From contig OY282494.1 in assembly GCA_958296385.1 (NCBI GenBank), positions 2,393,537-2,457,536 on the forward strand: DNA of 64,000 nt, in the 5' to 3' direction. Below are positions 1 to 64,000 of this stretch, one piece after another. The DNA is from an uncultured Dehalococcoidia bacterium. Lineage in GTDB: Bacteria; Chloroflexota; Dehalococcoidia; Lucifugimonadales; UBA3495. The notes under the pieces are model-generated. The model worked only from the letters and a program-made list of their open reading frames with translations, was not told the DNA's origin and made no database searches. The position numbers and the translations under genes were made by a program. Positions within the stretch are counted from its first letter, which is position 1. Each line of letters opens with the position of its first letter.

Positions 1-429
1 GTCGCGGGATGCCTTGTCCACGTAGGCCGGGCCGATGCCCTGGCCGGTAGTGCCGATGGCGCCCTCGCCCCGGGCCTGCTCTTGCAGGGCGTCCAAAGCG
101 ATGTGATACGGCATTATGACGTGCGCCCGGTCGCTGATAAACAGCCGCTCGGTGTCAATCCCCTGCTGCCGCAGCCCGGCCATCTCGCCCAGCAGCACCT
201 CCGGATTCACCACCACGCCGTTGCCGATGACGCCCGTCACGTCGGGCCAGCAAATCCCTGATGGCACCAGATGCAGCTGGAACTCGCCCCGTTCGTTAAC
301 GACGGTATGGCCGGCGTTGTTGCCGCCGGCAAAACGGACTACGCAATCGGAGCGCCCGGCGAGATAGTCAATGACTTTCCCCTTGCCCTCGTCACCCCAT
401 TGTCCCCCGATTACGGCATAGGCCGGCAT
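1..429 (-). CDS. purA: Adenylosuccinate synthetase, N-terminal part (cut by window edge)
   Basis: Adenylosuccinate synthetase joins IMP and aspartate with GTP in the first step from IMP to AMP, in the cytoplasm. The reverse strand reads [21 protein letters not shown], which contains the family's GDEGKGK GTP-binding loop at residues 12-18. It continues with the conserved NNAGHTVV stretch and [11 protein letters not shown] near the window edge. 143 residues are visible; the family is about 430 long, so the 3' two thirds lie outside. The ATG at 427-429 is preceded by GGAG about 9 bases upstream, which fixes the start. An extended -10 promoter lies about 115 bases upstream. Identification is secure from the motifs; nothing looks broken. 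Confidence 0.96.
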
Positions 430-543
430 TATGCTTTGCTCCCGATTGATATTTGCAGAATTAGCGCAGGGCCCAGCCACCGGCCGCCCAAAACGGCCCA
501 CGGCTCCCTGCGTAAAAGCGGCAGGCAACGCCCCACCGCCGCC

Positions 544-552
544 AGTATAGCA
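544..552 (-). promoter_or_regulatory. Extended -10 promoter for purA
   Basis: On the minus strand TGC-TATACT reads toward purA. A weak TTTGCC can serve as -35 with a 16-base spacer. Transcription would start near 537, giving a leader of about 108 bases. Its expected role follows only from position and match. Confidence 0.5.
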
Positions 553-645
553 GAAACCACCCCCCGGCAAAAGAACCACCCCGTCACTCTGAAACATCCC
601 GCTGAACGTCCCGCCCCAAACGCCCGCCCCCGCGTTACCGCACGA

Positions 646-674
646 TTGCATTTCACGCCGCCCGATGCTATACA
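646..674 (+). promoter_or_regulatory. Sigma70-type promoter for the DUF5678/retropepsin pair
   Basis: TTGCAT (646-651), a 17-base spacer and TATACA (669-674) with TGC immediately before the -10 (extended -10). Predicted start is near 681, about 43 bases before the first gene. It is back to back with the purA promoter, so the 294 bases at 430-723 hold divergent promoters and no other recognised feature. Confidence 0.6.
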
Positions 675-723
675 ATTGATGTACGATCACTCTGACGCTA
701 CGCCCGATTGCAACGGAGGAACC

Positions 724-1002
724 ATGGCATATACTGAAACGCTCACGGATCCTTACTGGGAGCAAGTGATGGCGTATAAGGACTTGCGGGAGGAACTGGA
801 GAGCGCCTACCCAAAGCGCTGGGTAATCATCCACGACTGTAAGTGCGTGGGGGATTACGGGTCTTTCAACGAAGCCGTGGCCGCAGCAGATGAAATGGGA
901 ATCAACATTCTGGACTGCTATATCCGGCAAGTGGGCGTAGAACCTGCTCTCTTCATACCCACGGGAGTAGGGCCTCCCATCATCATCGGCTATGGCCGAT
1001 AG
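724..1002 (+). CDS. Small DUF5678-like protein, copy 1
   Basis: A 92-residue soluble protein with no signal peptide or membrane segment. Its centre reads [17 protein letters not shown], followed by an [10 protein letters not shown] helix and IRQVG, the W-V-x-x-H-D / V-G-x-Y / A-x-x-A-x-x-x-G pattern of small DUF5678-type proteins (general family knowledge; assignment is tentative). The open frame runs upstream past 271, but the ATG at 724 has an excellent GGAGGA (715-720) and lies 43 bases after a good promoter, so that is the start. It overlaps the next gene, a retropepsin-like protease, by 11 bases. A homologous pair with the same order and overlap lies at 46901-47582. Function is unknown; conserved pairing suggests the two products act together. 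Confidence 0.75.
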
Positions 1003-1399
1003 GGTGTCGCCGGTGCAAGTTGAATTCTACGTTAATCCCGCGCAACTGCTAGATGACGGGCCAAGCATTTTCGTCGCCGTTGCTGGCAGTCAGTTGACAG
1101 CTCTACTGGACACCGGAGCGCCCTTTTCCGGCATCGACATCGGAACCGCCCGGAGTCTGGGATTGCCCGAAGCTGGCACGCGGGATATTACCAGCGCTAC
1201 GGGTGAGGCCACTTACCCCAATTTCAGCGCTACTCTGGCCATCCCCGGTCTAGGCGCCACCGTTCCATCGCCGGTCATCGGTTTGCCCCTGCTTGAATAC
1301 GGACACCCATGGAGGGCCATCATCGGGCGGGATGTGCTGTGTTCGTATGAGCTGACTATCAATGGACGAACCGGGCTAATCCGGTTCGTTGCGGCGTAG
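992..1399 (+). CDS. Retropepsin-like aspartic protease, copy 1
   Basis: 135 residues, the size of a single-domain clan AA (retropepsin-like) aspartic peptidase that works as a homodimer. The catalytic motif is [12 protein letters not shown] at residues 31-42, and the second family hallmark is [13 protein letters not shown] near residues 109-121, followed by INGRTG. No signal peptide is visible, so it is probably cytoplasmic. The ATG at 992 lies inside the last codons of the DUF5678-like gene (11-base overlap), implying translational coupling. It resembles the product at 47136-47582 in both hallmark motifs, including the GRTG ending. Substrate unknown. In bacteria such proteins are usually annotated only by fold; proteolysis of the partner or of a shared target is an inference. 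Confidence 0.8.
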
Positions 1400-1450
1400 C
1401 GCCGGCCGGGCCGGCCCTTTCGTATTCCGTCACTGTGCCAACGAAATGCG

Positions 1451-1479
1451 TTGACGCCCGCCGCCGCCGGTGCTATAAT
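1451..1479 (+). promoter_or_regulatory. Strong sigma70 promoter for the Xaa-Pro aminopeptidase
   Basis: TTGACG (1451-1456), exactly 17 bases, TATAAT (1474-1479), with TGC in front of the -10 (extended -10). The expected transcription start is about 1486. Confidence 0.75.
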
Positions 1480-1538
1480 GCCCCCGCTTGCCTGATACAA
1501 AATATCCCACCGATGGCTACCCCGCAGTAGGTGTTACG

Positions 1539-2867
1539 GTGAACCACCGCAGCCTTGCTATATCGTCCGCCGAATTCGCCCGCCGCCGCCGGCGGCTGAT
1601 GGATTCGCTCCCCGGCGGCGCCATCGTCCTCGCCGCCGGCCACGACGCCGCCCGCAACAACGACGTTGACCACGAGTACCGGCAGGCGTCATCTTTCTGG
1701 TATCTCACTGGCTTTGACGAACCCGACGCCGTTGCCGTGCTGCGCCCCGGCTCCCATACCCCCTACGCCCTGTTCGTGCGGCCTTACGACCCCACCTTTG
1801 AAATCTGGGTGGGCCATCGCGCCGGCGTGCGCGGCGCCGTGGGGCCGCTGGCCGCCAACGCCGCCTACCCCCTGGAGCAGCTGGACGCCCAACTGCCCAA
1901 GCTGCTGGCCGACTGCGACACCATCCATTACGCCCTGGGCAGCGACGACCGTCTGGATGGCATCATCTCCGGCCTGGTCAAGCGCCGCCGCAGCATGGCC
2001 CAGCGCGGCCTCAAAAGCGTCCGCCGCATCGAGGACCCTACGGCGTCTATAGATCTGATGCGCCAGCAGAAATCCGACGCCGAAATTGGCCTGCTGCAAC
2101 ACGCCATTGACATCACCGCCCAGGGGTTTGACGCCGCCATGCGCGCCGCCGCTCCGGGCGTTCACGAGTACGAAGTGCAGGCCGCCCTGGAGCGTCCATT
2201 CCGGCAGCTTGGCTCGCCCCGCAACGGCTACCCGTCCATCGTCGCCGGCGGCGCCAACGCCTGTATCCTGCACTACGTCCGCAACCGGGATGCGCTGGGC
2301 GCTGACGACCTGCTTTTGATTGACGCCGGCGCCGAGTACGGCTACTACACCGCCGACGTAACCCGCACCTGGCCCGTGTCCGGCAAATTCACCGGCCCCC
2401 AGCGCGCCCTTTACGACCTGGTGCTGGAGTCTCAGCGCAAGGCCATCGCCGCCGTAAAACCCGGCGTAGGCTTCGACGACGTCCACCGCGTCGCCACCAC
2501 TACCCTGGTTGACGGCCTCATCACGCTGGGCATCCTCGACGGCACTACCGACGACGTTATGGAGCGGCAGGCGTACCGCGATTACTATATGCACGCCACC
2601 TCCCACTGGCTGGGCCTTGACGTGCACGACTCCGGCCCCTACCGCGATGACAAAGGCCAAACCCGCCTGCGTCCGGGCATGGTCCTGACCGTAGAACCCG
2701 GACTGTACTTCGGCCCCCAGGCCAAACAAACCCCGGAAATCTACCAGGGTATCGGAATCCGCATTGAGGATGACGTACTGGTCACCGCGGACGGCTGCCG
2801 CGTCTTATCCGAAGCCATTCCATCGGAACCATCTGAGCTGGAAGCAATCGTCGCGGACGCGCGCTGA
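1539..2867 (+). CDS. pepP: Xaa-Pro aminopeptidase (M24B, aminopeptidase P)
   Basis: Cytoplasmic metallopeptidase that removes an N-terminal residue preceding proline. The N-terminal creatinase-like domain starts with the family's FARRRRRLMDSLPGGAIVLAAG pattern. The C-terminal pita-bread domain keeps the dimetal ligands: the D in LLLIDAGAEY, the D in YTADVTRTWP, H in HATSHWLGLDVHD, E in TVEPGLYF and E in GIRIEDD. The GTG at 1539 has AGTAGGTG just upstream and gives 442 residues, the usual family size. A TTG at 1488 is also in frame but would sit at the transcription start with no ribosome site. It is monocistronic, with a strong promoter in front and a hairpin after the stop. Family assignment is secure; the exact start is the only doubt. 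Confidence 0.93.
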   Translation: MNHRSLAISSAEFARRRRRLMDSLPGGAIVLAAGHDAARNNDVDHEYRQASSFWYLTGFDEPDAVAVLRPGSHTPYALFVRPYDPTFEIWVGHRAGVRGAVGPLAANAAYPLEQLDAQLPKLLADCDTIHYALGSDDRLDGIISGLVKRRRSMAQRGLKSVRRIEDPTASIDLMRQQKSDAEIGLLQHAIDITAQGFDAAMRAAAPGVHEYEVQAALERPFRQLGSPRNGYPSIVAGGANACILHYVRNRDALGADDLLLIDAGAEYGYYTADVTRTWPVSGKFTGPQRALYDLVLESQRKAIAAVKPGVGFDDVHRVATTTLVDGLITLGILDGTTDDVMERQAYRDYYMHATSHWLGLDVHDSGPYRDDKGQTRLRPGMVLTVEPGLYFGPQAKQTPEIYQGIGIRIEDDVLVTADGCRVLSEAIPSEPSELEAIVADAR

Positions 2868-2885
2868 AATCATGCTAATGACCGG

Positions 2886-2912
2886 CACTATCCACCCGCC
2901 CCCCGGATAGTG
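2886..2912 (+). terminator. Hairpin after the aminopeptidase gene
   Basis: CACTATCC (2886-2893) and GGATAGTG (2905-2912) form a perfect 8-bp stem with an 11-base C-rich loop, 18 bases after the pepP stop. There is no T-run, so it may be a weak terminator, an mRNA-stabilising hairpin or a protein site in front of pstS. Confidence 0.4.
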
Positions 2913-3057
2913 AACGGCATCACCCACCCACCCCCTCGGCACATCGTCGCGCACGCGCGCTGCATCATGCCGACGCCGGCCGGCTATCCCACGCCATCGC
3001 CGGCTCCCGATTGCGCTGACGCGACGGCAATCGCCATGACCAGCAGAGGAGAAATCC

Positions 3058-4140
3058 ATGTCATCAAAAAATACGCTCCGGGTTGCGCTGACGGCGGCGG
3101 CAATCGCCATTGTCCTGCTTTGCGCCGCGTGCAGCCCGGCCGCCCAAACCAATGAACCCGCCGCCGGCACCGGCGACGCACCGACCGCCCCCACCGCTGC
3201 AACCGCCCCCGGCAACTACGCCAGCCTGTCCGGCGACGTCCCCATTGACGGTTCGTCAACGGTATTCCCCATCACCGAGGCGATTGCCGAGGGATTCGGT
3301 GAGCTCACCGATGGCGACGTCCGCGTCGTCGTCGGCATTTCCGGCACCGGCGGCGGGTTCAAGAAGTTTTGCGACGGCGAAACCGTCATCTCCAACGCCT
3401 CCCGCCCCATCAAGCAGAAAGAAGTTGACCTCTGCGCGGCGGCCGGCATTGACTACATTGAGCTGCCCGTGGCCATTGACGGCCTCAGCGTGCTGGTGAA
3501 CCCGGACAACGACTTTGTGGATTGCATGACCGTCGCCCAGCTCAACGCCATCTGGGCCCCCGAATCGGAGGACGTCGTAACCCACTGGAACCAGGTTGAC
3601 CCGTCCTGGCCGGCCGAGGAAATCAAGCTCTACGCGCCCGGCGTGGACTCGGGCACCTTTGACTACTTCACCGAGGCGATCAACGGCGACGGCGGCCTGT
3701 CGCGCGGCGATTTCGTCGCCTCCGAGGATGACAACGTGCTGGTGCAAGGCATCGCCGGCGACCGGCACAGCCTGGGCTACTTCGGCTACGCCTACTACGT
3801 GGAGAACCAGGACAAGCTGAAAGCCATCGCCATCGACGGCGGCGGCGGCTGCGTCAGCCCCAGCGACGCCGCCATCAACAACGGTTCCTACGCCCCGCTG
3901 AGCCGCCCCCTGTTCATCTACGTAGCAGCGGCGGCGGCGCAGGAGGCGCACGTTGCCGAGTTCGTGCGCTACTACCTGGGCAGCGACGGCCAGCGTCTGG
4001 CCGCATCGGTAGGCTACATCCCGTTCCCCTCGGAAGTGTACGACCTGGCCCTGGCCAAGTTCAACTCCGGCGCCACCGGCCCCGTATTCGGCGGCGCCAA
4101 CCCCTACCACGGCCCCGTTGCCGACGGCCTGATGCAGTAA
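3058..4140 (+). CDS. pstS: Phosphate-binding lipoprotein PstS
   Basis: Extracytoplasmic phosphate-binding protein of the Pst ABC importer. A lipoprotein signal is plain: basic start, hydrophobic AAIAIVLL, and CAAC with the lipidated Cys at residue 22. The mature protein begins with an Ala/Pro/Thr-rich linker, then [20 protein letters not shown] and [10 protein letters not shown], which form the phosphate pocket in the family. [11 protein letters not shown] and [10 protein letters not shown] follow. 360 residues, normal for the type. The start is set by AGAGGAG about 8 bases before the ATG. pstC, pstA, pstB and phoU are not in the window, so this is an orphan receptor here. The DNA at 3011-3036, just upstream, imperfectly duplicates the signal-peptide coding DNA at 3083-3110. 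Confidence 0.93.
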
Positions 4141-4143
4141 GCG

Positions 4144-4172
4144 CCGCCCCTGATTTACCGGCGTTGGGGCGG
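4144..4172. terminator. GC-rich hairpin between convergent pstS and hpaB-like genes
   Basis: CCGCCCC (4144-4150) can pair with GGGGCGG (4166-4172) across a 15-base loop, in the 39 bases between two converging stop codons. There is no T-run on either strand. Position suggests a bidirectional stop for transcription. Confidence 0.3.
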
Positions 4173-4179
4173 GGGCGCG

Positions 4180-5637
4180 TTACCCCCGCTCCAGAAACTC
4201 CCGCACCTGCCGCGTCAGCGGTTCCCGGTCGTAAATGTTCAGCAGCAGCGCGGCGTTGCGCATCCAGTCGCCTTGGAAATAGCGTTCGTACAGCACTTGC
4301 CGCCCGCCGAACGCGCTGCACGCCGTGTCCCACGCCAGCCGGAACAGCCGCACCCGCTCGCGGGCCGTCGCCGTATCCGTGTCCAGGTAGGTGTCCAGCA
4401 TCTCGGCCAGCGGCCCGTTGAAATCGCCCTCCGACGGCAGCGCCATCAGGCTGCTGGAGCCGAGCAGCTGGATGATTTCCGCCATCCGCGGGTACATCTT
4501 GATGAACAGGTTGCGCGCCACGTGCAGCGGCGCCCGTTCCGGCAGCATTATGCCCCACTCATCTACGGATGCGTTGACCTCCGATTGCGTCAGCAGAGCC
4601 TTGGTAATCTCCAGATTCTCAATCAGCTCGGCAATCAGCCCCTGCACCTGCGGGATTTCGCCGCTGCCCAGCGTTTCCACCATCAGGCTGGCGATGCCCG
4701 CTACGAACTCGCACTTGGCAACGTTCTTGGTAACCACCTGGTGGCCGGTATGCACGTACTGGCCGGTTGCCGCCGACATATTGTTGCACTTGTGCCGGTC
4801 GCCGTACATAAACACCCGCTCCCACGGCACCAGCACGTCGTCAAAATAAACGATGGCGTCCATCTCCTCAAACCGCGAACCCAGCGGGTGGTCAAAGTGC
4901 GATTTCCCCAGGTCAAAGCTCTCCCGGCAGATGAACTTCAGCCCCTCAATCCCGCAGGGCACCGCAAACGCAAAGGCGTACTTGTGCGCGTCCTCGTCCC
5001 GCGCCAGCAGATGCGAGCGGGTGGGATAGACCATTATCTCGTCCGACAGCGGCCCCAGCGTGGCCAGCACCCGCGGCCCCCGCACCACCAGCCCGGCGTC
5101 CGTTTCTTTCACCACCCGCAGCGCAACGTCCGTGGTGTAGTCCATTGACGTTGCCGACGGCGCCCGGTTGCGCTGCAAGTTCACCAGCGTGTGCGTCATA
5201 CACACGTCGTTTTCCCGCGTGTACTCGTAATAGTTGACGATGTTCCGCTCAAACTCCGGCCGGTTGTCCCCAAAGAACCCCCCGGCCATCGCCATTGACA
5301 TCACCGTTACGTTCAGAAAGTCCGGCGTCCGCCCCATCATCCCGTAGCTGGCGTGGGCCCAGTGCGACATCATCACCCGCCGGCTTGCCAAATCCGCCCC
5401 CGTGCGGGGCGCCAGAAACGAGAGGCCCACCGCCTCGCCCGACGTCGGCGATGCGTAGGTCATCTCGCCGGCGATGGCCGGGTCATGCTGCATATCGTAC
5501 AGCCCGGCCACCGACTGCGCGCCGTTGGCCAGGCCGGGAAACGTCGTAACGTCCTCAATCCGCCGCCCGTCCAGCCAAATCTCCCGCCGTTGCCCCCGCA
5601 AGCCGTCCAAATACTGCTGCCCCGTCCGCGCCCCCAT
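4180..5637 (-). CDS. 4-hydroxyphenylacetate 3-monooxygenase (HpaB) family protein
   Basis: FADH2-using two-component flavin monooxygenases of this family hydroxylate phenols ortho to an existing OH; relatives include dehydratases such as 4-hydroxybutyryl-CoA dehydratase. The start MGARTGQQYLDGLRG and GRRIEDVTTFP at residues 25-35 are typical of the HpaB N-terminal domain. Residues about 150-290 carry the central barrel, including FDDVLVPWERVF. 485 residues, normal length. The ATG at 5637 follows GAGGAGG; an in-frame upstream extension is not needed. No flavin reductase (HpaC) gene is nearby, so the reductant must come from elsewhere. It is the last gene of the run cysC - sulfotransferase - esterase - this gene. 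The substrate cannot be read from sequence. Confidence 0.85.
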   Translation of the reverse strand: MGARTGQQYLDGLRGQRREIWLDGRRIEDVTTFPGLANGAQSVAGLYDMQHDPAIAGEMTYASPTSGEAVGLSFLAPRTGADLASRRVMMSHWAHASYGMMGRTPDFLNVTVMSMAMAGGFFGDNRPEFERNIVNYYEYTRENDVCMTHTLVNLQRNRAPSATSMDYTTDVALRVVKETDAGLVVRGPRVLATLGPLSDEIMVYPTRSHLLARDEDAHKYAFAFAVPCGIEGLKFICRESFDLGKSHFDHPLGSRFEEMDAIVYFDDVLVPWERVFMYGDRHKCNNMSAATGQYVHTGHQVVTKNVAKCEFVAGIASLMVETLGSGEIPQVQGLIAELIENLEITKALLTQSEVNASVDEWGIMLPERAPLHVARNLFIKMYPRMAEIIQLLGSSSLMALPSEGDFNGPLAEMLDTYLDTDTATARERVRLFRLAWDTACSAFGGRQVLYERYFQGDWMRNAALLLNIYDREPLTRQVREFLERG

Positions 5638-5663
5638 AATCCCGCCTCCTCTGCTATATCGCC

Positions 5664-5711
5664 CGGATGAAAGTTTGTCCGGCCGAAAGCTTGTCCGGAT
5701 CAAAGTCTGCC
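5664..5711. repeat. Three 16-bp tandem repeats between two operon genes
   Basis: Units start at 5664 (CGGATGAAAGTTTGTC), 5680 (CGGCCGAAAGCTTGTC) and 5696 (CGGATCAAAGTCTGCC). They lie between the esterase stop (5725) and the hpaB-like start (5637), so they are in the leader of the hpaB-like gene. They could be a repeated regulator site or a slippage product. Confidence 0.6.
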
Positions 5712-5724
5712 CGGCTTGGCCCGT

Positions 5725-6606
5725 TCAGCCGCCCAGATACCGCTTGAGCCAGTTCATGGCGTGCACGTTGAAATCGGTACACGGGCTGTGCGTAAGTTCC
5801 GGGTAGATGAGCAGCGACTTTTGCGATTTGATACGCTCAAACACCGGCATGATGGTGGCGTGCGGGCAGGTAGTATCCGCCATCCCGATGTTCACCAGGA
5901 TAGGACACTCAATGGCGTCGGCCAGCGTGAGCGTGTCAAAGTAGCGCAGCGTGTCCAGCATGGCCGGCCGCTGCTCCGGGTGTTCCTGCGCGTAGTTCCG
6001 CAGCTCGTGATAGGGCCGGGTGTCAATGTCAATGGCCACCGGGTAGTTGCACATGAACGGCTGCTCCGCGACGGCGGCGGCAACCCGCTGGTCCAGCGCC
6101 GCCGTGGACAGCGTGAACCCACCGCCCTGGCTCCGGCTCCACACCCCGATGCGGTTAGCATCCACCTCCTCCCGCGCCGCCAGAAAGTCGATCCCCCGCA
6201 CGCAGTCCATATAGCCGGCCCGGTAATAGTACGCATCCCGGTCCGTAACGTTGTACGTGAGCTTGGTTCCATAGGGCAAGTCCCACTCCGGGATGCTTTC
6301 CCCCTGGGCCCGGGGAAACAGCGTCAGCGCCGCAAACCCCTGCATCACCACGTGATAAGGAATGTCCTTGCCCCCGCCGTAGCCCGGCACCGCCAGCAGC
6401 GCCGGCAACCGCCCCGATGCCGGCAAGTCCCGCGGAACCGTATAAAACCCCCGCAGCCGCTGCCCCCCGTAGCTGGAAAGCGCAACGCTCCAGGTCTCAT
6501 ACTCCCGCCCGCTGCGCTCCGGACATTCCGACAAAACGGCGTCAACCGCCGTCACATCCAAAACCGCGCGGGTCGCCCCCCAAAAATCCGCAACCTGCTG
6601 CTCCAT
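5725..6606 (-). CDS. Acetyl-xylan-esterase-like alpha/beta hydrolase
   Basis: Serine hydrolase of the AXE1/cephalosporin-C-deacetylase type, which removes acetyl groups from sugars or small molecules. The nucleophile elbow WSRSQGG puts Ser near residue 159. GMADTTCPH supplies the acid Asp, and ELTHSPCTDF near the end the His. LPALLAVPGYGGG forms the oxyanion region. 293 residues, slightly short of the usual 320. The ATG at 6606 is chosen because GGAGGG lies 9 bases upstream; an ATG at 6615 lies right against that ribosome site. No signal peptide, so it is cytoplasmic. It sits between the sulfotransferase and the HpaB-like gene with short gaps. A deacetylase working with a sulfotransferase suggests tailoring of a glycan or small molecule; this is inference. 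Confidence 0.8.
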   Translation of the reverse strand: MEQQVADFWGATRAVLDVTAVDAVLSECPERSGREYETWSVALSSYGGQRLRGFYTVPRDLPASGRLPALLAVPGYGGGKDIPYHVVMQGFAALTLFPRAQGESIPEWDLPYGTKLTYNVTDRDAYYYRAGYMDCVRGIDFLAAREEVDANRIGVWSRSQGGGFTLSTAALDQRVAAAVAEQPFMCNYPVAIDIDTRPYHELRNYAQEHPEQRPAMLDTLRYFDTLTLADAIECPILVNIGMADTTCPHATIMPVFERIKSQKSLLIYPELTHSPCTDFNVHAMNWLKRYLGG

Positions 6607-6672
6607 AACAAACATCCCTCCGCTTGCCGCCAGATAAATGCCTGACTTAACCTGGCCTAATGTTATCACGCC

Positions 6673-7869
6673 CTACGCCCGCTGCTCGTACCCGTATTCC
6701 GACACCAGAAACGGCACAAACTCGTTCACCAGCGCAATCACCTGCTCGCTAACGTGCGACGGGTTTTTCTGAAAGCCGGCAATCGACTCCACGTATTCCC
6801 CCAGCGGCCCGGCAAAATCGTCATACCCGTCCAGCCCCAGCCCGTCGTAAATCGCCCGCACGTGGCCGGGCATATCCTGTTCCAGTTCCTCGTACTTTAT
6901 CTCCACCAGCCGCCCCTCCGGAACCAGCGCCCGCTGCTCCCGGTAGGCCAGCGCCATCTGCCGGTACACCCCCGTTTGCCGCCGCAGCAGCCCGTCAAAA
7001 TCCACCCGCTGCAACGCGTGCCAGTCGTTCATCAGCCGCAGCAGCTGCACGTATGACCGCAGCGTGTCGTAAGGATTGCGCTGGATATAGACGAAACGCG
7101 CCTGCGGAAACAGCTCCAGCAGCGCCGCAATCCGGCTGGTGTTGGATGGCGATTTCAGCAGCAGCGGTTTTCCCCCCATGTTGTAGCTGGCCGCCCGCAG
7201 CAGCCGCAGATAGCCGGCCCGCCACCGTTCCAGCTCCCCACGGGGCGTGTCGCCATCCAGAAACAGGTAGCGCAGCGCCGCATCCCCCGTGCGGGGAAAG
7301 TACAGCGACAGATACGGACTGGCCCCCCCGGCGCACACCATCGCAATCTCCTCCTCCTGCGGCATCGCAAAATCCACCGGAATGTTGTCAATGCCCCGGT
7401 TCTCCGGCAGCTGCGCCTCCAAAAGCCGGCGGATGCGCCGCTGCCCCGCCAGAAACAAATCCGGCATCGCCGCCTGATACGTGTTGACGAACCCCCACCG
7501 CGCGTCCATCGCCAGCAGGTTGTGCAGCAGCGTCGTCCCCGACCGCCAGAACCCCAGCAGAAACAGCGGCTCCGGGTGCAGCGGCGCGCGGGCGATGCGC
7601 CCCCCGTACACCACGCTTTGCCACAGGCGCAGCGGCGCAAACATCACGTCGGCCGCCAGTATCCCGCAGTACCGCGCCCAAAGTTCCCGGTCCACGCCGT
7701 ACTGCATCCCCAGCCGGATTGCCAGCGACAGCCGCCCCGTCGCCAGAAAGCTGTTCAGCCCCGACGTGAACGAACCCGCCCCGGCCGGCTCCCCCGGCGT
7801 GTACAGCCGCCGCCGCCTTTTGCCCCCCGGAGCGTTGACTGCGCCGCCGCTCACGCCCGCGCCGGCCAT
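6673..7869 (-). CDS. PAPS-dependent sulfotransferase
   Basis: Transfers sulfate from PAPS to a hydroxyl or amine. LLGFWRSGTTLLHNLL carries the 5'-phosphosulfate-binding loop (RSGTT), and YIQRNPYDTLRSYV is the 3'-phosphate-binding motif (RNP-D-S). Length near 398 residues fits the Sulfotransfer_3 group. The N-terminus is basic (KRRRR) with no clear membrane anchor. Two starts compete: ATG at 7869 (used here) or GTG at 7854, whose GTGA overlaps the cysC stop by 4 bases. Either way it is directly coupled to cysC, the APS kinase that makes PAPS. The acceptor is unknown; the neighbouring deacetylase and phenol-type monooxygenase suggest a small aromatic or a sugar. Confidence 0.88.
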   Translation of the reverse strand: MAGAGVSGGAVNAPGGKRRRRLYTPGEPAGAGSFTSGLNSFLATGRLSLAIRLGMQYGVDRELWARYCGILAADVMFAPLRLWQSVVYGGRIARAPLHPEPLFLLGFWRSGTTLLHNLLAMDARWGFVNTYQAAMPDLFLAGQRRIRRLLEAQLPENRGIDNIPVDFAMPQEEEIAMVCAGGASPYLSLYFPRTGDAALRYLFLDGDTPRGELERWRAGYLRLLRAASYNMGGKPLLLKSPSNTSRIAALLELFPQARFVYIQRNPYDTLRSYVQLLRLMNDWHALQRVDFDGLLRRQTGVYRQMALAYREQRALVPEGRLVEIKYEELEQDMPGHVRAIYDGLGLDGYDDFAGPLGEYVESIAGFQKNPSHVSEQVIALVNEFVPFLVSEYGYEQRA

Positions 7870-8483
7870 CGCAGCAGATCCCGCCCCCGCAGGTACGCCA
7901 TTATCGCATCGGCGCACTGCGTCGGACTTTGGGCCGACGTGTCGATCCGGATTTCCGGCGTCTCCGGACGCTCGTAAGGCGAGTCAATCCCCGTAAAATC
8001 CGGTATCTCTCCGGCCCGGGCCCGCCGGTACAGCCCTTTTTGGTCCCGCGATTCGCACAGCGCCAAAGGGCTGTCCACGAACACCTCAACGAACTTGCCC
8101 CCCGGAATCCGCGACCGCGCAAAATCCCGATCCGCCTGGAACGGCGAGATGCACGCCGCCAGCGTAATCAGCCCGGCGTCGTACATCAGCCCGGCCACCT
8201 CCGCCAGCCGCCGCACGTTCTCGTGCCGGGCCGCCGCATTAAACCCCAAATCGCCGTTCAGCCCGTGCCGCAGGTTATCCCCGTCCAGCACGTAAGTCTG
8301 AAACCCGGCCTCGTGCAGCTGCCGGGACAGGCAGTTGGCAACCGTAGTTTTGCCCGCCCCGGACAGCCCCGTGAACCACAAGACCACTGGCTGCTGCCGC
8401 AGCAAAACCGCCCGATCCGAAACCGAAACGGCATAATCCTGCCAAACCACGTCGCTAGAGGTATCAGTATGAGACTGCGCCAT
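7851..8483 (-). CDS. cysC: Adenylylsulfate (APS) kinase
   Basis: Phosphorylates APS to PAPS, the sulfate donor for sulfotransferases. Walker A is GLSGAGKTT at residues 39-47. DGDNLRHGLNGDLGF and HENVRRLAEVAGLMYDAG follow, all APS-kinase signatures, then ISPF and the FVEVFVDSPL strand. 210 residues, normal. It is the first gene of the minus-strand run and overlaps the sulfotransferase. No ATP sulfurylase gene is visible in the window, so APS must be made elsewhere. The dedicated kinase-transferase pair indicates PAPS is made here for sulfation rather than only for assimilation. Confidence 0.95.
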   Translation of the reverse strand: MAQSHTDTSSDVVWQDYAVSVSDRAVLLRQQPVVLWFTGLSGAGKTTVANCLSRQLHEAGFQTYVLDGDNLRHGLNGDLGFNAAARHENVRRLAEVAGLMYDAGLITLAACISPFQADRDFARSRIPGGKFVEVFVDSPLALCESRDQKGLYRRARAGEIPDFTGIDSPYERPETPEIRIDTSAQSPTQCADAIMAYLRGRDLLRWPARA

Positions 8484-8530
8484 TGCCCATCCAACCCGCG
8501 TAAATCCAAAGTATCAGAACGCCAAAGGAC

Positions 8531-8536
8531 ATTATA
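8531..8536 (-). promoter_or_regulatory. Candidate -10 box for the cysC operon
   Basis: TATAAT on the minus strand, 48 bases before the cysC ATG. No convincing -35 hexamer is seen. The rest of 8484-8925 is the repeat array described separately, and no gene is seen there. Confidence 0.4.
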
Positions 8537-8579
8537 CCGCCCCCGCCCGCCCGCTGCCCTTGCCTCCCGGAGCATCCCA

Positions 8580-8800
8580 CCCCTAATGTCATTCTGAGCA
8601 CCCTACCCCCTAACGTCATTCTGAGCACCCTATCCCTAATGTCATTCTGAGCGCCCTATCCCCTAATGTCATTCTGAGCGCCCTATCCCCTAATGTCATT
8701 CTGAGCGCAGCGAAGAATCTCGATAGCGTAGCAACGGCGTTTCCCCCAAAGTGTGCGCTACGTCGCCGAGATTCTTCGCTGCGCTCAGAATGACATTGGG
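8580..8800. repeat. Palindromic intergenic repeat with tandem half-units
   Basis: A full copy of the palindrome spans 8691-8797: the left arm AATGTCATTCTGAGCGCAGC and its continuation AAGAATCTCGA, a centre of about 40 bases, then the reverse complement of the arm. In front of it stand four further short units of about 26 bp (from 8580), each ending ...GTCATTCTGAGCRC. The same palindrome recurs at 12536, 14402 and 20411, with a half at 18169. Confidence 0.9.
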
Positions 8801-8925
8801 GGTTGAGGGCGTTCGGAATGGCAAGAGGCCAGCGTTTTGCCCCCGATACGCCCCCCCGTTTGTGTAGCAAAGCATCCCCCCATCCTTTACACTTGCAAAC
8901 CCGCCGCGCCAAGGAGGCACGCCCG

Positions 8926-10218
8926 TTGGCCGTCCCACTCAGCCGCCCCACATCTCCCGTGATGGAGGTTCTCCGCAATCGGCGCTTCCGGGCCATCTGG
9001 TACGTGGTCAACGTCGCCGAGGTCACCCGCTGGATGGAGCTCCTCGTCAGCAGCCTGCTGGTCTATTCCCTCACCAATTCCCCCCTGATGCTCGGCCTGG
9101 TGCTGGCCTTCGAGAACCTGCCCCGCCCCCTGCTTTCACCCTTCACCGGCATCATCGCCGACCGCTTTGACCGCAAGCGCATCTGGTTCATCGCCCTGGC
9201 CATCAAACTGGTGGCGGCGGTAATCCTGCTGGGCCTGCTGGTGTTCGGACTGATTGCCGCCTGGCACATCTTCGCCTCCATGTTCGCCCAGGGCATCAGC
9301 CGCGCCCTGGAGGACCCGGCCCGCCGCACCGCCGTTTTTGACATCGTTGGCGAACGCCGGGTCGTCAACGCCCTGTCCATTGATTCCATCAGCATGACCA
9401 TCGGACGGATGGCCGGGCCTTTCGCCGGCGGCTTTCTCGTCGAACACGCCGGCTACTACTGGCCCCACTACGCCGGCTACGTGTGGGCCTACACCGTCGT
9501 GGTGATAATGCACGTTGCGGCAGTGTATCTGGCCCTGCGCGTGCAAATCCCCAGCGTGGAGCGCGAGTGGCGCGTTGAGCCCATCTGGAACAGCCTCGGC
9601 GCCGCCGTCCGGGCCGCCCTGAGCCACCGCCAGCTGGTCGGAATGTTGTTCATCACCGTAATGATTAACGGCTTGGCCTTCCCGTCCCGCCAGTTCGTGC
9701 CGGCCATCGGACGCGACCATCTGGGCGTTGGCGAAACGCTGGTCGGAATACTGGCCGCCGGCGAGGCCATCGGACAGCTGGTGATGGCCGGCATCCTGGC
9801 CTCCGTCGGCACCGTGCGCCACCACGGACGCATTTTTGCCGCCGGCGCGTTCCTCGTGATGGTTGCCTCCACCATTTTTGTCTGGTCGCCCTGGTACTTC
9901 GTAACTTTTCTGGTGCTGATAGTCAGCGGCCTGGGCCTTTCCTGTTTCGGCACGATGCAAAGCGCCATCACCATGCGCTCCGCGCCCCCCGAAATGCGCG
10001 GCCGCATGGTGGGCCTGATGAGCCTCTGCATCGGCATCGGCACCCCCCCCGGCGTACTCCTCATCGGCTGGCTCGGCGAAGTAATCGGCGTCCAGCAGTC
10101 GGTAAGTTTCAACGCCCTGGCCTGCATCGCCTTCTCCCTGCCCGCCCTGTTCCTCACCCCCCTCATCACCCGCCCCTCACCCCCACCCCCCGAATCCCAA
10201 GCCGCCCGCCGCGCCTGA
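8926..10218 (+). CDS. MFS exporter of the EntS-like (MFS_3) type
   Basis: About 430 residues with roughly 12 hydrophobic segments; an integral inner-membrane transporter. Between segments 2 and 3 it has IIADRFDRKRI, the MFS signature loop, and a second-half loop PPEMRGRMVGLM, typical of the enterobactin-exporter-like subfamily. The start is a TTG at 8926, 8 bases after a near-perfect AAGGAGG (8911-8917); the ATG at 8962 is the alternative. It stands alone, flanked by the palindrome array and a hairpin repeat. Substrate unknown; efflux of a small molecule is the family expectation. Confidence 0.85.
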   Translation: MAVPLSRPTSPVMEVLRNRRFRAIWYVVNVAEVTRWMELLVSSLLVYSLTNSPLMLGLVLAFENLPRPLLSPFTGIIADRFDRKRIWFIALAIKLVAAVILLGLLVFGLIAAWHIFASMFAQGISRALEDPARRTAVFDIVGERRVVNALSIDSISMTIGRMAGPFAGGFLVEHAGYYWPHYAGYVWAYTVVVIMHVAAVYLALRVQIPSVEREWRVEPIWNSLGAAVRAALSHRQLVGMLFITVMINGLAFPSRQFVPAIGRDHLGVGETLVGILAAGEAIGQLVMAGILASVGTVRHHGRIFAAGAFLVMVASTIFVWSPWYFVTFLVLIVSGLGLSCFGTMQSAITMRSAPPEMRGRMVGLMSLCIGIGTPPGVLLIGWLGEVIGVQQSVSFNALACIAFSLPALFLTPLITRPSPPPPESQAARRA

Positions 10219-10232
10219 CCCCCCCATCCGTG

Positions 10233-10310
10233 CCCCCAAAAACACACCGAGGGGGTCTGGGGGAAATCATTTCCCCCAGCGTCACCCCCAAATCCCCCAA
10301 ATCCATGACT
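10233..10310. repeat. 78-bp fragment of the 550-bp repeat (copy C) with hairpin
   Basis: It carries ACACACCGAGGGGGTCTG and the perfect palindrome GGGGGAAATCATTTCCCCC (10258-10276), then AGCGTCACCCCC and CCAAATCCATGAC. The same order, with longer spacing, forms the left end of copy A (18821-18940). The hairpin lies 40 bases after the MFS stop and could end transcription. Confidence 0.8.
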
Positions 10311-10380
10311 TGACCATACCAAATCACCCGAAACGAAACGCTGCCGGCGCCTCGCCCGCCAGCAGCCCGTTTCCCCCATG

Positions 10381-10389
10381 TGCTAAAAT
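10381..10389 (+). promoter_or_regulatory. Extended -10 element before nth
   Basis: TGC-TAAAAT, with a predicted start near 10396 and nth at 10424. No good -35 hexamer is visible. Confidence 0.4.
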
Positions 10390-10423
10390 CGCGGTGGACT
10401 AGACGTGGATTAGAGACGACCAA

Positions 10424-11302
10424 ATGCCACCCCAAGCCACCGCTAAACCCCGCCGCACGCCGCGCGCCCAAAAGCCCGGCGTAACCGTCAGCGATGCCAT
10501 CCGTCTGCTGACCGACGCCCACGGCCCTTTTGCCAACGAACCCCGCCTTGACCCGGCCCACGAGCTGGTGTTCACCATCCTCTCCCAGCACACCTCCGAC
10601 CGCAATTCCGAGCGCGCCTTTCGCACTCTGATGCACCGTTTTAGCACCCTGGAGGCCGTCGCCGCCGCCCCGGTTGCCGACATCGAGCACGCCATCGCCA
10701 ACGGCGGCCTCGCCAAAGTAAAAGCCCCCCGCATCAGCCAGGTCCTCAACCGCATCCTCGAGCTCAACGACCATTCCCTCGACCTCCGCTTTCTCGCCGA
10801 AATGCCCATGCACGACGCCCGCGCCTGGCTCCGCCGGTTGCCCGGCATCGGCCCCAAGTCCGCCGGCATCATCCTCAGCTTTTCCCTCGGTATGCCCGCC
10901 ATGGCCGTGGACACCCACATCTACCGCGTCAGCAAGCGCCTCGGCATCATCGGCCCCAAAGTCAGCGCCGACAAAGCCCACGAGATACTCGAAGCCGCCA
11001 TGCCCCCGGAGGACGTGTACCCCTTTCACGCCGCCTTTATCACCCACGGCCGGCAGGTCTGCAAAGCCCAGCGCCCCCTCTGCGCCGATTGCGTACTCAA
11101 CTATGGCTGCCCCTCCCGCGACGATGCGGCGATTGCCAAAGCCGCCGCCGCCGCCGTTGCTCCGGCCGCCCCGGACGCCGCCGCCCCTGCCGCCGCCGAC
11201 AACGACCGCCCCGACGGACAGGCCCCCGGACGCCGGCGACGCCAGCGCAACGCCGTTACCCCCGTCCCGCACACCCAAGCCGTCAAGGAGTTGCAACCGT
11301 GA
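10424..11302 (+). CDS. nth: Endonuclease III (DNA glycosylase/AP lyase)
   Basis: Base-excision repair enzyme that removes oxidised pyrimidines. The helix-hairpin-helix LPGIGPKSAG carries the catalytic Lys. VDTHIYRVSKRLG carries the catalytic Asp. The [4Fe-4S] loop CKAQRPLCADCVLNYGC shows the C-x6-C-x2-C-x5-C spacing. The core ends near residue 232. A tail of about 60 residues rich in Ala, Pro and Arg follows and is not part of the usual 210-residue enzyme. The stop TGA overlaps the argC GTG by 4 bases, so the two are translated together, an unusual partnership with no evident functional link. Confidence 0.95.
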   Translation: MPPQATAKPRRTPRAQKPGVTVSDAIRLLTDAHGPFANEPRLDPAHELVFTILSQHTSDRNSERAFRTLMHRFSTLEAVAAAPVADIEHAIANGGLAKVKAPRISQVLNRILELNDHSLDLRFLAEMPMHDARAWLRRLPGIGPKSAGIILSFSLGMPAMAVDTHIYRVSKRLGIIGPKVSADKAHEILEAAMPPEDVYPFHAAFITHGRQVCKAQRPLCADCVLNYGCPSRDDAAIAKAAAAAVAPAAPDAAAPAAADNDRPDGQAPGRRRRQRNAVTPVPHTQAVKELQP

Positions 11303-12333
11303 AAGTGGGCATCATCAACGTCACCGGATACGCCGGCTGCGAACTGGTCCGTATCCTGCGCCATCATCCCGAAGTCGAAATCGCCTCCGTAACCGGCCGC
11401 AGCGCCGCCGGCCAGTCGCTGGGCCAGGTATTCCCCCATCTGGACAACATGGGCCTCAACGTCACCGCCGAGTTGAGCGATGATGTGGCCCTGGTTTTCT
11501 CCGCTCTGCCCCACAAGGCCAGCGCCGAAGCCTGCATCCCCCTGCTGGAGCGCGGCGTCAAAGTCGTTGACATATCCGCCGATTTCCGCCTCAAGCAGGC
11601 CGACGTGTACCGCGAATGGTACGGCGTAGAGCATCCCGACCCCACCTACCTGGAGGAGGCGGTGTACGGCCTGACCGAACTGAACCGCCCCGCCGTGTCC
11701 GACGCCCGCCTGGTCGCCAACCCCGGCTGCTACCCCACCTCCGCCATACTGGCCCTCACCCCAGCCATCGCCAGCGGCTTTATCGGCAGCGACGTCATCG
11801 TTGACAGCAAATCCGGCGTATCCGGCGCCGGCCGCACCCTGAGCATGGCCACCCACTTCTCCGAAGTCAACGAGAACGTAATGGCCTACTCGCTAGGCGG
11901 CCATCGCCATCTACCCGAAATCAGCCAGGAACTGGACGCCGCCGCCGCCGCCAATCAGCCCGTCAACCTAACGTTCCTAACCCACTTAATCCCCATGACC
12001 CGGGGCATCCTCAGCTCCTGCTACGCCCCCCTGCGCCCCGACATCGCGCAAGACCCGGACGCCTCCCAGCGCGTCCGGCAGCTCTACCGCGAGTTCTACG
12101 CCGATGAGCCTTTCGTCCAAGTCACCGACGCCCCCCCGCAAACCAAGCAAACCCTGGGCAACAACCAGTGCCTCATCCACCCCGTAGTTGACCCGCGCAC
12201 CAACCGCCTCATCGTAATCAGCTGCCTCGACAACCTGGTAAAAGGCGCCGCCGGCCAGGCCGTCCAAAACATGAACCTCATGTGCGGCTACCCCGAACAA
12301 ACCGCCCTCGAATCCCTCGCCGTCTATCCATAA
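11299..12333 (+). CDS. argC: N-acetyl-gamma-glutamyl-phosphate reductase
   Basis: NADPH-dependent third step of arginine synthesis. N-terminal Rossmann start MKVGIINVTGYAGCELVRIL, and the catalytic Cys in ANPGCYPTSAILAL near residue 146. KSGVSGAGRTLS and GGHRHLPEI complete the family signature. 344 residues, the normal size. The frame stays open upstream into nth, but the GTG at 11299 has AAGGAG (11285-11290) before it and overlaps the nth stop as GTGA. No other arg genes are near. Confidence 0.96.
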   Translation: MKVGIINVTGYAGCELVRILRHHPEVEIASVTGRSAAGQSLGQVFPHLDNMGLNVTAELSDDVALVFSALPHKASAEACIPLLERGVKVVDISADFRLKQADVYREWYGVEHPDPTYLEEAVYGLTELNRPAVSDARLVANPGCYPTSAILALTPAIASGFIGSDVIVDSKSGVSGAGRTLSMATHFSEVNENVMAYSLGGHRHLPEISQELDAAAAANQPVNLTFLTHLIPMTRGILSSCYAPLRPDIAQDPDASQRVRQLYREFYADEPFVQVTDAPPQTKQTLGNNQCLIHPVVDPRTNRLIVISCLDNLVKGAAGQAVQNMNLMCGYPEQTALESLAVYP

Positions 12334-12384
12334 CCGCCCCCAATGTGATACAGTAGTCAAGCGTTGCCGAAAGCGACGCCAAAA

Positions 12385-12462
12385 GCCCCGGTCGTCTAGC
12401 CTGGCCAGGACGCCACCCTTTCAAGGTGGAGATCATGGGATCGAAGCCCATCCGGGGTACCA
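12385..12462 (+). tRNA. tRNA-Glu (TTC)
   Basis: A full cloverleaf: acceptor GCCCCGG pairs with CCGGGGT (G1-U72 wobble), followed by discriminator A and an encoded CCA. The anticodon stem CCACC/GGTGG encloses CTTTCAA, anticodon TTC. The T-stem ATGGG/CCCAT encloses ATCGAAG, so position 54 is A instead of the usual T. A strong terminator follows 9 bases later. Confidence 0.95.
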
Positions 12463-12471
12463 GCCAACCCG

Positions 12472-12500
12472 AAAACCCTCCGCACAACACGGAGGGTTTT
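12472..12500 (+). terminator. Rho-independent terminator of tRNA-Glu
   Basis: AAAACCCTCCG (12472-12482) and CGGAGGGTTTT (12490-12500) form an 11-bp stem with a 7-base loop; the stem itself ends in T residues. Confidence 0.9.
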
Positions 12501-12535
12501 CCAATAACTGCACGCCGTCATCGCAACGCCCATCC

Positions 12536-12650
12536 CCCCAATGTCATTCTGAGCGCAGCGAAGAATCTCGATAGCGTAGCAACGGCGTTTTAACCAAAGT
12601 GTCTGCTGCGCCGTCGAGATTCTTCGCTGCGCTCAGAATGACATTAGGGG
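12536..12650. repeat. Palindromic intergenic repeat, full copy
   Basis: Arms start AATGTCATTCTGAGCGCAGC at 12540 and end as its reverse complement at 12645, flanked by CCCC and GGGG. The centre differs slightly from the other copies (GTCTGCTGCG). It lies between the tRNA-Glu terminator and the ggt promoter. Confidence 0.9.
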
Positions 12651-12683
12651 ACAGCACGCAATACGCCCACCGCAACACCTCGC

Positions 12684-12689
12684 TATAAT
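12684..12689 (+). promoter_or_regulatory. Candidate -10 box for ggt
   Basis: TATAAT 51 bases before the ggt ATG; the -35 region is poor. Confidence 0.4.
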
Positions 12690-12740
12690 ACCGCCAGATT
12701 TCGCCCGTCCGCCCGCCCCGCCGGTTTGGAGTTTGCCATC

Positions 12741-14369
12741 ATGTCCATCACCAGCCTTGCCCGCAGCGCCGTGTTCGGCCAGCACGGTGTCGTTTCCTCC
12801 AACTCGCCGCTGGCCGCCTCCGTTGGCCTGCGCGTTATGCAGGATGGCGGCACCGCCTTTGACGCCGCCCTTGCCGTGGCCGCCGTAGAGAGCGTTGCCA
12901 TCGTGCCGATGTGCGGGCTGGGCGGCGATTCGTTCATCCTGGCCTACGACGCCAAATCCGGCGCCGTTACCAACATCAACAGCAGTGGCACGGCCGCCGC
13001 CGGCGCTGATGCCGAGTACTACCGCAGCCAGGGCCTGGCCCTGATGCCCATTCAGGGCCCGCACTCGGTGTCCGTTCCCGGCGAGGCCGCCGCCTGGGAG
13101 GCCATGCACCGCCGGTTCTGCACCATCCCCTTTGCCGACCTGCTGGCCCCCGCCATCCGCTACGCCGCATCCGGCTTTCCCGTGCCGCCCCGTCTGGCCC
13201 GCACTTTCGCCGGCAACGCCGAGCTGCTCTCCCGTTTCAGAGCCACCGCCGACGTCTATCTGACCAACGGCCGCCCGCCCCGCGAGGGCGATGTCCTCGC
13301 CAACCCCGACCTCGCCAACACCATCCGGCAGGTTGCTGAGGGCGGCGCCGACGCTTTCTACCGTGGCCCGCTGGCCGCACAGATGGTTGCCGGACTCAAC
13401 AACGCCGGCGCCCGTTTCGCCGAATCCGATTTCAACGCCCATCAAGCCGACGTCACCGAACCCATCAGCGTCAACTACCGGGGCCATCGCGTGTACCAAA
13501 CCCGCCCGCCGTCCCAGGGTTTCCTCCTGCTGGAAATGCTCAACATCATCGGCGGCCACGACCTTACCTCAATGACGCCCAACTCGGCCGACGCCATCCA
13601 CCTGCTGGTCGAGGCCAAGAAAATCGCCTACTCCGACCGCAACCGGCTGGCCGGCGACCCTGATTTCGTTGACTGGCCCCTTGACGGCCTGCTGTCATCG
13701 GAGTACGCCGATATGCGCCGCGACCAGATCCATCCTTTCCAGGCCGGCGATGAGGTGCGCCCGCTAACCCCGGTTGACGGGCACCGCGATACCACCTACT
13801 TTTGCGTGGCCGACGGCGCCGGCAATGCGGTCAGCTGGATTCACAGTCTGTCCAACGCTTTCGGTTCCGGCGTGGTTGCCCCCGGCACCGGCGTGCTGTT
13901 CAACAACCGGGCCGGGCGCGGTTTCAGCCTGGAACCCGGCCACCCCAACGTCATCGCGCCCGGCAAGCGCACCATGCACACCCTCAACTGCTACCTCACC
14001 ACCGTGAACGGCGCCGTCGCCATCGTCGGCGGCACCCCCGGCGGCGATTTGCAGCCCCAATGCGCCCTGCAAATACTCACCGGCCTAATCGACGGCGGCA
14101 TCAAGCCCCAGGACGCCGTAGAATCCCCCCGCTGGCACAGTTTCCCCGGCACCGACCCGGCCACCGTCAACCGCCCCGGCGAACTGCGCGTCGAGATGGG
14201 TATGCCCGACGACACCATCCGCGACCTCACCCGCATGGGCCACAACGTAGTGCAAAACCCCCTCGGTTCCTACATCGGCCGCGTCCAGCTCATAACCCGC
14301 GACCCCCGCCGCAACGTCCTAACCGGCGCCTCCGACCCCCGCGGCGACGGCCAGGCCGTAGCCTACTGA
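12741..14369 (+). CDS. ggt: Gamma-glutamyltransferase family protein
   Basis: N-terminal-nucleophile hydrolase of the gamma-glutamyltranspeptidase family, acting on glutathione-like gamma-glutamyl amides or related acyl compounds. HRDTTYFCVADGAGNAVSW contains the DTT motif, where autocleavage exposes the Thr nucleophile (near residue 351). GGTPGGDLQPQ is the substrate-binding glycine loop. 542 residues, normal. No signal peptide is seen, so unlike the E. coli enzyme it appears cytoplasmic. The ATG at 12741 follows GGAG at about 10 bases. Single gene with repeats on both sides. Confidence 0.9.
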   Translation: MSITSLARSAVFGQHGVVSSNSPLAASVGLRVMQDGGTAFDAALAVAAVESVAIVPMCGLGGDSFILAYDAKSGAVTNINSSGTAAAGADAEYYRSQGLALMPIQGPHSVSVPGEAAAWEAMHRRFCTIPFADLLAPAIRYAASGFPVPPRLARTFAGNAELLSRFRATADVYLTNGRPPREGDVLANPDLANTIRQVAEGGADAFYRGPLAAQMVAGLNNAGARFAESDFNAHQADVTEPISVNYRGHRVYQTRPPSQGFLLLEMLNIIGGHDLTSMTPNSADAIHLLVEAKKIAYSDRNRLAGDPDFVDWPLDGLLSSEYADMRRDQIHPFQAGDEVRPLTPVDGHRDTTYFCVADGAGNAVSWIHSLSNAFGSGVVAPGTGVLFNNRAGRGFSLEPGHPNVIAPGKRTMHTLNCYLTTVNGAVAIVGGTPGGDLQPQCALQILTGLIDGGIKPQDAVESPRWHSFPGTDPATVNRPGELRVEMGMPDDTIRDLTRMGHNVVQNPLGSYIGRVQLITRDPRRNVLTGASDPRGDGQAVAY

Positions 14370-14401
14370 ACGTTGTTCCCGTATCCCGCCATTCCCTCAC
14401 C

Positions 14402-14516
14402 CCCCTAATGTCATTCTGAGCGCAGCGAAGAATCTCGAAAGCGTAGCAACGGCGTTGCCCCCAAAGCGTGCGTTTCCCCATCGAGATTCTTCGCTGCGCT
14501 CAGAATGACATTGGGG
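14402..14516. repeat. Palindromic intergenic repeat, full copy
   Basis: Same arms as the other copies; the left arm reads TCTCGAAAGC rather than TCTCGATAGC. It fills the gap between the converging ggt and hpt stop codons, which suggests a role as a two-way terminator. Confidence 0.9.
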
Positions 14517-14530
14517 AGGAAGGCCCGCCC

Positions 14531-15073
14531 CTACGCAAAATAGTACACCGCCGGCAGCCCCCGATACCCCTCGTCAAAGTCCATCCCGTACCCCACCACA
14601 AAGTAATCCGGTATCGTAAAGCCCACGTAGTCGCACCGGACGTCGGCCTCCCGCCGCTCCGGTTTGTCCAGCAGCGCGCACAGCCGCACCGATGCCGGAT
14701 TTAGCTCCCGCAGATGCGCCCGCACCGCCGCCAGCGTGTGCCCCGTATCCGCAATGTCCTCCACCACCAGCACGTGCCGCCCGGCGATGTGTTCGGCCCG
14801 CATCCCCCCGTCAATGCGCACCGTGCCGGATGATTCCGTCCCGCCGCCGTAGCTGCTGGCCCGCAGGTAATCCACCCGGTGCACCGCCGCCCGCAGCTGC
14901 CGCATCAAGTCGGACGCAAACGGCACCGCCCCTTTCAGCAGGCAGACCACCGCCAGCCCGCTGTCCCCATAATCCCGGTCAATCTCCGCGGCCACCCGGG
15001 CCACGCCGGCCCGCAGCTCCGATTCCGACAGCAGCAGCGTCAGGCCGGCATCGGCGTCGGCTGGCACGGTCAA
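14531..15073 (-). CDS. hpt: Hypoxanthine phosphoribosyltransferase
   Basis: Purine salvage: converts hypoxanthine or guanine plus PRPP to IMP or GMP. The PRPP loop HVLVVEDIADTGHTL is at residues 100-114. VCLLKGAVPFASDLMRQ and DYVGFTIPDYFVVGYGMD are further family signatures. 180 residues, normal. The start is probably TTG at 15073 (GTG at 15067 is possible). It lies 11 bases after gyrB and is probably cotranscribed with it. Confidence 0.95.
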   Translation of the reverse strand: MTVPADADAGLTLLLSESELRAGVARVAAEIDRDYGDSGLAVVCLLKGAVPFASDLMRQLRAAVHRVDYLRASSYGGGTESSGTVRIDGGMRAEHIAGRHVLVVEDIADTGHTLAAVRAHLRELNPASVRLCALLDKPERREADVRCDYVGFTIPDYFVVGYGMDFDEGYRGLPAVYYFA

Positions 15074-15084
15074 CCCGCCCGCCG

Positions 15085-17106
<2,022 letters not shown>

Positions 17107-17162
17107 TTACGCTGTAAAGCCGGTGCATCCGGCGCCGGATATGTTGTACCCTTGCATCCTTT

Positions 17163-17168
17163 ATTATA
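17163..17168 (-). promoter_or_regulatory. Candidate -10 box for gyrB
   Basis: TATAAT on the minus strand, 105 bases before the gyrB start, without a clear -35. The 305 bases at 17059-17363 hold this promoter region and the tandem repeat; no gene is seen. Confidence 0.4.
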
Positions 17169-17258
17169 CCGAATATCCCATCAGATTACTACTGAAACCC
17201 GATGCAGGATTTCGCCATTTGGACGCGCGTTTCAATGCCGGTCCGTCAGATGAGAGCT

Positions 17259-17364
17259 CACGGGCGCAAGTTCACGGGCCCCGGTTCACGGGCCCCGGTT
17301 CACACGGGCCCCGGTTCACACGTGCCCCGGTTCACACGTGCCCCGGTTCACACGTGCCCCGGTT
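17259..17364. repeat. Seven-unit minisatellite (14-16 bp)
   Basis: Units start at 17259, 17273, 17287, 17301, 17317, 17333 and 17349. The first three are 14 bp (type CACGGGCCCCGGTT; the first is divergent) and the last four 16 bp (type CACACGTGCCCCGGTT, the fourth unit still with GGG). The array ends exactly at the stop of the minus-strand gene beginning at 17364. Confidence 0.92.
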
Positions 17365-18032
17365 CAGAGAATACGACGGTACACGCCCGGCGACCCGTCG
17401 GCGAAACGCATCTGCGGCTGCACCTGTGCGTTCCAGACCGGCGTCACCGCATCGCGCACCGCCTGCCATTCCGGACTGTCCGCTACCTCCGGCCCGGCGC
17501 ACTCGTGCACGGTGGTGTACTTCGGTTCGCCCATCACCGCCGTCCAGCGCCGCCCCCGGATGTACCCCGGAATGTTGTAATACAGCGGCAGCCGTTCCGC
17601 ATCGTAGGCCGCGTTGAAAGCGTCCTCCAGCTCCGCCGGCGTTTCCATCCGCCCCACCAGCAAAGCCGGCGCCATCCCCGCGCTGGCCGTCTCCGCCGGC
17701 ACCTCCGCCGGATACAGCAGCCGGTACAGATTGCGAATGTAGGTAGTCCCGATAACCCCCGGCGACATCCGCTGCGACCACTCGGTAGGGTTGTTCAGAT
17801 GATATTGCCAGGCATCGGAACGCCAGGTTTCCGCAGATTCAATCTCGTAGCAGGCCAGATACTTCGGCCCGCCCCGCGCCGCAACGTACCGCGCCGCATC
17901 CAGCACCCCCGGAATCGCCAGCCGCTCCGGAATGTGTTCCTCATCGTACCAGCGGTTAAACTCATCCTCCAGCTCAACCGGCACGTCAACGTAAACCATC
18001 AACAAACCGCGCCCCTTTTTAGCCCTGTCCAT
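17364..18032 (-). CDS. Duplicated dimeric alpha-beta-barrel protein
   Basis: 222 residues made of two related ferredoxin-like halves. Half 1 (residues about 8-95) has LLMVYVDVPVELEDEFNRWY, then EEHIPERLAIPGVLDAARY and GGPKYLACYEIES. Half 2 (about 120-205) has ALLVGRMETPAELEDAFNAAY, ERLPLYYNIPGYIRGRRW and GEPKYTTVHEC. This is the D-x-E-x-x-x-W/A-Y-D-E-E-H-x-P-x-R pattern of EthD/DUF4286-like dimeric alpha-beta-barrel proteins. The tandem copy would give a monomer imitating the family's dimer. No catalytic claim can be made. The ATG at 18032 follows AGGGGGTG at about 8 bases. Monocistronic; function unknown. Confidence 0.75.
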   Translation of the reverse strand: MDRAKKGRGLLMVYVDVPVELEDEFNRWYDEEHIPERLAIPGVLDAARYVAARGGPKYLACYEIESAETWRSDAWQYHLNNPTEWSQRMSPGVIGTTYIRNLYRLLYPAEVPAETASAGMAPALLVGRMETPAELEDAFNAAYDAERLPLYYNIPGYIRGRRWTAVMGEPKYTTVHECAGPEVADSPEWQAVRDAVTPVWNAQVQPQMRFADGSPGVYRRIL

Positions 18033-18168
18033 CAAAATGCACCCCCTGTCCGGTAGCCTTTCCCTTTAGATAGCGTCCCATTGCCGGCAGTCTAATCAGC
18101 CCACCGCCGGCCGTTCTGCAATTCCTACTGCAATTCCGTCATTCCTACTGCCGTTCTGCTATTCCTAC

Positions 18169-18201
18169 TGTCATTCTGAGCGCAGCGCAGAATCTCGATG
18201 G
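18169..18201. repeat. Half copy of the palindromic repeat
   Basis: One arm only, with GCGCAG instead of GCGAAG in the middle. It follows short repeated ATTCCTACTG words (18121, 18141, 18161). The remainder of 18036-18334 holds no gene that I can recognise. Confidence 0.75.
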
Positions 18202-18334
18202 GATAGCGCCCACTTTGATAGAAACGCCCGCAACCCGGTCAACAAAATCCCTCGCAAGCATCACGCCCCCTCCCCCGATACAGCCCGGCGCCGTCCCCAA
18301 ATAGCCCAGCGTCAAACTACCGGAAATCACAACC

Positions 18335-18760
18335 CTACGCCTCGCCATCGTGATACCACTCCCCCGACAGCAGGCTGTCGATCGCAATCCGCATCGGCTT
18401 GAATAGCGGCTCCGGCAGATTACGCAGCGCAAACCACCCGTAATCGCCAAAAGAACCGTCAGATTCCGCTGGCACAGGTTCCTGATTGCCAATCTCCCCC
18501 AGAAACTCCACGTCCACGTAATGCCGCCCGTACTCAACGATGTTGCTAACGCACAGCGGCCGCAGACTGCCCACCGACACGCCCAGCTCCTCGAGCGCCT
18601 CCCGCCGGGCGCAGTCCTCCAGCGTCTCGCCATACTCCAGATGCCCGCCGGCCGACCCCCACGAGGCCGCCCCGTGCGCGCCCGTCCGCTGCGCCAGAAA
18701 CACCCGGCCGGCGCGCAAAAACACCACCCCCACCCCAACCAACGGACGTTCCCCCGGCAT
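18335..18760 (-). CDS. NUDIX hydrolase
   Basis: Cleaves nucleoside diphosphates linked to another moiety. The Nudix box runs from GGHLEYGETLEDCARREALE to ELGV, matching G-x5-E-x7-R-E-x2-E-E. VGVGVVFLRAGRVFLAQR is the preceding strand pair. About 141 residues, typical of MutT-size proteins. The frame is open upstream, but MPGERPLVGVG at 18760 is the natural start. An extended -10 (TGC-TATACT, 18773-18781) puts the transcript start at about 18766, exactly on an in-frame GTG, so the mRNA may be leaderless. Substrate not predictable. Confidence 0.85.
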   Translation of the reverse strand: MPGERPLVGVGVVFLRAGRVFLAQRTGAHGAASWGSAGGHLEYGETLEDCARREALEELGVSVGSLRPLCVSNIVEYGRHYVDVEFLGEIGNQEPVPAESDGSFGDYGWFALRNLPEPLFKPMRIAIDSLLSGEWYHDGEA

Positions 18761-18772
18761 ACTCACCGCCGC

Positions 18773-18781
18773 AGTATAGCA
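18773..18781 (-). promoter_or_regulatory. Extended -10 promoter giving a near-leaderless NUDIX mRNA
   Basis: TGC-TATACT on the minus strand; the expected start (about 18766) coincides with GTG 18766 and lies 6 bases before ATG 18760. Confidence 0.5.
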
Positions 18782-18820
18782 CACCAGCCACCCCGGCCCG
18801 ACGCCGCAGCAGCGCCCTTG

Positions 18821-19371
18821 CCCCCAAAGACACACCGAGGGGGTCTGGGGGAAATCATTTCCCCCAGCGTCACCCCCCCTTGCTCCCAAACGATACGCCG
18901 CCCCGTCAAAATCCCCCGCCAAATCCAAAAAATCAATGACACCGCCCTCTTTACAATCCGAATGTTCGTTCGCCATACTACATCAATCGGGCAAATCAAG
19001 CAACCCCCGGCCTCCAGCCGTTCCCGGCCAGGAACGTTCCCTGGGGAACCGGAGCCACCACACCGCTAGCAAAACCGCCGGAGATTCAAGTCAAAAACGG
19101 CCAGTCAGCAAAAATCGCAATCGGCAAGGGTAGTCCCATCCCCGCTTACACGGCGTGGGCTGCCTCCGCAGGGTATCGAGCTTCAGCCCGCGTGCTGCCT
19201 CTCATTAGGGCAGGACACGTAAAATGAAGGTCCAAAATAGTTGCGTACCCACCTCCGGCCGTAGGGCTGACAACGACTTGAATCTCCGACACCAAACCAA
19301 CCAAACCGAACCCACCGCCCGATACCGATAGCCCGATACCAACCGGAGAATCCACCATGCCACCATCCAAC
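18821..19371. repeat. About 550-bp intergenic repeat, copy A
   Basis: The reverse complement of this segment matches 32413-32974 over nearly its full length with small indels. From the left it contains the palindrome GGGGGAAATCATTTCCCCC, a variable zone (18880-19075), then a highly conserved core bounded by perfect 13-bp inverted repeats GGAGATTCAAGTC (19080-19092) and GACTTGAATCTCC (19275-19287), then a GATACCGATA-rich tail. No open frame with credible coding features is shared intact by both copies. It fills most of 18761-19517. Confidence 0.9.
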
Positions 19372-19445
19372 CGCTCCCCCCCTCTTTTGTCATACCAGGC
19401 GCCCACTCCGGGAGCAGCTTACCCCGCCGGCCGCACGCCGGGAGG

Positions 19446-19475
19446 TTGTTGTTGCTTGTTGCCCGGTGCTAGACT
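19446..19475 (+). promoter_or_regulatory. Promoter for the inositol-monophosphatase-family gene
   Basis: TTGTTG (19446-19451), 18 bases, then TAGACT (19470-19475) with TGC before it. Start near 19482, 36 bases before the ATG. Confidence 0.4.
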
Positions 19476-19517
19476 GCTCCGGTTGCAATTCTGCGCCTTG
19501 CCGGAGGTATCCTTTTT

Positions 19518-20360
19518 ATGTCCCAGCCCGCACCGGACGAACAACCCGAACGGCTCCCGCTATCCGCAACCGGCCGCACTGCTTTGGCCGTGTGTGAAAC
19601 TGCGGCCCGCCGCGCTGGCGAACTGGCCCTGCGCCGGTTCCGCACCGATATTGAGGTCAACTTCAAGGGGCGTGCCAACGTAGTAACCGACGTTGACCTG
19701 GCCTGCGAGCGCGTCATCCTTGATTACGTCCGTGCCGAGTTCCCCGATTTCGGCGTGCTGTCCGAGGAGTCGGAGCCGGTAGCCGGTGCATCCCCTTATA
19801 CGCTGGTCGCCGACCCCATCGACGGCACCCGCAACTTCGCCGAGGGCATCCCCCATTTCTGCGTCGTAGTGGCCATCGCCCGGGGCGATGAGGTACTGGC
19901 CGGCGTTACCTACGACCCGGTGCGCGATGAAGCCTTTGCCGCTCAAAAAGGCCAGGGCGCAACCCTCAACGGCGAGCCGATCACCGTATCCGACCGCCAG
20001 GACATCGGCGAGGCCGTGCTGGGCTTTGACCTCGGCTACGACTTTGAGCAGGCCGGCAAGCTTTTGCAGATGGCCAGCCGCCTCTGGCCCCGCACGCAAA
20101 GCTACCGCCTCATGGGTTCCAGCGCCCTCAGCATCGCCTACGCCGCCAGCGGCCGCATCGACCTCTACTTCCATCACAGCCTGTCGCCCTGGGACATCGC
20201 ATCCGGCATCCTGCTGGCCCACGAAGCCGGCGCCCAGGTCCTCGACCAGCGCACCCTCCAACCCGCCAACCTGTTCTCCCCCGGCCTGATTATCTCCAAC
20301 CAAACGCTAGTCCAACAATTCCTGGATATGACCGACGGCGACCCGTGGCGCAGCCTGTGA
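19518..20360 (+). CDS. Inositol monophosphatase family phosphatase (SuhB-like)
   Basis: Mg2+-dependent phosphatase of the inositol-phosphatase/FBPase/CysQ fold. Metal ligands are visible as SEESEP (Glu), ADPIDGTRNF (Asp-Ile-Asp) and SPWDIASGILLAHEAG (second Asp). 280 residues, normal. ATG at 19518 with GGAGG 11 bases upstream. Substrate may be inositol-1-phosphate, histidinol phosphate or PAP. PAP is worth keeping in mind because the same region encodes PAPS production, but sequence alone cannot decide. Single gene, ending just before a palindrome repeat. Confidence 0.88.
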   Translation: MSQPAPDEQPERLPLSATGRTALAVCETAARRAGELALRRFRTDIEVNFKGRANVVTDVDLACERVILDYVRAEFPDFGVLSEESEPVAGASPYTLVADPIDGTRNFAEGIPHFCVVVAIARGDEVLAGVTYDPVRDEAFAAQKGQGATLNGEPITVSDRQDIGEAVLGFDLGYDFEQAGKLLQMASRLWPRTQSYRLMGSSALSIAYAASGRIDLYFHHSLSPWDIASGILLAHEAGAQVLDQRTLQPANLFSPGLIISNQTLVQQFLDMTDGDPWRSL

Positions 20361-20410
20361 ACGTGCCTGCTACGACACCAAGTCTCCCATACCGTCGCTG
20401 TCATTCTTTC

Positions 20411-20520
20411 CCCCAATGTCATTCTGAGCGCAGCGAAGAATCTCGATAGCGTAGCAACGTCGTTGCACCCAAAGTGTGCGCTACGGCATCGAGATTCTTC
20501 GCTGCGCTCAGAATGACAGT
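20411..20520. repeat. Palindromic intergenic repeat, full copy
   Basis: Arms from 20415 (AATGTCATTCTGAGCGCAGC) to 20519, ending GAATGACAGT; the centre contains GTGTGCGCTACGGCATC. It lies between two converging genes. Confidence 0.9.
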
Positions 20521-20540
20521 TTGTTATGTGACAGCGTGTG

Positions 20541-21323
20541 TTAGGAACTCCCGTACCGGGCCAGAAACTGCCGGATGGCGGCGAAGTATTGCCGGTAGCC
20601 CACGTACATCAAATCGTTATGCCCCGCTCCGGGAATAATCTCCAGATGTTTCGCGGCGGTGTGCATCTTGTCGTGCATATCAACCGCATCCCGCAGCGGC
20701 GCCGTTTCGTCCCACTGCCCGTGAATCACCAGCGCCGGTATGTTGATGGAGTAGGCTTTGGCGTGATAGGCGGCCTCCAGCGCGGCAATCGCTTCCGGCG
20801 CCAGCCCCTCGGCAAACCGCCCCAGGTTGGGCCGCCCGCTCTCAATGATGACGCCGTTGATACGCTCCGACGCATTGGCCGCCAGCTCAAACGCGGCGTG
20901 CCGCCCCATTGAACGCCCCATCACGTACAGCGGCCCGGTGAACTGCAACGACCGCATCGTATCCCGCAGCCAGTCCAGCGCCTGGTGAGCATCGGACAGC
21001 ATCGTGCCGAAAGCCGGCTCGCCCCCCGATGCGCCGTAGCCCCGGTAATCTACGATGAAAAAGTTGGCCCCAATCTCGTTGTAATGCGGCGCGATACTGT
21101 CATAGCCCGGCACGGTTTCGCCGTTCCCGTAGAAAAACAGCACCGTCGGATTAGCCCGCCCCACCGCAAAAAACCGGGACGACAACGCCACTCCCTCCGC
21201 AACCGTAATCCCGTAATCCACCGCCCCCTCCGGCGTCTCCGTCCAATGACGCCGGGGATAAAACGAACGCGCCGACGCCTCCGGGCTGTCCAGCATCGTG
21301 TAGTCAACAGCGTCCATGTCCAT
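20541..21323 (-). CDS. Alpha/beta hydrolase
   Basis: 260 residues of alpha/beta-hydrolase fold resembling the BAAT/BEM46-like group. Nucleophile elbow VMGRSMGRHAAF (Ser near residue 139), oxyanion strand VLFFYGNGETV, acid in IHGQWDETAPL, and His in IPGAGHNDLMYVG. No signal peptide. ATG at 21323 is 5 bases after GGGAGGG; the ATG at 21317 is 11 bases away and possible. Esterase or peptidase substrate unknown. Confidence 0.82.
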   Translation of the reverse strand: MDMDAVDYTMLDSPEASARSFYPRRHWTETPEGAVDYGITVAEGVALSSRFFAVGRANPTVLFFYGNGETVPGYDSIAPHYNEIGANFFIVDYRGYGASGGEPAFGTMLSDAHQALDWLRDTMRSLQFTGPLYVMGRSMGRHAAFELAANASERINGVIIESGRPNLGRFAEGLAPEAIAALEAAYHAKAYSINIPALVIHGQWDETAPLRDAVDMHDKMHTAAKHLEIIPGAGHNDLMYVGYRQYFAAIRQFLARYGSS

Positions 21324-21436
21324 TCCATCCCTCCCGCCGGCGGCGCCCCGGCAACCCCGGCATTATACTACGCCCCTCGCCAACCCGCCCCGATATGGTA
21401 ACCTTTCCCAAACCCTGCCTTTGAGGTCTGTCCGCT

Positions 21437-22603
21437 ATGACTATTGCCACCCGTATGAGCCGCCTGGGAACCGAAAGCGCCTTTGAGGTGCTGGCCAAAG
21501 CCCGCGCCCTGGAAGCCCAGGGCCGCGAAATCATCCACCTTGAAATCGGCGAACCCGACTTTGAGACGCCCCCGCACATCGTCCAGGCCGGCGTGCAAGC
21601 GTTGCAGGACGGCTACACCCACTACGGCCCCACGCCCGGCCTGCCCGAACTGCGCCAGGCGGTGGCCCGCAACAGCCGCGAGGTGCGCGGCATTGACACC
21701 GATTGGGAGCAGGTCGTCGTTACCCCCGGCGCCAAGCCCATCATGTTCTACGTCCTGCTGGCCATCGCCGAGGCCGGCGCCGAAGTCATCTACCCCAACC
21801 CCGGCTTTCCCATCTACGAGTCCATGATTGAGTTCAGCGGCGCCAAAGCCGTCCCGATGCAGCTCCACGAAGACCGGGCCTATCATCCCGACCTGTCCCA
21901 ACTGCCCGAACTGGTCAACGAGCGCACCCGCCTGCTCATCATCAACTCGCCGGAGAACCCCTGCGGTTCCGCCCTGACCCTGACCGAGCTGGAAACCATC
22001 GCCGCCGTGGTGCGCCGCCACCCCGATATGTACGTGATGTCCGATGAAATCTACAAGGACATCCTCTATTCGGGCGAGCATCACAGCATCGCCGCCCTGC
22101 CCGGTATGGCCGAGCGCACCATCATCCTCGACGGTTTCTCCAAGAGCTACGCCATGACCGGCTGGCGTCTGGGCTACGGCATCCTGCCCGATGAGCTGGT
22201 GCCCCACGTGTCGCGCCTGGCCACCAACAGCGTGTCCTGCGCCGCATCCTTCAGCCAGATTGCCGGCGTCGCCGCGCTAGACGGCCCCCAGGACGCCGTG
22301 CAGGAGATGGCCGCCGAGTTCGCCCGCCGCCGCCGCCTCATCGCCGACGGCCTGGCGTCAATCCCCGGCGTCAACTGCCCGGAGCCGGAGGGCGCCTTCT
22401 ACGCCTTCCCCAGCATCAAGGACACCGGCCTCACCAGCGCCGAGTTCGAGGAGCGCGCCATGCAGGACGCCGGCGTAGCCCTCCTCTCCGGCGCCGCCTT
22501 CGGCGAATTCGGCGAAGGCTACGTCCGCCTGTCCTACGCCAACAGCCCGGAAAACATCACCAAAGCCCTCGAAAACCTGGACAAAATGGTCCGCGCCCTC
22601 TAA
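21437..22603 (+). CDS. Class I/II pyridoxal-phosphate aminotransferase
   Basis: PLP enzyme of the aspartate/tyrosine aminotransferase fold-type I family. IIHLEIGEPDFETPPHI begins the N-terminal arm. YGPTPGLPELRQAVA follows, then NSPENPCGSALT, YVMSDEIYKDI with the PLP-ring Asp, and the Schiff-base Lys in DGFSKSYAMTGWRLGY (near residue 240). The C-terminal Arg is in YVRLSYANS. 388 residues, normal. The donor and acceptor cannot be told from sequence; AspC-like with broad specificity is likely. It is followed after 30 bases by a Uma2 gene. Confidence 0.92.
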   Translation: MTIATRMSRLGTESAFEVLAKARALEAQGREIIHLEIGEPDFETPPHIVQAGVQALQDGYTHYGPTPGLPELRQAVARNSREVRGIDTDWEQVVVTPGAKPIMFYVLLAIAEAGAEVIYPNPGFPIYESMIEFSGAKAVPMQLHEDRAYHPDLSQLPELVNERTRLLIINSPENPCGSALTLTELETIAAVVRRHPDMYVMSDEIYKDILYSGEHHSIAALPGMAERTIILDGFSKSYAMTGWRLGYGILPDELVPHVSRLATNSVSCAASFSQIAGVAALDGPQDAVQEMAAEFARRRRLIADGLASIPGVNCPEPEGAFYAFPSIKDTGLTSAEFEERAMQDAGVALLSGAAFGEFGEGYVRLSYANSPENITKALENLDKMVRAL

Positions 22604-22633
22604 CCGCTCAACCACGACCAAAGGGGAAAGAGC

Positions 22634-23236
22634 ATGACAACGCAAACCAAACCCCGCCCGGCGATTGGCCTCGAATCAACCGGCCTCGAACCCCGCCGTT
22701 TCACCATAGCCGAATACTTCGCCATGGCCGAAGCGGGAATCCTGACAGAAGCAGACCGGGTAGAGCTCATTGATGGAGTAATCGTAGCCATGTCCCCCAT
22801 CGGCAACCCTCATATCGCCTCCGTTGACAAACTAACCAGGTTGATGGGTGAAGCCGTCGGGAGACGCGCAATCCTCCGGGTGCAAAGTCCCGTAACGCTG
22901 GATGAATACACAATGCCCGAACCCGACCTAGTAATCCTGCGCGAGCGCTCCGATTTTTACGCACACGAGGCCGCCGGCCCGGAGGACGTCTTGCTCCTCA
23001 TTGAGGTATCCGACAGCTCACTGAGCTACGACCGCAACGCGAAACTAGCCCTCTACGCCCGCTTCGGCATCCCCGAAGTCTGGATAACCGCCCTGCCCGA
23101 GCGCATAATGGAAGCCCACACCAAACCCGCCGCCGGCAGCTACACCCGCAAGCAAACCCTATCCCCCGGCGACACCATAACCCCCGAATGTTTCCCCGAC
23201 ATAACCATCCCAGTAGCCGAAATAATACCCGCCTAA
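22634..23236 (+). CDS. Uma2-family (DUF820) restriction-endonuclease-fold protein
   Basis: 200 residues of the PD-(D/E)XK-fold Uma2 family, abundant in Cyanobacteria and Chloroflexota. TIAEYFAMAEAGILTEADRVELIDG opens the family domain (written here in part: VELIDGVIVAMSPIG). EPDLVILRE supplies the Asp. LLLIEVSDSSLSYDRNAK supplies the E-x-K catalytic pair, and YARFGIPEVWI follows. ATG at 22634 follows GGGGAAAG. Function of the family in cells is not settled. Its DNA is still C-rich on the plus strand and it is the last gene left of the skew switch. A second, longer Uma2 protein is at 52095-52886. Confidence 0.88.
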   Translation: MTTQTKPRPAIGLESTGLEPRRFTIAEYFAMAEAGILTEADRVELIDGVIVAMSPIGNPHIASVDKLTRLMGEAVGRRAILRVQSPVTLDEYTMPEPDLVILRERSDFYAHEAAGPEDVLLLIEVSDSSLSYDRNAKLALYARFGIPEVWITALPERIMEAHTKPAAGSYTRKQTLSPGDTITPECFPDITIPVAEIIPA

Positions 23237-23411
23237 CCCACCAACGCCCCCTGCTGCCCGTACTTTATCGGATGCGGTCATCCGGCGTAAGCGAGGGCTG
23301 GCACTGGAAAAGGGCCAACCTAAAACGGAATGCCGCGTTCGGGACAGGCGGCCGTTGCAAAAGCACGCTGCCCGTTGTATGTTTAGATGTGGCTAGAAGG
23401 AGCGAGATGCT
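23237..23411. other. Noncoding pivot of strand composition
   Basis: Within this 175-base gap and the next gene the plus strand changes from C-rich to G-rich, and stays so on each side for more than 20 kb regardless of gene direction. No DnaA box cluster, AT-rich tract or obvious repeat is visible in the gap itself. Candidate replication origin, inversion edge or assembly joint. Confidence 0.5.
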
Positions 23412-23678
23412 ATGACTACTATGGACATTACAACGGCGCAAGTCGTCGGCGATTTGAGAGAAGCCGTCGGTGAACTGCGCGAGGGGCAACGTCAGCTTGA
23501 CGCGCGTATGGACCGCTTGGAATCTAACATTGACGCGCGCATTGACCGCCTGGAATCTAATGTTGACGCGCGTATGGGCCGCATGGACTCTAAGATTGAC
23601 CGCCTGATGTTCGTGGGCATTGGCATTATGGGCGCTACGATTGCCACTCTCGTGGCCACTTTGGTTGCGGCGCTTTAG
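23412..23678 (+). CDS. Small coiled-coil protein with C-terminal membrane anchor
   Basis: 88 residues. Residues about 14-65 form an uninterrupted heptad coiled coil built from 11-residue units such as RMDRLESNIDA, RIDRLESNVDA and RMGRMDSKIDR. The DNA repeats in steps of 33 bases. Residues 66-87 are one hydrophobic segment (VGIGIMGATIATLVATLVAAL), so the protein is tail-anchored with the coil in the cytoplasm. ATG at 23412 with AAGGAG at 9 bases. This architecture is common in Chloroflexota and Cyanobacteria and its role is unknown; it often sits next to Uma2 genes, as here. Confidence 0.8.
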   Translation: MTTMDITTAQVVGDLREAVGELREGQRQLDARMDRLESNIDARIDRLESNVDARMGRMDSKIDRLMFVGIGIMGATIATLVATLVAAL

Positions 23679-23688
23679 CGGCGGTGGG

Positions 23689-24369
23689 TTAGTTTTCGTC
23701 GGGCCAGGTTTTGTTGCCGTAGTAGTTGGCGTCCCAGAATAGCTGTTCGTAGCGCAGGGTGGTTAGGAAGATTCGCTCCAGGTTGGCGGCTTTGGCGCTG
23801 TCGGCGCGGGCGCCGGCTTCGTTGAGGCGGGCGGTGAACCACTGTACTACTTCGCCCAGCACTTCGGGGCTGTGGATGTCAATCCAGTCTTGGTACACCT
23901 TGTTGCCGGGCTTTTGGCCGGAGTTAATCAGGCGGGTGGCCCAGTCCAGGTAGGTGCCTTCGGTTACGTAGAACAGGGCAATCAAGTCGTCAAAATCGCC
24001 TTCCAGCGCGGTGCGTACCATGAAGTCGCCGAAACCCTGCGTTACCGGATTGGCCTCGGTTTCCCGGTACTGTTCGGCGGTTACGCCCAACTCTTGAAAG
24101 CCGTTCAGAAAGAGGTCGTTCTCGGCGGACAGAAAGTTGGCCAGGAAGCCGTCCAGACGGGCGCCGGCGTCGTAATCGGGGGCGGCTTTTGCGATGGCGA
24201 TGGCCGTCAGCTTGACCAAATCGCGGCAGAACACGTAATCCTGCCGGAAGTAGCTGCGGAACTTGGCGATGTCCAGACTGCCGTCGCCCATCTCCAGCAC
24301 GAAAGGATGGGTGACCATCGCCTCCCACTGGTCGTGATATTTGGCGCGCAAGTCATCGGCAAATGGCAT
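23689..24369 (-). CDS. tenA: TenA/THI-4 family protein
   Basis: All-helical TENA/THI-4 fold; classical members are thiaminase II enzymes that salvage thiamine pyrimidine precursors. FRSYFRQDYVFCRDLVKL matches the family's F-x-x-Y-x-x-Q-D-Y-x-F motif with the Asp, and YVTEGTYLDWATRL near residue 137 resembles the Y-x-E-x-x-Y-x-x-W signature. ANLERIFLTTLRYEQLFWDANY is the C-terminal helix with the Glu-x-x-FW motif. 226 residues, normal. GGAG lies 8 bases before the ATG. No other thi genes are near, so the substrate may differ. Confidence 0.85.
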   Translation of the reverse strand: MPFADDLRAKYHDQWEAMVTHPFVLEMGDGSLDIAKFRSYFRQDYVFCRDLVKLTAIAIAKAAPDYDAGARLDGFLANFLSAENDLFLNGFQELGVTAEQYRETEANPVTQGFGDFMVRTALEGDFDDLIALFYVTEGTYLDWATRLINSGQKPGNKVYQDWIDIHSPEVLGEVVQWFTARLNEAGARADSAKAANLERIFLTTLRYEQLFWDANYYGNKTWPDEN

Positions 24370-24396
24370 AGTAAAACTCCAGACAGATTAGTCAAT

Positions 24397-24831
24397 TCAG
24401 ACGGATTCGGCCAGGCAGCGAAAGAAACGGTCCATCATTCCCTGGGCCACCGAGCCCATCATACGCTGGCCGACCCGCGCCACCGAGCCGCCAACCTGAC
24501 TGTCGGCCTCTACCTGCACCGTCGTTACGTTGTCGCCGGCCGGTATGAGGGTAACGGTGGCGGAGCCGTTGGCGAAGCCGATGCGGCCCGAACCTTCGAT
24601 GTTCAGCGTGTAGGAATGGGGCGGGTTCAGATTGGCCAGCTCGACTACGGCGTCGTACTGGCCGCCTACCGGGCCAATGCGGATGTCAACGGTTGCCCGG
24701 TAGCGGTTGGGGCCGTCGGCCTCCATCCGGCGGCAGCCGGGGATGCAGCCGGCCAGCACGTCGGGGTTCATCAGCGCATCCCAAACCGCCTGCGACGGCT
24801 TGGCGAAGTGGTAATCGGCGGAAAGTTGCAT
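24397..24831 (-). CDS. CoxG-like SRPBCC protein
   Basis: 144 residues of the CO-dehydrogenase subunit G (CoxG/PF06240) type with a START/SRPBCC fold. It begins with PSQAVWDALMNPDVLAGCIPGC, the usual x-VW-x-x-L-x-D-P-x-x-L-x-x-C-I-P-G motif (quoted here as VWDALMNPDVLAGCIPGC). In carboxydotrophs CoxG helps membrane attachment, but many relatives occur without coxSML, as here, and may bind hydrophobic ligands. A minus-strand TATACT at 24841-24846 places the transcript start within about 3 bases of the ATG, so the mRNA may be leaderless. Confidence 0.85.
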   Translation of the reverse strand: MQLSADYHFAKPSQAVWDALMNPDVLAGCIPGCRRMEADGPNRYRATVDIRIGPVGGQYDAVVELANLNPPHSYTLNIEGSGRIGFANGSATVTLIPAGDNVTTVQVEADSQVGGSVARVGQRMMGSVAQGMMDRFFRCLAESV

Positions 24832-24884
24832 AGTGCAGAGAGTATAACAGGGATGACCAGCCGCTGCGCGCGGCGCCGGGCGGG

Positions 24885-25415
24885 TTAGCGGTGCCAGCCC
24901 ATTCCTTTGTACATTCCCCGCAGGAACGCAATCTGCCCGCCGTGCGACACGCAGTCCCAGGTCATTTGCCCCAGGGCGGCGGCGACGGAACGGGGTTCGG
25001 ATACCGGCGGGATAATCCGGGCCTGCTTCATCTGCGCCTCGGTTAGCGAGGGCAGGTACTCGCGCAGCGCGGCGCGCACCTGCTCAAAGTACTCCATCTG
25101 CACGCTGCGGGCGGGGGGCTGCCAGTCGCACACCATCCGGTGCGTCCAGCCCAGCCCCCGGTTCTCGCCGTCGGCGGGCAGCGCGTAATGCCGCTCCCAC
25201 CCGCCGGTGTCCCACAGCTGCGGCAAGTCGCGCAGGCGGGTGTGGATAAAGGAATCAATCACCCGCGAAAGATGCCACAGAATCCAGGCCACCGAGTTGC
25301 AGTCGTCCGCCGGGATGCGCTGAAACTCGTCGTCGGACAGGTCTTTCAGGGCCAGGTCGATGGTGTTGAAGTTGTTCTCCAGAGCGGAGATAAGGCCGTC
25401 GGCTGCGGCGGGCAT
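24885..25415 (-). CDS. DinB-family metal-binding four-helix protein
   Basis: 176 residues of the DinB/YfiT four-helix bundle. The metal-binding His triad is visible as LWHLSRVIDSF (His near 48) and SHGGQIAFLRG (His near 157), with a third likely near the ERHYALP segment. GGAGG is 6 bases before the ATG. In the family, members act as thiol-dependent transferases or stress proteins. Function here is unknown. It is followed on the same strand by coxG-like and tenA genes with 50-base or smaller gaps. Confidence 0.82.
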   Translation of the reverse strand: MPAAADGLISALENNFNTIDLALKDLSDDEFQRIPADDCNSVAWILWHLSRVIDSFIHTRLRDLPQLWDTGGWERHYALPADGENRGLGWTHRMVCDWQPPARSVQMEYFEQVRAALREYLPSLTEAQMKQARIIPPVSEPRSVAAALGQMTWDCVSHGGQIAFLRGMYKGMGWHR

Positions 25416-25496
25416 GGAGCGCCTCCCCGGTGTGTGGCAAGTCGGATGCGGGTAAGTCGGTATCCGGATGGTTGGTATGTGGCAGTTGGATGGCGG

Positions 25497-26042
25497 TTAG
25501 ACGATTTCGGGCTGGACGCCTTCGGGCAGGTCAACCTCAAAGGCGGAGAGAATCTGGCCGACCAGCATATAGTGTCCGATGAGGGCGGTGATGCCGACGG
25601 TTTTCTCGGTGCCGAAGTGGTTGGACACGGCGTTAAAGGTGGCGTCGCTAATCCGGTGATTCTGGGACAGCTCCTGCACGAACTTGACCAGTTCGGCCTC
25701 GATGCCGCTCATGCCCTCCGGCGCCTTGCCGGTGGCGATGGCTTCGACTACTTCGTCGGATACGCCGGCCTGGCGGGCCAGACGGGCGTGGGCGGAGAAC
25801 TCGTACTGCTGGCGAATTTCGCGGGCGGTGGCGCAGATGATTATTTCGCGCTGGGCCTCGGTGATGTCCAGGTCAAAGCGGACGAAAGTGCCGGTGTGGG
25901 CCACGCGGGAGGCCAGGTCGGGGCTGTGCAGCAGGACGCCGTAAGGCCCCCGCACACTGCCACGGCTGCTGGCGATGGAATCAAAGAACCCCTGATGCTC
26001 CGGGGCAAGCTGTTCGCGGGTAACGTCGTTCAATCGGGCCAT
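25497..26042 (-). CDS. Carboxymuconolactone-decarboxylase-like (AhpD-fold) protein
   Basis: 181 residues of the CMD/AhpD fold. LDITEAQREIIICATAREIRQQYEF is the typical helix pair (key part: REIIICATAREIRQQYE), followed by HARLARQAGVSDEVVEAI. The redox C-x-x-C of AhpD is absent: the place is occupied by REIRQQYEFSAH, so peroxidase activity of the AhpD kind is not expected. The His of SAH may be catalytic, as in CMD lactone enzymes. AAGGAG precedes the ATG by about 9 bases. First gene of a four-gene minus-strand run; 26043-26270 holds short ACGGATGTTGCTGG duplications and the tRNA promoter. Confidence 0.8.
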   Translation of the reverse strand: MARLNDVTREQLAPEHQGFFDSIASSRGSVRGPYGVLLHSPDLASRVAHTGTFVRFDLDITEAQREIIICATAREIRQQYEFSAHARLARQAGVSDEVVEAIATGKAPEGMSGIEAELVKFVQELSQNHRISDATFNAVSNHFGTEKTVGITALIGHYMLVGQILSAFEVDLPEGVQPEIV

Positions 26043-26220
26043 TTTGCTGCGCTCCTTGCTTGATGGATGGACGGATGTTGCTGGACGGATGTTGCTGGAT
26101 GGATGCTGGGGACGTCAATTCAATATGCCGCATCAATATACCGCCGGGAGATGGTGCGGGGCAAGCCCACGTTTCGGCCCGGCCCGGCACAGCCGCTATC
26201 AGAATGGCCGGGGGTATGCT

Positions 26221-26249
26221 ATGACAACGGCGGCTAATGGTGGTAAAAT
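26221..26249 (+). promoter_or_regulatory. Promoter of tRNA-Val
   Basis: ATGACA (26221-26226), 17 bases, TAAAAT (26244-26249) preceded by TGG (extended -10). The predicted start is about 15 bases before the tRNA. Confidence 0.6.
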
Positions 26250-26270
26250 GTTTTTGCGCCAAGCGGCTGT

Positions 26271-26347
26271 GGGCGATTAGCTCAGTTGGTTAGAGTACTT
26301 GCTCGACACGCAAGAGGTCAGTGGTTCGAGTCCACTATCGCCCACCA
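26271..26347 (+). tRNA. tRNA-Val (GAC) with C33
   Basis: Acceptor GGGCGAT/ATCGCCC, D-stem GCTC/GAGT, anticodon stem CTTGC/GCAAG, T-arm AGTGG-TTCGAGT-CCACT, encoded CCA. The anticodon loop reads TCGACAC: anticodon GAC, but position 33 is C where nearly all elongator tRNAs have U. All stems are intact, so it looks like a working gene otherwise. No terminator is seen directly after it. Confidence 0.93.
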
Positions 26348-26605
26348 TTTCATGTTAATGTCATTGGTCAAACTTACCGGAATGTGCATCTGCTGCCGCG
26401 CGCCGGCTGATTGGCCAGGCGGTTGCCGGGAGTGTCAATTCTCGTATAATGCGGTTTGCCGTGCTTGGCACGAGGCGCGTTAACTATGGTAAAGTAGTCG
26501 TGCTTCTGGGGAATCAGCCTTTCTGCCGTTAGTGGGGGCGCTTGCACCGCACCGGGCATCTTTGCTAACTGCTCAACCATCCCGCCGGCCGATTCGGGAA
26601 CATCC

Positions 26606-27799
26606 ATGATAAGACCAATAGCGGACTCATCCAGCGAAACGTTAACGGCCAGCCCCCCCGCCGCCAGATCCGTCAACGGCGCGCACAGCGCAGTAAAGCA
26701 GGGCGGAACGCGGCTTGTTGAGCGGCACAAATCGGCATATCCGGCATCCCCTGGCCTGTTTCGGAACGGCCCGCCAAGCGTATCGGTGATAATTCCGGCG
26801 CGCGATGCCGAAGCAACCATCGTATCTACCCTTGACGCGGTATATGCTCAGGATTATCCGGGGCCTATCGAGGTGATTGTCGCTGACGGCGACGTTGCTC
26901 CGGCGATGTCGGAGCTAATCCGGGAGTGTCATCCGGAGGTCAAGGTGATACCGAATCCGGAGTGCAGCCTGGTGCCTGGCGCCAACGCCGCTTTTAGCCT
27001 GGCGACCGGCGATATAATCGTGCGGTGCGACGCCCATACGACCTTTCCGCCCGGCTACCTGACGCACGCCATCGCGACGCTGGAGCGCACCGGGGCGGGC
27101 AACGTGGGCGGGCGGCAGCTGGCCGAGGGAACTACTTTTTTTGAGCGTACCGTTGCGATGGCGATGACTACTCCGCTGGGCGTGGGCGACGCCCGTCACC
27201 GTCTGGGCGGCAAGGCCGGCCCCACCGACACGGCCTTTCTGGGCGTGTTCTCCCGTGAAACGCTGGAGGAGACGGGGGGCTACGACCCTACTGTGGTGCG
27301 GAACGAGGATTACGATTTCAACTACCGATTGCGCAAGCAGGGCAAGACGGTTTGGTTTGACCCGGAGTTGGTGGTGAGCTACCGCCCCCGCGGTTCGTTC
27401 CGGGCGCTGGCGATGCAGTATTTCAACTACGGGCGGGGGAAATCGCGGGTGATAATGAAGCATCCGGCCTCAACGCGCCCGCGCCATCTGGCGGCTCCCG
27501 GATTGGTGTGCGGCCTGGTGGCCGGGGCCGTGCTGGCGGTGGCCGGGGTCTGGTGGCTGCTGGCGGCGCTGCTGCTGGCCTACGTTCTCACCATCGCCGG
27601 CGGGTCGGTTGTCGTGGGCCTGCGGCGGCGGAGTCTGGCGGCCGTCCTTTTGCCGCCGGTGCTGGCAATCATGCACTTGACTTGGGGAGTCGGGTTTTTC
27701 ATTCCGGACCGTGCCCCCCCCCCCCCCGCATTTAAGGGGTTATTCAAAAGGTCAGGGCCATTGAACAGAAAAGACGGGGGCGATTCAACCCAGCAGTGA
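26606..27799 (+). CDS. Family 2 glycosyltransferase with C-terminal membrane segments
   Basis: Processive-type GT2 glycosyltransferase like ExoA of succinoglycan synthesis, making a polysaccharide at the membrane. The GT-A domain starts near residue 58 with VSVIIPARDAEATIVSTLDA. The nucleotide-binding Asp is in VIVADGD, the D-x-D-like motif in VRCDAHTTFPPGYL, and NEDYDFNYRLRKQG is the E-D acceptor motif. Residues about 298-375 carry two or three membrane segments. 397 residues. Residues 1-55 look unstructured, and the real start may lie downstream of the ATG at 26606, which lacks a good ribosome site. A 14-C tract lies in codons for APPPPA near the end. First gene of a four-gene polysaccharide locus. 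Confidence 0.88.
   Translation: MIRPIADSSSETLTASPPAARSVNGAHSAVKQGGTRLVERHKSAYPASPGLFRNGPPSVSVIIPARDAEATIVSTLDAVYAQDYPGPIEVIVADGDVAPAMSELIRECHPEVKVIPNPECSLVPGANAAFSLATGDIIVRCDAHTTFPPGYLTHAIATLERTGAGNVGGRQLAEGTTFFERTVAMAMTTPLGVGDARHRLGGKAGPTDTAFLGVFSRETLEETGGYDPTVVRNEDYDFNYRLRKQGKTVWFDPELVVSYRPRGSFRALAMQYFNYGRGKSRVIMKHPASTRPRHLAAPGLVCGLVAGAVLAVAGVWWLLAALLLAYVLTIAGGSVVVGLRRRSLAAVLLPPVLAIMHLTWGVGFFIPDRAPPPPAFKGLFKRSGPLNRKDGGDSTQQ
27714..27727 (+). repeat. Homopolymer of 14 C inside the GT2 gene
   Basis: The tract codes for four prolines at about residue 370. With 14 C the frame continues 24 codons to the stop at 27799. With 15 C it meets TAA three codons after the tract. With 13 C it ends after about a dozen altered codons. 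All three retain the catalytic domain and membrane segments. Confidence 0.9.
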
Positions 27800-27844
27800 C
27801 GCCGGGCGGCGTGAGGTTCGGTTCCGCGTCCGGTTGCCCCGTCC

Positions 27845-29239
27845 GTGCCATACTCCCATGCCATGCTCCCACCTGAAACAGAAACGGCGGATGCGCTGCA
27901 AGTTCCGGGGACGACCGGGGGAGAGGATGTCTCCGTAATGTTCGCAACCCTGGCCGGCATGGCCGGGTTGACGCTGCTGATACAGGCGCTGCTGGCCTAC
28001 CTGCTGCTGCCGGAAGGCCGGGGTGCCTACGCCATTTGCATCGTGTTCGGCACGGTGCTGGGTTTGATTTGCACACCGGGCGCGCAGCAGGGGACGCAAT
28101 ACTTTGTCGCCGCGCAGCGGATGAGCGTATCGCAGGGTGTGTCCTCGGCGCTGATAATCAGCATCGCCGGCGGGGGATTGGCGGCTGCGCTGGCGTTGCC
28201 GCTGATTTACAGCGACTTGGGATTTTTCCAAAAGGCGGATACGCATACGTTCCTGCTGTCGCTGTCGCTGGCGCCGCTTACCGCCATCTCCATCGCGCTG
28301 GACCATCAGATTGTCGCGCTCCGGCGGTTCCGGCGTCTGGCGGTGTTCTCGGTGCTCCGCATTGCGGCGACGGCGCTGTTGCTGCCGGTTCTCGTGCGGG
28401 GCGCGGGGCTGGGGGTGGATGGCGCCATCATCGCCTTTGCCGCCGGGCATGGCGTTATGATTGCCGCCATACTGCTGTACCTGCAACGGCGGTGCGGGCT
28501 GGCCTTTGCGCTGCCGGTCCGCGCGAATCTCGGACGGGTTATCGGCTACGGGTTGAAGTACCACGTGGCACGGCTGGGCAACGCCGTTGAGCCGCATTTT
28601 GGCGTCATCATCCTGGGTCTGCTGGCAAGCCAGGCCGAGATTGGGCTGTTTGCGGCGGCCATTGCGCTGATGCTGGGATTTATGCTGGTGTCCAACGCCG
28701 TCGGCAACGCGCTGTTCCCCCGCGTGGCGGGCGCGGAGCGGGCGGCGACGGTTGCGCTGTGCCTGCGGCTGGTGGGGATTGCTACTGCGCTGGCGATGCT
28801 GGCGATGCTGGCCATCAGCGGGCCGCTGGTGCGGCTGCTGCTTTCGGACGCCTTTGCGCCGGCGGCGCCGCTGCTGTGGATTATGGCGCCGGGGATACTG
28901 GCCTATGCGCTTTCGGGAATACTGATGACCCACTTCAAGGGGGCCAACCGGCCGCAAGTCTGCTCGTGGGCGGTGTTGCTGGGGCTGTGCGCCAACCTGG
29001 GCGGGCTGCTGCTGCTCTACCCGCAACTCGGCGTAGCGGCGGCGGCGTGGGGCACGACCATCGGTATGATGTGCGGCTGTTTGTTCCTGGCGGTAGTATT
29101 CCACCGGACGACGCGGATGTCCGGGCTGGCAGTGTGGCTGCCGCGCCGGGCCGACGCCGGGTTTCTGTGGGCCGCCGGCCGGGCCGTGCTGACCCGCAAC
29201 GCCGCCGAGAAATCCGCGGCGCCGCTGCGTTCCAACTGA
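27845..29239 (+). CDS. Polysaccharide flippase (Wzx/MATE-like)
   Basis: About 464 residues with 12-14 hydrophobic segments, of the MOP-superfamily polysaccharide transporter type that flips lipid-linked sugar units across the inner membrane. VSVMFATLAGMAGLTLLIQALLAYLLLPEGRGAYA-like N-terminal helix pair (key part: LLPEGRGAYAICIVFG) is typical, as is GLLASQAEIGLFAAAIALM in the middle. The first codon may be GTG 27845 or ATG 27863; neither has a clear ribosome site, so translation may be coupled to the GT2 gene 46 bases upstream. Place in the locus fits a Wzx/Wzy pathway. Confidence 0.82.
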   Translation: MPYSHAMLPPETETADALQVPGTTGGEDVSVMFATLAGMAGLTLLIQALLAYLLLPEGRGAYAICIVFGTVLGLICTPGAQQGTQYFVAAQRMSVSQGVSSALIISIAGGGLAAALALPLIYSDLGFFQKADTHTFLLSLSLAPLTAISIALDHQIVALRRFRRLAVFSVLRIAATALLLPVLVRGAGLGVDGAIIAFAAGHGVMIAAILLYLQRRCGLAFALPVRANLGRVIGYGLKYHVARLGNAVEPHFGVIILGLLASQAEIGLFAAAIALMLGFMLVSNAVGNALFPRVAGAERAATVALCLRLVGIATALAMLAMLAISGPLVRLLLSDAFAPAAPLLWIMAPGILAYALSGILMTHFKGANRPQVCSWAVLLGLCANLGGLLLLYPQLGVAAAAWGTTIGMMCGCLFLAVVFHRTTRMSGLAVWLPRRADAGFLWAAGRAVLTRNAAEKSAAPLRSN

Positions 29240-29279
29240 CTGGCCAATCCGGGATTGACCGTTGACCGATTCAGAGAAC

Positions 29280-30353
29280 ATGGCGCCGCGCATCCTGCTC
29301 ATCGCTCCGGTACAGCGGGCCGGGGCGTCCGCGACCAACGTTGTTGGGGGCAACAAGGTTATGGCCGACGAGCAGGTGCGGGAGTTGGGGATGCGCGGGT
29401 TTGGCGTGGACGTCATTGACACTTCGGGGGGCGTTACTAACCTGCCGGGCTGGAAACTGCGGGCGGTGCGGCTGGCCCGGTTTCTGCGGGTAATCTGGGG
29501 GGTTGCCCGCAAGATATGGTATTGCGACGTGGTGTTTCTGATTATTGCGCCCTATTCGGCGCTGAGTTTGGCGTCGTTGCTGTGGGTCATCAGCACGCTG
29601 GCCCGGCGGCCGCTGGTGGTGCGTATTACCGGGGGCGATATGATGCTGGATTACGACGGCTACGGCAGGCTGGCGCGCTGGCTGGCGGAACGTACTTATA
29701 TGCGTGCGGCGCTGGTGTACGTGGAGACGGAGTATTTGCAGCGCAACTTTGCCGGCCGGGGCAACTTTCGCTGGTTTCCGAACACGCGGGATGTTGCGGC
29801 GCCGGCAGCGGAGGGGCGCAATCGGGTGGAGAAACTGATATTCGTGGCCCGGCTGGATATGGACAAAGGGCTGGCCGAGGCGCTAGAGGCGGGCCGCAAT
29901 CTGCCGGAGAACTGCCAGCTTAACGTATTCGGGCCGGGTATGTCGGACACGGATTTTAGCCTGTTTGAGGGGCATCCCCGGGCCAGTTACGGCGGGGTGC
30001 TGGCGCCGTGGGAGATACCGCAGATGATGGGGGAACACGACTTGCTGGTGTATCCGAGCTACTACCGGAGTGAGGGCTACCCCGGCGCAATTCTGGAGGC
30101 GTTTCAGTGCGGCCGGCCGGTGATAGCGGCTAAGTGGGGCGGCGTTACGGAGCTGGTGGAGCACGAAACCAGCGGGCTGCTGGTGGAACCGCGTTCATCC
30201 GCAGAGGTTAAAGCGGCGATTGAGCGGCTGCTGCACGACCCGGAGCTGTACCGGCGGCTGTGTGATGGCGCAAAGCGGCGGGGCGATTACTTCCGCAGCG
30301 GCCGGTGGTACGACAGCGCAGCCGATGACTTGCGCCGGCTGTGCCGCAAGTAG
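29280..30353 (+). CDS. Family 4 glycosyltransferase
   Basis: 357 residues with a GT-B fold. N-terminal MAPRILLIAPVQRAGASATN begins a Rossmann half. The C-terminal half carries RVEKLIFVARLDMDKGLAEAL and the GT4 E-x7-E motif in SEGYPGAILEAFQCGRPVIA, followed by TELVEHETSGLLVEP. It is a cytoplasmic or peripheral membrane enzyme adding a sugar from a nucleotide donor. ATG 29280 is chosen as the natural N-terminus; a TTG at 29262 is in frame. Downstream gene starts 11 bases after the stop. Confidence 0.88.
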   Translation: MAPRILLIAPVQRAGASATNVVGGNKVMADEQVRELGMRGFGVDVIDTSGGVTNLPGWKLRAVRLARFLRVIWGVARKIWYCDVVFLIIAPYSALSLASLLWVISTLARRPLVVRITGGDMMLDYDGYGRLARWLAERTYMRAALVYVETEYLQRNFAGRGNFRWFPNTRDVAAPAAEGRNRVEKLIFVARLDMDKGLAEALEAGRNLPENCQLNVFGPGMSDTDFSLFEGHPRASYGGVLAPWEIPQMMGEHDLLVYPSYYRSEGYPGAILEAFQCGRPVIAAKWGGVTELVEHETSGLLVEPRSSAEVKAAIERLLHDPELYRRLCDGAKRRGDYFRSGRWYDSAADDLRRLCRK

Positions 30354-30364
30354 GCCGGTTTGCG

Positions 30365-32395
30365 ATGTTAGCGCTGGTGCCTTTCCTGCGGCGGCGGCTG
30401 GAATTCGCGGCCGCCCCGTGCATCGCCGTTGCGTTTTGGGCGCTGGCGGTGCTGGTTCATATCAAGCTGCAAGGCGGTTGGGTTGAGCCGGTGGCGCTGG
30501 GGGGTATGCTCATCTGCTGCGTGCTGGCGCTGGGGTTTGTGTGCTGGCGGCGGTGGACGGCGCTGGGGATGGCGGGGATGACGCTACTGGCGGCGATAGC
30601 ATCCTATCTGGCCATTGCGTCCGTTGTTTCGCTGGCGACCGGCGTTGCGCTGCTGGTCGAGGATGTGGGGCGTCAGGGGTTTTTTCTGCTGGTTACGCTG
30701 GCGGCGATACTGGGCGGCCGCTGGGTGCTGGAGCGCATCGGGGTTGAGGCGCTGCTGCAGTGGATGCTGTTGATTTTGATGGGCAGCTGCGTGGTGGTGC
30801 TGGCCTCGCCGCTGCTGCGGGAGGTTGGGGTGCTGCCGGAGTACCGGCTGCCCTGGCGGTTGACCGGCACTTTTACCGACCCTAACGACGCGGGGTTTAT
30901 CGGCTGCATCACGGTGGCGCTGGCGCTGGCGCTGCAATCCAACGGCGGGCGGCGGCGTCTGGCCTATCCGGGCCTGGTGCTGGGGTGCGCCGCCGGGCTG
31001 GCGTCGTTTTCCAACACGGCGGCGCTTATTCTGGGCGGGATGTTAGTTTTGTTTCTGCTGCTGCACGTGCGCCGCTGGCGGCAAGACTGGTGGCACACGG
31101 GGCTGACGGTGCTGTGCCTGGCCGGGGTGATGTTTTTGCTCGTTATAAGCTGGCAGGGATTGTTGTCATCCGAGCCGCCGCCCGAGTTCAAGGAGGCGGT
31201 GTTTGTTGACGCGGATGAGGCAAAACGGGTGGGGGACACGCTTAGCGTTTATCTGGTCAATGACGCGGACCACCGGGCGGACGACGACCCGGTATATCCC
31301 TGGGGCTGGCAGCGGGCCAATGCTCTGCCCGACGACGCCAGGACGCCCGACGACGACACCTGGTCTAACATCGCCGGCGTGCGCTACTGGCAGTATATTA
31401 CGGGAGATGATGATGAGGGCAAGTTCCTGCGCGCCTACGTGTCTTACGAGAAGTACGGCCGGATTGTATGGGTTGAGACGGCGCCCATAGGCCCGGTAAC
31501 TGACGGGAATATCGGCCTCGCCGGTATCCATGACGCCGATGAGCCAAAGCGGGTGGGAGAAACGATTGGGGTTTATCTGGTTGAGGACAAGGCGCACCGG
31601 CAGGACGATGAGCCGACAAGTAGTTGGCTCTGGGAGCGGGCTGACGCCCGGCCCGGCGACGTTAGCACGCCCGACGGGGCCACTTGGAGCAAGATTGAAG
31701 GGGTGCGCCCTTCCTGGAAATACACTCCGACGGACGATGACGCGGGCAAGTTCATACGAGTGAGCGTGTCTTACGAAAAGCACGGCCAGCAGTACCGGGC
31801 GGAGACGGCGGTGATGGGGCCGATAATGGCAGCGGCGGCCGGCGATGCTGAGGCGCCGTCCCCGGGGGGAGCGGCAGTGAGTACCGGCGGTGCTGTGTTG
31901 CCAACCCCTGTGCCTGTCGCTCAACTGGAGGAAGCCGGCGATACCGTGCGGACTATACGGGGGGAATTCAGCGACAGCGGCGAGGGCGCGCTAACACGGC
32001 GAACACTCTTGTGGGAGATCGGGTTCAATAAGGTACTGGATTCGCCCATCGTCGGCAACGGCCTGTATCAGATGCACTTTATGGAGAGCGGGCTGATTGG
32101 ACATCACGGGAAGCCGGCCGGAGTCCACAATCTGTACCTGATGCTGCCTGGGGAAGCGGGCATCATTCCGCTGGCGCTGTATGTGCTGGCGCTGTTCCTC
32201 ATGATGCGGCTGCTTTGGACGGCACCGAAGTCCCTGGGCAGAGATGCAGTCGTCGGATGGGTTATCGTAATGGGCCTGTCCAGCCTGGCGTTTCACCATC
32301 TACTTACAATGGGGGCCTACAATTTCGTCATCGGGCTGACTTGCGCGATGGCGGCGTTCCTGGCGCAGGGGCAAAAGGACGCGACTGCGGAGTGA
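30365..32395 (+). CDS. O-antigen polymerase/ligase-like membrane protein with inserted Ig-like repeats
   Basis: 676 residues, far longer than the usual 400-450 for Wzy or WaaL. Residues 1-270 hold about nine membrane segments, including TGTFTDPNDAGFIGCI, the N-D motif seen in Wzy_C/O-antigen-ligase proteins. Residues about 275-490 form an acidic, soluble insert made of two repeats of about 100 residues. Each has D-A-D-E-x-K-R-V-G-x-T, then W-x-W-x-R-A, TWSxI-x-GVR, DDDxGKF and VSYEKxG, the pattern of Ig-like surface modules. A Pro/Ser linker follows (to about 530), then RRTLLWEIGFNKVLDSPIVG with the R-x-x-L-W and G-x-G of the ligase loop, and final membrane helices. The insert falls in the large extracytoplasmic loop. 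The start could also be 30341. Confidence 0.8.
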   Translation: MLALVPFLRRRLEFAAAPCIAVAFWALAVLVHIKLQGGWVEPVALGGMLICCVLALGFVCWRRWTALGMAGMTLLAAIASYLAIASVVSLATGVALLVEDVGRQGFFLLVTLAAILGGRWVLERIGVEALLQWMLLILMGSCVVVLASPLLREVGVLPEYRLPWRLTGTFTDPNDAGFIGCITVALALALQSNGGRRRLAYPGLVLGCAAGLASFSNTAALILGGMLVLFLLLHVRRWRQDWWHTGLTVLCLAGVMFLLVISWQGLLSSEPPPEFKEAVFVDADEAKRVGDTLSVYLVNDADHRADDDPVYPWGWQRANALPDDARTPDDDTWSNIAGVRYWQYITGDDDEGKFLRAYVSYEKYGRIVWVETAPIGPVTDGNIGLAGIHDADEPKRVGETIGVYLVEDKAHRQDDEPTSSWLWERADARPGDVSTPDGATWSKIEGVRPSWKYTPTDDDAGKFIRVSVSYEKHGQQYRAETAVMGPIMAAAAGDAEAPSPGGAAVSTGGAVLPTPVPVAQLEEAGDTVRTIRGEFSDSGEGALTRRTLLWEIGFNKVLDSPIVGNGLYQMHFMESGLIGHHGKPAGVHNLYLMLPGEAGIIPLALYVLALFLMMRLLWTAPKSLGRDAVVGWVIVMGLSSLAFHHLLTMGAYNFVIGLTCAMAAFLAQGQKDATAE

Positions 32396-32412
32396 CGGAG
32401 GGGCGGGGCGCG

Positions 32413-32974
32413 GTTTGACGGTGGCATGGTGGCTTCTCCGGTTGTGTCGGGCGGGTGTGGTATCGGGCTATCGGTATCGGGCGGTGGGTTCGGTTGGTTT
32501 GGTTTGGTGTCGGAGATTCAAGTCGTTGTCAGCCCTACGGCCGGAGGTTGGTACGCAACTATTTTGGACCTTCATTTTACGTGGCCTGCCGGTTAGGACA
32601 GCACGCGGGCTGAAGCTCGATACCCTGCGGAGGCAGCCCACGCCGTGAAAGCGGGGATGGGACTACCCTTGCCGATTGCGATTTTGCTGACTGGCCGTAT
32701 TGACTTGAATCTCCGGCGATGTGATGGTGCTAGCGTTTGGTGTGATGGCCCCGATCTCCAGGGGTGCCTCTTACTGAGAACGGCTGGAGGCGGGGTTGGT
32801 TGATTTGCCCGATGGATGTATCTTACACGAACGGGTGTACGGTTGCAAGTGATTGGTGTCGCTGATTTTTGGATTTGGCGGGGGATTTTGACGGGGGGGG
32901 CGTGCGCTGGGGGATTAGGGGGGACGCTGGGGGAAATGATTTCCCCCAGACCCCCTCGGTGTAGCATTGGGGGG
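32413..32974. repeat. About 550-bp intergenic repeat, copy B (inverted relative to A)
   Basis: Reverse complement of copy A with small indels. The conserved core lies between the 13-bp inverted repeats at 32512-32524 and 32702-32714. The terminal palindrome GGGGGAAATGATTTCCCCC is at 32929-32947. It occupies nearly all of 32396-33029; no other feature is seen there, except that the start of the PAC2 gene follows 55 bases later. Confidence 0.9.
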
Positions 32975-33029
32975 ATCGCGGGGGGGTGCCTTGACGGTGT
33001 TTGTTGGGGGTGTTACCTTGCATCTTGTT

Positions 33030-33950
33030 ATGCGTATTGGTGAGTTTGACATTGCGGAGCCGGTGCCGGAGCTGCGGGAGCCGCATTTGCTGGCGGTGCT
33101 GCGGCCCTGGATTGACGTGGGCAACGTGGGCAGCCTGGCGTTGGGGCGGATTGAACGGTATCATCGCAGCCAGGAGCTGGGGCGGCTTTACCGGCCGGGG
33201 CGGTATTACGACTTTACCCGCTATCGTCCCCGCAGCTATCTGGTCAGCGGGCAGCGGGAGGTTACGATACCGAATACCATCATCCGCTACGCCAATCCGG
33301 AGAACGGGACGCATCTGCTGACGGCGCATCTGCTGGAGCCGCATCTTTACGGCGAGGATTACTCGGATGCGCTGGTTGAAATCATCCGGTATTTTGGCGT
33401 CAAGCAGTATGCGCTGGTGGGGGGGATGTACGATATGGTGCCGCATACCCGGCCGCTGGTGGTGTCCGGGGTTGGCACGGGGGAGCACGTGGAGCGGGAT
33501 TACGGCATCGCCAACGCGCGGCCCAGCAACTACGAGGGGCCGACTACCATCACCTATACCGTTACCGAAACGGCGGCCAAAATGGGGGTGGAAACGCGGG
33601 GGTTCGTAGTGCATCTGCCGCAGTATCTCAACCTGGACGACGACCAGCAGGGGGCATCCCGCCTGATGCAGGCGCTGTGCCGGCTGTACGACTTGCCGGA
33701 CTACATCGCGCAGGAGGAACGGGGGCAAAAGCAGTACGACGAGCTGACGTCAAGGGACGGGCAGATGCCGGACGCCGACGTGCTGGGGCGAATTGAGGAC
33801 CTGTACGATTCGGAATACGGGCACGGCGAAAGCCCGGCGACGACGGCGACCCCGCTGCCGTCCAGCATCGAGGAGTTTCTGCAAGGTCTGAGCGGCGACC
33901 TGGATTTGGGCGGCGATGATGACGATGACGACGGCCTTGCCCTCCGGTAG
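33030..33950 (+). CDS. PAC2-family (proteasome-assembly-chaperone-like) protein
   Basis: 306 residues. Residues 1-230 match the bacterial/archaeal PAC2 family: RPWIDVGNVGSLALGRIER at the start, VSGQREVTIPNTIIRYANP, then YALVGGMYDMVPHTRPLVVSGVG, and a QYLNLDDDQQGASRLMQAL C-terminal helix. The last 60 residues are low complexity and end in an acidic run (DLDLGGDDDDDDG). Cellular role of bacterial PAC2 proteins is unknown. The frame is open upstream to 32967, but MRIGEFDIAEP at 33030 is the natural start; no strong ribosome site. The M20 peptidase gene follows after 40 bases. Confidence 0.82.
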   Translation: MRIGEFDIAEPVPELREPHLLAVLRPWIDVGNVGSLALGRIERYHRSQELGRLYRPGRYYDFTRYRPRSYLVSGQREVTIPNTIIRYANPENGTHLLTAHLLEPHLYGEDYSDALVEIIRYFGVKQYALVGGMYDMVPHTRPLVVSGVGTGEHVERDYGIANARPSNYEGPTTITYTVTETAAKMGVETRGFVVHLPQYLNLDDDQQGASRLMQALCRLYDLPDYIAQEERGQKQYDELTSRDGQMPDADVLGRIEDLYDSEYGHGESPATTATPLPSSIEEFLQGLSGDLDLGGDDDDDDGLALR

Positions 33951-33990
33951 CCGGGGCGTTCTTTAAGGACGTTCTTTGGCGCAGCACTAG

Positions 33991-35322
33991 ATGGCAGCCA
34001 GTCTGAGCGGAAAGATGGCCCGGCCTGACGTTGCCGGGCTGTTGCAGTCGCTAATCCGGCACGACACTACCAACCCGCCGGGGAACGAGCGGGAGTGCGC
34101 CCAATACTGCCAGCGGCTGCTCAACTCGGTTGGGCTGGCCGCCGACTTGGTGGGCGACGACTACAATCGTCCCAACGTCATCAGCCGGATGCCGGGCCGG
34201 GGGGATGCGCCGCCGCTGCTGCTGTACGGCCACATTGACGTGGTGCCGACGGCGGCGCAGCCCTGGGAGGTGCCGCCGTTTGAGGGGCGCCGGCAGGATG
34301 GCTACATCTGGGGGCGGGGCGCGCTGGATATGAAAGGCGGGGTTGCGATGATGCTGGACGCCTTTATGCGCGCGCATCTGGAGCAGACCGACTTGCCCGG
34401 CGACGTGATTCTGGCGCTGGTTACCGACGAGGAGGCCGGGGGCTTTACCGGCGCCGGCTGGCTGGTGGAGGCGCATCCGGAGTATTTTGCGGGCGTGCGC
34501 TATGCCATCGGGGAGTTTGGCGGGTTCAGCAAGTCGTACCGGGGGCGCAAGTTTTACATGGTGCAGGTGGCCGAAAAGCAGGGCTGCCGGGTGGAGGCGG
34601 TGGCCAGAGGGCCGGGCGGGCACGGGTCGCTGGTGCATCATGATACTGCGCCAACCCGGATGGCCCGGTTTCTGGTCAAGCTGGACCGCACGCCGCTGCC
34701 GTACCATATCCATCCGGTGACGCGGCGGATGATTGAGGCGATGAGCGGCCGGCTGCCGCTGCCGGACAGCGCGTTTTTGCGTCTGCTGCTTAATCCGGCG
34801 CTTACCGGGCGGATGCTGCGGCGGATGGGGAGCGTGGGGCAGGAGATGGAGCCGCTGTTCCGGCACACCGCCAACGCTACCATCATCAGCGGCGGCGAGA
34901 AAGCCAACGTGATTCCCAGCGAGGTTACGGTGAACCTGGATTGCCGGATGCTGCCGGGCTATCCCGCCGAGGATTTGCTGGGCGAGTTGCAGGACATCGC
35001 CGGGCCGGACATTGAGTTTGGGGTGGTGCGCTTTGACCCCAAGCCGTGGGCGCTGAATATGGGGCTGTTTGACACGCTGGCGGGAATCATAACGGAGCAG
35101 GACCCGGAGGGGGTGTCAGTGCCGATGCTGATGCCGGCCGGCACCGACGGGCGGCACTTTGCCCGGCTGGGCATCCAGACCTACGGCTGGATGCCCATGA
35201 ACCTGCCCGCCGATTTTGACTTCCTGAAAACCATCCACGCCGCTAACGAGCGGGTGCCGGTGTCGGCCCTGGAGTTTGGCGCCGAGGCGCTACACCGGCT
35301 GTTGCAGCGGTTTCACGGGTGA
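33991..35322 (+). CDS. M20 family zinc peptidase/deacylase
   Basis: 443 residues of the ArgE/DapE/ACY1/CPG2 family, cytoplasmic dizinc amidohydrolases. Metal and catalytic residues are present: GHIDVVP (His 81, Asp 83), GRGALDMKGG (bridging Asp 113), TDEEAGG (Glu 147-148). RGPGGHGSLVH is the dimerisation-domain His motif, and the C-terminal zinc His is in AANERVPVSALEFG (IHAANERV). ATG 33991 or 34015. Which amide it cleaves is unknown; nothing in the neighbourhood points to lysine or arginine synthesis. Confidence 0.9.
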   Translation: MAASLSGKMARPDVAGLLQSLIRHDTTNPPGNERECAQYCQRLLNSVGLAADLVGDDYNRPNVISRMPGRGDAPPLLLYGHIDVVPTAAQPWEVPPFEGRRQDGYIWGRGALDMKGGVAMMLDAFMRAHLEQTDLPGDVILALVTDEEAGGFTGAGWLVEAHPEYFAGVRYAIGEFGGFSKSYRGRKFYMVQVAEKQGCRVEAVARGPGGHGSLVHHDTAPTRMARFLVKLDRTPLPYHIHPVTRRMIEAMSGRLPLPDSAFLRLLLNPALTGRMLRRMGSVGQEMEPLFRHTANATIISGGEKANVIPSEVTVNLDCRMLPGYPAEDLLGELQDIAGPDIEFGVVRFDPKPWALNMGLFDTLAGIITEQDPEGVSVPMLMPAGTDGRHFARLGIQTYGWMPMNLPADFDFLKTIHAANERVPVSALEFGAEALHRLLQRFHG

Positions 35323-35336
35323 TGGGGCAGTAGTCG

Positions 35337-35708
35337 CTACTGGCCGGCGGTTGGGGCGCCGGCGCCGCTGGCGATTCCTACCAGACGCTCGAAAGCGTCC
35401 GGGTCGCGGACGGCCATGTCGGCCAGCATCTTGCGGTCAATTTCAATTCCGGCCTGGCTGAGGCCGTGCATGAACTGGCTGTAGGTGGTGCCGTGCTGGC
35501 GGCAGGCGGCGCCGATGCGGACAATCCACAGGCGGCGGAAATCGCCTTTGCGCTGGCGGCGATGGCGGTAGGCGTGGGTCCACGCGTGCATCACCGCCTC
35601 TTTGGCCCACTTGTAATTGCGGCTGGATGACGCCTGGTAGCCTTTGGCGGCTTTGAGGATTTTCTTGTGTCGGGCGCGTTTGGTTACGCCCCGCTTGACT
35701 CTGGGCAC
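35337..35708 (-). CDS. rplT: Ribosomal protein bL20
   Basis: Large-subunit assembly protein. [19 protein letters not shown] and the [17 protein letters not shown] region are diagnostic. 123 residues, normal. It starts with GTG at 35708; GGAG is 12 bases upstream. It is the last gene of infC-rpmI-rplT; in other bacteria L20 represses this operon through the leader RNA. Confidence 0.97.
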
Positions 35709-35732
35709 GGTATGGTCAATCTCCGATGTTGG

Positions 35733-35933
35733 TTACAGGTCGTAAGGCACCAAGCGGCTGAGACGCTTGACGTCGGCCTGGTCAAAGGCCACTTTCTGGG
35801 CGTACTTGCGGGTAACTTTCTTAGGTTTTTTGCGGCGCAGGTGGCTGCTCATGCGCTTGCGGCGCATCAGTTTGCCCGAGCCGGTGACGTGGATGCGGGC
35901 TTTGGCGCCTTTGTGGGTTTTGAGTTTGGGCAT
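35733..35933 (-). CDS. rpmI: Ribosomal protein bL35
   Basis: 66 residues, normal. MPKLKTHKGAKARIHVTGSG and RRKRMSSHLRRKKPKK are diagnostic. It lies 6 bases after infC, so translation is probably coupled. Confidence 0.97.
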   Translation of the reverse strand: MPKLKTHKGAKARIHVTGSGKLMRRKRMSSHLRRKKPKKVTRKYAQKVAFDQADVKRLSRLVPYDL

Positions 35934-35939
35934 TTGCTG

Positions 35940-36503
35940 TTATTCCGTCGCTGTTGCAGTGCTGTTGTCGTTGCGTTCGGCGCGGGTGGCTACGGCGGGG
36001 CTGGGGATAAGCACCATAGACATGGCCCGGCCTTCCATCGCGGGAGCGTGTTCCAGCCGGATGTCGTCCTTGAGTTCGTCGGCGACGCGCTTGAGGAGCG
36101 TGAGGCCGTGTTCCTGATGGACGGCTTCCCGGCCGCGGAAGCGGACGGTTAGTTTTACCTTGTCCCCGTTGCCGATGAACTGGCGCACCTTGCGGAGCTT
36201 GGCGTCGAAGTCGTGGACGCCGATGTTGGGGCGGAAACGGACTTCTTTCAGCTCGTTGCTCTTTTGGGATTTGCGGGTTTCGCGTTCCTTTTTAGAGGAA
36301 AGGTAGCGCAGTTTTCCGTAGTCCAGGAGCCGGGCAACCGGGGGGTCGGCGTTAGGCGCAACCTCGACCAGGTCGAGCTCAGAGGCCCGGGCCCTGGCCA
36401 GGGCATCAGGCATTGTCATCACGCCAAGCTGTTCGCCGTCTTCCCCAATCACCCGAACCCGCGGGACGCGTATTTGCTCGTTGACCCTGTATTGCCTGGC
36501 GAT
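35940..36503 (-). CDS. infC: Translation initiation factor IF-3 with AUC start codon
   Basis: Prevents 50S joining and proofreads initiator tRNA and start codon. Reading from the ATC at 36503 the protein begins (M)ARQYRVNEQIRVPRVRVIG, the conserved IF-3 N-terminus. It continues with LVEVAPNADPPVARLLDYGK, RFRPNIGVHDFDAKLRK, and the C-terminal domain VKLTVRFRGREAVHQEHG. GGAGG lies 7 bases before the ATC. An in-frame TAG stands at 36528-36530 and no ATG, GTG or TTG occurs between it and the ATC; the next GTG (36452) would delete the conserved N-terminus. 187 residues, normal. Rare starts in infC are known to allow IF-3 to control its own synthesis. Confidence 0.95.
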   Translation of the reverse strand: MARQYRVNEQIRVPRVRVIGEDGEQLGVMTMPDALARARASELDLVEVAPNADPPVARLLDYGKLRYLSSKKERETRKSQKSNELKEVRFRPNIGVHDFDAKLRKVRQFIGNGDKVKLTVRFRGREAVHQEHGLTLLKRVADELKDDIRLEHAPAMEGRAMSMVLIPSPAVATRAERNDNSTATATE

Positions 36504-36579
36504 GGCGACACCTCCGCTGGATTTGTGCTAACTGCCGTTGGGGTAAAGTGGTGAAACGGCAACCGATTCAGATTGGCCC

Positions 36580-36608
36580 ATTTTAGCGGCGGTTTCACAC
36601 GCAGTCAA
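36580..36608 (-). promoter_or_regulatory. Promoter of infC-rpmI-rplT
   Basis: On the minus strand TTGACT (36603-36608), 17 bases, TAAAAT (36580-36585). Start near 36573, leaving a 70-base leader before the AUC codon. Confidence 0.75.
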
Positions 36609-36647
36609 CGCATTGGGCGTCACTGCATTGGGCGGATTCAGCCGGGG

Positions 36648-37265
36648 CTAGTCATCCTCGGGTTCGTCGCCGTCATCGTCCAGGTCGTCATCGTCCTCAA
36701 AGAGGTCGGCGTCGTCATCATCCTCATCGTCGACGTCCTCGTCGTCCAGTTGGTCGGCGATGGCGGCGGCGATTATGGATAGGGAGTGGTCGTCGTCGAT
36801 GGGGGCGGTTAGCATGGGGAGGTCGGCGAGTTCCGGTTCGGGTTCTGCGGAGGGGAGGGCTTCAAAGCCGTAGAACTCATCGCCGTCGAGGATGCGGGCG
36901 AGGCCGGAGAGGGTGACGGTGATGGGGCGGATGGGGGACGACCAGCGTTCGGTTAGTTCCTGATGGAGTTCGCCCAGGGTCATGGGGTCATCGCCGTTGA
37001 GCAGCAGGGTGCGGAACAGGATTTCCTGCAAGGGCATGGCCTGCCGGATAAAGTCGTCATCGCCGGCGCAGTGGGCGCGGATTTCGGCGATGAGGGCGGC
37101 GGCGTCGTCAATCTCGGCGGGAGTTTTGCCGTAGGAGGGGCAGCCGGTGTTGAGGCGGGACAGCAGGAGGGGGATGGGCGAGCGGTTCAGGGTTTCCAGT
37201 CGCTCCAGGCTGAGGCGGTACTCCAGGCCGGACAGCCGGTTGCTGGCGGTAAAGGCGGTGGTCAT
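36648..37265 (-). CDS. Unrecognised protein with acidic C-terminal tail
   Basis: 205 residues. Residues 1-130 are globular and mostly helical, with LEYRLSLERLETLN and MTLGELHQELTERWSSPI followed by ARILDGDEFYGF; the latter part could be a small winged-helix-like module, but I do not recognise a family. Residues 165-205 are almost pure Asp/Glu (DEDVDDEDDDDADLF and on), like the tails of RNA-polymerase delta subunits, which is only an analogy. Its ATG overlaps the moeA stop as ATGA, so it is translated with moeA. Function unknown. Confidence 0.65.
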   Translation of the reverse strand: MTTAFTASNRLSGLEYRLSLERLETLNRSPIPLLLSRLNTGCPSYGKTPAEIDDAAALIAEIRAHCAGDDDFIRQAMPLQEILFRTLLLNGDDPMTLGELHQELTERWSSPIRPITVTLSGLARILDGDEFYGFEALPSAEPEPELADLPMLTAPIDDDHSLSIIAAAIADQLDDEDVDDEDDDDADLFEDDDDLDDDGDEPEDD

Positions 37266-38647
37266 AGATTAACCTCTTCGTTCCAATCAAGCATGATTAT
37301 TTTGACGGCCTGGCCGGCATCTTTGCGGGGCAGGTCGGCCGGGCAGATGGCCAGGCCGTTGGCGCGGGACAGTGAAGTGAGGATGTTGGAACCCTGGGGG
37401 CCGGTGGGGGTGGCGAACCAGGTTCCGTTGCGGCGGCCCACCTCAACGCGCGCGTACACGCGGCGGCCGTCGCTGTTAAAGATGGGGCCGGTAAGCACGC
37501 CCTCTACCGTGGGGCGGGCCAGCAGGTCGCGGCCCAGCATCCGGCGGACGGTGGGGCGGCCAAACATCTCAAAGGCCAGCAGCGCGCTGACCGGGTTGCC
37601 GGGCAAGCCGAGCAGGGGCAGCGGGCGGCCACTATCCGTTTGCAGCAGGCCAAAGGCCAGCGGCTTGGCCGGCCGCATCCGCACCGACCAGAAATTCATA
37701 TCGCCCCGCTGCTCCAGGACGTCCTTGACCATATCGTAATCGCCTTTGGAAACCCCGGCGGAGGTAACCAGCAAGTCGGCGTCGGAGGCGGCGTCGATGC
37801 AGCGGTGGAGGTCGTCCAGGTTGTCCCGGGCGATGCCGATGATGCGGGGGATGCCGCCGGCGGCGGTGACGGCGGCGGCGATGCTGCTGCTGTTGCTGTC
37901 GTAGATGTGGCCGGGGGCCAGGGCGCTGCCGACGGCGGTTAGTTCGTCGCCGGTGGACAGGACGGCAACCACCGGGCGGCGGATGACGCGGACGGCGGCC
38001 AGGCCCAGGGAGGCGATGACGCCGGCCTCGGCGGGGCGAATAACCGTGCCGGCGGGCAGGACGAGGGCGCCGGCGGCGACGTCCTCGCCGGCGGGACGCA
38101 CGTTGCTGCCGAGGGGCAGGGACTTGCGGATGGTGATTGCATCCAGCGGCGTACCGGAGCGACGGCGTTCGGTTTCGTCGGTTTCCTCGAAAGGCACCAC
38201 CGTATCGGCGCCGGGGGGCACTGGCGCGCCGGTCATGATGCGGATGGCGGCGCCGGGGGTAACGGTGTCGGTGGCAACCTGCCCGGCGGCAACGGCGGCG
38301 ATAACCGACAGCGTGGGCGGCGCGGCGCCGGCGTTGGCGATGTCGGAATGGAGCACCGCGTAGCCGTCCATAGCGGAGTTGGCCAGAGGGGGGAGGTTCA
38401 GGGGCGAGGTGATGTCGTCGGCCAGGGCCAGGCCGAGGGTTTCCAGCGTCGGCAGGGTAACGGCGTCCAGCGGGGCAAAGTGGGCCATAATGCGCTGAAA
38501 CGCCTGCTCCACCTCCAGCATATCCGCGTGGCCATGCCCATTAGCGCGGCTATGGTGATGACCGGCGTGGTCGTGGATGCTCTCGTGGTCGCCGTCGCCG
38601 TGGGCATCGTGGGCGTGGAGCTGGGGGGCTGGCCGGTGAGTGGTCAT
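37262..38647 (-). CDS. moeA: Molybdopterin molybdenumtransferase MoeA with His-rich N-terminus
   Basis: Inserts molybdenum into molybdopterin. LNLPPLANSAMDGYAV is the MoeA signature; IMTGAPVPPGADTVVPFE, VAVLSTGDEL with SNSSSIAAAV, the MoCF-domain SAGVSKGDYDMV and GLPGNPVSALLAFE follow. Before the conserved core (LEVEQAFQRIMAHFAPLD) the protein carries about 40 residues loaded with His and Asp (HAHDAHGDGDHE, HDHAGHHHS), suggesting metal binding. Start taken as ATG 38647; ATG 38521 would exclude this extension. Other molybdenum-cofactor genes are not in the window. Confidence 0.93.
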   Translation of the reverse strand: MTTHRPAPQLHAHDAHGDGDHESIHDHAGHHHSRANGHGHADMLEVEQAFQRIMAHFAPLDAVTLPTLETLGLALADDITSPLNLPPLANSAMDGYAVLHSDIANAGAAPPTLSVIAAVAAGQVATDTVTPGAAIRIMTGAPVPPGADTVVPFEETDETERRRSGTPLDAITIRKSLPLGSNVRPAGEDVAAGALVLPAGTVIRPAEAGVIASLGLAAVRVIRRPVVAVLSTGDELTAVGSALAPGHIYDSNSSSIAAAVTAAGGIPRIIGIARDNLDDLHRCIDAASDADLLVTSAGVSKGDYDMVKDVLEQRGDMNFWSVRMRPAKPLAFGLLQTDSGRPLPLLGLPGNPVSALLAFEMFGRPTVRRMLGRDLLARPTVEGVLTGPIFNSDGRRVYARVEVGRRNGTWFATPTGPQGSNILTSLSRANGLAICPADLPRKDAGQAVKIIMLDWNEEVNL

Positions 38648-38727
38648 GGGGGGGCGTCCGTAGGTGGGGATGATGGATGGGGCGTTGCAGTATCGTACCA
38701 CAGTGCGCCGGTTGTGATGCTGATTGC

Positions 38728-41259
38728 CTAGCTGCGTACCGTTGCGCCGCCTTCGCGTTCCAGGACGCGGGTCAGGCCGTTGACGGCGCGGTCGATTTCG
38801 GCGGCAGTCAAGGTGCGGTCGGGGGCGCGGAACCAGATGCGGAAGGCGAGGGAGCGGGCGCCGGCGGGCAGATTGGGGCCGTCGTACACGTCGAATAGTT
38901 CGGTTCGTTCGACCAGACGGACGCGCTGGATTAGCTGGCGCAGTTGGCCGGCCGGCACGTTGACCGGGGCCAGCAGGGCCAAATCCCGGTTGGCGGCGGG
39001 GAAACGGGACAGGGAGCGGAAACGATGCTCGGACTGGCCGGCGGCCTGGACGATTTCCAGCAGGGCAGCGAGGCGCAGCTCAAAGTAGGCTACCGGCTCC
39101 GGGCGCAGTCCGAAAGCATCCCGCACGTCGGGGTGAATCTCGCCGACGATGCCGACGGGCACCGGGGGGGCGCCGTCGGTGGAGGCGGCGATGCTGGCGT
39201 AGCGGCCGGGATGGAACATACTCTGATTGGATGCGCCGTCGTTGAATATACCGTCATTGAATATACCGTCCCCCGGCGTTGCGCCGTCGGCCGGCTCAAA
39301 AGCGGCGGCCAACCCCAGGCGGGCCAGCGCGCCGGACAGTGCGCCGGATGCGTCAAAGAAATCCATAGCGGCGGCGGGGTTGAGCCAGTTGGCGTTGTAG
39401 CGGGGGCCGGACATTACGCCGGCGGCCAGTTCCCGTTCGATGGGCAGTTCGGCGGACAACTCGCCGGCGTCCCCGGCGGCGGCTTGGGGGATGAAAGCGC
39501 GGCCTACCTCAAAGAGGCGGAAACCGCCGTCGTTGTGGGCTTGGTTGTAGGCCAGGGTGTTGAGGATGCTGGCCGACAGGGTGGGGCGCATGATGTCGTA
39601 CTCGGCGGACATGGGGTTGGACACCCGCAGCGTGGGGGCCGGGTCGTTGCCAGCTGCGCCATTGCCAGCGGTATGCAGGCGCTCCAGGTCGCTGGCGCTG
39701 AGCAGGGGGTAGCTGATGGTTTCCTCCATGCCGGCGGCGGCGAGAGCATCGCGCACGGCGTCTTTCAGGCCGGTCATCGGGTTGGCCTGGTGGTAGGGAA
39801 TGGGGGAGGAGAGCATGGTGGTGGGCACTTCGTCGTAGCCGATGATGCGGACTACTTCCTCGATGAGGTCCTCCTCGATGGCGATGTCGCTGCGCCAGTA
39901 GGGTGGGTCGGCGGCCAGCGAATCCGGGCCGGTGCGGCGGGTGGCGATGCCCAGGCTGGCCAGCACCGATTCGGCGCGGGCGATGTCCAGGTCCATGCCG
40001 AGTACCTGGCGCAGTCGCTGCTCGGTTAAGGGAACCGGGGTATCGGGCGGGCGGGCGGGGAATACGTCAATGATGCCGGCCGCCGCCGTGCCGCCGGCGG
40101 TTTGCAGAATCAGCTGGGTGGCCCGGCGCAGGGCGATGGGGGCGAGGTCGGGGCGCAAGCCTTTCTCAAAGCGCAGGCTGGCCTCAGTGCGCAGGCCCAG
40201 GCCGGTGGAGGTGCGCCGGTTGTTCAGGTCGTGGAACGTGGCGGATTCCAGCAGCATGGTGGTGGTGGCAGCGGTAATCTCGCTGTTGGCGCCGCCCATG
40301 ACGCCGCCGATGCCGATGGCTTTGGCCGGGTCTGCAATCAGCAGGTTGTCGGTGGACAGGGTGCGGGTGATGCCGTCGAGGGTGGTGAACTGCTCGCCGG
40401 CGGCGGCGCGGCGCACGACGACGTGGGCATCGGCAACGGTGTCCAGGTCAAAGGCGTGGAGGGGCTGATTGAACTCCAGCATCACGTAGTTGGTGACGTC
40501 CACCACGTTGTTGATGGGGCGCAGGCCGGCGCGGGCCAGGCGGTCTTGCAGCCAGGCGGGCGAGGGGCTGATTTGGATGCCGGAGATGACCGACGCGGTG
40601 TAGCGCTGGCACAAGTCCGGGTCGGCGATGGTTACCCTGGCCAGATTGTCCACCGGGGGGCCGGTTTCGGGGTAGGCAACGTCGGGGATGCGGACGGGCT
40701 GGCCGGTGATGGCGCCAATCTCGCGGGCGACGCCGAGGATGGACAGGCAATCGCCCCGGTTGGGCGTCAATTCCAATTCCAGGAATACGTCCCCAAGTAC
40801 GTCATCCAGCGGGACGCCGGGGGTTGCGTCAGCCGGCAGTACGATGATGCCGTCGTGTTCGTCGCTGATGCCAAGCTCGGCCTCAGAGCAAATCATTCCC
40901 TCTGAAACGACGCCCCGGATGCGGGCGGGTTTCAGTTCCTCGCGGCGTCCGTTATGCGTATTAATCAGGAAAGCGCCGGGGCGGGCAAAGCAGATATTCT
41001 GGCCGGCGGCCACGTTGGGCGCGCCGCACACCACCTCGATGGCGTCGCCATCGCCGGGGTCAACCACGCACAGGGTAAGGCTGTCGGCATCAGGATGGGG
41101 GCGGGTGGAGCGGACATAGCCGACAACGCAGTTATCCCACCCGCCACGGGTGACGACATCGCCGGCCTCAATGCCGGCCATAGTGAGCCGGTGGGCCAGC
41201 TCAGCGGCGGGCAGGGTGATGTCAACGTAATCGGAAAGCCAGGAGAAGGGGATGAGCAT
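38728..41259 (-). CDS. pheT: Phenylalanyl-tRNA synthetase beta subunit
   Basis: 843 residues, full length. The N-terminal MLIPFSWLSDYVDITLP and a tRNA-binding (EMAP-like) domain are followed by B3/B4 editing and B5 domains and the C-terminal ferredoxin-like anticodon domain (SRFPAANRDLALLAPVNVPAG). ATG at 41259 is the conserved start; a long open frame upstream is spurious. Near residue 670 the protein contains the duplicated GIFNDGIFND, from a 15-base tandem repeat (39241-39270) in the DNA. It is separated from pheS by two unrelated small genes. Confidence 0.96.
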   Translation of the reverse strand: MLIPFSWLSDYVDITLPAAELAHRLTMAGIEAGDVVTRGGWDNCVVGYVRSTRPHPDADSLTLCVVDPGDGDAIEVVCGAPNVAAGQNICFARPGAFLINTHNGRREELKPARIRGVVSEGMICSEAELGISDEHDGIIVLPADATPGVPLDDVLGDVFLELELTPNRGDCLSILGVAREIGAITGQPVRIPDVAYPETGPPVDNLARVTIADPDLCQRYTASVISGIQISPSPAWLQDRLARAGLRPINNVVDVTNYVMLEFNQPLHAFDLDTVADAHVVVRRAAAGEQFTTLDGITRTLSTDNLLIADPAKAIGIGGVMGGANSEITAATTTMLLESATFHDLNNRRTSTGLGLRTEASLRFEKGLRPDLAPIALRRATQLILQTAGGTAAAGIIDVFPARPPDTPVPLTEQRLRQVLGMDLDIARAESVLASLGIATRRTGPDSLAADPPYWRSDIAIEEDLIEEVVRIIGYDEVPTTMLSSPIPYHQANPMTGLKDAVRDALAAAGMEETISYPLLSASDLERLHTAGNGAAGNDPAPTLRVSNPMSAEYDIMRPTLSASILNTLAYNQAHNDGGFRLFEVGRAFIPQAAAGDAGELSAELPIERELAAGVMSGPRYNANWLNPAAAMDFFDASGALSGALARLGLAAAFEPADGATPGDGIFNDGIFNDGASNQSMFHPGRYASIAASTDGAPPVPVGIVGEIHPDVRDAFGLRPEPVAYFELRLAALLEIVQAAGQSEHRFRSLSRFPAANRDLALLAPVNVPAGQLRQLIQRVRLVERTELFDVYDGPNLPAGARSLAFRIWFRAPDRTLTAAEIDRAVNGLTRVLEREGGATVRS

Positions 41260-41278
41260 GGGAATTACACGCCTGCGG

Positions 41279-41980
41279 TTAATCCATAGGGGGCAGGGAG
41301 AGAAAGTCTTTGGGCAGCCAGGGGTATTTGCGCTGGTGGGGCGGGATGATGGCGACGTGGGCCCGGGAGGGGCCGCCGAGTAGTCTTGCGCCCGGCCAGT
41401 CAAGCCAGACTCCGGGAGCGACGGGGGGTTGACGGCGCAAAGCTCCGGTTTCGTCGATGAACACCGCAACGCCCACGGCGCCGGGGCTATGCGGCGTGGA
41501 TTGACTGAGGCGGTCAATGCCGGCCGACAATTGAGGCGCCATATCGGGCTGGATAATGCCCCGGGGGCCATAGCGTATGTCAGCGCAGAGCAACGGATTG
41601 CCGGATGCGTCAACGATGGTCAGGCCGGCGGGCTCGCTGGCAGTAACGTGCAAGGGCAAATCGGTAGCCGCGATATAATCCGCTGCCTTGTTCCGCACCA
41701 CATCGCGCGGTTTTTGCCCGGCGTGTTTGGCGTAGTGGTAGGCCAGCGAAACCAGTGCAGAGCCGAATATGCCAAAGGCCAGCAACTCCGGTTCCGAACC
41801 GGCACGGTAAGCATCGTCCCAAAGAATTTCCAGTCCCGTGATGTCGTCATCAGGGCTGAAGTCAACGACGAAATTATCGGCAATTTCCAGACTGCCTTCG
41901 GGAGGCAGGTCTGCGAAATATAGCATCATCGCTTCCGGTTCGCGGCTTATCTTGGGGAGGCGTTTCGATATGGTGGACAT
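41279..41980 (-). CDS. DUF2283-like protein with long C-terminal extension (antitoxin candidate)
   Basis: 233 residues. Residues about 17-58 (AMMLYFADLPPEGSLEIADN, FVVDFSPDDDITGLEILW) match the small DUF2283 pattern ending in G-I/L-E-I-L. DUF2283 proteins are usually about 70 residues and often follow DUF4258 genes as antitoxin candidates. Here about 170 extra residues follow, with no family I recognise (ending KYPWLPKDFLSLPPMD). GGAGGT is 5 bases before the ATG at 41980, and the gene overlaps the DUF4258 gene by 34 bases. Sits between pheS and pheT on the same strand. Confidence 0.68.
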   Translation of the reverse strand: MSTISKRLPKISREPEAMMLYFADLPPEGSLEIADNFVVDFSPDDDITGLEILWDDAYRAGSEPELLAFGIFGSALVSLAYHYAKHAGQKPRDVVRNKAADYIAATDLPLHVTASEPAGLTIVDASGNPLLCADIRYGPRGIIQPDMAPQLSAGIDRLSQSTPHSPGAVGVAVFIDETGALRRQPPVAPGVWLDWPGARLLGGPSRAHVAIIPPHQRKYPWLPKDFLSLPPMD

Positions 41981-42207
41981 ACAAACCTCCGGTCGGGATG
42001 AATGGTAATGACGAAGTTGCGCTGCTCGATGCGTACTACTACCCGGAACGAAAGTCGTCGTCCGGGTATGCAACGATAGAAGCGGATGCGGTCGGGTTCA
42101 GGGTCGGGTTCAATCCGGTCTGGATCGGACAGACAAAGTTCGACCCATTCCTCCAATATCCCGTATTTGACCATCCGCTCCCGCGCGTGCCTACTGTATT
42201 CAATCAT
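41947..42207 (-). CDS. DUF4258-like small protein (toxin candidate)
   Basis: 86 residues. YSRHARERMVKYGILEEWVE is the family start (H-A-x-x-R-M-x-x-x-G-I). RFYRCIPGRRLSFRVVVRIE and VITIHPDR give the core beta strands and the final conserved basic residues. Relatives have an RNase-like BrnT/RelE-type fold and are commonly listed as toxins of type II systems. It begins 20 bases after pheS and overlaps the DUF2283-like gene. Toxicity is inference only. Confidence 0.78.
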   Translation of the reverse strand: MIEYSRHARERMVKYGILEEWVELCLSDPDRIEPDPEPDRIRFYRCIPGRRLSFRVVVRIEQRNFVITIHPDRRFVCPPYRNASPR

Positions 42208-42227
42208 AACAGAACAAAGCCGAGGGG

Positions 42228-43298
42228 TTAGAATTGGCGGAGGAATCTTACGTCGTTGCTGTAGAAGTGGCGGATGTCGTCGATGCCGTATTTGAGCATG
42301 CCGATGCGTTCCGGGCCCATGCCGAAGGCGAAGCCGGTGTAGCGTTGGGGGTCGTAGCCTACGCCGGCCAGCACTTTGGGGTGCACCATGCCGGCGCCCA
42401 TAATTTCAATCCAGTCCTCATCGCGGTTGATGGGGCGCTGGCCGGTGGTTGGGTCGCGGAAGTTGGATATGGACATATCTACGCCGGGCTCCACGAAGGG
42501 GAAGTAGTCGCAGCGGAAGCGAATCTGACGGTCGTCGCCGAACACGCGGCGGGCGAATTCGTAGAGGGTGCCTTTCAGGTCGGCAAAGGTAATGCCCTCG
42601 GCAACGGCCAGTCCCTCAATCTGGTAGAAGTGCCATTCGTGGGTCGCGTCGGTGGCCTCGTAGCGGTAGCACTTGCCGGGCACAATCACGCGCACCGGCG
42701 GTTCCTGGGCCTCCATCACGCGGGCTTGCATGGGGGAGGTGTGCGTGCGCAGGAGCATGGGCTGCTGGCCTTGCTCGTTGCGGTAGTCAATCCACAGGGA
42801 GTTCCACATATCGCGGGCGGGATGGCCGGCGGGGATGTTGAGCATCTCAAAGTTGTAGTGGTCAAGCTCGACCTCGGGGCCCTCGACGACGCTGAAGCCC
42901 ATGGCCATAAAGGCGCTGCAAATCTCGCGGACAATCTGCGTGGTGGGATGCAGGCGGCCGGCGATTACCGGGCGGCCGGGGAGGGTGACGTCAAGACGCC
43001 CGCTGGCTTCCAGGGCGGCTTGCGCGAGTTCGCGGGTGCGGCGGGCCAGGGCCTCCTCCAGAGTGGACTTGGCCTGATTGGCCCGGGCGCCTACGGCGCG
43101 GCGCAAGTCGGGGTCAAGGCCGGACAGGCCCCGCAGCAGCATCGTTAGCTGGCCCCGGCGGCCCAGGTAGGAAACGCGCCAATCCTCGGCGGCCGGCGCA
43201 TCTGAAACGGCGTCCAGCTCACCCAGGGCGGCCTGAGTCATAGCGTCAACGGATTCGGGGGTGGGGGACTGGTTATCGGGAGCAGACACGGCAAACAT
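42228..43298 (-). CDS. pheS: Phenylalanyl-tRNA synthetase alpha subunit
   Basis: 356 residues, normal. Class II motif 2 region GKCYRYEATDATHEWHFYQI, motif 3 region GMGPERIGMLKYGIDDIR, and the N-terminal coiled coil followed by GRLHPTTQIVREICSAF. ATG 43298 (MFAVSAPDNQ) is used; no strong ribosome site is visible. A TTGACC-17-TATAAT promoter precedes it. It forms a transcription unit with the DUF4258/DUF2283 pair and pheT. Confidence 0.96.
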   Translation of the reverse strand: MFAVSAPDNQSPTPESVDAMTQAALGELDAVSDAPAAEDWRVSYLGRRGQLTMLLRGLSGLDPDLRRAVGARANQAKSTLEEALARRTRELAQAALEASGRLDVTLPGRPVIAGRLHPTTQIVREICSAFMAMGFSVVEGPEVELDHYNFEMLNIPAGHPARDMWNSLWIDYRNEQGQQPMLLRTHTSPMQARVMEAQEPPVRVIVPGKCYRYEATDATHEWHFYQIEGLAVAEGITFADLKGTLYEFARRVFGDDRQIRFRCDYFPFVEPGVDMSISNFRDPTTGQRPINRDEDWIEIMGAGMVHPKVLAGVGYDPQRYTGFAFGMGPERIGMLKYGIDDIRHFYSNDVRFLRQF

Positions 43299-43373
43299 CA
43301 AAGCGATTGAGTTAATCAAACAGACGGGCCGGACGCCAACGAGTGAACGCCAACGCCAACCCGAACGCACAAA

Positions 43374-43402
43374 ATTATAGGGGGGCAAGCCTGACGGGTC
43401 AA
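43374..43402 (-). promoter_or_regulatory. Strong promoter of the pheS operon
   Basis: TTGACC (43397-43402), 17 bases, TATAAT (43374-43379) on the minus strand; start near 43367, leader about 69 bases. Confidence 0.8.
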
Positions 43403-43430
43403 GGAAACGGCGCTGCTATGGCAGCGGGAT

Positions 43431-43458
43431 TCTGCGCTGCGTTTAGTCAGGATGACAG
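43431..43458. repeat. Decayed half of the palindromic repeat
   Basis: GATTCTGCGCTGCG followed by TCAGGATGACA resembles the right arm of the palindrome with several changes; it lies in the gap between divergent pheS and an MFS gene. Confidence 0.5.
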
Positions 43459-43547
43459 GGGGGCAGAATGACCGGGGGGGCATACGGAATGACGGTGGCA
43501 GGGGTGTATAATCGGCGAATGTTGTCGTTGCGGCCCACATACCGGGG

Positions 43548-44903
43548 ATGGGCAATCGGGCCGGGTTTATTCGGGCCGGGTTTATGTTGAGGGGCGCGCG
43601 TTCCAGGCTGCATTACGGCTGGGTGATTTTTGTGCTGTCGCTGGGGAACATGACGGTTGAGGGCGGCACCAAGAATAGCGAGGCGGTGTTTTTTAATGCC
43701 TTGCGCGAGGCCTTTGGACGCAGCGCCACCTATACCGCGCTGGTGTTCTCGCTGGCCGGGCTGGTGGGCGCGGTGGCGGCGCCGGCGCTGGGCGTGCTGC
43801 TGGATAGGTGGGGGGCGCGGACGCTGCTGCCGCTGGCGGGGCTGTTCATCCTGCTGGGCTGGCTGGCGTCCAGCTTTGCGTCGGATTTGTGGCAGCTGCT
43901 CATCTTTTACAGCGTGTTTGCCGGCATCGGGCAGACGACTATCTCATCGTTCTCGATGACGGCAACGCTGGCGCCGTGGTTTCCGGAATCGCGGGGGCGG
44001 ATGCTGGGGCTGGCGGATTCGGGGAACCCCGTCGGGCAGGCCATCTTTGCGCCGCTGGCCGCCGTGCTGACCGCCGCCCTGGGCTGGCGGGGGGCGTATC
44101 GCTGCTTTGCGGTTATATTCTTTTGCCTGATTGTCATACCCAACGGACTGCTGCAACGACGGGCGCCGTCGCCGGAAAGGGTAGCGGAAAGGGCAACCGG
44201 GACGCTGGAACCTGTGACGCCGGAACCCGCAGGGCGGTCGCCGGCCGTACCGGCCAGCCCTACACCGGGCGCGCGGGCGGGACGGCCGGCGTCGTTGGGC
44301 GGCGTGGTGGTGCAGCCGGCGATGTGGCTGCTGGTGCTGACGCGCATCACGGGTTCCATCGGCACGCAGCTGGTGCGGGTGCACGTGGTTACGTTTTTTG
44401 TGCTGGCCGGCTACACCCCGCTGGCGGCGGCGTCCACGATGGGCGCGGTGGGCGTGGTGAGCGTGTTCGCCCGTCCGCTGGTGGGCATTGCCTCAGACCG
44501 CTGGGGGCGGGAGCTGGTGTTCACCATCGGGATGCTGATGACGGTGGTAGCGGTGCTGCTGATTGTGTGGCTGGGCGACGGCACCTACCTGCCGCTGGTG
44601 ATATTCGTCGCGCTGGCCGGCATCAGCGACGGCATCAGCGGGCTGATAATCGGGGCCAAGGCCGCCGATCTGTTCCCGCAGGAGTCGCTGGGCACGGTGA
44701 TGGGGTTCGTGGAGATGGGGCGGGGGGCGGCAATCTTTCTGGGGCCGGTCATCGGAGGGGTGATGTTTGACTGGCAGGGGGATTACGCGCTGGCGTTTGT
44801 CGTATCGGCGGCGTTCTCCTTTGCGTCCATCTGCACGGCGTGGGGGGCGCATTACATCGGACGGCTGAGCAACGCACGACGGGCGCGGCTGGCGGCGTCG
44901 TAG
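43548..44903 (+). CDS. MFS permease
   Basis: 451 residues, about 12 membrane segments. HYGWVIFVLSLGNMTVEGG is the first helix, typical of monocarboxylate/oxalate-formate-like MFS proteins. GVLLDRWGARTLLPLAG is the loop 2-3 signature, and GIASDRWGRELVF its counterpart in the second half. A Pro/Ala-rich central loop (residues about 210-250) separates the two six-helix bundles. The start may be 43548 or 43584. A TATAAT at 43507-43512 is a likely -10. Substrate unknown. Confidence 0.83.
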   Translation: MGNRAGFIRAGFMLRGARSRLHYGWVIFVLSLGNMTVEGGTKNSEAVFFNALREAFGRSATYTALVFSLAGLVGAVAAPALGVLLDRWGARTLLPLAGLFILLGWLASSFASDLWQLLIFYSVFAGIGQTTISSFSMTATLAPWFPESRGRMLGLADSGNPVGQAIFAPLAAVLTAALGWRGAYRCFAVIFFCLIVIPNGLLQRRAPSPERVAERATGTLEPVTPEPAGRSPAVPASPTPGARAGRPASLGGVVVQPAMWLLVLTRITGSIGTQLVRVHVVTFFVLAGYTPLAAASTMGAVGVVSVFARPLVGIASDRWGRELVFTIGMLMTVVAVLLIVWLGDGTYLPLVIFVALAGISDGISGLIIGAKAADLFPQESLGTVMGFVEMGRGAAIFLGPVIGGVMFDWQGDYALAFVVSAAFSFASICTAWGAHYIGRLSNARRARLAAS

Positions 44904-44933
44904 CGATGGCCGGCCGGGCGCGTTTTGGCCTGC

Positions 44934-44963
44934 TTGCATATAACAGAACTTTTATTCTATAAT
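44934..44963 (+). promoter_or_regulatory. Promoter of the zinc-ribbon/RNase-H-like pair
   Basis: TTGCAT (44934-44939), 18 bases, TATAAT (44958-44963). The start is near 44970, so an open frame beginning at 44962 cannot be the true gene start. Confidence 0.65.
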
Positions 44964-45024
44964 GAGCGTTGCGGCTCCGAAACCGATGGGTGGGCTGCCT
45001 ATCCTATGGTATCAGGAGTTTGCG

Positions 45025-45231
45025 GTGTCCAGGTTTGTATTGCGCGGCTGCCCGCGTTGTGGCGGCGACCTTTTTCTGAATGAGGGCGACTGGCAGTGCC
45101 TGCAATGCGGGCGGTACTGGTTCAATCGCCGTCCGCAAGCCGCCGCGCCCAGCGCGTTTCTGTCGTTCTGGCGGGAACGCGCCGGCCACACTGACGGCGG
45201 GCCGAGCGCGGCCGAGGAGAAATCGGCCTGA
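45025..45231 (+). CDS. Small zinc-ribbon protein
   Basis: 68 residues. CPRCGG (residues 9-14) and CLQCG (25-29) form a four-Cys zinc ribbon with a tight basic turn (GRYWFNRRPQ), after which the chain is probably disordered. GTG at 45025 is 6 bases after AGGAG and downstream of the promoter, hence the start. Its stop is followed within 2 bases by the start of an RNase-H-fold gene, so the two are translated together. May bind nucleic acid; function unknown. Confidence 0.75.
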   Translation: MSRFVLRGCPRCGGDLFLNEGDWQCLQCGRYWFNRRPQAAAPSAFLSFWRERAGHTDGGPSAAEEKSA

Positions 45232-45232
45232 T

Positions 45233-45718
45233 ATGACTGCATCAAAGCCAATTTTGCTGGCCCTGGACGCCGATACGCGCCGGACGGGATGGGCCGTTTT
45301 TGAGGATTACGCCGTAGCGCAGTCGGGCGTTATAACGTTCGGGGCGACGCGGGCGGGTACGGCGCAGCAGCGCATTGAGTGTTTGATTGCGGCGCTGGAT
45401 GAGGTGGCGGCCCGGTTCCGGCCGGCCGAGGTAGCGCTGAGCAGCCCGTCGGGTTTGCGCTGGGAGGTGCCGGCGCTGGCGCTGCTGGAGTCGGAATTGG
45501 CGGCGTGGGCCAGGCGGAGCGGGCTGCCGCTGACGGCTTACCCGGTGGCGCAGATTCGCCGGGAGGTGGCGCAGCACCCCCGCGCCCCGGCGCCGGCGCT
45601 GGCCTTTGCCGTGATGACGGCGCTGGACATGGTAGGCACGGCAAAGTCCACCCACGAGTGGGAGGCCATCGCCGCCGGTGCCTACCACCTGAGCCGGACA
45701 GGGGCGGCGGCGGGCTGA
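45233..45718 (+). CDS. RuvC-like RNase-H-fold protein with altered active site
   Basis: 161 residues. The start LLALDADTRRTGWAVFEDYAV matches the first strand of RuvC-type resolvases, with the first catalytic Asp. QRIECLIAALDEVAARFRPAEVAL resembles the RuvC segment leading to the second acidic residue, but where RuvC has a conserved Glu this protein reads LSSPSG. The usual D-x-x-D helix is replaced by STHEWEAIAAGAYHL, which offers His and Glu. It may use a different metal set or be inactive. ATG at 45233 is 2 bases after the zinc-ribbon stop. True RuvC next to ruvA/ruvB is not here. Confidence 0.65.
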   Translation: MTASKPILLALDADTRRTGWAVFEDYAVAQSGVITFGATRAGTAQQRIECLIAALDEVAARFRPAEVALSSPSGLRWEVPALALLESELAAWARRSGLPLTAYPVAQIRREVAQHPRAPAPALAFAVMTALDMVGTAKSTHEWEAIAAGAYHLSRTGAAAG

Positions 45719-45791
45719 CGTTAGCCGAGGGTCGCTCATAATGAGCAGGTTGCCGGCAGCGTTTCGCAAGCGCAGCGGGGACGGCGCCGGC

Positions 45792-45820
45792 TTGTATGGC
45801 AGTTATTCCTTTGTTACAAT
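45792..45820 (+). promoter_or_regulatory. Promoter of the dienelactone-hydrolase gene
   Basis: TTGTAT (45792-45797), 17 bases, TACAAT (45815-45820). Start near 45827, about 94 bases before the ATG. Confidence 0.55.
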
Positions 45821-45920
45821 TCCAGCGCATGAGGGGTACGGGCGGGGGGTGAACTGCCGTTGCTGACACGGCGCTACCGGATCGGCCTCGTTTGCGCAAC
45901 AATTGGAGGAGGAAAATACT

Positions 45921-46703
45921 ATGCCGTCGTTCTGGGAAAACATTCGAATGCCAGACCTGGATCGGGAATCGGGCGCCAACATCGCTGAAGGCGGCGATAT
46001 GGCCGCTTACGTGAGTTTCCCGGCCCCCAGCGCCGGAACCAACCTGCCGGCGGTCATCGTCGTGCAAGAAGCCTTTGGCGTGAACCAGCACATCCAGCGC
46101 GTGGCCGACGGATTCGCCGCGGCCGGTTACGTTGCCGTCGCGCCGGCGCTGTTCCATCGCAACGAGCGCAACCCCAACCCCATGCTCGGCTACACCCCCG
46201 ATGACTTTGACGCCGCCATCAATACCTATATGCCCGAACTTACCGGCCAGGGCATCATCGAAGACATCAAGGCTACCGTTGACTACCTGCAACGCACCTA
46301 CCCGCGCACCCGGGGCCAGAAAATTGGCATCGTGGGCTACTGCATGGGCGGCCGCGTGGTGTACCTGGCGGCCAGCGGCTGCTCCGGGCTGAGCGCCGGC
46401 GCGGTGTACTACGGCGGCGGCATTATGAACGCCTACGCCGACGGCGTTACCCCCATTGACGGCACCGCCAACATCAGCATCCCGCTGAGCGGCAGCTTTG
46501 GCGAAACGGACGGCAACCCGACGCCGGACGACGTAACCAAGATTGAGGCCGCCCTGGACGCGGCGGGCAAGTCCTACGACTTCAAGATGTACCCCGGCGC
46601 GGGCCACGGCTTCAACTGCAACGACCGGGACAGCTACAACCAGGCCGCCGCCGAAGACGCCCAGGCCCGCACCCTGGCCTTCTTTGAGCAGCACCTGAAG
46701 TAG
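45921..46703 (+). CDS. Dienelactone hydrolase family protein
   Basis: 260 residues. Alpha/beta hydrolase with a Cys nucleophile: IGIVGYCMGGRVVYLA (Cys near residue 140), Asp in GSFGETDGNPTPDD (replacing the usual G-x-x-D), and His in YPGAGHGFNC. LPAVIVVQEAFGVNQHIQRV gives the oxyanion loop and the Glu that activates the Cys. It hydrolyses dienelactone in chlorocatechol routes in classical members; broader esterase roles are common. ATG 45921 follows GGAGGAGG. Its plus strand is clearly C-rich, unlike all neighbours. Confidence 0.9.
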   Translation: MPSFWENIRMPDLDRESGANIAEGGDMAAYVSFPAPSAGTNLPAVIVVQEAFGVNQHIQRVADGFAAAGYVAVAPALFHRNERNPNPMLGYTPDDFDAAINTYMPELTGQGIIEDIKATVDYLQRTYPRTRGQKIGIVGYCMGGRVVYLAASGCSGLSAGAVYYGGGIMNAYADGVTPIDGTANISIPLSGSFGETDGNPTPDDVTKIEAALDAAGKSYDFKMYPGAGHGFNCNDRDSYNQAAAEDAQARTLAFFEQHLK

Positions 46704-46743
46704 CACGCAAACCCGGCGCCAACAGCGGGCGCCACCAGAATAC

Positions 46744-46773
46744 AGCGGGGGCGATCGTGTGGCTGCCCCCGCT
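46744..46773 (+). terminator. Hairpin after the dienelactone-hydrolase gene
   Basis: AGCGGGGGC (46744-46752) pairs with GCCCCCGCT (46765-46773) over a 12-base loop, 41 bases after the stop. Weak T-run, so rho-independent function is uncertain. Confidence 0.5.
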
Positions 46774-46880
46774 CGTCAAATGCACTATTCCTTGGGATGC
46801 GCTGGTTGCATACTAGACATCCCCGACTGTACGTCTTAAACTATTGTCACATCCTGTGTTAGCTCGTTCACTGAACACGC

Positions 46881-46886
46881 TATAGT
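46881..46886 (+). promoter_or_regulatory. -10 box of the second DUF5678/retropepsin pair
   Basis: TATAGT 14 bases before the ATG at 46901; a poor TTAGCT 16 bases upstream could be the -35. GGAGG (46891-46895) lies between. The leader would be under 10 bases. Confidence 0.4.
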
Positions 46887-46900
46887 AGGTGGAGGGTACA

Positions 46901-47149
46901 ATGACTACTTTGAGAAAGGAGATCGGCGCCTACGAGGCTATGCTCGATGACCTTGAGCTCGAGCATATGGACGAGTGGGTTGTGGTACACGACGAAAAGC
47001 TGGTTGGTTCTTACGAAACGTTCCAGGATGCCGCCGATGACGCGATAGCGCGTTTTGGACGCGGGCCGTACCTTATCAGACTGGTCGGGGAACCGCCGAT
47101 AATCATGCCGCCTTACGTATGGTATCGAACCAAGAATGCCAACAGCTGA
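46901..47149 (+). CDS. Small DUF5678-like protein, copy 2
   Basis: 82 residues. EWVVVHDEKLVGSYETF is followed by DAADDAIARFG and IRLVGEPP, which aligns with copy 1 at 724-1002 (W-V-x-x-H-D-x-K-x-V-G-x-Y, A-x-x-A, I-R-x-V-G). The N-terminal 28 residues form an acidic amphipathic helix (AYEAMLDDLELEHMDEW). ATG with GGAGG at 6 bases. Overlaps the protease gene by 14 bases. Function unknown; recurrence of the pair argues for a shared role. Confidence 0.75.
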   Translation: MTTLRKEIGAYEAMLDDLELEHMDEWVVVHDEKLVGSYETFQDAADDAIARFGRGPYLIRLVGEPPIIMPPYVWYRTKNANS

Positions 47150-47582
47150 CTGTGGATTCGAAAATCACCCGGCTCAATTAGTAGTCCGGGGGGCAACCCT
47201 GCTGGTCGAGATTGGTTTTATTAACCCAGGCTACAGGCCGAATGAAAATGCCCAGCCTGATTTGCAGCCGGAGCAGTATCGCGCGCTCGTGGATACCGGC
47301 GCACGTACGACGTGCATTGATTCAGAGATCGCCATAGCGTTGAATTTGCCGATAGTTGACCAAGAGGACGTGGCCGGGGCACTTGGCCCCGGCAGGATGA
47401 ACGTATATTTGGCCCAGATTGCGGTGCCCGGCTTGCGTGCTGCTCTTTCGGGCCGTTTTTTCGGGGCTCATCTACACGCTGGCGGACAGCCCTATTCCGC
47501 TCTTATCGGCCGCGACTTTCTCCGCTATTTCAAGTTGGCCTATGATGGGCGCACGGGCGCGGTTACGCTGAGCAACGATTGA
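47136..47582 (+). CDS. Retropepsin-like aspartic protease, copy 2
   Basis: 148 residues. Catalytic motif YRALVDTGARTTCIDSEIA at residues about 48-66 and second hallmark ALIGRDFLRYFKLAYDGRTG at 122-141. The ending matches copy 1 (IIGRD, GRTG). Compared with copy 1 it has about 15 extra residues in front of the active site (NPGYRPNENAQPDLQPEQ). No signal peptide. Translationally coupled to the DUF5678-like gene through a 14-base overlap. Confidence 0.8.
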   Translation: MPTADCGFENHPAQLVVRGATLLVEIGFINPGYRPNENAQPDLQPEQYRALVDTGARTTCIDSEIAIALNLPIVDQEDVAGALGPGRMNVYLAQIAVPGLRAALSGRFFGAHLHAGGQPYSALIGRDFLRYFKLAYDGRTGAVTLSND

Positions 47583-47632
47583 CGGACGCTGCGTAGTGGG
47601 GCGCAGTGCCGTCGTCCCCTTGCTTCCGGCGT

Positions 47633-49042
47633 TCAGCCGCCGAGGGGGGATATGCCTTGTACCAGGCGGATGATGTCGTTGGCGCTGATGGCTATTACCA
47701 GGGCCAGCAGGGCTACGAAGCCGATTAGGTGCACTAGGCCCTCTTTCTCTGAGGGCACTCGTTTGCCGCCGCGTATCCACTCGATGAATACGAACAGCAG
47801 GCGGCCGCCGTCCAGCATGGGGATGGGGAGGATGTTTAGTACGGCCAAGTTGATGCTGAGCAGGATGGCTACGAACAGCCAGCCCTCCAGTCCGCCCTGA
47901 CGGGTTACTTCGCCGGTGATGTGGGCGATGCCGATGGGGCCGCTGAGTTCGGGGCCGGGGCCATCGCCGAACCAGCCGCGTATCTCCCGGCCCAGCAGGG
48001 TTACCACTTCCCAGGTTCGGGCGGCGGCCATTGGTACGGCGGTCCACGGGGGTTCGGAGCGGCGTATTTCCTGCTGGTCAACTACGGTGAAAGCGACGCC
48101 GGCGGAACCCTGGCCGGGGGGCGGGTCGCGACGGGGGATTATTTCTATGGTGCGCGGCTGGCCGTCCCGCTCGATGGCCCACTGCATCTCGGAGCCGGCG
48201 CCCAGGCGTACTTCTCGGACCAGGGCCTCGGGCGAATCAAGGGGGCGGCCGGCTACGGCTTGCACCCGGTCGCCGGGCAGCAGTCCGGCGGCCTGGGCTG
48301 GCGAGTCGGGGACGACTTCGGTTATCTCTACGGTGCCGCCGACCAGTTCGGTATGGGGCACCATCAGCATGATGGTAAAGGCGACGATGGGGAACAGGGC
48401 GTTCATTGCGGAGCCGGCGGCCAGCACGATGGCGCGCTGGGCCAGGCTGCGGCGGGCCAGGCTGCGGGGCGCGGCGGGGTTGTTCTCGCCGGACAGCCGC
48501 ACGAAACCGCCCAATGGCAGCCAGTTGACCGAGTACAGCATATCGGCCAGCACGATGCGGTCATCGTGTATTTCCTTGACCCGTCCCTCGTGGCGCAGAT
48601 AGCGGTCGGACTGCACGTCGTCCAGCGATATGCGGCGGCGGCCGGCGTTGGGCGTATCCGATGCCGTAGCGCCGAGGCCGGCGAATCGTCCCAAAGATTT
48701 CAGCAGATTGCCGGGGCCGGACGGCCGGCGCACTTCTACGTACTCGGCTACCAGCTGGCCAGCGGCGGTTTCATCGGACAGGATGCGGACGATTTGGCCG
48801 GGCTGGATGCCGGGCCGGGTTGGGCTGACGTCGGTTGGGGTGATGTACAGGGTTTCGGGGGTGAGCAGCGTTTCGGTGCGGCCGGTGTAGATGCCAAAGG
48901 CGCGGGGCGGGTAGCCGACGCCGAATTCCAGCACCTTGATGCCGAAAGCTTTGGCCGACCAGAAATGGCCCAGCTCGTGGACGACTACCAGCAGGAGCAG
49001 CATCGGCACGAATGCCGCCAGCGCGATGAGGACGGTTTCCAT
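47633..49042 (-). CDS. rseP: RIP-type site-2 protease (M50, RseP family)
   Basis: Intramembrane zinc protease that cleaves membrane-bound regulators such as anti-sigma factors. HELGH in VVVHELGHFWSAKAFG at residues 21-25 binds zinc; the second site is NILPIPMLDGGRLLF with the Asp ligand. One PDZ domain lies in the middle (EVVPDSPAQAAGLLPGDRV). 469 residues with four membrane segments. It follows dxr on the same strand, the usual order of the uppS-cdsA-dxr-rseP cluster. Confidence 0.95.
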   Translation of the reverse strand: METVLIALAAFVPMLLLLVVVHELGHFWSAKAFGIKVLEFGVGYPPRAFGIYTGRTETLLTPETLYITPTDVSPTRPGIQPGQIVRILSDETAAGQLVAEYVEVRRPSGPGNLLKSLGRFAGLGATASDTPNAGRRRISLDDVQSDRYLRHEGRVKEIHDDRIVLADMLYSVNWLPLGGFVRLSGENNPAAPRSLARRSLAQRAIVLAAGSAMNALFPIVAFTIMLMVPHTELVGGTVEITEVVPDSPAQAAGLLPGDRVQAVAGRPLDSPEALVREVRLGAGSEMQWAIERDGQPRTIEIIPRRDPPPGQGSAGVAFTVVDQQEIRRSEPPWTAVPMAAARTWEVVTLLGREIRGWFGDGPGPELSGPIGIAHITGEVTRQGGLEGWLFVAILLSINLAVLNILPIPMLDGGRLLFVFIEWIRGGKRVPSEKEGLVHLIGFVALLALVIAISANDIIRLVQGISPLGG

Positions 49043-49092
49043 TGGGGGTTGCAGCTCAGACGGGGGCCGGTGGTGGGGTTACCGGGTTGGGA

Positions 49093-50220
49093 CTACCGGG
49101 CCAGAGTGGCGGCGATTTCGCCGGCGCGGGCGCTGGCCCAGTGGTCTGCCTCGAGGATGGCGTCCAAATCGGGGGCGGTCTGGTTTTGGAGTTCGTTCAG
49201 CACTTTTGCCACCACCCGGTAGATGTCGGTAAAGCCGATGCCGCCTTTCAGGAACACTGCCACCGCCACCTCGTCGGCGGCGCTCAGCGCGGCGGGGGCG
49301 GTGCCGCCAGCGCGTCCGGCGGCAATGGCCAGGTCAAAGCAGGGGTAGCGCTCCGGCTGGAGGGGCTCAAAGTCCAGCGACCACGCCGCGCCGATGTCCA
49401 GGCGGGGGATGTCGGCGTTGGGCAGGCGCTGGGGGTAGAACAGGGCGTATTGGATGGGCAGGCGCATACTGGGCGGCCCCATCTGCGCTTTCACCGAACC
49501 GTCGTCAAACTCTACCATGGAATGGATGGTGCTTTGGGGGTGCACGACGACGGCGATGTCATCCCAGGGAACCGAGAACAGCCAGTGGGATTCGATGACC
49601 TCAAAGGCTTTGTTCATCAGGGTGGCGGAGTCGATGGTGATTTTTTTGCCCATTCGCCAGGTGGGGTGCTGCAACGCCTGCGCCGGCGTGACCGATGCCA
49701 GTTCGTCCAGGGGGGTGCGCCGGAAAGGGCCGCCGCTGGCGGTAATCAGCAGGCGGCGGATGTGGTTGTCCTCACCGCGCAGGCATTGCCAGATGGCGCT
49801 GGGTTCGCTGTCAACGGGGAGAATCGCCGCGCCGTGTTTGCGCTCGGCGGCTTTCAGGGCCTGGCCGGCCATCACCACCGGCTCCTTGTTGGAGAGGGCG
49901 ACCTGCTTGCCGGCGCGCAGGGCGTTCAGGGTGGGCCGGAGTCCTACTGCGCCCATCAGGGCAACCATCACCTGGTCAACTTCGGGCAGGGCGGCCATTT
50001 CGTCCATGGGCAGCAGGGCAACGCCGGGGGGCAGCGCGTCCGGCGGGTTGTTGCACCAGACGTAGCGGGGGTTGAACTCAGCGGCCTGTTGCAGTAAGAG
50101 GCCGGTGTTATCGCCAGCGGCCAGCCCGACCACCTCAAACTCGCTGCGGAAAGTCCGCACGACGTCCAGTGTCTGGCGGCCAATTGAGCCAGTGGAGCCC
50201 AGTATTACGATGCGTCGCAT
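49093..50220 (-). CDS. dxr: 1-deoxy-D-xylulose 5-phosphate reductoisomerase
   Basis: Second enzyme of the MEP isoprenoid pathway. NADPH loop ILGSTGSIGRQTLDVV at the N-terminus, metal and substrate motifs PVDSEPSAIWQCL and TASGGPFR, and EVIESHWLF. 375 residues, slightly short at the C-terminal helices but complete. Downstream of cdsA on the same strand; supplies isoprenoid units used by UppS nearby. Confidence 0.96.
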   Translation of the reverse strand: MRRIVILGSTGSIGRQTLDVVRTFRSEFEVVGLAAGDNTGLLLQQAAEFNPRYVWCNNPPDALPPGVALLPMDEMAALPEVDQVMVALMGAVGLRPTLNALRAGKQVALSNKEPVVMAGQALKAAERKHGAAILPVDSEPSAIWQCLRGEDNHIRRLLITASGGPFRRTPLDELASVTPAQALQHPTWRMGKKITIDSATLMNKAFEVIESHWLFSVPWDDIAVVVHPQSTIHSMVEFDDGSVKAQMGPPSMRLPIQYALFYPQRLPNADIPRLDIGAAWSLDFEPLQPERYPCFDLAIAAGRAGGTAPAALSAADEVAVAVFLKGGIGFTDIYRVVAKVLNELQNQTAPDLDAILEADHWASARAGEIAATLAR

Positions 50221-50239
50221 GATAAACCGTTGCAGTGCG

Positions 50240-51325
50240 TCAGGAAGTTGCGGCGGCGGTGGCCGCCAGGATGTACACCACGGTTAATGATGGCAGCAAG
50301 CTGTCCAGCCGGTCCAGCATCCCCCCGTGGCCGGGGAAAAGATTGCCGGAGTCTTTGACGTTCGCCAAGCGTTTTATTTTGGATTCGAGCAGGTCGCCCA
50401 GCGGTGAAACGGAACCTAAAATAACACCAATACCTACCAGTTGCCAAATCTGCAACTGCAACGGAAACAGTACGCCCAGGAGCACCGTCGCAATCAGGGC
50501 CGCCGCCAGCCCGCCGGCGGTGCCCTCCCACGTTTTGCCGGGGCTGACTACCGGCGTCATTTGATGCCGGCCGATGAGCCGGCCGACGGCGTAGGCCGCG
50601 GTATCCGAAGCGTACACCGTGAGGATGCCCAGCAGCAGCCACCAGCGGCCGTCGTTGGCAAAGCGGGCGACGTGCCGGGCCAGGCTATCACCGGCAACGG
50701 CGGGCAGTATCCAGACGCCGGCGCCGTCCGGGGCGGCATCATCCGGCGGGGGCAAGGGCAGCGGCACCAGCGATTCCTCAACGTCGTCGGAGTCGATTTC
50801 GGGCAGTACCCACTGGCTTTGCGTTTCGCCGGGCGCGGCGGCCGGCAGCGTGATGTACGGGCCGTCAATACCGCGCAGGGCTACGGCGCAGGCCAGCGCG
50901 CCGCCGACGTACACGGGGGCGGCAATCAGATACAAGGCGGCGATGGCCGGGCGCCGGCCGTGCCACGCGGCAATCATCCACAGCAGGGCGGCGATGCCGC
51001 CGGCGGCGCAGATGGCCAGGGCCGCCAGTCCAAAATCGGATGGGGAGCCGGCCAGTGCGCCGGCCAGCACTAAGGCTACCGCCCACGTTCCGCCCAGCAG
51101 CGCCGGCAGTCCGGTGGACAGTCCGGTGGGCAATCCGTCGGGCGGCCCGGCGGCGGCGTCAGCGTCAGCGGGGGAATGGGCCGGGGGGAGCAGGCGGTAG
51201 GTTTCGCGGACGGCGATGGCGGCGGCGGCGGCGGCGATCAGGGTTAGCCAGGGCGGGCCGAACCAGACGGCGGCCAAGACGGCCGGCGCGCCCACCAGAG
51301 CGGTAAGAACCCGCCGGAGCAACAA
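50240..51325 (-). CDS. cdsA: Phosphatidate cytidylyltransferase
   Basis: Makes CDP-diacylglycerol from phosphatidate and CTP in the inner membrane. The signature SPLGDLLESKIKRLANVKDSG followed by FPGHGGMLDRLDSL is complete (given in two parts; the Asp pair DRLDS is visible). 361 residues, about 8 membrane segments, with a soluble insert of about 60 residues (TQSQWVLPEIDSDDVEESLV...) in the middle that ordinary CdsA lacks. Starts with TTG 3 bases after uppS. Confidence 0.93.
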   Translation of the reverse strand: MLLRRVLTALVGAPAVLAAVWFGPPWLTLIAAAAAAIAVRETYRLLPPAHSPADADAAAGPPDGLPTGLSTGLPALLGGTWAVALVLAGALAGSPSDFGLAALAICAAGGIAALLWMIAAWHGRRPAIAALYLIAAPVYVGGALACAVALRGIDGPYITLPAAAPGETQSQWVLPEIDSDDVEESLVPLPLPPPDDAAPDGAGVWILPAVAGDSLARHVARFANDGRWWLLLGILTVYASDTAAYAVGRLIGRHQMTPVVSPGKTWEGTAGGLAAALIATVLLGVLFPLQLQIWQLVGIGVILGSVSPLGDLLESKIKRLANVKDSGNLFPGHGGMLDRLDSLLPSLTVVYILAATAAATS

Positions 51326-51328
51326 CGC

Positions 51329-52093
51329 CTACTCCCGGCTGGATTGGTCAGACTTGTTCAGCGCGCCGAAACGACGCTGCCGCTTGCGATAGGCGTCCAG
51401 GGCCCGGTCCAGCTCGGCCTCATCCAGGTCGGGCCAGAGCGTGGGGGTGTGGTAGTACTCGCTATAAGCGGCTTGCCAGAGCAGGAAATTGCTGATGCGC
51501 TGCTCGCCGCCGGTGCGGATTATCAAGTCCGGGTCGGGGCAGCCCGCAGTGTACAGGTAGCGGCTGAACAGGGCCTCGTCCACCTGCTCCGGCGTGATGC
51601 CGTCGGCGATGATACAGCGCACGGCCCGGAGAATCTCGTCGCGCCCGCCGTAGTTAAAGGCGATGTTGAGGGTTACGCCGGAGTTGTCGCTGGTGTACTG
51701 CTGCGCCTGGGCTACGGCCTCGCGGAGCATGGGGTTGAGGGGGTCGGGATCGCCCAGGTGCACCAGCCGGACGCCGGCCTTGTGGAGTTCCCGCGTCTGC
51801 GGTTCAATCTCCTCGGCCAGGATGTCCATAAGTGCATCCACTTCCATAGCGGGGCGGTTCCAGTTCTCGGTAGAGAAAGCGTAGAGCGTAACCACGGACA
51901 CGCCGCGCCGGTCCAGGGCGGCCACCACGCGCCGGATGTTGCCGACGCCTTTGCGATGGCCGGCTTGCCGTTCCAGCCGGCGCTGTTCGGCCCAGCGCCC
52001 GTTGCCGTCCATGATGATGGCAACGTGGCGGGGAACCGGGCCGGCGCCCCGGGCGACGCCGGCGTTATGCGGGGGGCTGTTGGGGTTGGACAA
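51329..52093 (-). CDS. uppS: Undecaprenyl-diphosphate synthase
   Basis: Extends farnesyl diphosphate to the C55 lipid carrier for cell-wall and polysaccharide synthesis. HVAIIMDGNGRWAEQR with the catalytic Asp, AFSTENWNRP, and the C-terminal RTGGEQRISNFLLWQ are diagnostic. Start taken as TTG 52093, just after the stop of the Uma2 gene, giving 254 residues as in other species; the first ATG would remove essential residues. Confidence 0.95.
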   Translation of the reverse strand: MSNPNSPPHNAGVARGAGPVPRHVAIIMDGNGRWAEQRRLERQAGHRKGVGNIRRVVAALDRRGVSVVTLYAFSTENWNRPAMEVDALMDILAEEIEPQTRELHKAGVRLVHLGDPDPLNPMLREAVAQAQQYTSDNSGVTLNIAFNYGGRDEILRAVRCIIADGITPEQVDEALFSRYLYTAGCPDPDLIIRTGGEQRISNFLLWQAAYSEYYHTPTLWPDLDEAELDRALDAYRKRQRRFGALNKSDQSSRE

Positions 52094-52094
52094 C

Positions 52095-52886
52095 TTACTC
52101 GGCCGGCCGGTTGCGCAGCTGTTCCTCCAGCTGCCGCACCCGTTCGATGGCGGCATCACGCTGGGCCGTGACCGTATCCCGTTCTGCGGCGGTAGCATCC
52201 CGTTCTGCGACGACGGTATCCCGCTCGTCGGCCAGTTCGTCGGGCGTAAGCAGGTATCTGCGGGATACGGGGTCGTAGATGCGAAAGCGGCCGTTGTCCC
52301 AGCACAAATCCAGCCCCAGCACGGCGCTGTGGCCCCAGATGAGGCCGTCGGGTTCGGTGTGCAGGGGTATGTCCTGGTATTCGTCGCCGACCAGCGTATC
52401 GCCTTTAAGGGGGGCGTCGTAGCGCCGGCCGCCGGTGGGGTCGAAACGCCAGTATTCGGTTACGCCGAACGCGGAGTATGAGATGCGCTTTAGGGTGTAA
52501 TCCTTGCGCGCGGTGCTGTCGGAGGCTACTTCAATCACAAAGTCCGGCGGCTTGCCGACTTCGCTGATGATGTAGCCGCTGCGCTCCGTCATAGCGTTGG
52601 CGTCCACGCCAAAAGAGACCAGCAGGTCCGGCACCAGGAACGCACCCCGGTGCTGTGACACCAAGTACACGCCGCTGATGACCAGCGTGGTAGCCGGATG
52701 CCCGAAATGCCGGGCCAGCGCGCTGCCGACGCCGGGGTAGTGGAGGTGTAGAAAGTTTTGTAAGTCCATTCTGGCTGGCGGTTCGGGAAACGGTACTCCG
52801 GGTATAAACTCGTACTCGGAGGCAAAGCCGTGTGGGGGGAGAGTTTCAACCGGGCGGCTGGGTTCCGCGGCGGGTTTGGTAGTCAT
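52095..52886 (-). CDS. Uma2-family protein with coiled-coil tail
   Basis: 263 residues. The Uma2/DUF820 core (residues about 38-205) keeps VPDLLVSFGVDANA and PPDFVIEVASDSTARKDYTLKR (E and K of the PD-(D/E)XK site), followed by YSAFGVTEYWRFDP. Residues 215-258 form a coiled coil of repeated ERDTVVA / ERDATAA / ERDTVTA / QRDAAIE heptads. It sits between frr and uppS, which in most bacteria are adjacent, and its TAA is 1 base from the uppS TTG. Function unknown. Confidence 0.85.
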   Translation of the reverse strand: MTTKPAAEPSRPVETLPPHGFASEYEFIPGVPFPEPPARMDLQNFLHLHYPGVGSALARHFGHPATTLVISGVYLVSQHRGAFLVPDLLVSFGVDANAMTERSGYIISEVGKPPDFVIEVASDSTARKDYTLKRISYSAFGVTEYWRFDPTGGRRYDAPLKGDTLVGDEYQDIPLHTEPDGLIWGHSAVLGLDLCWDNGRFRIYDPVSRRYLLTPDELADERDTVVAERDATAAERDTVTAQRDAAIERVRQLEEQLRNRPAE

Positions 52887-52929
52887 GGCAGTCCTCGCCG
52901 GTTAGCGTTTGCAGACGGGGCGGGGGCGG

Positions 52930-54316
<1,387 letters not shown>

Positions 54317-54336
54317 CTACGCCTTTTGCCGGTTGG

Positions 54337-54843
54337 TTACTCGCCCAGGGCCAGCCGCCGGAAGTGTACGATGCGGACGTTTTCGCCGGTTTGCGCGGCG
54401 GTTTCGCGCACTAAATCGGCCAGCGTGCGGGAGCCGTCTTTGATGAAAGGCTGTTCCAGCAGGCACACTTGTGCCGCCGGGCGGTCGTCGTCAGCGGCCT
54501 GGTCATCCGCGCTGAGATAGACCGGGGACATGGCGGCCACCTGCATGGCGATGTCGTGGGCCAGGGCCCGGAACTCGTCGGTGCGGGCCACAAAGTCGGT
54601 TTCGCAGCCCAGCTGCACCAGGGCGCCCACGCGGCCGCCGGTGTGGATGTAGGATTCAACCAGCCCTTGCGAGGTTTCCCGGTCGGCGCGCTTGGCGGCC
54701 TGCTCAAATCCTTTCTGGCGCAGCGCGGCCATGGCCTGGCCCAAGTCGCCGTCGCTGGCTTCCAGGGCTTGCTTGCAATCGCTGATGCCGGCTCCGGTTT
54801 GCTCGCGCAGGTTTTTGATAAGTTCGACGGTTACGGCAGGCAA
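54337..54843 (-). CDS. tsf: Elongation factor Ts (short form)
   Basis: Nucleotide exchange factor for EF-Tu. LREQTGAGISDCKQALEASDGD is the N-terminal signature (core TGAGISDCKQAL), and GCETDFVART the exchange motif. 168 residues: the second core subdomain and coiled coil of the 283-residue E. coli protein are missing, as in Thermus and other short EF-Ts. Ends in IVHFRRLALGE. Not a truncation, as the stop and next gene are in order. Confidence 0.94.
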   Translation of the reverse strand: MPAVTVELIKNLREQTGAGISDCKQALEASDGDLGQAMAALRQKGFEQAAKRADRETSQGLVESYIHTGGRVGALVQLGCETDFVARTDEFRALAHDIAMQVAAMSPVYLSADDQAADDDRPAAQVCLLEQPFIKDGSRTLADLVRETAAQTGENVRIVHFRRLALGE

Positions 54844-54916
54844 GTTGGGAGCCTCCTGATTAGTGCGTAAGGTGTGGTAGGGCCCGGCGTCCGGTTCCCG
54901 CGTCGTGCTGCGACGG

Positions 54917-55822
54917 CTAGGAGGCCAGGGGCCGGGATGACATCATGTTTTCCAGGTCCTGGAGCGTCACCGTGGTGGAGAACCGGGCGGCGGCGGCTTC
55001 GTCGGTGTCCTCCGGGCCGGCGTCGGGCCCGGCGGCGGCTTCCGCGGCGGCCAGCAGCAGGGCCTCGCGCTGGGCCTGTCCTTCCTCGATGGCGGAGGCC
55101 ATGCGCCCGGTAATCAGGCGGATGGAACGCACCGCGTCGTCGTTGCCGGGGACGGCGTGGGTGACCTGGCCGGGGTCGCAGTCGGTGTCAACGATGGCAA
55201 AGATGGGGATGTTGAGGCGGCGGGCCTCGGCGATGCAGATGTCCTCTTTGCCGATGTCAATGACGAACAGGGCCGCCGGGAGCCGGTCCATCTCACGCAG
55301 GCCGGTGAAATACTTTTCCAGCTTGTCCAGCGTGTGGCTCAGGCGGACGGTTTCCTTTTTGGGCAGGCGGGCCAGGTAGCCGGTGTCCCGCTGCTCTTGC
55401 AGGCGTTTCATGTAGTCGATGCGCGCCTGGATGGTCTGGAAATTGGTGAGGGTGCCGCCCAGCCAGCGCTGGTTGACGTACCAATGCCCCACGCGGTCGG
55501 CCTCGGATGCGATGACGTCCTGGGCCTGCTTTTTGGTGCCGACGAACAGCACCTTGCCGCCGGATGCGGAGACTTCCACCATCGCGCGGTAGGCGTCGTT
55601 GATGAGGCCCATGGTCTGCTGGAGGTCGATGATGTGGATGCCGTTGCGCTGGGTAAAGATGTAGCGGCGCATCCGGGGGTTCCACCGCCGGGTCTGGTGT
55701 CCAAAGTGGACGCCGGCCTCCAGCAGGGATTTCATGGTGATGGGCTCTAGCTGAGGCTGAGGCTGGGGCTGAGGTTGAGGCTCTGCCGGTGCCGGTGCCG
55801 GACGTTCGGGGGCTTGTACCAT
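54917..55822 (-). CDS. rpsB: Ribosomal protein uS2 with Pro-Gln N-terminal extension
   Basis: Small-subunit protein. MKSLLEAGVHFGHQTRRWNP begins the normal uS2. VNQRWLGGTLTNFQTI and AALFVIDIGKEDICIAEARRL follow. Before the normal start the frame carries about 29 residues (MVQAPERPAPAPAEPQPQPQ...) made largely of Pro-Gln/Pro-Ala repeats. The ATG at 55822 follows AAAGGCGG, while ATG 55735 has no ribosome site, so the extension seems translated. C-terminal tail is rich in Ala and Glu. First gene of rpsB-tsf-pyrH-frr. Confidence 0.94.
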   Translation of the reverse strand: MVQAPERPAPAPAEPQPQPQPQPQLEPITMKSLLEAGVHFGHQTRRWNPRMRRYIFTQRNGIHIIDLQQTMGLINDAYRAMVEVSASGGKVLFVGTKKQAQDVIASEADRVGHWYVNQRWLGGTLTNFQTIQARIDYMKRLQEQRDTGYLARLPKKETVRLSHTLDKLEKYFTGLREMDRLPAALFVIDIGKEDICIAEARRLNIPIFAIVDTDCDPGQVTHAVPGNDDAVRSIRLITGRMASAIEEGQAQREALLLAAAEAAAGPDAGPEDTDEAAAARFSTTVTLQDLENMMSSRPLAS

Positions 55823-55923
55823 AAACTGTTCCGCCTTTGCTCCAGGTTGGTTGGCCGGTCGGGATTGAACAAACGCCGGTGCCGACGCCAAAACGAGAAT
55901 CATGCAATCAATTGTACGCCGGC

Positions 55924-55953
55924 AGTATAGCACAAGCCCAAAGCCAGCGGCAA
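55924..55953 (-). promoter_or_regulatory. Promoter of rpsB-tsf-pyrH-frr
   Basis: Minus strand TTGCCG (55948-55953), 18 bases, TATACT (55924-55929) with TGC before it (extended -10); start near 55917. Confidence 0.6.
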
Positions 55954-55990
55954 CGCTATCGGCGCGCGCCCGGAATGACGATTGGGGGGT

Positions 55991-56707
55991 TCAGCTGTCC
56001 TCTGATGTTATGCGGCCGTCGGCCATTTGGAGGCGGCGGTCGGCCATGTCGGCCAGCATCAGGTCGTGGGTGGCGGTTACTACGGTTACGCCCCGGCTGG
56101 CGCCGATTTCGCGCATTATGCCGCCGATGCTTTCGGCGGTTACGCTGTCCAGCTCTCCGGTGGGCTCGTCGGCGAACAGCACCGAGGGGCCGGCGACCAA
56201 TGCGCGGGCGATGGCGACGCGCTGCTGCTCGCCGCCGGACAGTTCGTAGGGGCGGTGGCCGGCCCTGCCTTGCAAGCCTACCAGTTCCAGGGCCTGGTTG
56301 GCCCGGCGGCGCCGGTCGCGCCAGGATACCCCGCCGATGTGCAGGGGCAGCTCTACGTTCTCGAAGGCCGACAGCAGCGGAATCAATCCAAAGGATTGGA
56401 ATATGAAGCCGATTTTCTCCCGCCGCAGTCCGACCAGCTCTTTCTCCGGCATCTGGGACAGTTCCCGTCCCTCGAACCAGACTTTGCCGGCGCTGGGGCG
56501 GTCCAGGCCGGCCAGCAGGTTGAGCAGGGTGGTTTTGCCGGAACCGGAGCGGCCGACCAGCGCGACGAATTCGCCCCGGCCAATCTGCACGGTTACGCCG
56601 TCCACGGCGCGCACGGCGCTGTCGCCCTGGCCGAAATCCCGCGCTACCGATTCGGTGGCCAGCGCCGCCGTGCCGTTGGCTGCCGGTGATGTTGTCTGAC
56701 TTGCCAT
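55991..56707 (-). CDS. ABC transporter ATP-binding protein (LolD/MacB type)
   Basis: About 238 residues. Walker A ALVGRSGSGKTTLLNLLAG, Q-loop FIFQSFGLIPLLSAFENVEL, signature LSGGEQQRVAIARAL, Walker B VLFADEPTGELDS, switch His in VVTATHDLML. This pattern belongs to LolD/FtsE/MacB ATPases that work with FtsX-type permeases. Start may be ATG 56707 or 56731. It follows another ATPase gene by 13 bases; the large permease is two genes upstream in the same run. Confidence 0.92.
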   Translation of the reverse strand: MASQTTSPAANGTAALATESVARDFGQGDSAVRAVDGVTVQIGRGEFVALVGRSGSGKTTLLNLLAGLDRPSAGKVWFEGRELSQMPEKELVGLRREKIGFIFQSFGLIPLLSAFENVELPLHIGGVSWRDRRRRANQALELVGLQGRAGHRPYELSGGEQQRVAIARALVAGPSVLFADEPTGELDSVTAESIGGIMREIGASRGVTVVTATHDLMLADMADRRLQMADGRITSEDS

Positions 56708-56720
56708 CGTGCTGCCGCCG

Positions 56721-57932
56721 TTATCCGGCATCGCCGGCATCCCCGTCGCTGCGGTTGCGGCTGCGGTGCGGCGCGGTGGCCGGGCGCAGGGTGATGCCGC
56801 CGCCGTCCTCGGCAATGCCGGCGCTGGCCAGTCCGTCCATTGAGAGCTGCTCCACGAATTCCCGGGGCAGCTGCAAGCGGCCGGCCCGGTCAACGACCAG
56901 GTACTCCCGCTCCTGGCCGGAATCGCCCCGGTAGGATGAGGTGAGATAGGACTCGGAACCGATGCGGCCATCGCGGATGCGCACCACCCGGTCAACCCAG
57001 TTGGCGATGCCGGCGTAGTGGGTGACGATGATTACGGTGACGCCGAAACGCCGGTTGATGCGTTGCAGCATCCGGAACACGTCCTCGGCCATGTTGGTGT
57101 CCAGTTCGCCGGTGGGTTCGTCGGCCAGCAGCAGGGGCGGGTTGTTGGCCAGGGCTACCGCAATGGCCACGCGCTGCTGCTCGCCGCCGGACAGTTCCGA
57201 CGGATAGCGGCGGGCCTTGTCGGACATTTGCAGGGCGGCCAGCAGTTCGGCGGCCCGTTCCCGGCGCGGCTGCTTGCCGGCGCCGGCGATAGCCTGGGGC
57301 AGCTCAATGTTGTCGCGCACGTTCAGATACGGCACCAGATTGCGGCCCGTGGCCTGCCAGACGAACCCGACTTCGCGACGGCGGTAGGCAACCAACTCGC
57401 GGTCGCTGATGTCCAGCAAGTCGCGCGCGCCGACGCGGATGCGGCCGGCCGACGGGCGTTCCAGTCCGGCCAGAATGTTCAGCAGGGTGGTCTTGCCGGA
57501 GCCGCTGGCGCCGACGATGCCGATTAGCTCGCCGGGGGCAACCTCCAGGTCAACGCCGCGCAGGGCGACAACCTCCAGGTCGGCCGGCTTGTAAATCTTG
57601 AAAAGGTCGTTGGCCTCTACGTAAGCCGTCGTTGCGTCGTCCGGTTCGGGTTGCCGGCCGTCGGACATTGCCAGGGCGAGGGCCGCCGATTCGTCGGCCC
57701 CGGGCCGGCCATTGGCCGGCGGCCGGGGTTCGCCGATGCTGGCGCCGGCGGCAACGGCTGCCGTAGCGACGGCAGCGCCGCTGGGAACGGCGTTCGCCGG
57801 CATCGGCGCCGGTTCGTCGGCCGCCGGCGGTTCAGGACTGGACGGGGCGGCCCCGTTATCCCGTCGCTCCGGCGGCATAAACTGCCGGACGTAGTCGTCG
57901 TTGTTTGACCGATTGCGATTTTCTGTTGTCAT
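56721..57932 (-). CDS. ABC ATP-binding protein with disordered N-terminus and AbrB-like tail
   Basis: 403 residues. Residues 1-105 are low-complexity Ala/Pro/Asp. The ATPase (about 105-325) has GIVGASGSGKTTLLNILAGL, LSGGEQQRVAIAVAL, LLADEPTGELDTNM and VTHYAGIANWVD. Residues about 345-390 read REYLVVDRAGRLQLPREFVE, then LSMDGLASAGIAEDGGGITL, which looks like an AbrB/SpoVT swapped-hairpin module. Such a DNA-binding-type domain on an ABC ATPase is unusual. It lies with a second, simple ATPase and an FtsX permease. Direct repeats and TATAAT lie upstream. Confidence 0.88.
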   Translation of the reverse strand: MTTENRNRSNNDDYVRQFMPPERRDNGAAPSSPEPPAADEPAPMPANAVPSGAAVATAAVAAGASIGEPRPPANGRPGADESAALALAMSDGRQPEPDDATTAYVEANDLFKIYKPADLEVVALRGVDLEVAPGELIGIVGASGSGKTTLLNILAGLERPSAGRIRVGARDLLDISDRELVAYRRREVGFVWQATGRNLVPYLNVRDNIELPQAIAGAGKQPRRERAAELLAALQMSDKARRYPSELSGGEQQRVAIAVALANNPPLLLADEPTGELDTNMAEDVFRMLQRINRRFGVTVIIVTHYAGIANWVDRVVRIRDGRIGSESYLTSSYRGDSGQEREYLVVDRAGRLQLPREFVEQLSMDGLASAGIAEDGGGITLRPATAPHRSRNRSDGDAGDAG

Positions 57933-58012
57933 CGACCCACTTCAATTGATAGTCAATTCATAAACGCCCCGGCCGCTGCGGACAAGGGCTGGCTGTGACA
58001 CAAACTGCGGAC

Positions 58013-58060
58013 ATTATAACCGATAACCGACAGCCGCCAACATAACCGATAACCGCCAAC
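58013..58060 (-). promoter_or_regulatory. Promoter with direct repeats before the ABC ATPase pair
   Basis: Minus strand TTGGCG (58035-58040), 16 bases, TATAAT (58013-58018). The plus strand shows a direct repeat ATAACCGATAACCG at 58016-58029 and 58042-58055, each followed by CCGCCAAC after 0 to 4 bases. It may be an operator. Confidence 0.5.
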
Positions 58061-58087
58061 GGCAATCCGGCCTGGGGTACCCGATTG

Positions 58088-60001
58088 TCATTCCGGCGCG
58101 TCAAAAGGAAATTCCACCTCCCAGGCCAGCCCCTGGCCGGGGGCGTATTGGCCGGTTCTGATGCGGGCAATGTCATACTCCGGGAGCGGCGCCACTATGA
58201 GGCACCTCCCGTCAACGGTGATGCCGCCGTGATTAAAGTCCAGGTTGTCATAGCCGTACTGCTGGCGATGGTTGGGGAGAGCGGCGATGTCGTCGGGTAT
58301 CAGGTGCAGAAAGAACACGCCCTCCATGTCGGCGGGGGCGCACGGTTCTTTGGCGTACAGCAGCGTGTTCTTGCTGAGATGCAGGTCAAAGTGAGAGCGG
58401 ACGGCCGGTTCTGCGGATACGGGCAGCGCGTGGGCGGGCTGAAACGAGTCGGCGAAGTTATCAATCAGGGCGACATGATAATGTCCATCAGTAATGACGT
58501 GCTCAACCGGAACCGGCGTTCCATCCAGTTGCAATTCCTTCCCTATTGAGTTCCAGCCATGAACCACGAAAATGCTATTTGGGATATTGGGGAGAGCGGC
58601 GAGCAGACTGACTAGCTCCGGAGAACACTGACTGAAGTAGGTCGGACATGATGCCGCTCCATAGTAGTAGTTGCCCGGTCTTTCATCTTGATAGAACTGT
58701 ATTGGAAGGACGGCGTGCTGCATTACGTACACCAGGTCTCCTGCTGCCGCCTGTTCATCCAGAAAGGCGAGAACGGATTTGATGTTTTGCTGGGTGCTGT
58801 ACGGACTGTTCTGCCGCAGGTCGCTCACGCCGGCAAAGGCGATTGCGCCGGCGGCGAGGACGGCCAGCGCCGGAATCAGCCATGCCCGGCGCAGGCGCAC
58901 GGCCAGACGGTCAACCAGCAAGTGGATGGCAACGCCGGCGGTCAGGAAAACTATCGGCCCAAGATAGATGCCGTTGCGCGCTTTGCCAACCGGATATACT
59001 CCCAGCACGGCGGCGGCGATGGCAATTGTGATGCAAAGTAAAAATAAAACTGCGATGGCCCGGTCTTGAATCGTTATCTGAATCTTGCGGAGAGATACTG
59101 CTACCAGTAGAATTGCGAATGTGGCAAGCGTTGCTATCGCAATGGTCTCCGACAAATGATGCGTCAATAAACTCCAAATCCGGCCAATCGCAAACTCAAA
59201 AATTGAGAATATATGGAAGTTTCCCTGATAGTAATATGGTGATAAATAGCCATCCCGGCCCCAGCTATAATTTCCCCAATGGTAGGGCAAAGTTAGCGCG
59301 GCGGTTGCGACGCACCCCGCCAGAAAGCCGGCCGCCGGCCAGACCAGGGGGATGCGCTGCCGGAGCCGGTTACGAATCCGACTCAAGTGCGAATCCGGTT
59401 GCGGCCCGGCCAAAGTTGCGGGGGATAGCAGGATGGCGGCGCCCATTGCGGCGACGCCGAACATGACAAGATTGTACTGGAGCAGTGGTGCGATGAACAG
59501 CGCGGCGCAAAGCGGGGCTTTTCGTCCATCCCGCAGATACCAGAGCAAGGCGGCGATTATCAGCACGGCCAGCAGTGCGTCAACGGAGTATTCCCGCGCA
59601 TCCTGGGCGTGTTCGATGGCGGCAATGGAAAGCGTGGCCAGCAGGGCCGCCAGCAACGCCGCCCACCGGCTCACGCCGAGGCGCGGCAGCACAAAGAGCA
59701 GCACGGCAACGGTCAAGACGCTGGCCGCCGCCGGCAGGAGGCGGATGCTGAAAGCGGATGCCGCCACTTTCTGCACCGCCCACAGCGCGACGGGATAGAT
59801 TATGGGCGCGGAGTTAAAGTGACGAGTATTGGGGAGTACCTCCCGGAGGGCGCCCGCCGAATTGTTGGCGGCAACCGCTTCGTCATACTCCACGGAATCC
59901 GCCGACAGGTTATAAAAACGCAGCGCCGCCGCCACAATCAGCAGGCACACAAATGCGACCAGGGCCAGCCGTTCCGGGGTAATGCGGGTTGGGATGCTCA
60001 T
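58088..60001 (-). CDS. GT-C glycosyltransferase (ArnT/GT39-like)
   Basis: 637 residues. N-terminal half has about 10-12 membrane segments; the first outer loop contains SADSVEYDEAVAANNS with the Asp-Glu pair expected of GT39/GT83 polyprenyl-phosphate-sugar transferases. HAQDAREYSVDALLAVL is a second conserved loop. Residues 400-637 are a soluble outer domain with Cys residues (GAASCPTYFSQCSPE). It would glycosylate proteins or lipids outside the membrane. Lies between the permease and the ATPase genes, all on the minus strand. Confidence 0.8.
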   Translation of the reverse strand: MSIPTRITPERLALVAFVCLLIVAAALRFYNLSADSVEYDEAVAANNSAGALREVLPNTRHFNSAPIIYPVALWAVQKVAASAFSIRLLPAAASVLTVAVLLFVLPRLGVSRWAALLAALLATLSIAAIEHAQDAREYSVDALLAVLIIAALLWYLRDGRKAPLCAALFIAPLLQYNLVMFGVAAMGAAILLSPATLAGPQPDSHLSRIRNRLRQRIPLVWPAAGFLAGCVATAALTLPYHWGNYSWGRDGYLSPYYYQGNFHIFSIFEFAIGRIWSLLTHHLSETIAIATLATFAILLVAVSLRKIQITIQDRAIAVLFLLCITIAIAAAVLGVYPVGKARNGIYLGPIVFLTAGVAIHLLVDRLAVRLRRAWLIPALAVLAAGAIAFAGVSDLRQNSPYSTQQNIKSVLAFLDEQAAAGDLVYVMQHAVLPIQFYQDERPGNYYYGAASCPTYFSQCSPELVSLLAALPNIPNSIFVVHGWNSIGKELQLDGTPVPVEHVITDGHYHVALIDNFADSFQPAHALPVSAEPAVRSHFDLHLSKNTLLYAKEPCAPADMEGVFFLHLIPDDIAALPNHRQQYGYDNLDFNHGGITVDGRCLIVAPLPEYDIARIRTGQYAPGQGLAWEVEFPFDAPE

Positions 60002-60038
60002 GCGCGTGCTATGCCGGGGGATGGCGGGGTGGGGGGTT

Positions 60039-63000
60039 TTACCCGCCTTCTCCGGCGCGCAGTACTCTTTGGACTTCCAGGCGGCTGGTTACTATGGCCA
60101 GCCAGATTACGGTTACGATGCTTACGATTCCCAGCACGGCGTAGGCCAGGGCCAGCATTCGCCAGTCGGTTTGGAAGGTTAGCGGGGGGGTGGCGCGGAC
60201 GCCGCCTTCGGCTACTTCCAGCACGGGCAGCAGGGCGGCGCCGATTTGCGCGCCGGCCCACGTGCCGACGGCTACGCCGGCGATGACTACGATGGCCAGG
60301 TTGAACCAGACGACACCGTGCAGCTGTCCCCGGCTGCTGCCCAATGTCCGCAGCAAGGCGAACTCGGTTTGCCGCTCGCGGGTGTCCAGCCAGCAGAACA
60401 GTGCGATGCCGGATGCGCTGGCCAGGGCCAGGGCCAGGAACATTATCACCAGCAGGCCGCCCCAACCGGCGTTGGCCAGCGGCTGCGTTCCGCGAATCAT
60501 GGCCTCCTGCTCGGCGATTAGTGTCTGGCCGGCGTTCAGTCCGAGGCTTTCCAGCGTGGTTTCGGCGGCGGCGGCTTGGGCCAGGGCTGATGGCAAATCG
60601 CCGGGCGGGATGTCCCGGGCCAGCCAGACTTCGCCGGCGCCGCTGAAAACGCGGCGGCCGTGACGGTTGGAGTAGTCGATGAACTCGCGGAGGTTGGCGA
60701 TTACGAAAGGCTGCTCGCGGGGATTTACCGTCGGGAAAAACTCGGTTACGCCCATCACCTTGATGGGCAGCGCAAAGGTGGACATTCCTAATGTGACGGT
60801 GTCGCCGACGCTGGCGCCGGTGGCGTCCAGGATGCCCGGACTGACTACGGCCGGCAGCGGCGGGGCCGGGCCGCCCGGACGCAGGCCCGGCGCGCCCACG
60901 CCGCCCGGCGACCAGCTGAACACCGTCGAACCGCTGCTGCCCGGCCGGTGTACGCTCCGGCTGGTTTCCAGCGAGTACAGGCCGGGGCGGACGTAATCCT
61001 CGATGACGCTCCAGCCCTCGGCAGAGTTGAGGCCGTCAACGGTTACCGGGCCTTGGGGCGTTTGGGCGGTCAAGCCCTCGAGGAACAGCACGCCGGGGCG
61101 GTCGGTGGCGGTGCGCCCGATGATTTGCAGATTAATCAGCGTGTACGGCGGCTGGTCCAGCCGGGGCAGGGTTTCGTCGTCGCTGCGCCGCCCGCCGCGC
61201 CCGGCGCGAAATGCCAGATTGCCGTTCAGCTCAACCCAATCGTAGCTGCTGATGTCGCCCAGCGGGATGTCGTAATGGCGTCCGGCGCTGTCGCGGACGC
61301 GGGCCAGTACGCCGATGAGCCGGTTTTGCAGGCCGCCGGCTTGCGCCCACAGCGTCAAGTCGGTAGTTCCCTCCGGCAGGGGGAGGCCAACGGGCGCCTG
61401 CGGGTTGGGGGCCAGCATTCCCATCAGTTCGGGCAGGGTGCTGCCATCGCCAAAGTCATCCCGCCACCAGGCTACGTCGGTTAGACGCTCCGGCTCTACG
61501 GCCAGCACCGATACGCGCTGGGAGCCGAAAGCATCGGTGAGCAGGCTGCCCTCGGTGCGCATTACCTCCGCCGACATTGGGATGGCGTCCGATACGCCGG
61601 CAACGACCTGCGAACTGCGGGCGCCGTCGTGCAGGATGCGGACGTCGGCGCCGACGTCGTAGCGCACGCGGTCATCCTGGCTGCGGGACAGGGTGGCAGA
61701 GAACGCGCTGCCGACCACTCCCAGGGCGGTGGCCAGCATCAGCAGGGCAACCAGGCTGCCGGGGGCGATGGGGTCGCGGGCTACCCGGCGCAGTCCTTGC
61801 ACCAGCCAGCCCGGGCCAACGGCGCCGACGACCCGCGAGGCCAGCCCCGCCGCCAGCGGGAACAGCCGCATCACCAGCAGTCCCAGGGCAATCAGGCCCA
61901 GCGCCGGCCCCAGCAGCAGCGCGAAATCTACTTCCAGCTCGCGCCCGCCCAGGCTGCGGGTTAGCACCGTGCCCCGGTTGGAGATTTGCCACCACAGGAA
62001 AGCAATCACCACCAGCGCCAGCAGGTCGAGATAGTAGCGGTGGATGAACGGCGTGCGCGCGGGGCGTGCGCCGGCCTGCCGGAACTCGACGATGCCCTTG
62101 CCGGCCGCCGCCAGCGTGGCCAGCGACAGCACGACGACGGCCAGCAGCGCGCCGGCGGCGCCCATGCCAAAGGCTTGCCACGACAGCGACACCGGGGCGC
62201 CGGCCCAGGCGGCGTCAAAGACCAGCCCGCCCAGCGCGCGGGCCAGCAGGGGGGCCAGCAGCGTGCCGGCAATCAGGGCCGGGCCGGCCAGCAGCAATCC
62301 TTCGACTAGCGTCAGGATGCCGATTTGCCACGTGGTAGCGCCCCGGCTTTTCAGCATTGCAATCTCGGCGGAGCGGGCGCGGATTACCATTCCGGCCGTT
62401 AGAGTGAGGTAGTAGGCGAGGATGCCGGCCACGAGGAACACCATCAGGAACAGCGGAATACGCGCCAGCAGCAGCTGCTCCTCGTAGGTGTCCAGGATGC
62501 GGGCCAGGCCGGTGGAGGTGCTGCCGTTGGGCAGGTTGTTGGCGACTTCCCGGCGGGCCTGCCGCAGGGCTTGTTGCAGGTCGTCAACCCGCCGGGCGCG
62601 CACGCCCAGCCGGTCAACTTGCAGGAACCACGCCGAGCTGGTGTACAGCCCCGGGTAGCGCCGCCCCACCTGCTGCCGGATGGCCTCCTCGGAGGCGAAC
62701 AGCGGCACCAGCGTCCAGTTGTCGTCGTGGTAGGTGAGGAGCTTAGCGCGCCGGAACCAGTACTCATCGGCGGGGTTCACCGGCTCAATTACGCCCACCA
62801 CCGCCACGTCGGTAGCCGCCTGGCCATCGCCGCCGGTGGCCGGGATAATCTGAAAGCGCTCGCCTAATTCCAGACCCAGAAACTCCAGCCCCGGCGCGTC
62901 CACGGCGACCTCGATGACCACGCCGTCCGTAGCGCCGGTACTGTCATCGTAGCCGGGGTCGTCGGGAACCGATGGCCAGCGGCCGGCGAGCAGGCGGCCT

Positions 63001-63443
63001 TTGTCGTCCTGTAATCCCGATAGATGCTGGAGGCGGCCCCGGGGCCGGCGGTCGTTGGGCAAGTCCAGGTTGGGCCGGCCGGAGAAGTAGAACGTGGCCG
63101 TTTCAACCTGCATTGACGCTGCGCTGATGGCCTCGGACAGCGGCGGCAGCACCCGCTCGGCGACAAACCGCTGGCTGGTCTGATAGCGGTCGCTGGACGC
63201 CGTGGCAATGCGGGGGTCGTCCAAATCGTTGAACACCCGCACCCAAACGTTGACGTCGCTGGAATCGGCCTCGGACAAGGCCCGGCGCAGCGCAGTCTCC
63301 GCCAGCAAGTCGTTAAACACCGCCGCGCTGGACAGCAGCACCACCGCCAGCGTAACCCCCAGCAGCACCGTAAGCTCAATGCGAAACGACGACATCAGCC
63401 GCCGCCGCGCCAGCACGTAGCCAAGATTGAGGATGGCAGTCAT
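60039..63443 (-). CDS. Large FtsX/MacB-type ABC permease
   Basis: 1134 residues. One N-terminal helix (SSFRIELTVLLGVTLAVVLL), an outer domain of about 300 residues, three to four central helices (around 330-480), a further helix pair (around 500-570), a second large outer domain, and a C-terminal FtsX unit (MFLALALASASGIALFCWLD, then LLRTLGSSRGQLHGVV). The duplicated permease design equals a fused pair of FtsX subunits, as in LolCE-like or lipoprotein-export systems. The two ATPase genes downstream are probable partners. Starts 10 bases after the gatA stop. Confidence 0.9.
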   Translation of the reverse strand: MTAILNLGYVLARRRLMSSFRIELTVLLGVTLAVVLLSSAAVFNDLLAETALRRALSEADSSDVNVWVRVFNDLDDPRIATASSDRYQTSQRFVAERVLPPLSEAISAASMQVETATFYFSGRPNLDLPNDRRPRGRLQHLSGLQDDKGRLLAGRWPSVPDDPGYDDSTGATDGVVIEVAVDAPGLEFLGLELGERFQIIPATGGDGQAATDVAVVGVIEPVNPADEYWFRRAKLLTYHDDNWTLVPLFASEEAIRQQVGRRYPGLYTSSAWFLQVDRLGVRARRVDDLQQALRQARREVANNLPNGSTSTGLARILDTYEEQLLLARIPLFLMVFLVAGILAYYLTLTAGMVIRARSAEIAMLKSRGATTWQIGILTLVEGLLLAGPALIAGTLLAPLLARALGGLVFDAAWAGAPVSLSWQAFGMGAAGALLAVVVLSLATLAAAGKGIVEFRQAGARPARTPFIHRYYLDLLALVVIAFLWWQISNRGTVLTRSLGGRELEVDFALLLGPALGLIALGLLVMRLFPLAAGLASRVVGAVGPGWLVQGLRRVARDPIAPGSLVALLMLATALGVVGSAFSATLSRSQDDRVRYDVGADVRILHDGARSSQVVAGVSDAIPMSAEVMRTEGSLLTDAFGSQRVSVLAVEPERLTDVAWWRDDFGDGSTLPELMGMLAPNPQAPVGLPLPEGTTDLTLWAQAGGLQNRLIGVLARVRDSAGRHYDIPLGDISSYDWVELNGNLAFRAGRGGRRSDDETLPRLDQPPYTLINLQIIGRTATDRPGVLFLEGLTAQTPQGPVTVDGLNSAEGWSVIEDYVRPGLYSLETSRSVHRPGSSGSTVFSWSPGGVGAPGLRPGGPAPPLPAVVSPGILDATGASVGDTVTLGMSTFALPIKVMGVTEFFPTVNPREQPFVIANLREFIDYSNRHGRRVFSGAGEVWLARDIPPGDLPSALAQAAAAETTLESLGLNAGQTLIAEQEAMIRGTQPLANAGWGGLLVIMFLALALASASGIALFCWLDTRERQTEFALLRTLGSSRGQLHGVVWFNLAIVVIAGVAVGTWAGAQIGAALLPVLEVAEGGVRATPPLTFQTDWRMLALAYAVLGIVSIVTVIWLAIVTSRLEVQRVLRAGEGG

Positions 63444-63452
63444 CGTCGCAAT

Positions 63453-64000
63453 CTACCGGATGGGCGGGCGCTGCTGGTGCCAGGGGGTGGTTTGCTGGTA
63501 GGCTTGGGCGATTTGCAGCAGGGTTGGTTCGGACAGGCGGGGGCCGATTAGCTGGAGGCCGACGGGTAGGGGGGTATTGGTATCGGTGTCGGCATCGGCG
63601 GGGGTGAAGCCGGCGGGGATGGAGATGGCGGGGAGGCCGGCTATGTTGACGGGGAGGGTGTAGATGTCCACGAGGTACATTCGGATGGGGTCGTCGGCGC
63701 GCTCGCCCAGGGGGAAGGCTACTATGGGGGATACCGGGGCTACCAGCGCATCTACGTTGGCGAATACGCGGTCGAAGTCCTGGCGGATTAGGGTGCGTAC
63801 TTGCTGGGCTTTGTGGTAGTAGGCGTCGTAGTAGCCGGAGGACAGGGCGAATGCGCCGAGCATGATGCGCCGTTTGACCTCAGGGCCAAAGCCGTGCTGC
63901 CGGGTGCGCTCCATCGCCGCCCACATATCGCCGTCGCCCTGGTGGGAGTAGCCGTATTTCACGCCGTCGTAGCGGGCCAGGTTGGCGGAACATTCCGACG
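63453..64000 (-). CDS. gatA: Glutamyl-tRNA(Gln) amidotransferase subunit A, C-terminal part
   Basis: Amidase subunit of GatCAB, which makes Gln-tRNA and/or Asn-tRNA by transamidation. The 182 visible residues begin with [16 protein letters not shown], the conserved GatA segment, and contain [29 protein letters not shown], and [11 protein letters not shown]. The catalytic Ser-cisSer-Lys part lies beyond the window. The ending [20 protein letters not shown] is typical. Cut by the window edge, not a pseudogene. Confidence 0.95.

What the first reader, a model, noticed from the sequence alone, without database searches (positions are those of the whole stretch)
22600..23700. Sharp strand-composition switch at about 23.3 kb: possible replication origin
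To the left (1-23.2 kb) the plus strand is C-rich for genes on both strands (argC, ggt, gyrB and hpaB alike). From about 23.4 kb on it is G- and T-rich through to 64 kb. A C-to-G change along the plus strand is the cumulative-skew minimum seen at bacterial origins. gyrB lies 6 kb away. Against oriC: no dnaA, no DnaA-box cluster and no AT-rich unwinding tract in the 175-bp gap. The alternatives are a large inversion edge or an assembly chimera.
Basis: partly seen in the sequence, partly recalled or inferred. Interest (0 to 1): 0.8.

Follow-up and report, generated by a model that had tools for sequence, protein, structure and literature searches.

The report
Sawtooth skew suggests many replication origins
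The composition switch at 23.27 kb is real, but it is one of about 20 such switches on this marine (SAR202-type) bacterial chromosome, whose sawtooth pattern suggests that the chromosome is copied from many start points rather than one, which would be rare in bacteria.

Summary
The switch is real. Cumulative GC skew has its window minimum at 23,269. All 17 genes to the left are C-rich at fourfold sites whatever their strand, and 31 of 35 to the right are G-rich; intergenic DNA agrees. It is not the single oriC: it is one of about 12 major minima (18-20 sharp up-jumps) in the 2.46 Mb read contiguously; it is not the lowest, dnaA lies 2.2 Mb away, and there is no DnaA-box cluster.

Along the chromosome the skew jumps up sharply and falls back gradually (20 sharp up-jumps against 6 down). 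Simulated inversion mosaics never gave this asymmetry (0 of 1,500). An aminotransferase beside the switch is strongly skewed here (-0.51) but nearly neutral in congeners, so the skew arose in this lineage. A 66-copy oriented repeat points with the local skew in 62 copies. dnaN sits at another strong up-jump.

Best reading (confidence about 0.55): many fairly fixed initiation zones with broad termination zones, this being the strongest; gene order is also heavily shuffled. Multi-origin replication is known in some cyanobacteria; I found no report for Chloroflexota. Rearrangement or assembly error is less likely but not excluded without reads, which were unavailable.

The parts
23237..23411 (.). 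Intergenic gap holding the switch point (cumulative GC minimum 23,269; least-squares change point about 23,264)
   Evidence: about 57% GC, no AT-rich tract, no DnaA-box cluster
1..23269 (.). C-rich arm (inferred leftward-moving fork); continues left of the window to a broad maximum near C1:2,382,000
   Evidence: 17 of 17 genes negative at fourfold sites
23270..64000 (.). G-rich arm (inferred rightward-moving fork); skew fades towards the right end
   Evidence: 31 of 35 genes positive at fourfold sites
18797..19344 (-). Copy of the ~530-600-bp oriented structured repeat (G-rich strand on minus)
   Evidence: 66 copies in the genome read, 62 oriented with local skew
32440..32973 (+). Second copy of the same repeat, opposite orientation, on the other side of the switch
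20395..20534 (.). Palindromic MITE-like repeat (about 126 places in the genome read), between two blocks that lie apart in congeners
12726..20360 (.). ggt - phosphoribosyltransferase - gyrB - inositol-phosphatase-like block, kept together in congeners (gyrB 15085-17079, -)
21437..23236 (+). Aminotransferase (21437-22603) and Uma2-family gene (22634-23236) directly left of the switch; elsewhere in congeners
23412..23678 (+). Small coiled-coil/membrane ORF with 33-bp repeats, directly right of the switch
23689..24831 (-). TenA/PqqC-like and CoxG-like genes, first clearly G-skewed genes right of the switch; elsewhere in congeners

Best explanation
The switch marks a replication initiation zone, one of roughly 20 on this 3.3-Mb chromosome. 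Forks leave the 23.27-kb region in both directions. Leading-strand mutation makes DNA G-rich on the right and C-rich on the left, whatever the gene direction (skew shown; fork direction inferred). Forks from neighbouring zones meet over a broad stretch rather than at a fixed point, so the skew fades gradually before the next sharp jump. The initiator is unknown: DnaA and dnaN are present, but DnaA boxes do not mark the jumps. A minority of sharp down-jumps (for example C1:1,118,000) are best read as recent rearrangements laid on top.
For: (1) Mosaic skew with 24 turning points in 2.46 Mb; the same sign in + genes, - genes and intergenic DNA in every domain. (2) Sawtooth: 20 sharp up-jumps against 6 down (p=0.009); skew stronger near minima than near maxima (15 of 22 flanks, p=0.014); step-like at minima, more gradual at maxima (p=0.0008-0.015). 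(3) Inversion-mosaic simulations never reach this up/down asymmetry (0 of 1,500); a multi-origin model with termination zones about 0.3 of the interval gives about 6 down-jumps and a gradient near 0.05 (observed 0.038). (4) Skew arose in this lineage: the aminotransferase is -0.51 here and -0.16 to +0.20 in 12 congeners, and small blocks from different ancestral places share the skew of their present domain. (5) Oriented repeat agrees with local skew 62/66 (p=5e-14) and in 8/8 congener copies with the element masked; transposons of several families are oriented by fork direction (PMC5371812). (6) dnaN, the classical oriC neighbour, lies at the up-jump C1:1,531,500-1,533,300. (7) Sum of fourfold-site up-jumps is about 10.7; one origin per round, even a wandering one, allows at most 2 (inference).
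Against: No shared motif, AT-rich tract or DnaA-box enrichment at the jumps. A block-reversal test of the asymmetry was not significant (P 0.12-0.15). The observed gradient is weaker than pure linear dispersal predicts (0.12), and the fitted model gives fewer up-jumps (13-14) than observed (20). Some sharp down-jumps exist. All tests are post hoc on one genome, with 440 kb unread. Congeners have weak skew where I could read them. The model fit was found by varying parameters after seeing the data. No read-depth or fork-direction data.
Confidence: 0.55

Rival explanations
1. Rearrangement mosaic: a single-origin chromosome with strong skew was recently cut up by many large inversions and translocations, and this switch is one breakpoint.
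For: Gene order is shuffled at about 1-8 kb scale against congeners, and the blocks on either side of the switch lie far apart in them. The genome carries many dispersed repeats. Some sharp down-jumps look like breakpoints (C1:1,118,000).
Against: Each inversion makes one up-jump and one equal down-jump; observed 20 against 6, never reached in 1,500 simulations. The switch is 4-9 kb from the nearest 530-bp repeats, not at them. The 62/66 repeat orientation and the in-lineage skew need every large inversion to be very recent; an inversion does carry repeat and skew together, so orientation alone does not exclude it.
Confidence: 0.25
2. Assembly artefact: pieces of one genome, or of relatives, were joined in wrong orientation.
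For: Metagenome-type single contig with 4.77% estimated contamination; no reads available to check the joins.
Against: Both sides carry the same lineage-specific 530-bp repeat and similar GC content. Random misorientation gives equal up- and down-jumps. The switch falls in unique DNA, not in a repeat. The letters read contain no Ns of their own (440,548 N = exactly the unread length).
Confidence: 0.1
3. Single origin that moves: one origin at a time, relocated repeatedly in evolution or differing among cells, leaving many superposed minima.
For: Gene order shuffling could move oriC; origins are sharp and termini diffuse, so jumps would be sharp upward and gradual downward, as seen.
Against: For any mixture of one-origin states the fourfold-site up-jumps can sum to at most 2; those listed sum to about 10.7 (arithmetic and inference). 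Repeat orientation would be less faithful than 62/66.
Confidence: 0.05
4. This switch is the single chromosomal oriC, near gyrB.
For: It is the strongest up-jump examined and gyrB lies 6 kb away.
Against: Not the global minimum, many comparable minima, dnaA 2.2 Mb away, no DnaA-box cluster or AT-rich tract; dnaN sits at a different jump.
Confidence: 0.05

Closest known systems
Multi-origin cyanobacteria (Synechocystis PCC 6803, Nostoc PCC 7120, Cyanobacterium aponinum; PMC7198777)
   Same: Bacterial chromosome with irregular skew, no gene-strand bias (48.7% co-oriented here), and dnaA apart from dnaN; replication from multiple origins shown there by experiment.
   Different: Here the skew is strong and locally coherent, with sharp repeated jumps; dnaA is present with all its domains; no replication experiment; different phylum (Chloroflexota).
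Human skew N-domains (PMC3320577, PMC4729899)
   Same: Sharp upward skew jumps with gradual decline between them, explained by fixed initiation zones and dispersed termination.
   Different: Domains here are tens to about 240 kb, not megabases; decline partly plateau-like; many domains are irregular.
Canonical bacterial DnaA-oriC
   Same: Cumulative-skew minimum, gyrB within 6 kb; another jump lies at dnaN.
   Different: Many minima, no DnaA-box cluster, AT-rich tract or dnaA at the site.
Multi-origin archaea (Haloarcula hispanica, PMC3936714)
   Same: Several origins on one circular chromosome.
   Different: Archaeal origins use Orc1/Cdc6-type initiators beside conserved repeats (own knowledge); this genome is bacterial, with dnaA, and no initiator gene or motif was found at the jumps examined.
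IS200/IS605-type fork-oriented transposons (PMC5371812), compared with the 530-bp repeat
   Same: Orientation follows inferred fork direction; strong hairpins.
   Different: No Y1 transposase found in the genome and no Rfam match; the mobiliser is unknown.

Membership tests
Canonical bacterial oriC | Global cumulative-skew minimum with two replichores | tested here: not met
   24 turning points; lowest minimum of the contiguous part at C1:1,360,738
Canonical bacterial oriC | Cluster of DnaA boxes | tested here: not met
   No cluster of 3 in 600 bp in 87% of the genome; one perfect box 2 kb away (25,241); no enrichment at jumps
Canonical bacterial oriC | AT-rich unwinding tract | tested here: not met
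   Minimum GC 48% per 100 bp at the site; jumps not AT-richer than random places
Canonical bacterial oriC | Next to dnaA, dnaN or gyrB | tested here: inconclusive
   dnaA 2.2 Mb away, dnaN about 0.9 Mb away, gyrB 6 kb away
Multi-origin (N-domain type) replication | Several skew minima independent of gene strand | tested here: met
Multi-origin (N-domain type) replication | Sharp up-jumps, gradual down-slopes | tested here: met
   with one non-significant variant (P 0.12-0.15)
Multi-origin (N-domain type) replication | Initiation measured at the jumps | not testable with these tools
   No reads or replication data held
Multi-origin (N-domain type) replication | Common origin motif or initiator site at the jumps (expected for defined bacterial or archaeal origins; not required of human N-domains) | tested here: not met
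   No shared sequence or enriched k-mer near 14 jumps beyond dispersed repeats
Cyanobacteria-type DnaA-independent multi-origin replication | dnaA absent or dispensable | tested here: inconclusive
   dnaA present with N-terminal, ATPase and helix-turn-helix domains; dispensability cannot be tested here
Cyanobacteria-type DnaA-independent multi-origin replication | No CDS-strand bias, dnaA and dnaN apart | tested here: met
   48.7% co-oriented; dnaA at 196 kb, dnaN at 1,532 kb
Cyanobacteria-type DnaA-independent multi-origin replication | High ploidy | not testable with these tools
   Needs cells or read data
Inversion mosaic | Equal numbers of sharp up- and down-jumps | tested here: not met
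   20 against 6; 0 of 1,500 simulations
Inversion mosaic | Synteny with relatives broken at the jump | tested here: inconclusive
   Broken at the jump, but also at nearly every block border nearby

The most novel reading that the evidence does not exclude
A SAR202-type Chloroflexota bacterium replicates its 3.3-Mb chromosome from about 20 fairly fixed initiation zones without DnaA-box origins, with broad termination zones, giving a domain organisation like that of eukaryotic chromosomes; a structured repeat family records fork direction along it.
Probability: 0.4. Interest if true: 0.9.

Novelty: new variant of a known kind. Interest (0 to 1): 0.72.

Why it matters
Whether bacteria other than a few cyanobacteria use many origins on one chromosome is open (posed in PMC4403523). 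If right, this genome gives mapped candidate initiation sites in an abundant marine lineage with cultured members (PMC10444878), so the question can be tested by read depth or marker frequency. It also warns that skew-based origin finding and single-peak growth-rate estimates would fail for such genomes.

Tried and rejected
Gene direction or transcription as cause: rejected. Single oriC: rejected. parS/ParB as origin marker: no parS sites in the 87% read and no ParB_N hit in the whole genome. Motif search at 14 jumps: nothing beyond dispersed repeats. The 113-bp palindromic repeat at jumps: not clearly enriched. Uma2 or coiled-coil paralogues at jumps: no. The 530-bp repeat as the origin itself: the jumps lie kilobases away. 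I first took that repeat for palindromic (my notebook entry still says so) because each copy matched two oppositely oriented queries; one search corrected this. The CRISPR array as cause of the 1,118-kb down-jump: it lies at 1,629-1,643 kb. Y1 transposase as mobiliser: none found. Known RNA family: none. Repeat orientation in congener G013 fits no two-replichore pattern (best 39 errors of 100) but is only weakly clustered (42 switches against 50 random, P=0.07). It is suggestive at most.

Full report
Setting. The window is C1:2,393,537-2,457,536 of a single 3,298,084-base contig (99.95% complete, 4.77% contamination). The best named relatives are Dehalococcoidia / SAR202-cluster Chloroflexota metagenome assemblies, 92-94% identical in the aminotransferase beside the switch. 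I read 2.86 Mb of the contig: 1 to 2,457,536 without gaps, then twenty 20-kb samples. Genes were called with a simple codon scorer of my own.

Observation. At fourfold-degenerate sites all 17 genes on the left are C-rich on the plus strand, and 31 of 35 on the right are G-rich, whatever their direction; intergenic DNA agrees. It is therefore a true strand asymmetry.

It is not the only one. Over 2.46 Mb the skew turns 24 times, and in each domain + genes, - genes and intergenic DNA share one sign. The lowest minimum is at 1,360,738, not here. Among 19 up-jumps examined, this one was the strongest.

Shape. In 8-kb steps the profile is a sawtooth: a sharp rise from negative to positive, then a slow fall through zero to negative, then the next sharp rise, clearest from 150 kb to 1,075 kb. 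I count 20 sharp up-jumps and 6 sharp down-jumps (p=0.009). Step fits beat linear fits far more at minima than at maxima (p=0.0008-0.015 by threshold). Skew is stronger near minima than near maxima (p=0.014). One variant, a block-reversal test, was not significant (P 0.12-0.15). These tests were chosen after seeing the profile.

Rearrangement alone does not give this shape. Inverting a segment makes two equal and opposite jumps, so sharp ups and downs come in pairs. In 1,500 simulated mosaics over five settings none reached the observed excess. Models with 15 fixed origins give about 6 down-jumps and a gradient of about 0.05 (observed 6 and 0.038) when termination is spread over about 0.3 of each interval; pure linear dispersal gives too steep a gradient. 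They give 13-14 up-jumps against 20 observed, so more origins, or added rearrangements, are needed. I tuned these models after seeing the data.

Skew was acquired in this lineage. Against congeners, gene order is broken into small blocks: ggt to the inositol-phosphatase-like gene, the hydrolase, the aminotransferase with Uma2, TenA with CoxG, and the DinB/CMD pair each map to different places in congeners. Congeners share 3-19 kb around the aminotransferase with one another in most pairs but only 1.2-3 kb with this genome. The aminotransferase's fourfold skew is -0.51 here and -0.16 to +0.20 in 12 congeners. Blocks from different ancestral places now share their domain's sign.

An oriented repeat agrees. 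A repeat of about 530-600 bp, 66 copies in the letters read, is oriented with the local skew in 62 (p=5e-14). In the window its two copies flank the switch in opposite orientation. It is only statistically nearer to minima than to maxima, and the jumps are kilobases from it, so it is a marker rather than the origin. Its full-length form is absent from congeners, but a divergent family with the same conserved ends and long complementary outer arms occurs there; the eight copies I could read agree with the flanking skew with the element masked. Transposons of several families are oriented by fork direction (PMC5371812), so I read it as a fork-direction record. That is inference: no Y1 transposase was found, and an inversion would carry repeat and skew along together.

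Replication genes. dnaA (196 kb) is not at a jump. dnaN (1,531,536-1,532,702) lies at the jump at 1,531.5-1,533.3 kb, so one jump may be the ancestral oriC; with about 18 jumps, a single named gene would lie within 1 kb of one by chance about 1.5% of the time. gyrB is 6 kb from the present switch. DnaA boxes are neither enriched nor clustered, and no ParB_N domain was found. Genes are not biased to the leading strand (48.7%).

One origin per round cannot explain this. For any mixture of single-origin states, fourfold-site up-jumps sum to at most 2. The 18 jumps listed sum to about 10.7, implying at least five initiation sites per round if no rearrangement contributes. This is inference, and the sum is inflated somewhat because jumps were selected for size.

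Conclusion. I think it most likely (0.55) that the switch is an initiation zone, one of about 20. Main rivals: rearrangement mosaic (0.25), assembly error (0.10), moving single origin (0.05), single oriC here (0.05). Multi-origin replication is established in some cyanobacteria (PMC7198777) and was raised for bacteria generally (PMC4403523). I found no report for Chloroflexota in the held library; the one SAR202 cultivation paper mentions only anomalous GC-skew regions that often overlapped genomic islands (PMC10444878). Initiation itself is not shown.

Noticed in passing
window 18797-19344 (-), 32440-32973 (+); 66 copies in the genome read: Unclassified structured repeat, about 530-600 bp with a highly conserved core of about 280 bp that folds well (z -3.7 as RNA). 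A divergent family with shared conserved ends occurs in congeners; no Rfam match.
   Followed up: partly
congeners G013 and G012; loci L254-L259 and L145: 102 matches to the repeat's 21-base signature in one complete congener (47 forward, 55 reverse) against 13 in another, so copy number differs strongly within the genus.
   Followed up: partly
window 20395-20534: Palindromic MITE-like repeat (core TTCTTCGCTGCGCTCAGAATGAC), about 126 places in the genome read.
   Followed up: partly
C1:1629347-1643403: Large CRISPR-like array, about 206 repeats with core TATCCCCGCGTGTGCGGGGGAAT (I-E-like from memory, not tested), orientation matching local skew.
   Followed up: no
C1:1531536-1532702: dnaN lies at a strong skew up-jump, a candidate ancestral oriC, without DnaA boxes.
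   Followed up: partly
C1:1118000: Strongest sharp down-jump of skew (+0.2 to -0.3 within a few kb), in ordinary genes; probable recent rearrangement.
   Followed up: partly
window 45903-46703 and 56027-56689: Two + strand genes with skew opposite to their domain (dienelactone hydrolase family; unknown): possible recent arrivals.
   Followed up: no
window 13300-33200 against congeners: Gene order is shuffled in blocks of about 1-8 kb against all 13 same-genus genomes, which keep more order among themselves.
   Followed up: partly
window 23412-23678: Small coiled-coil ORF with three 33-bp in-frame repeats beside a Uma2-family gene; 8 family members of each among the proteins called from this genome.
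   Followed up: no
whole genome: No ParB_N domain found, although 10 of 14 control genomes have one.
   Followed up: no
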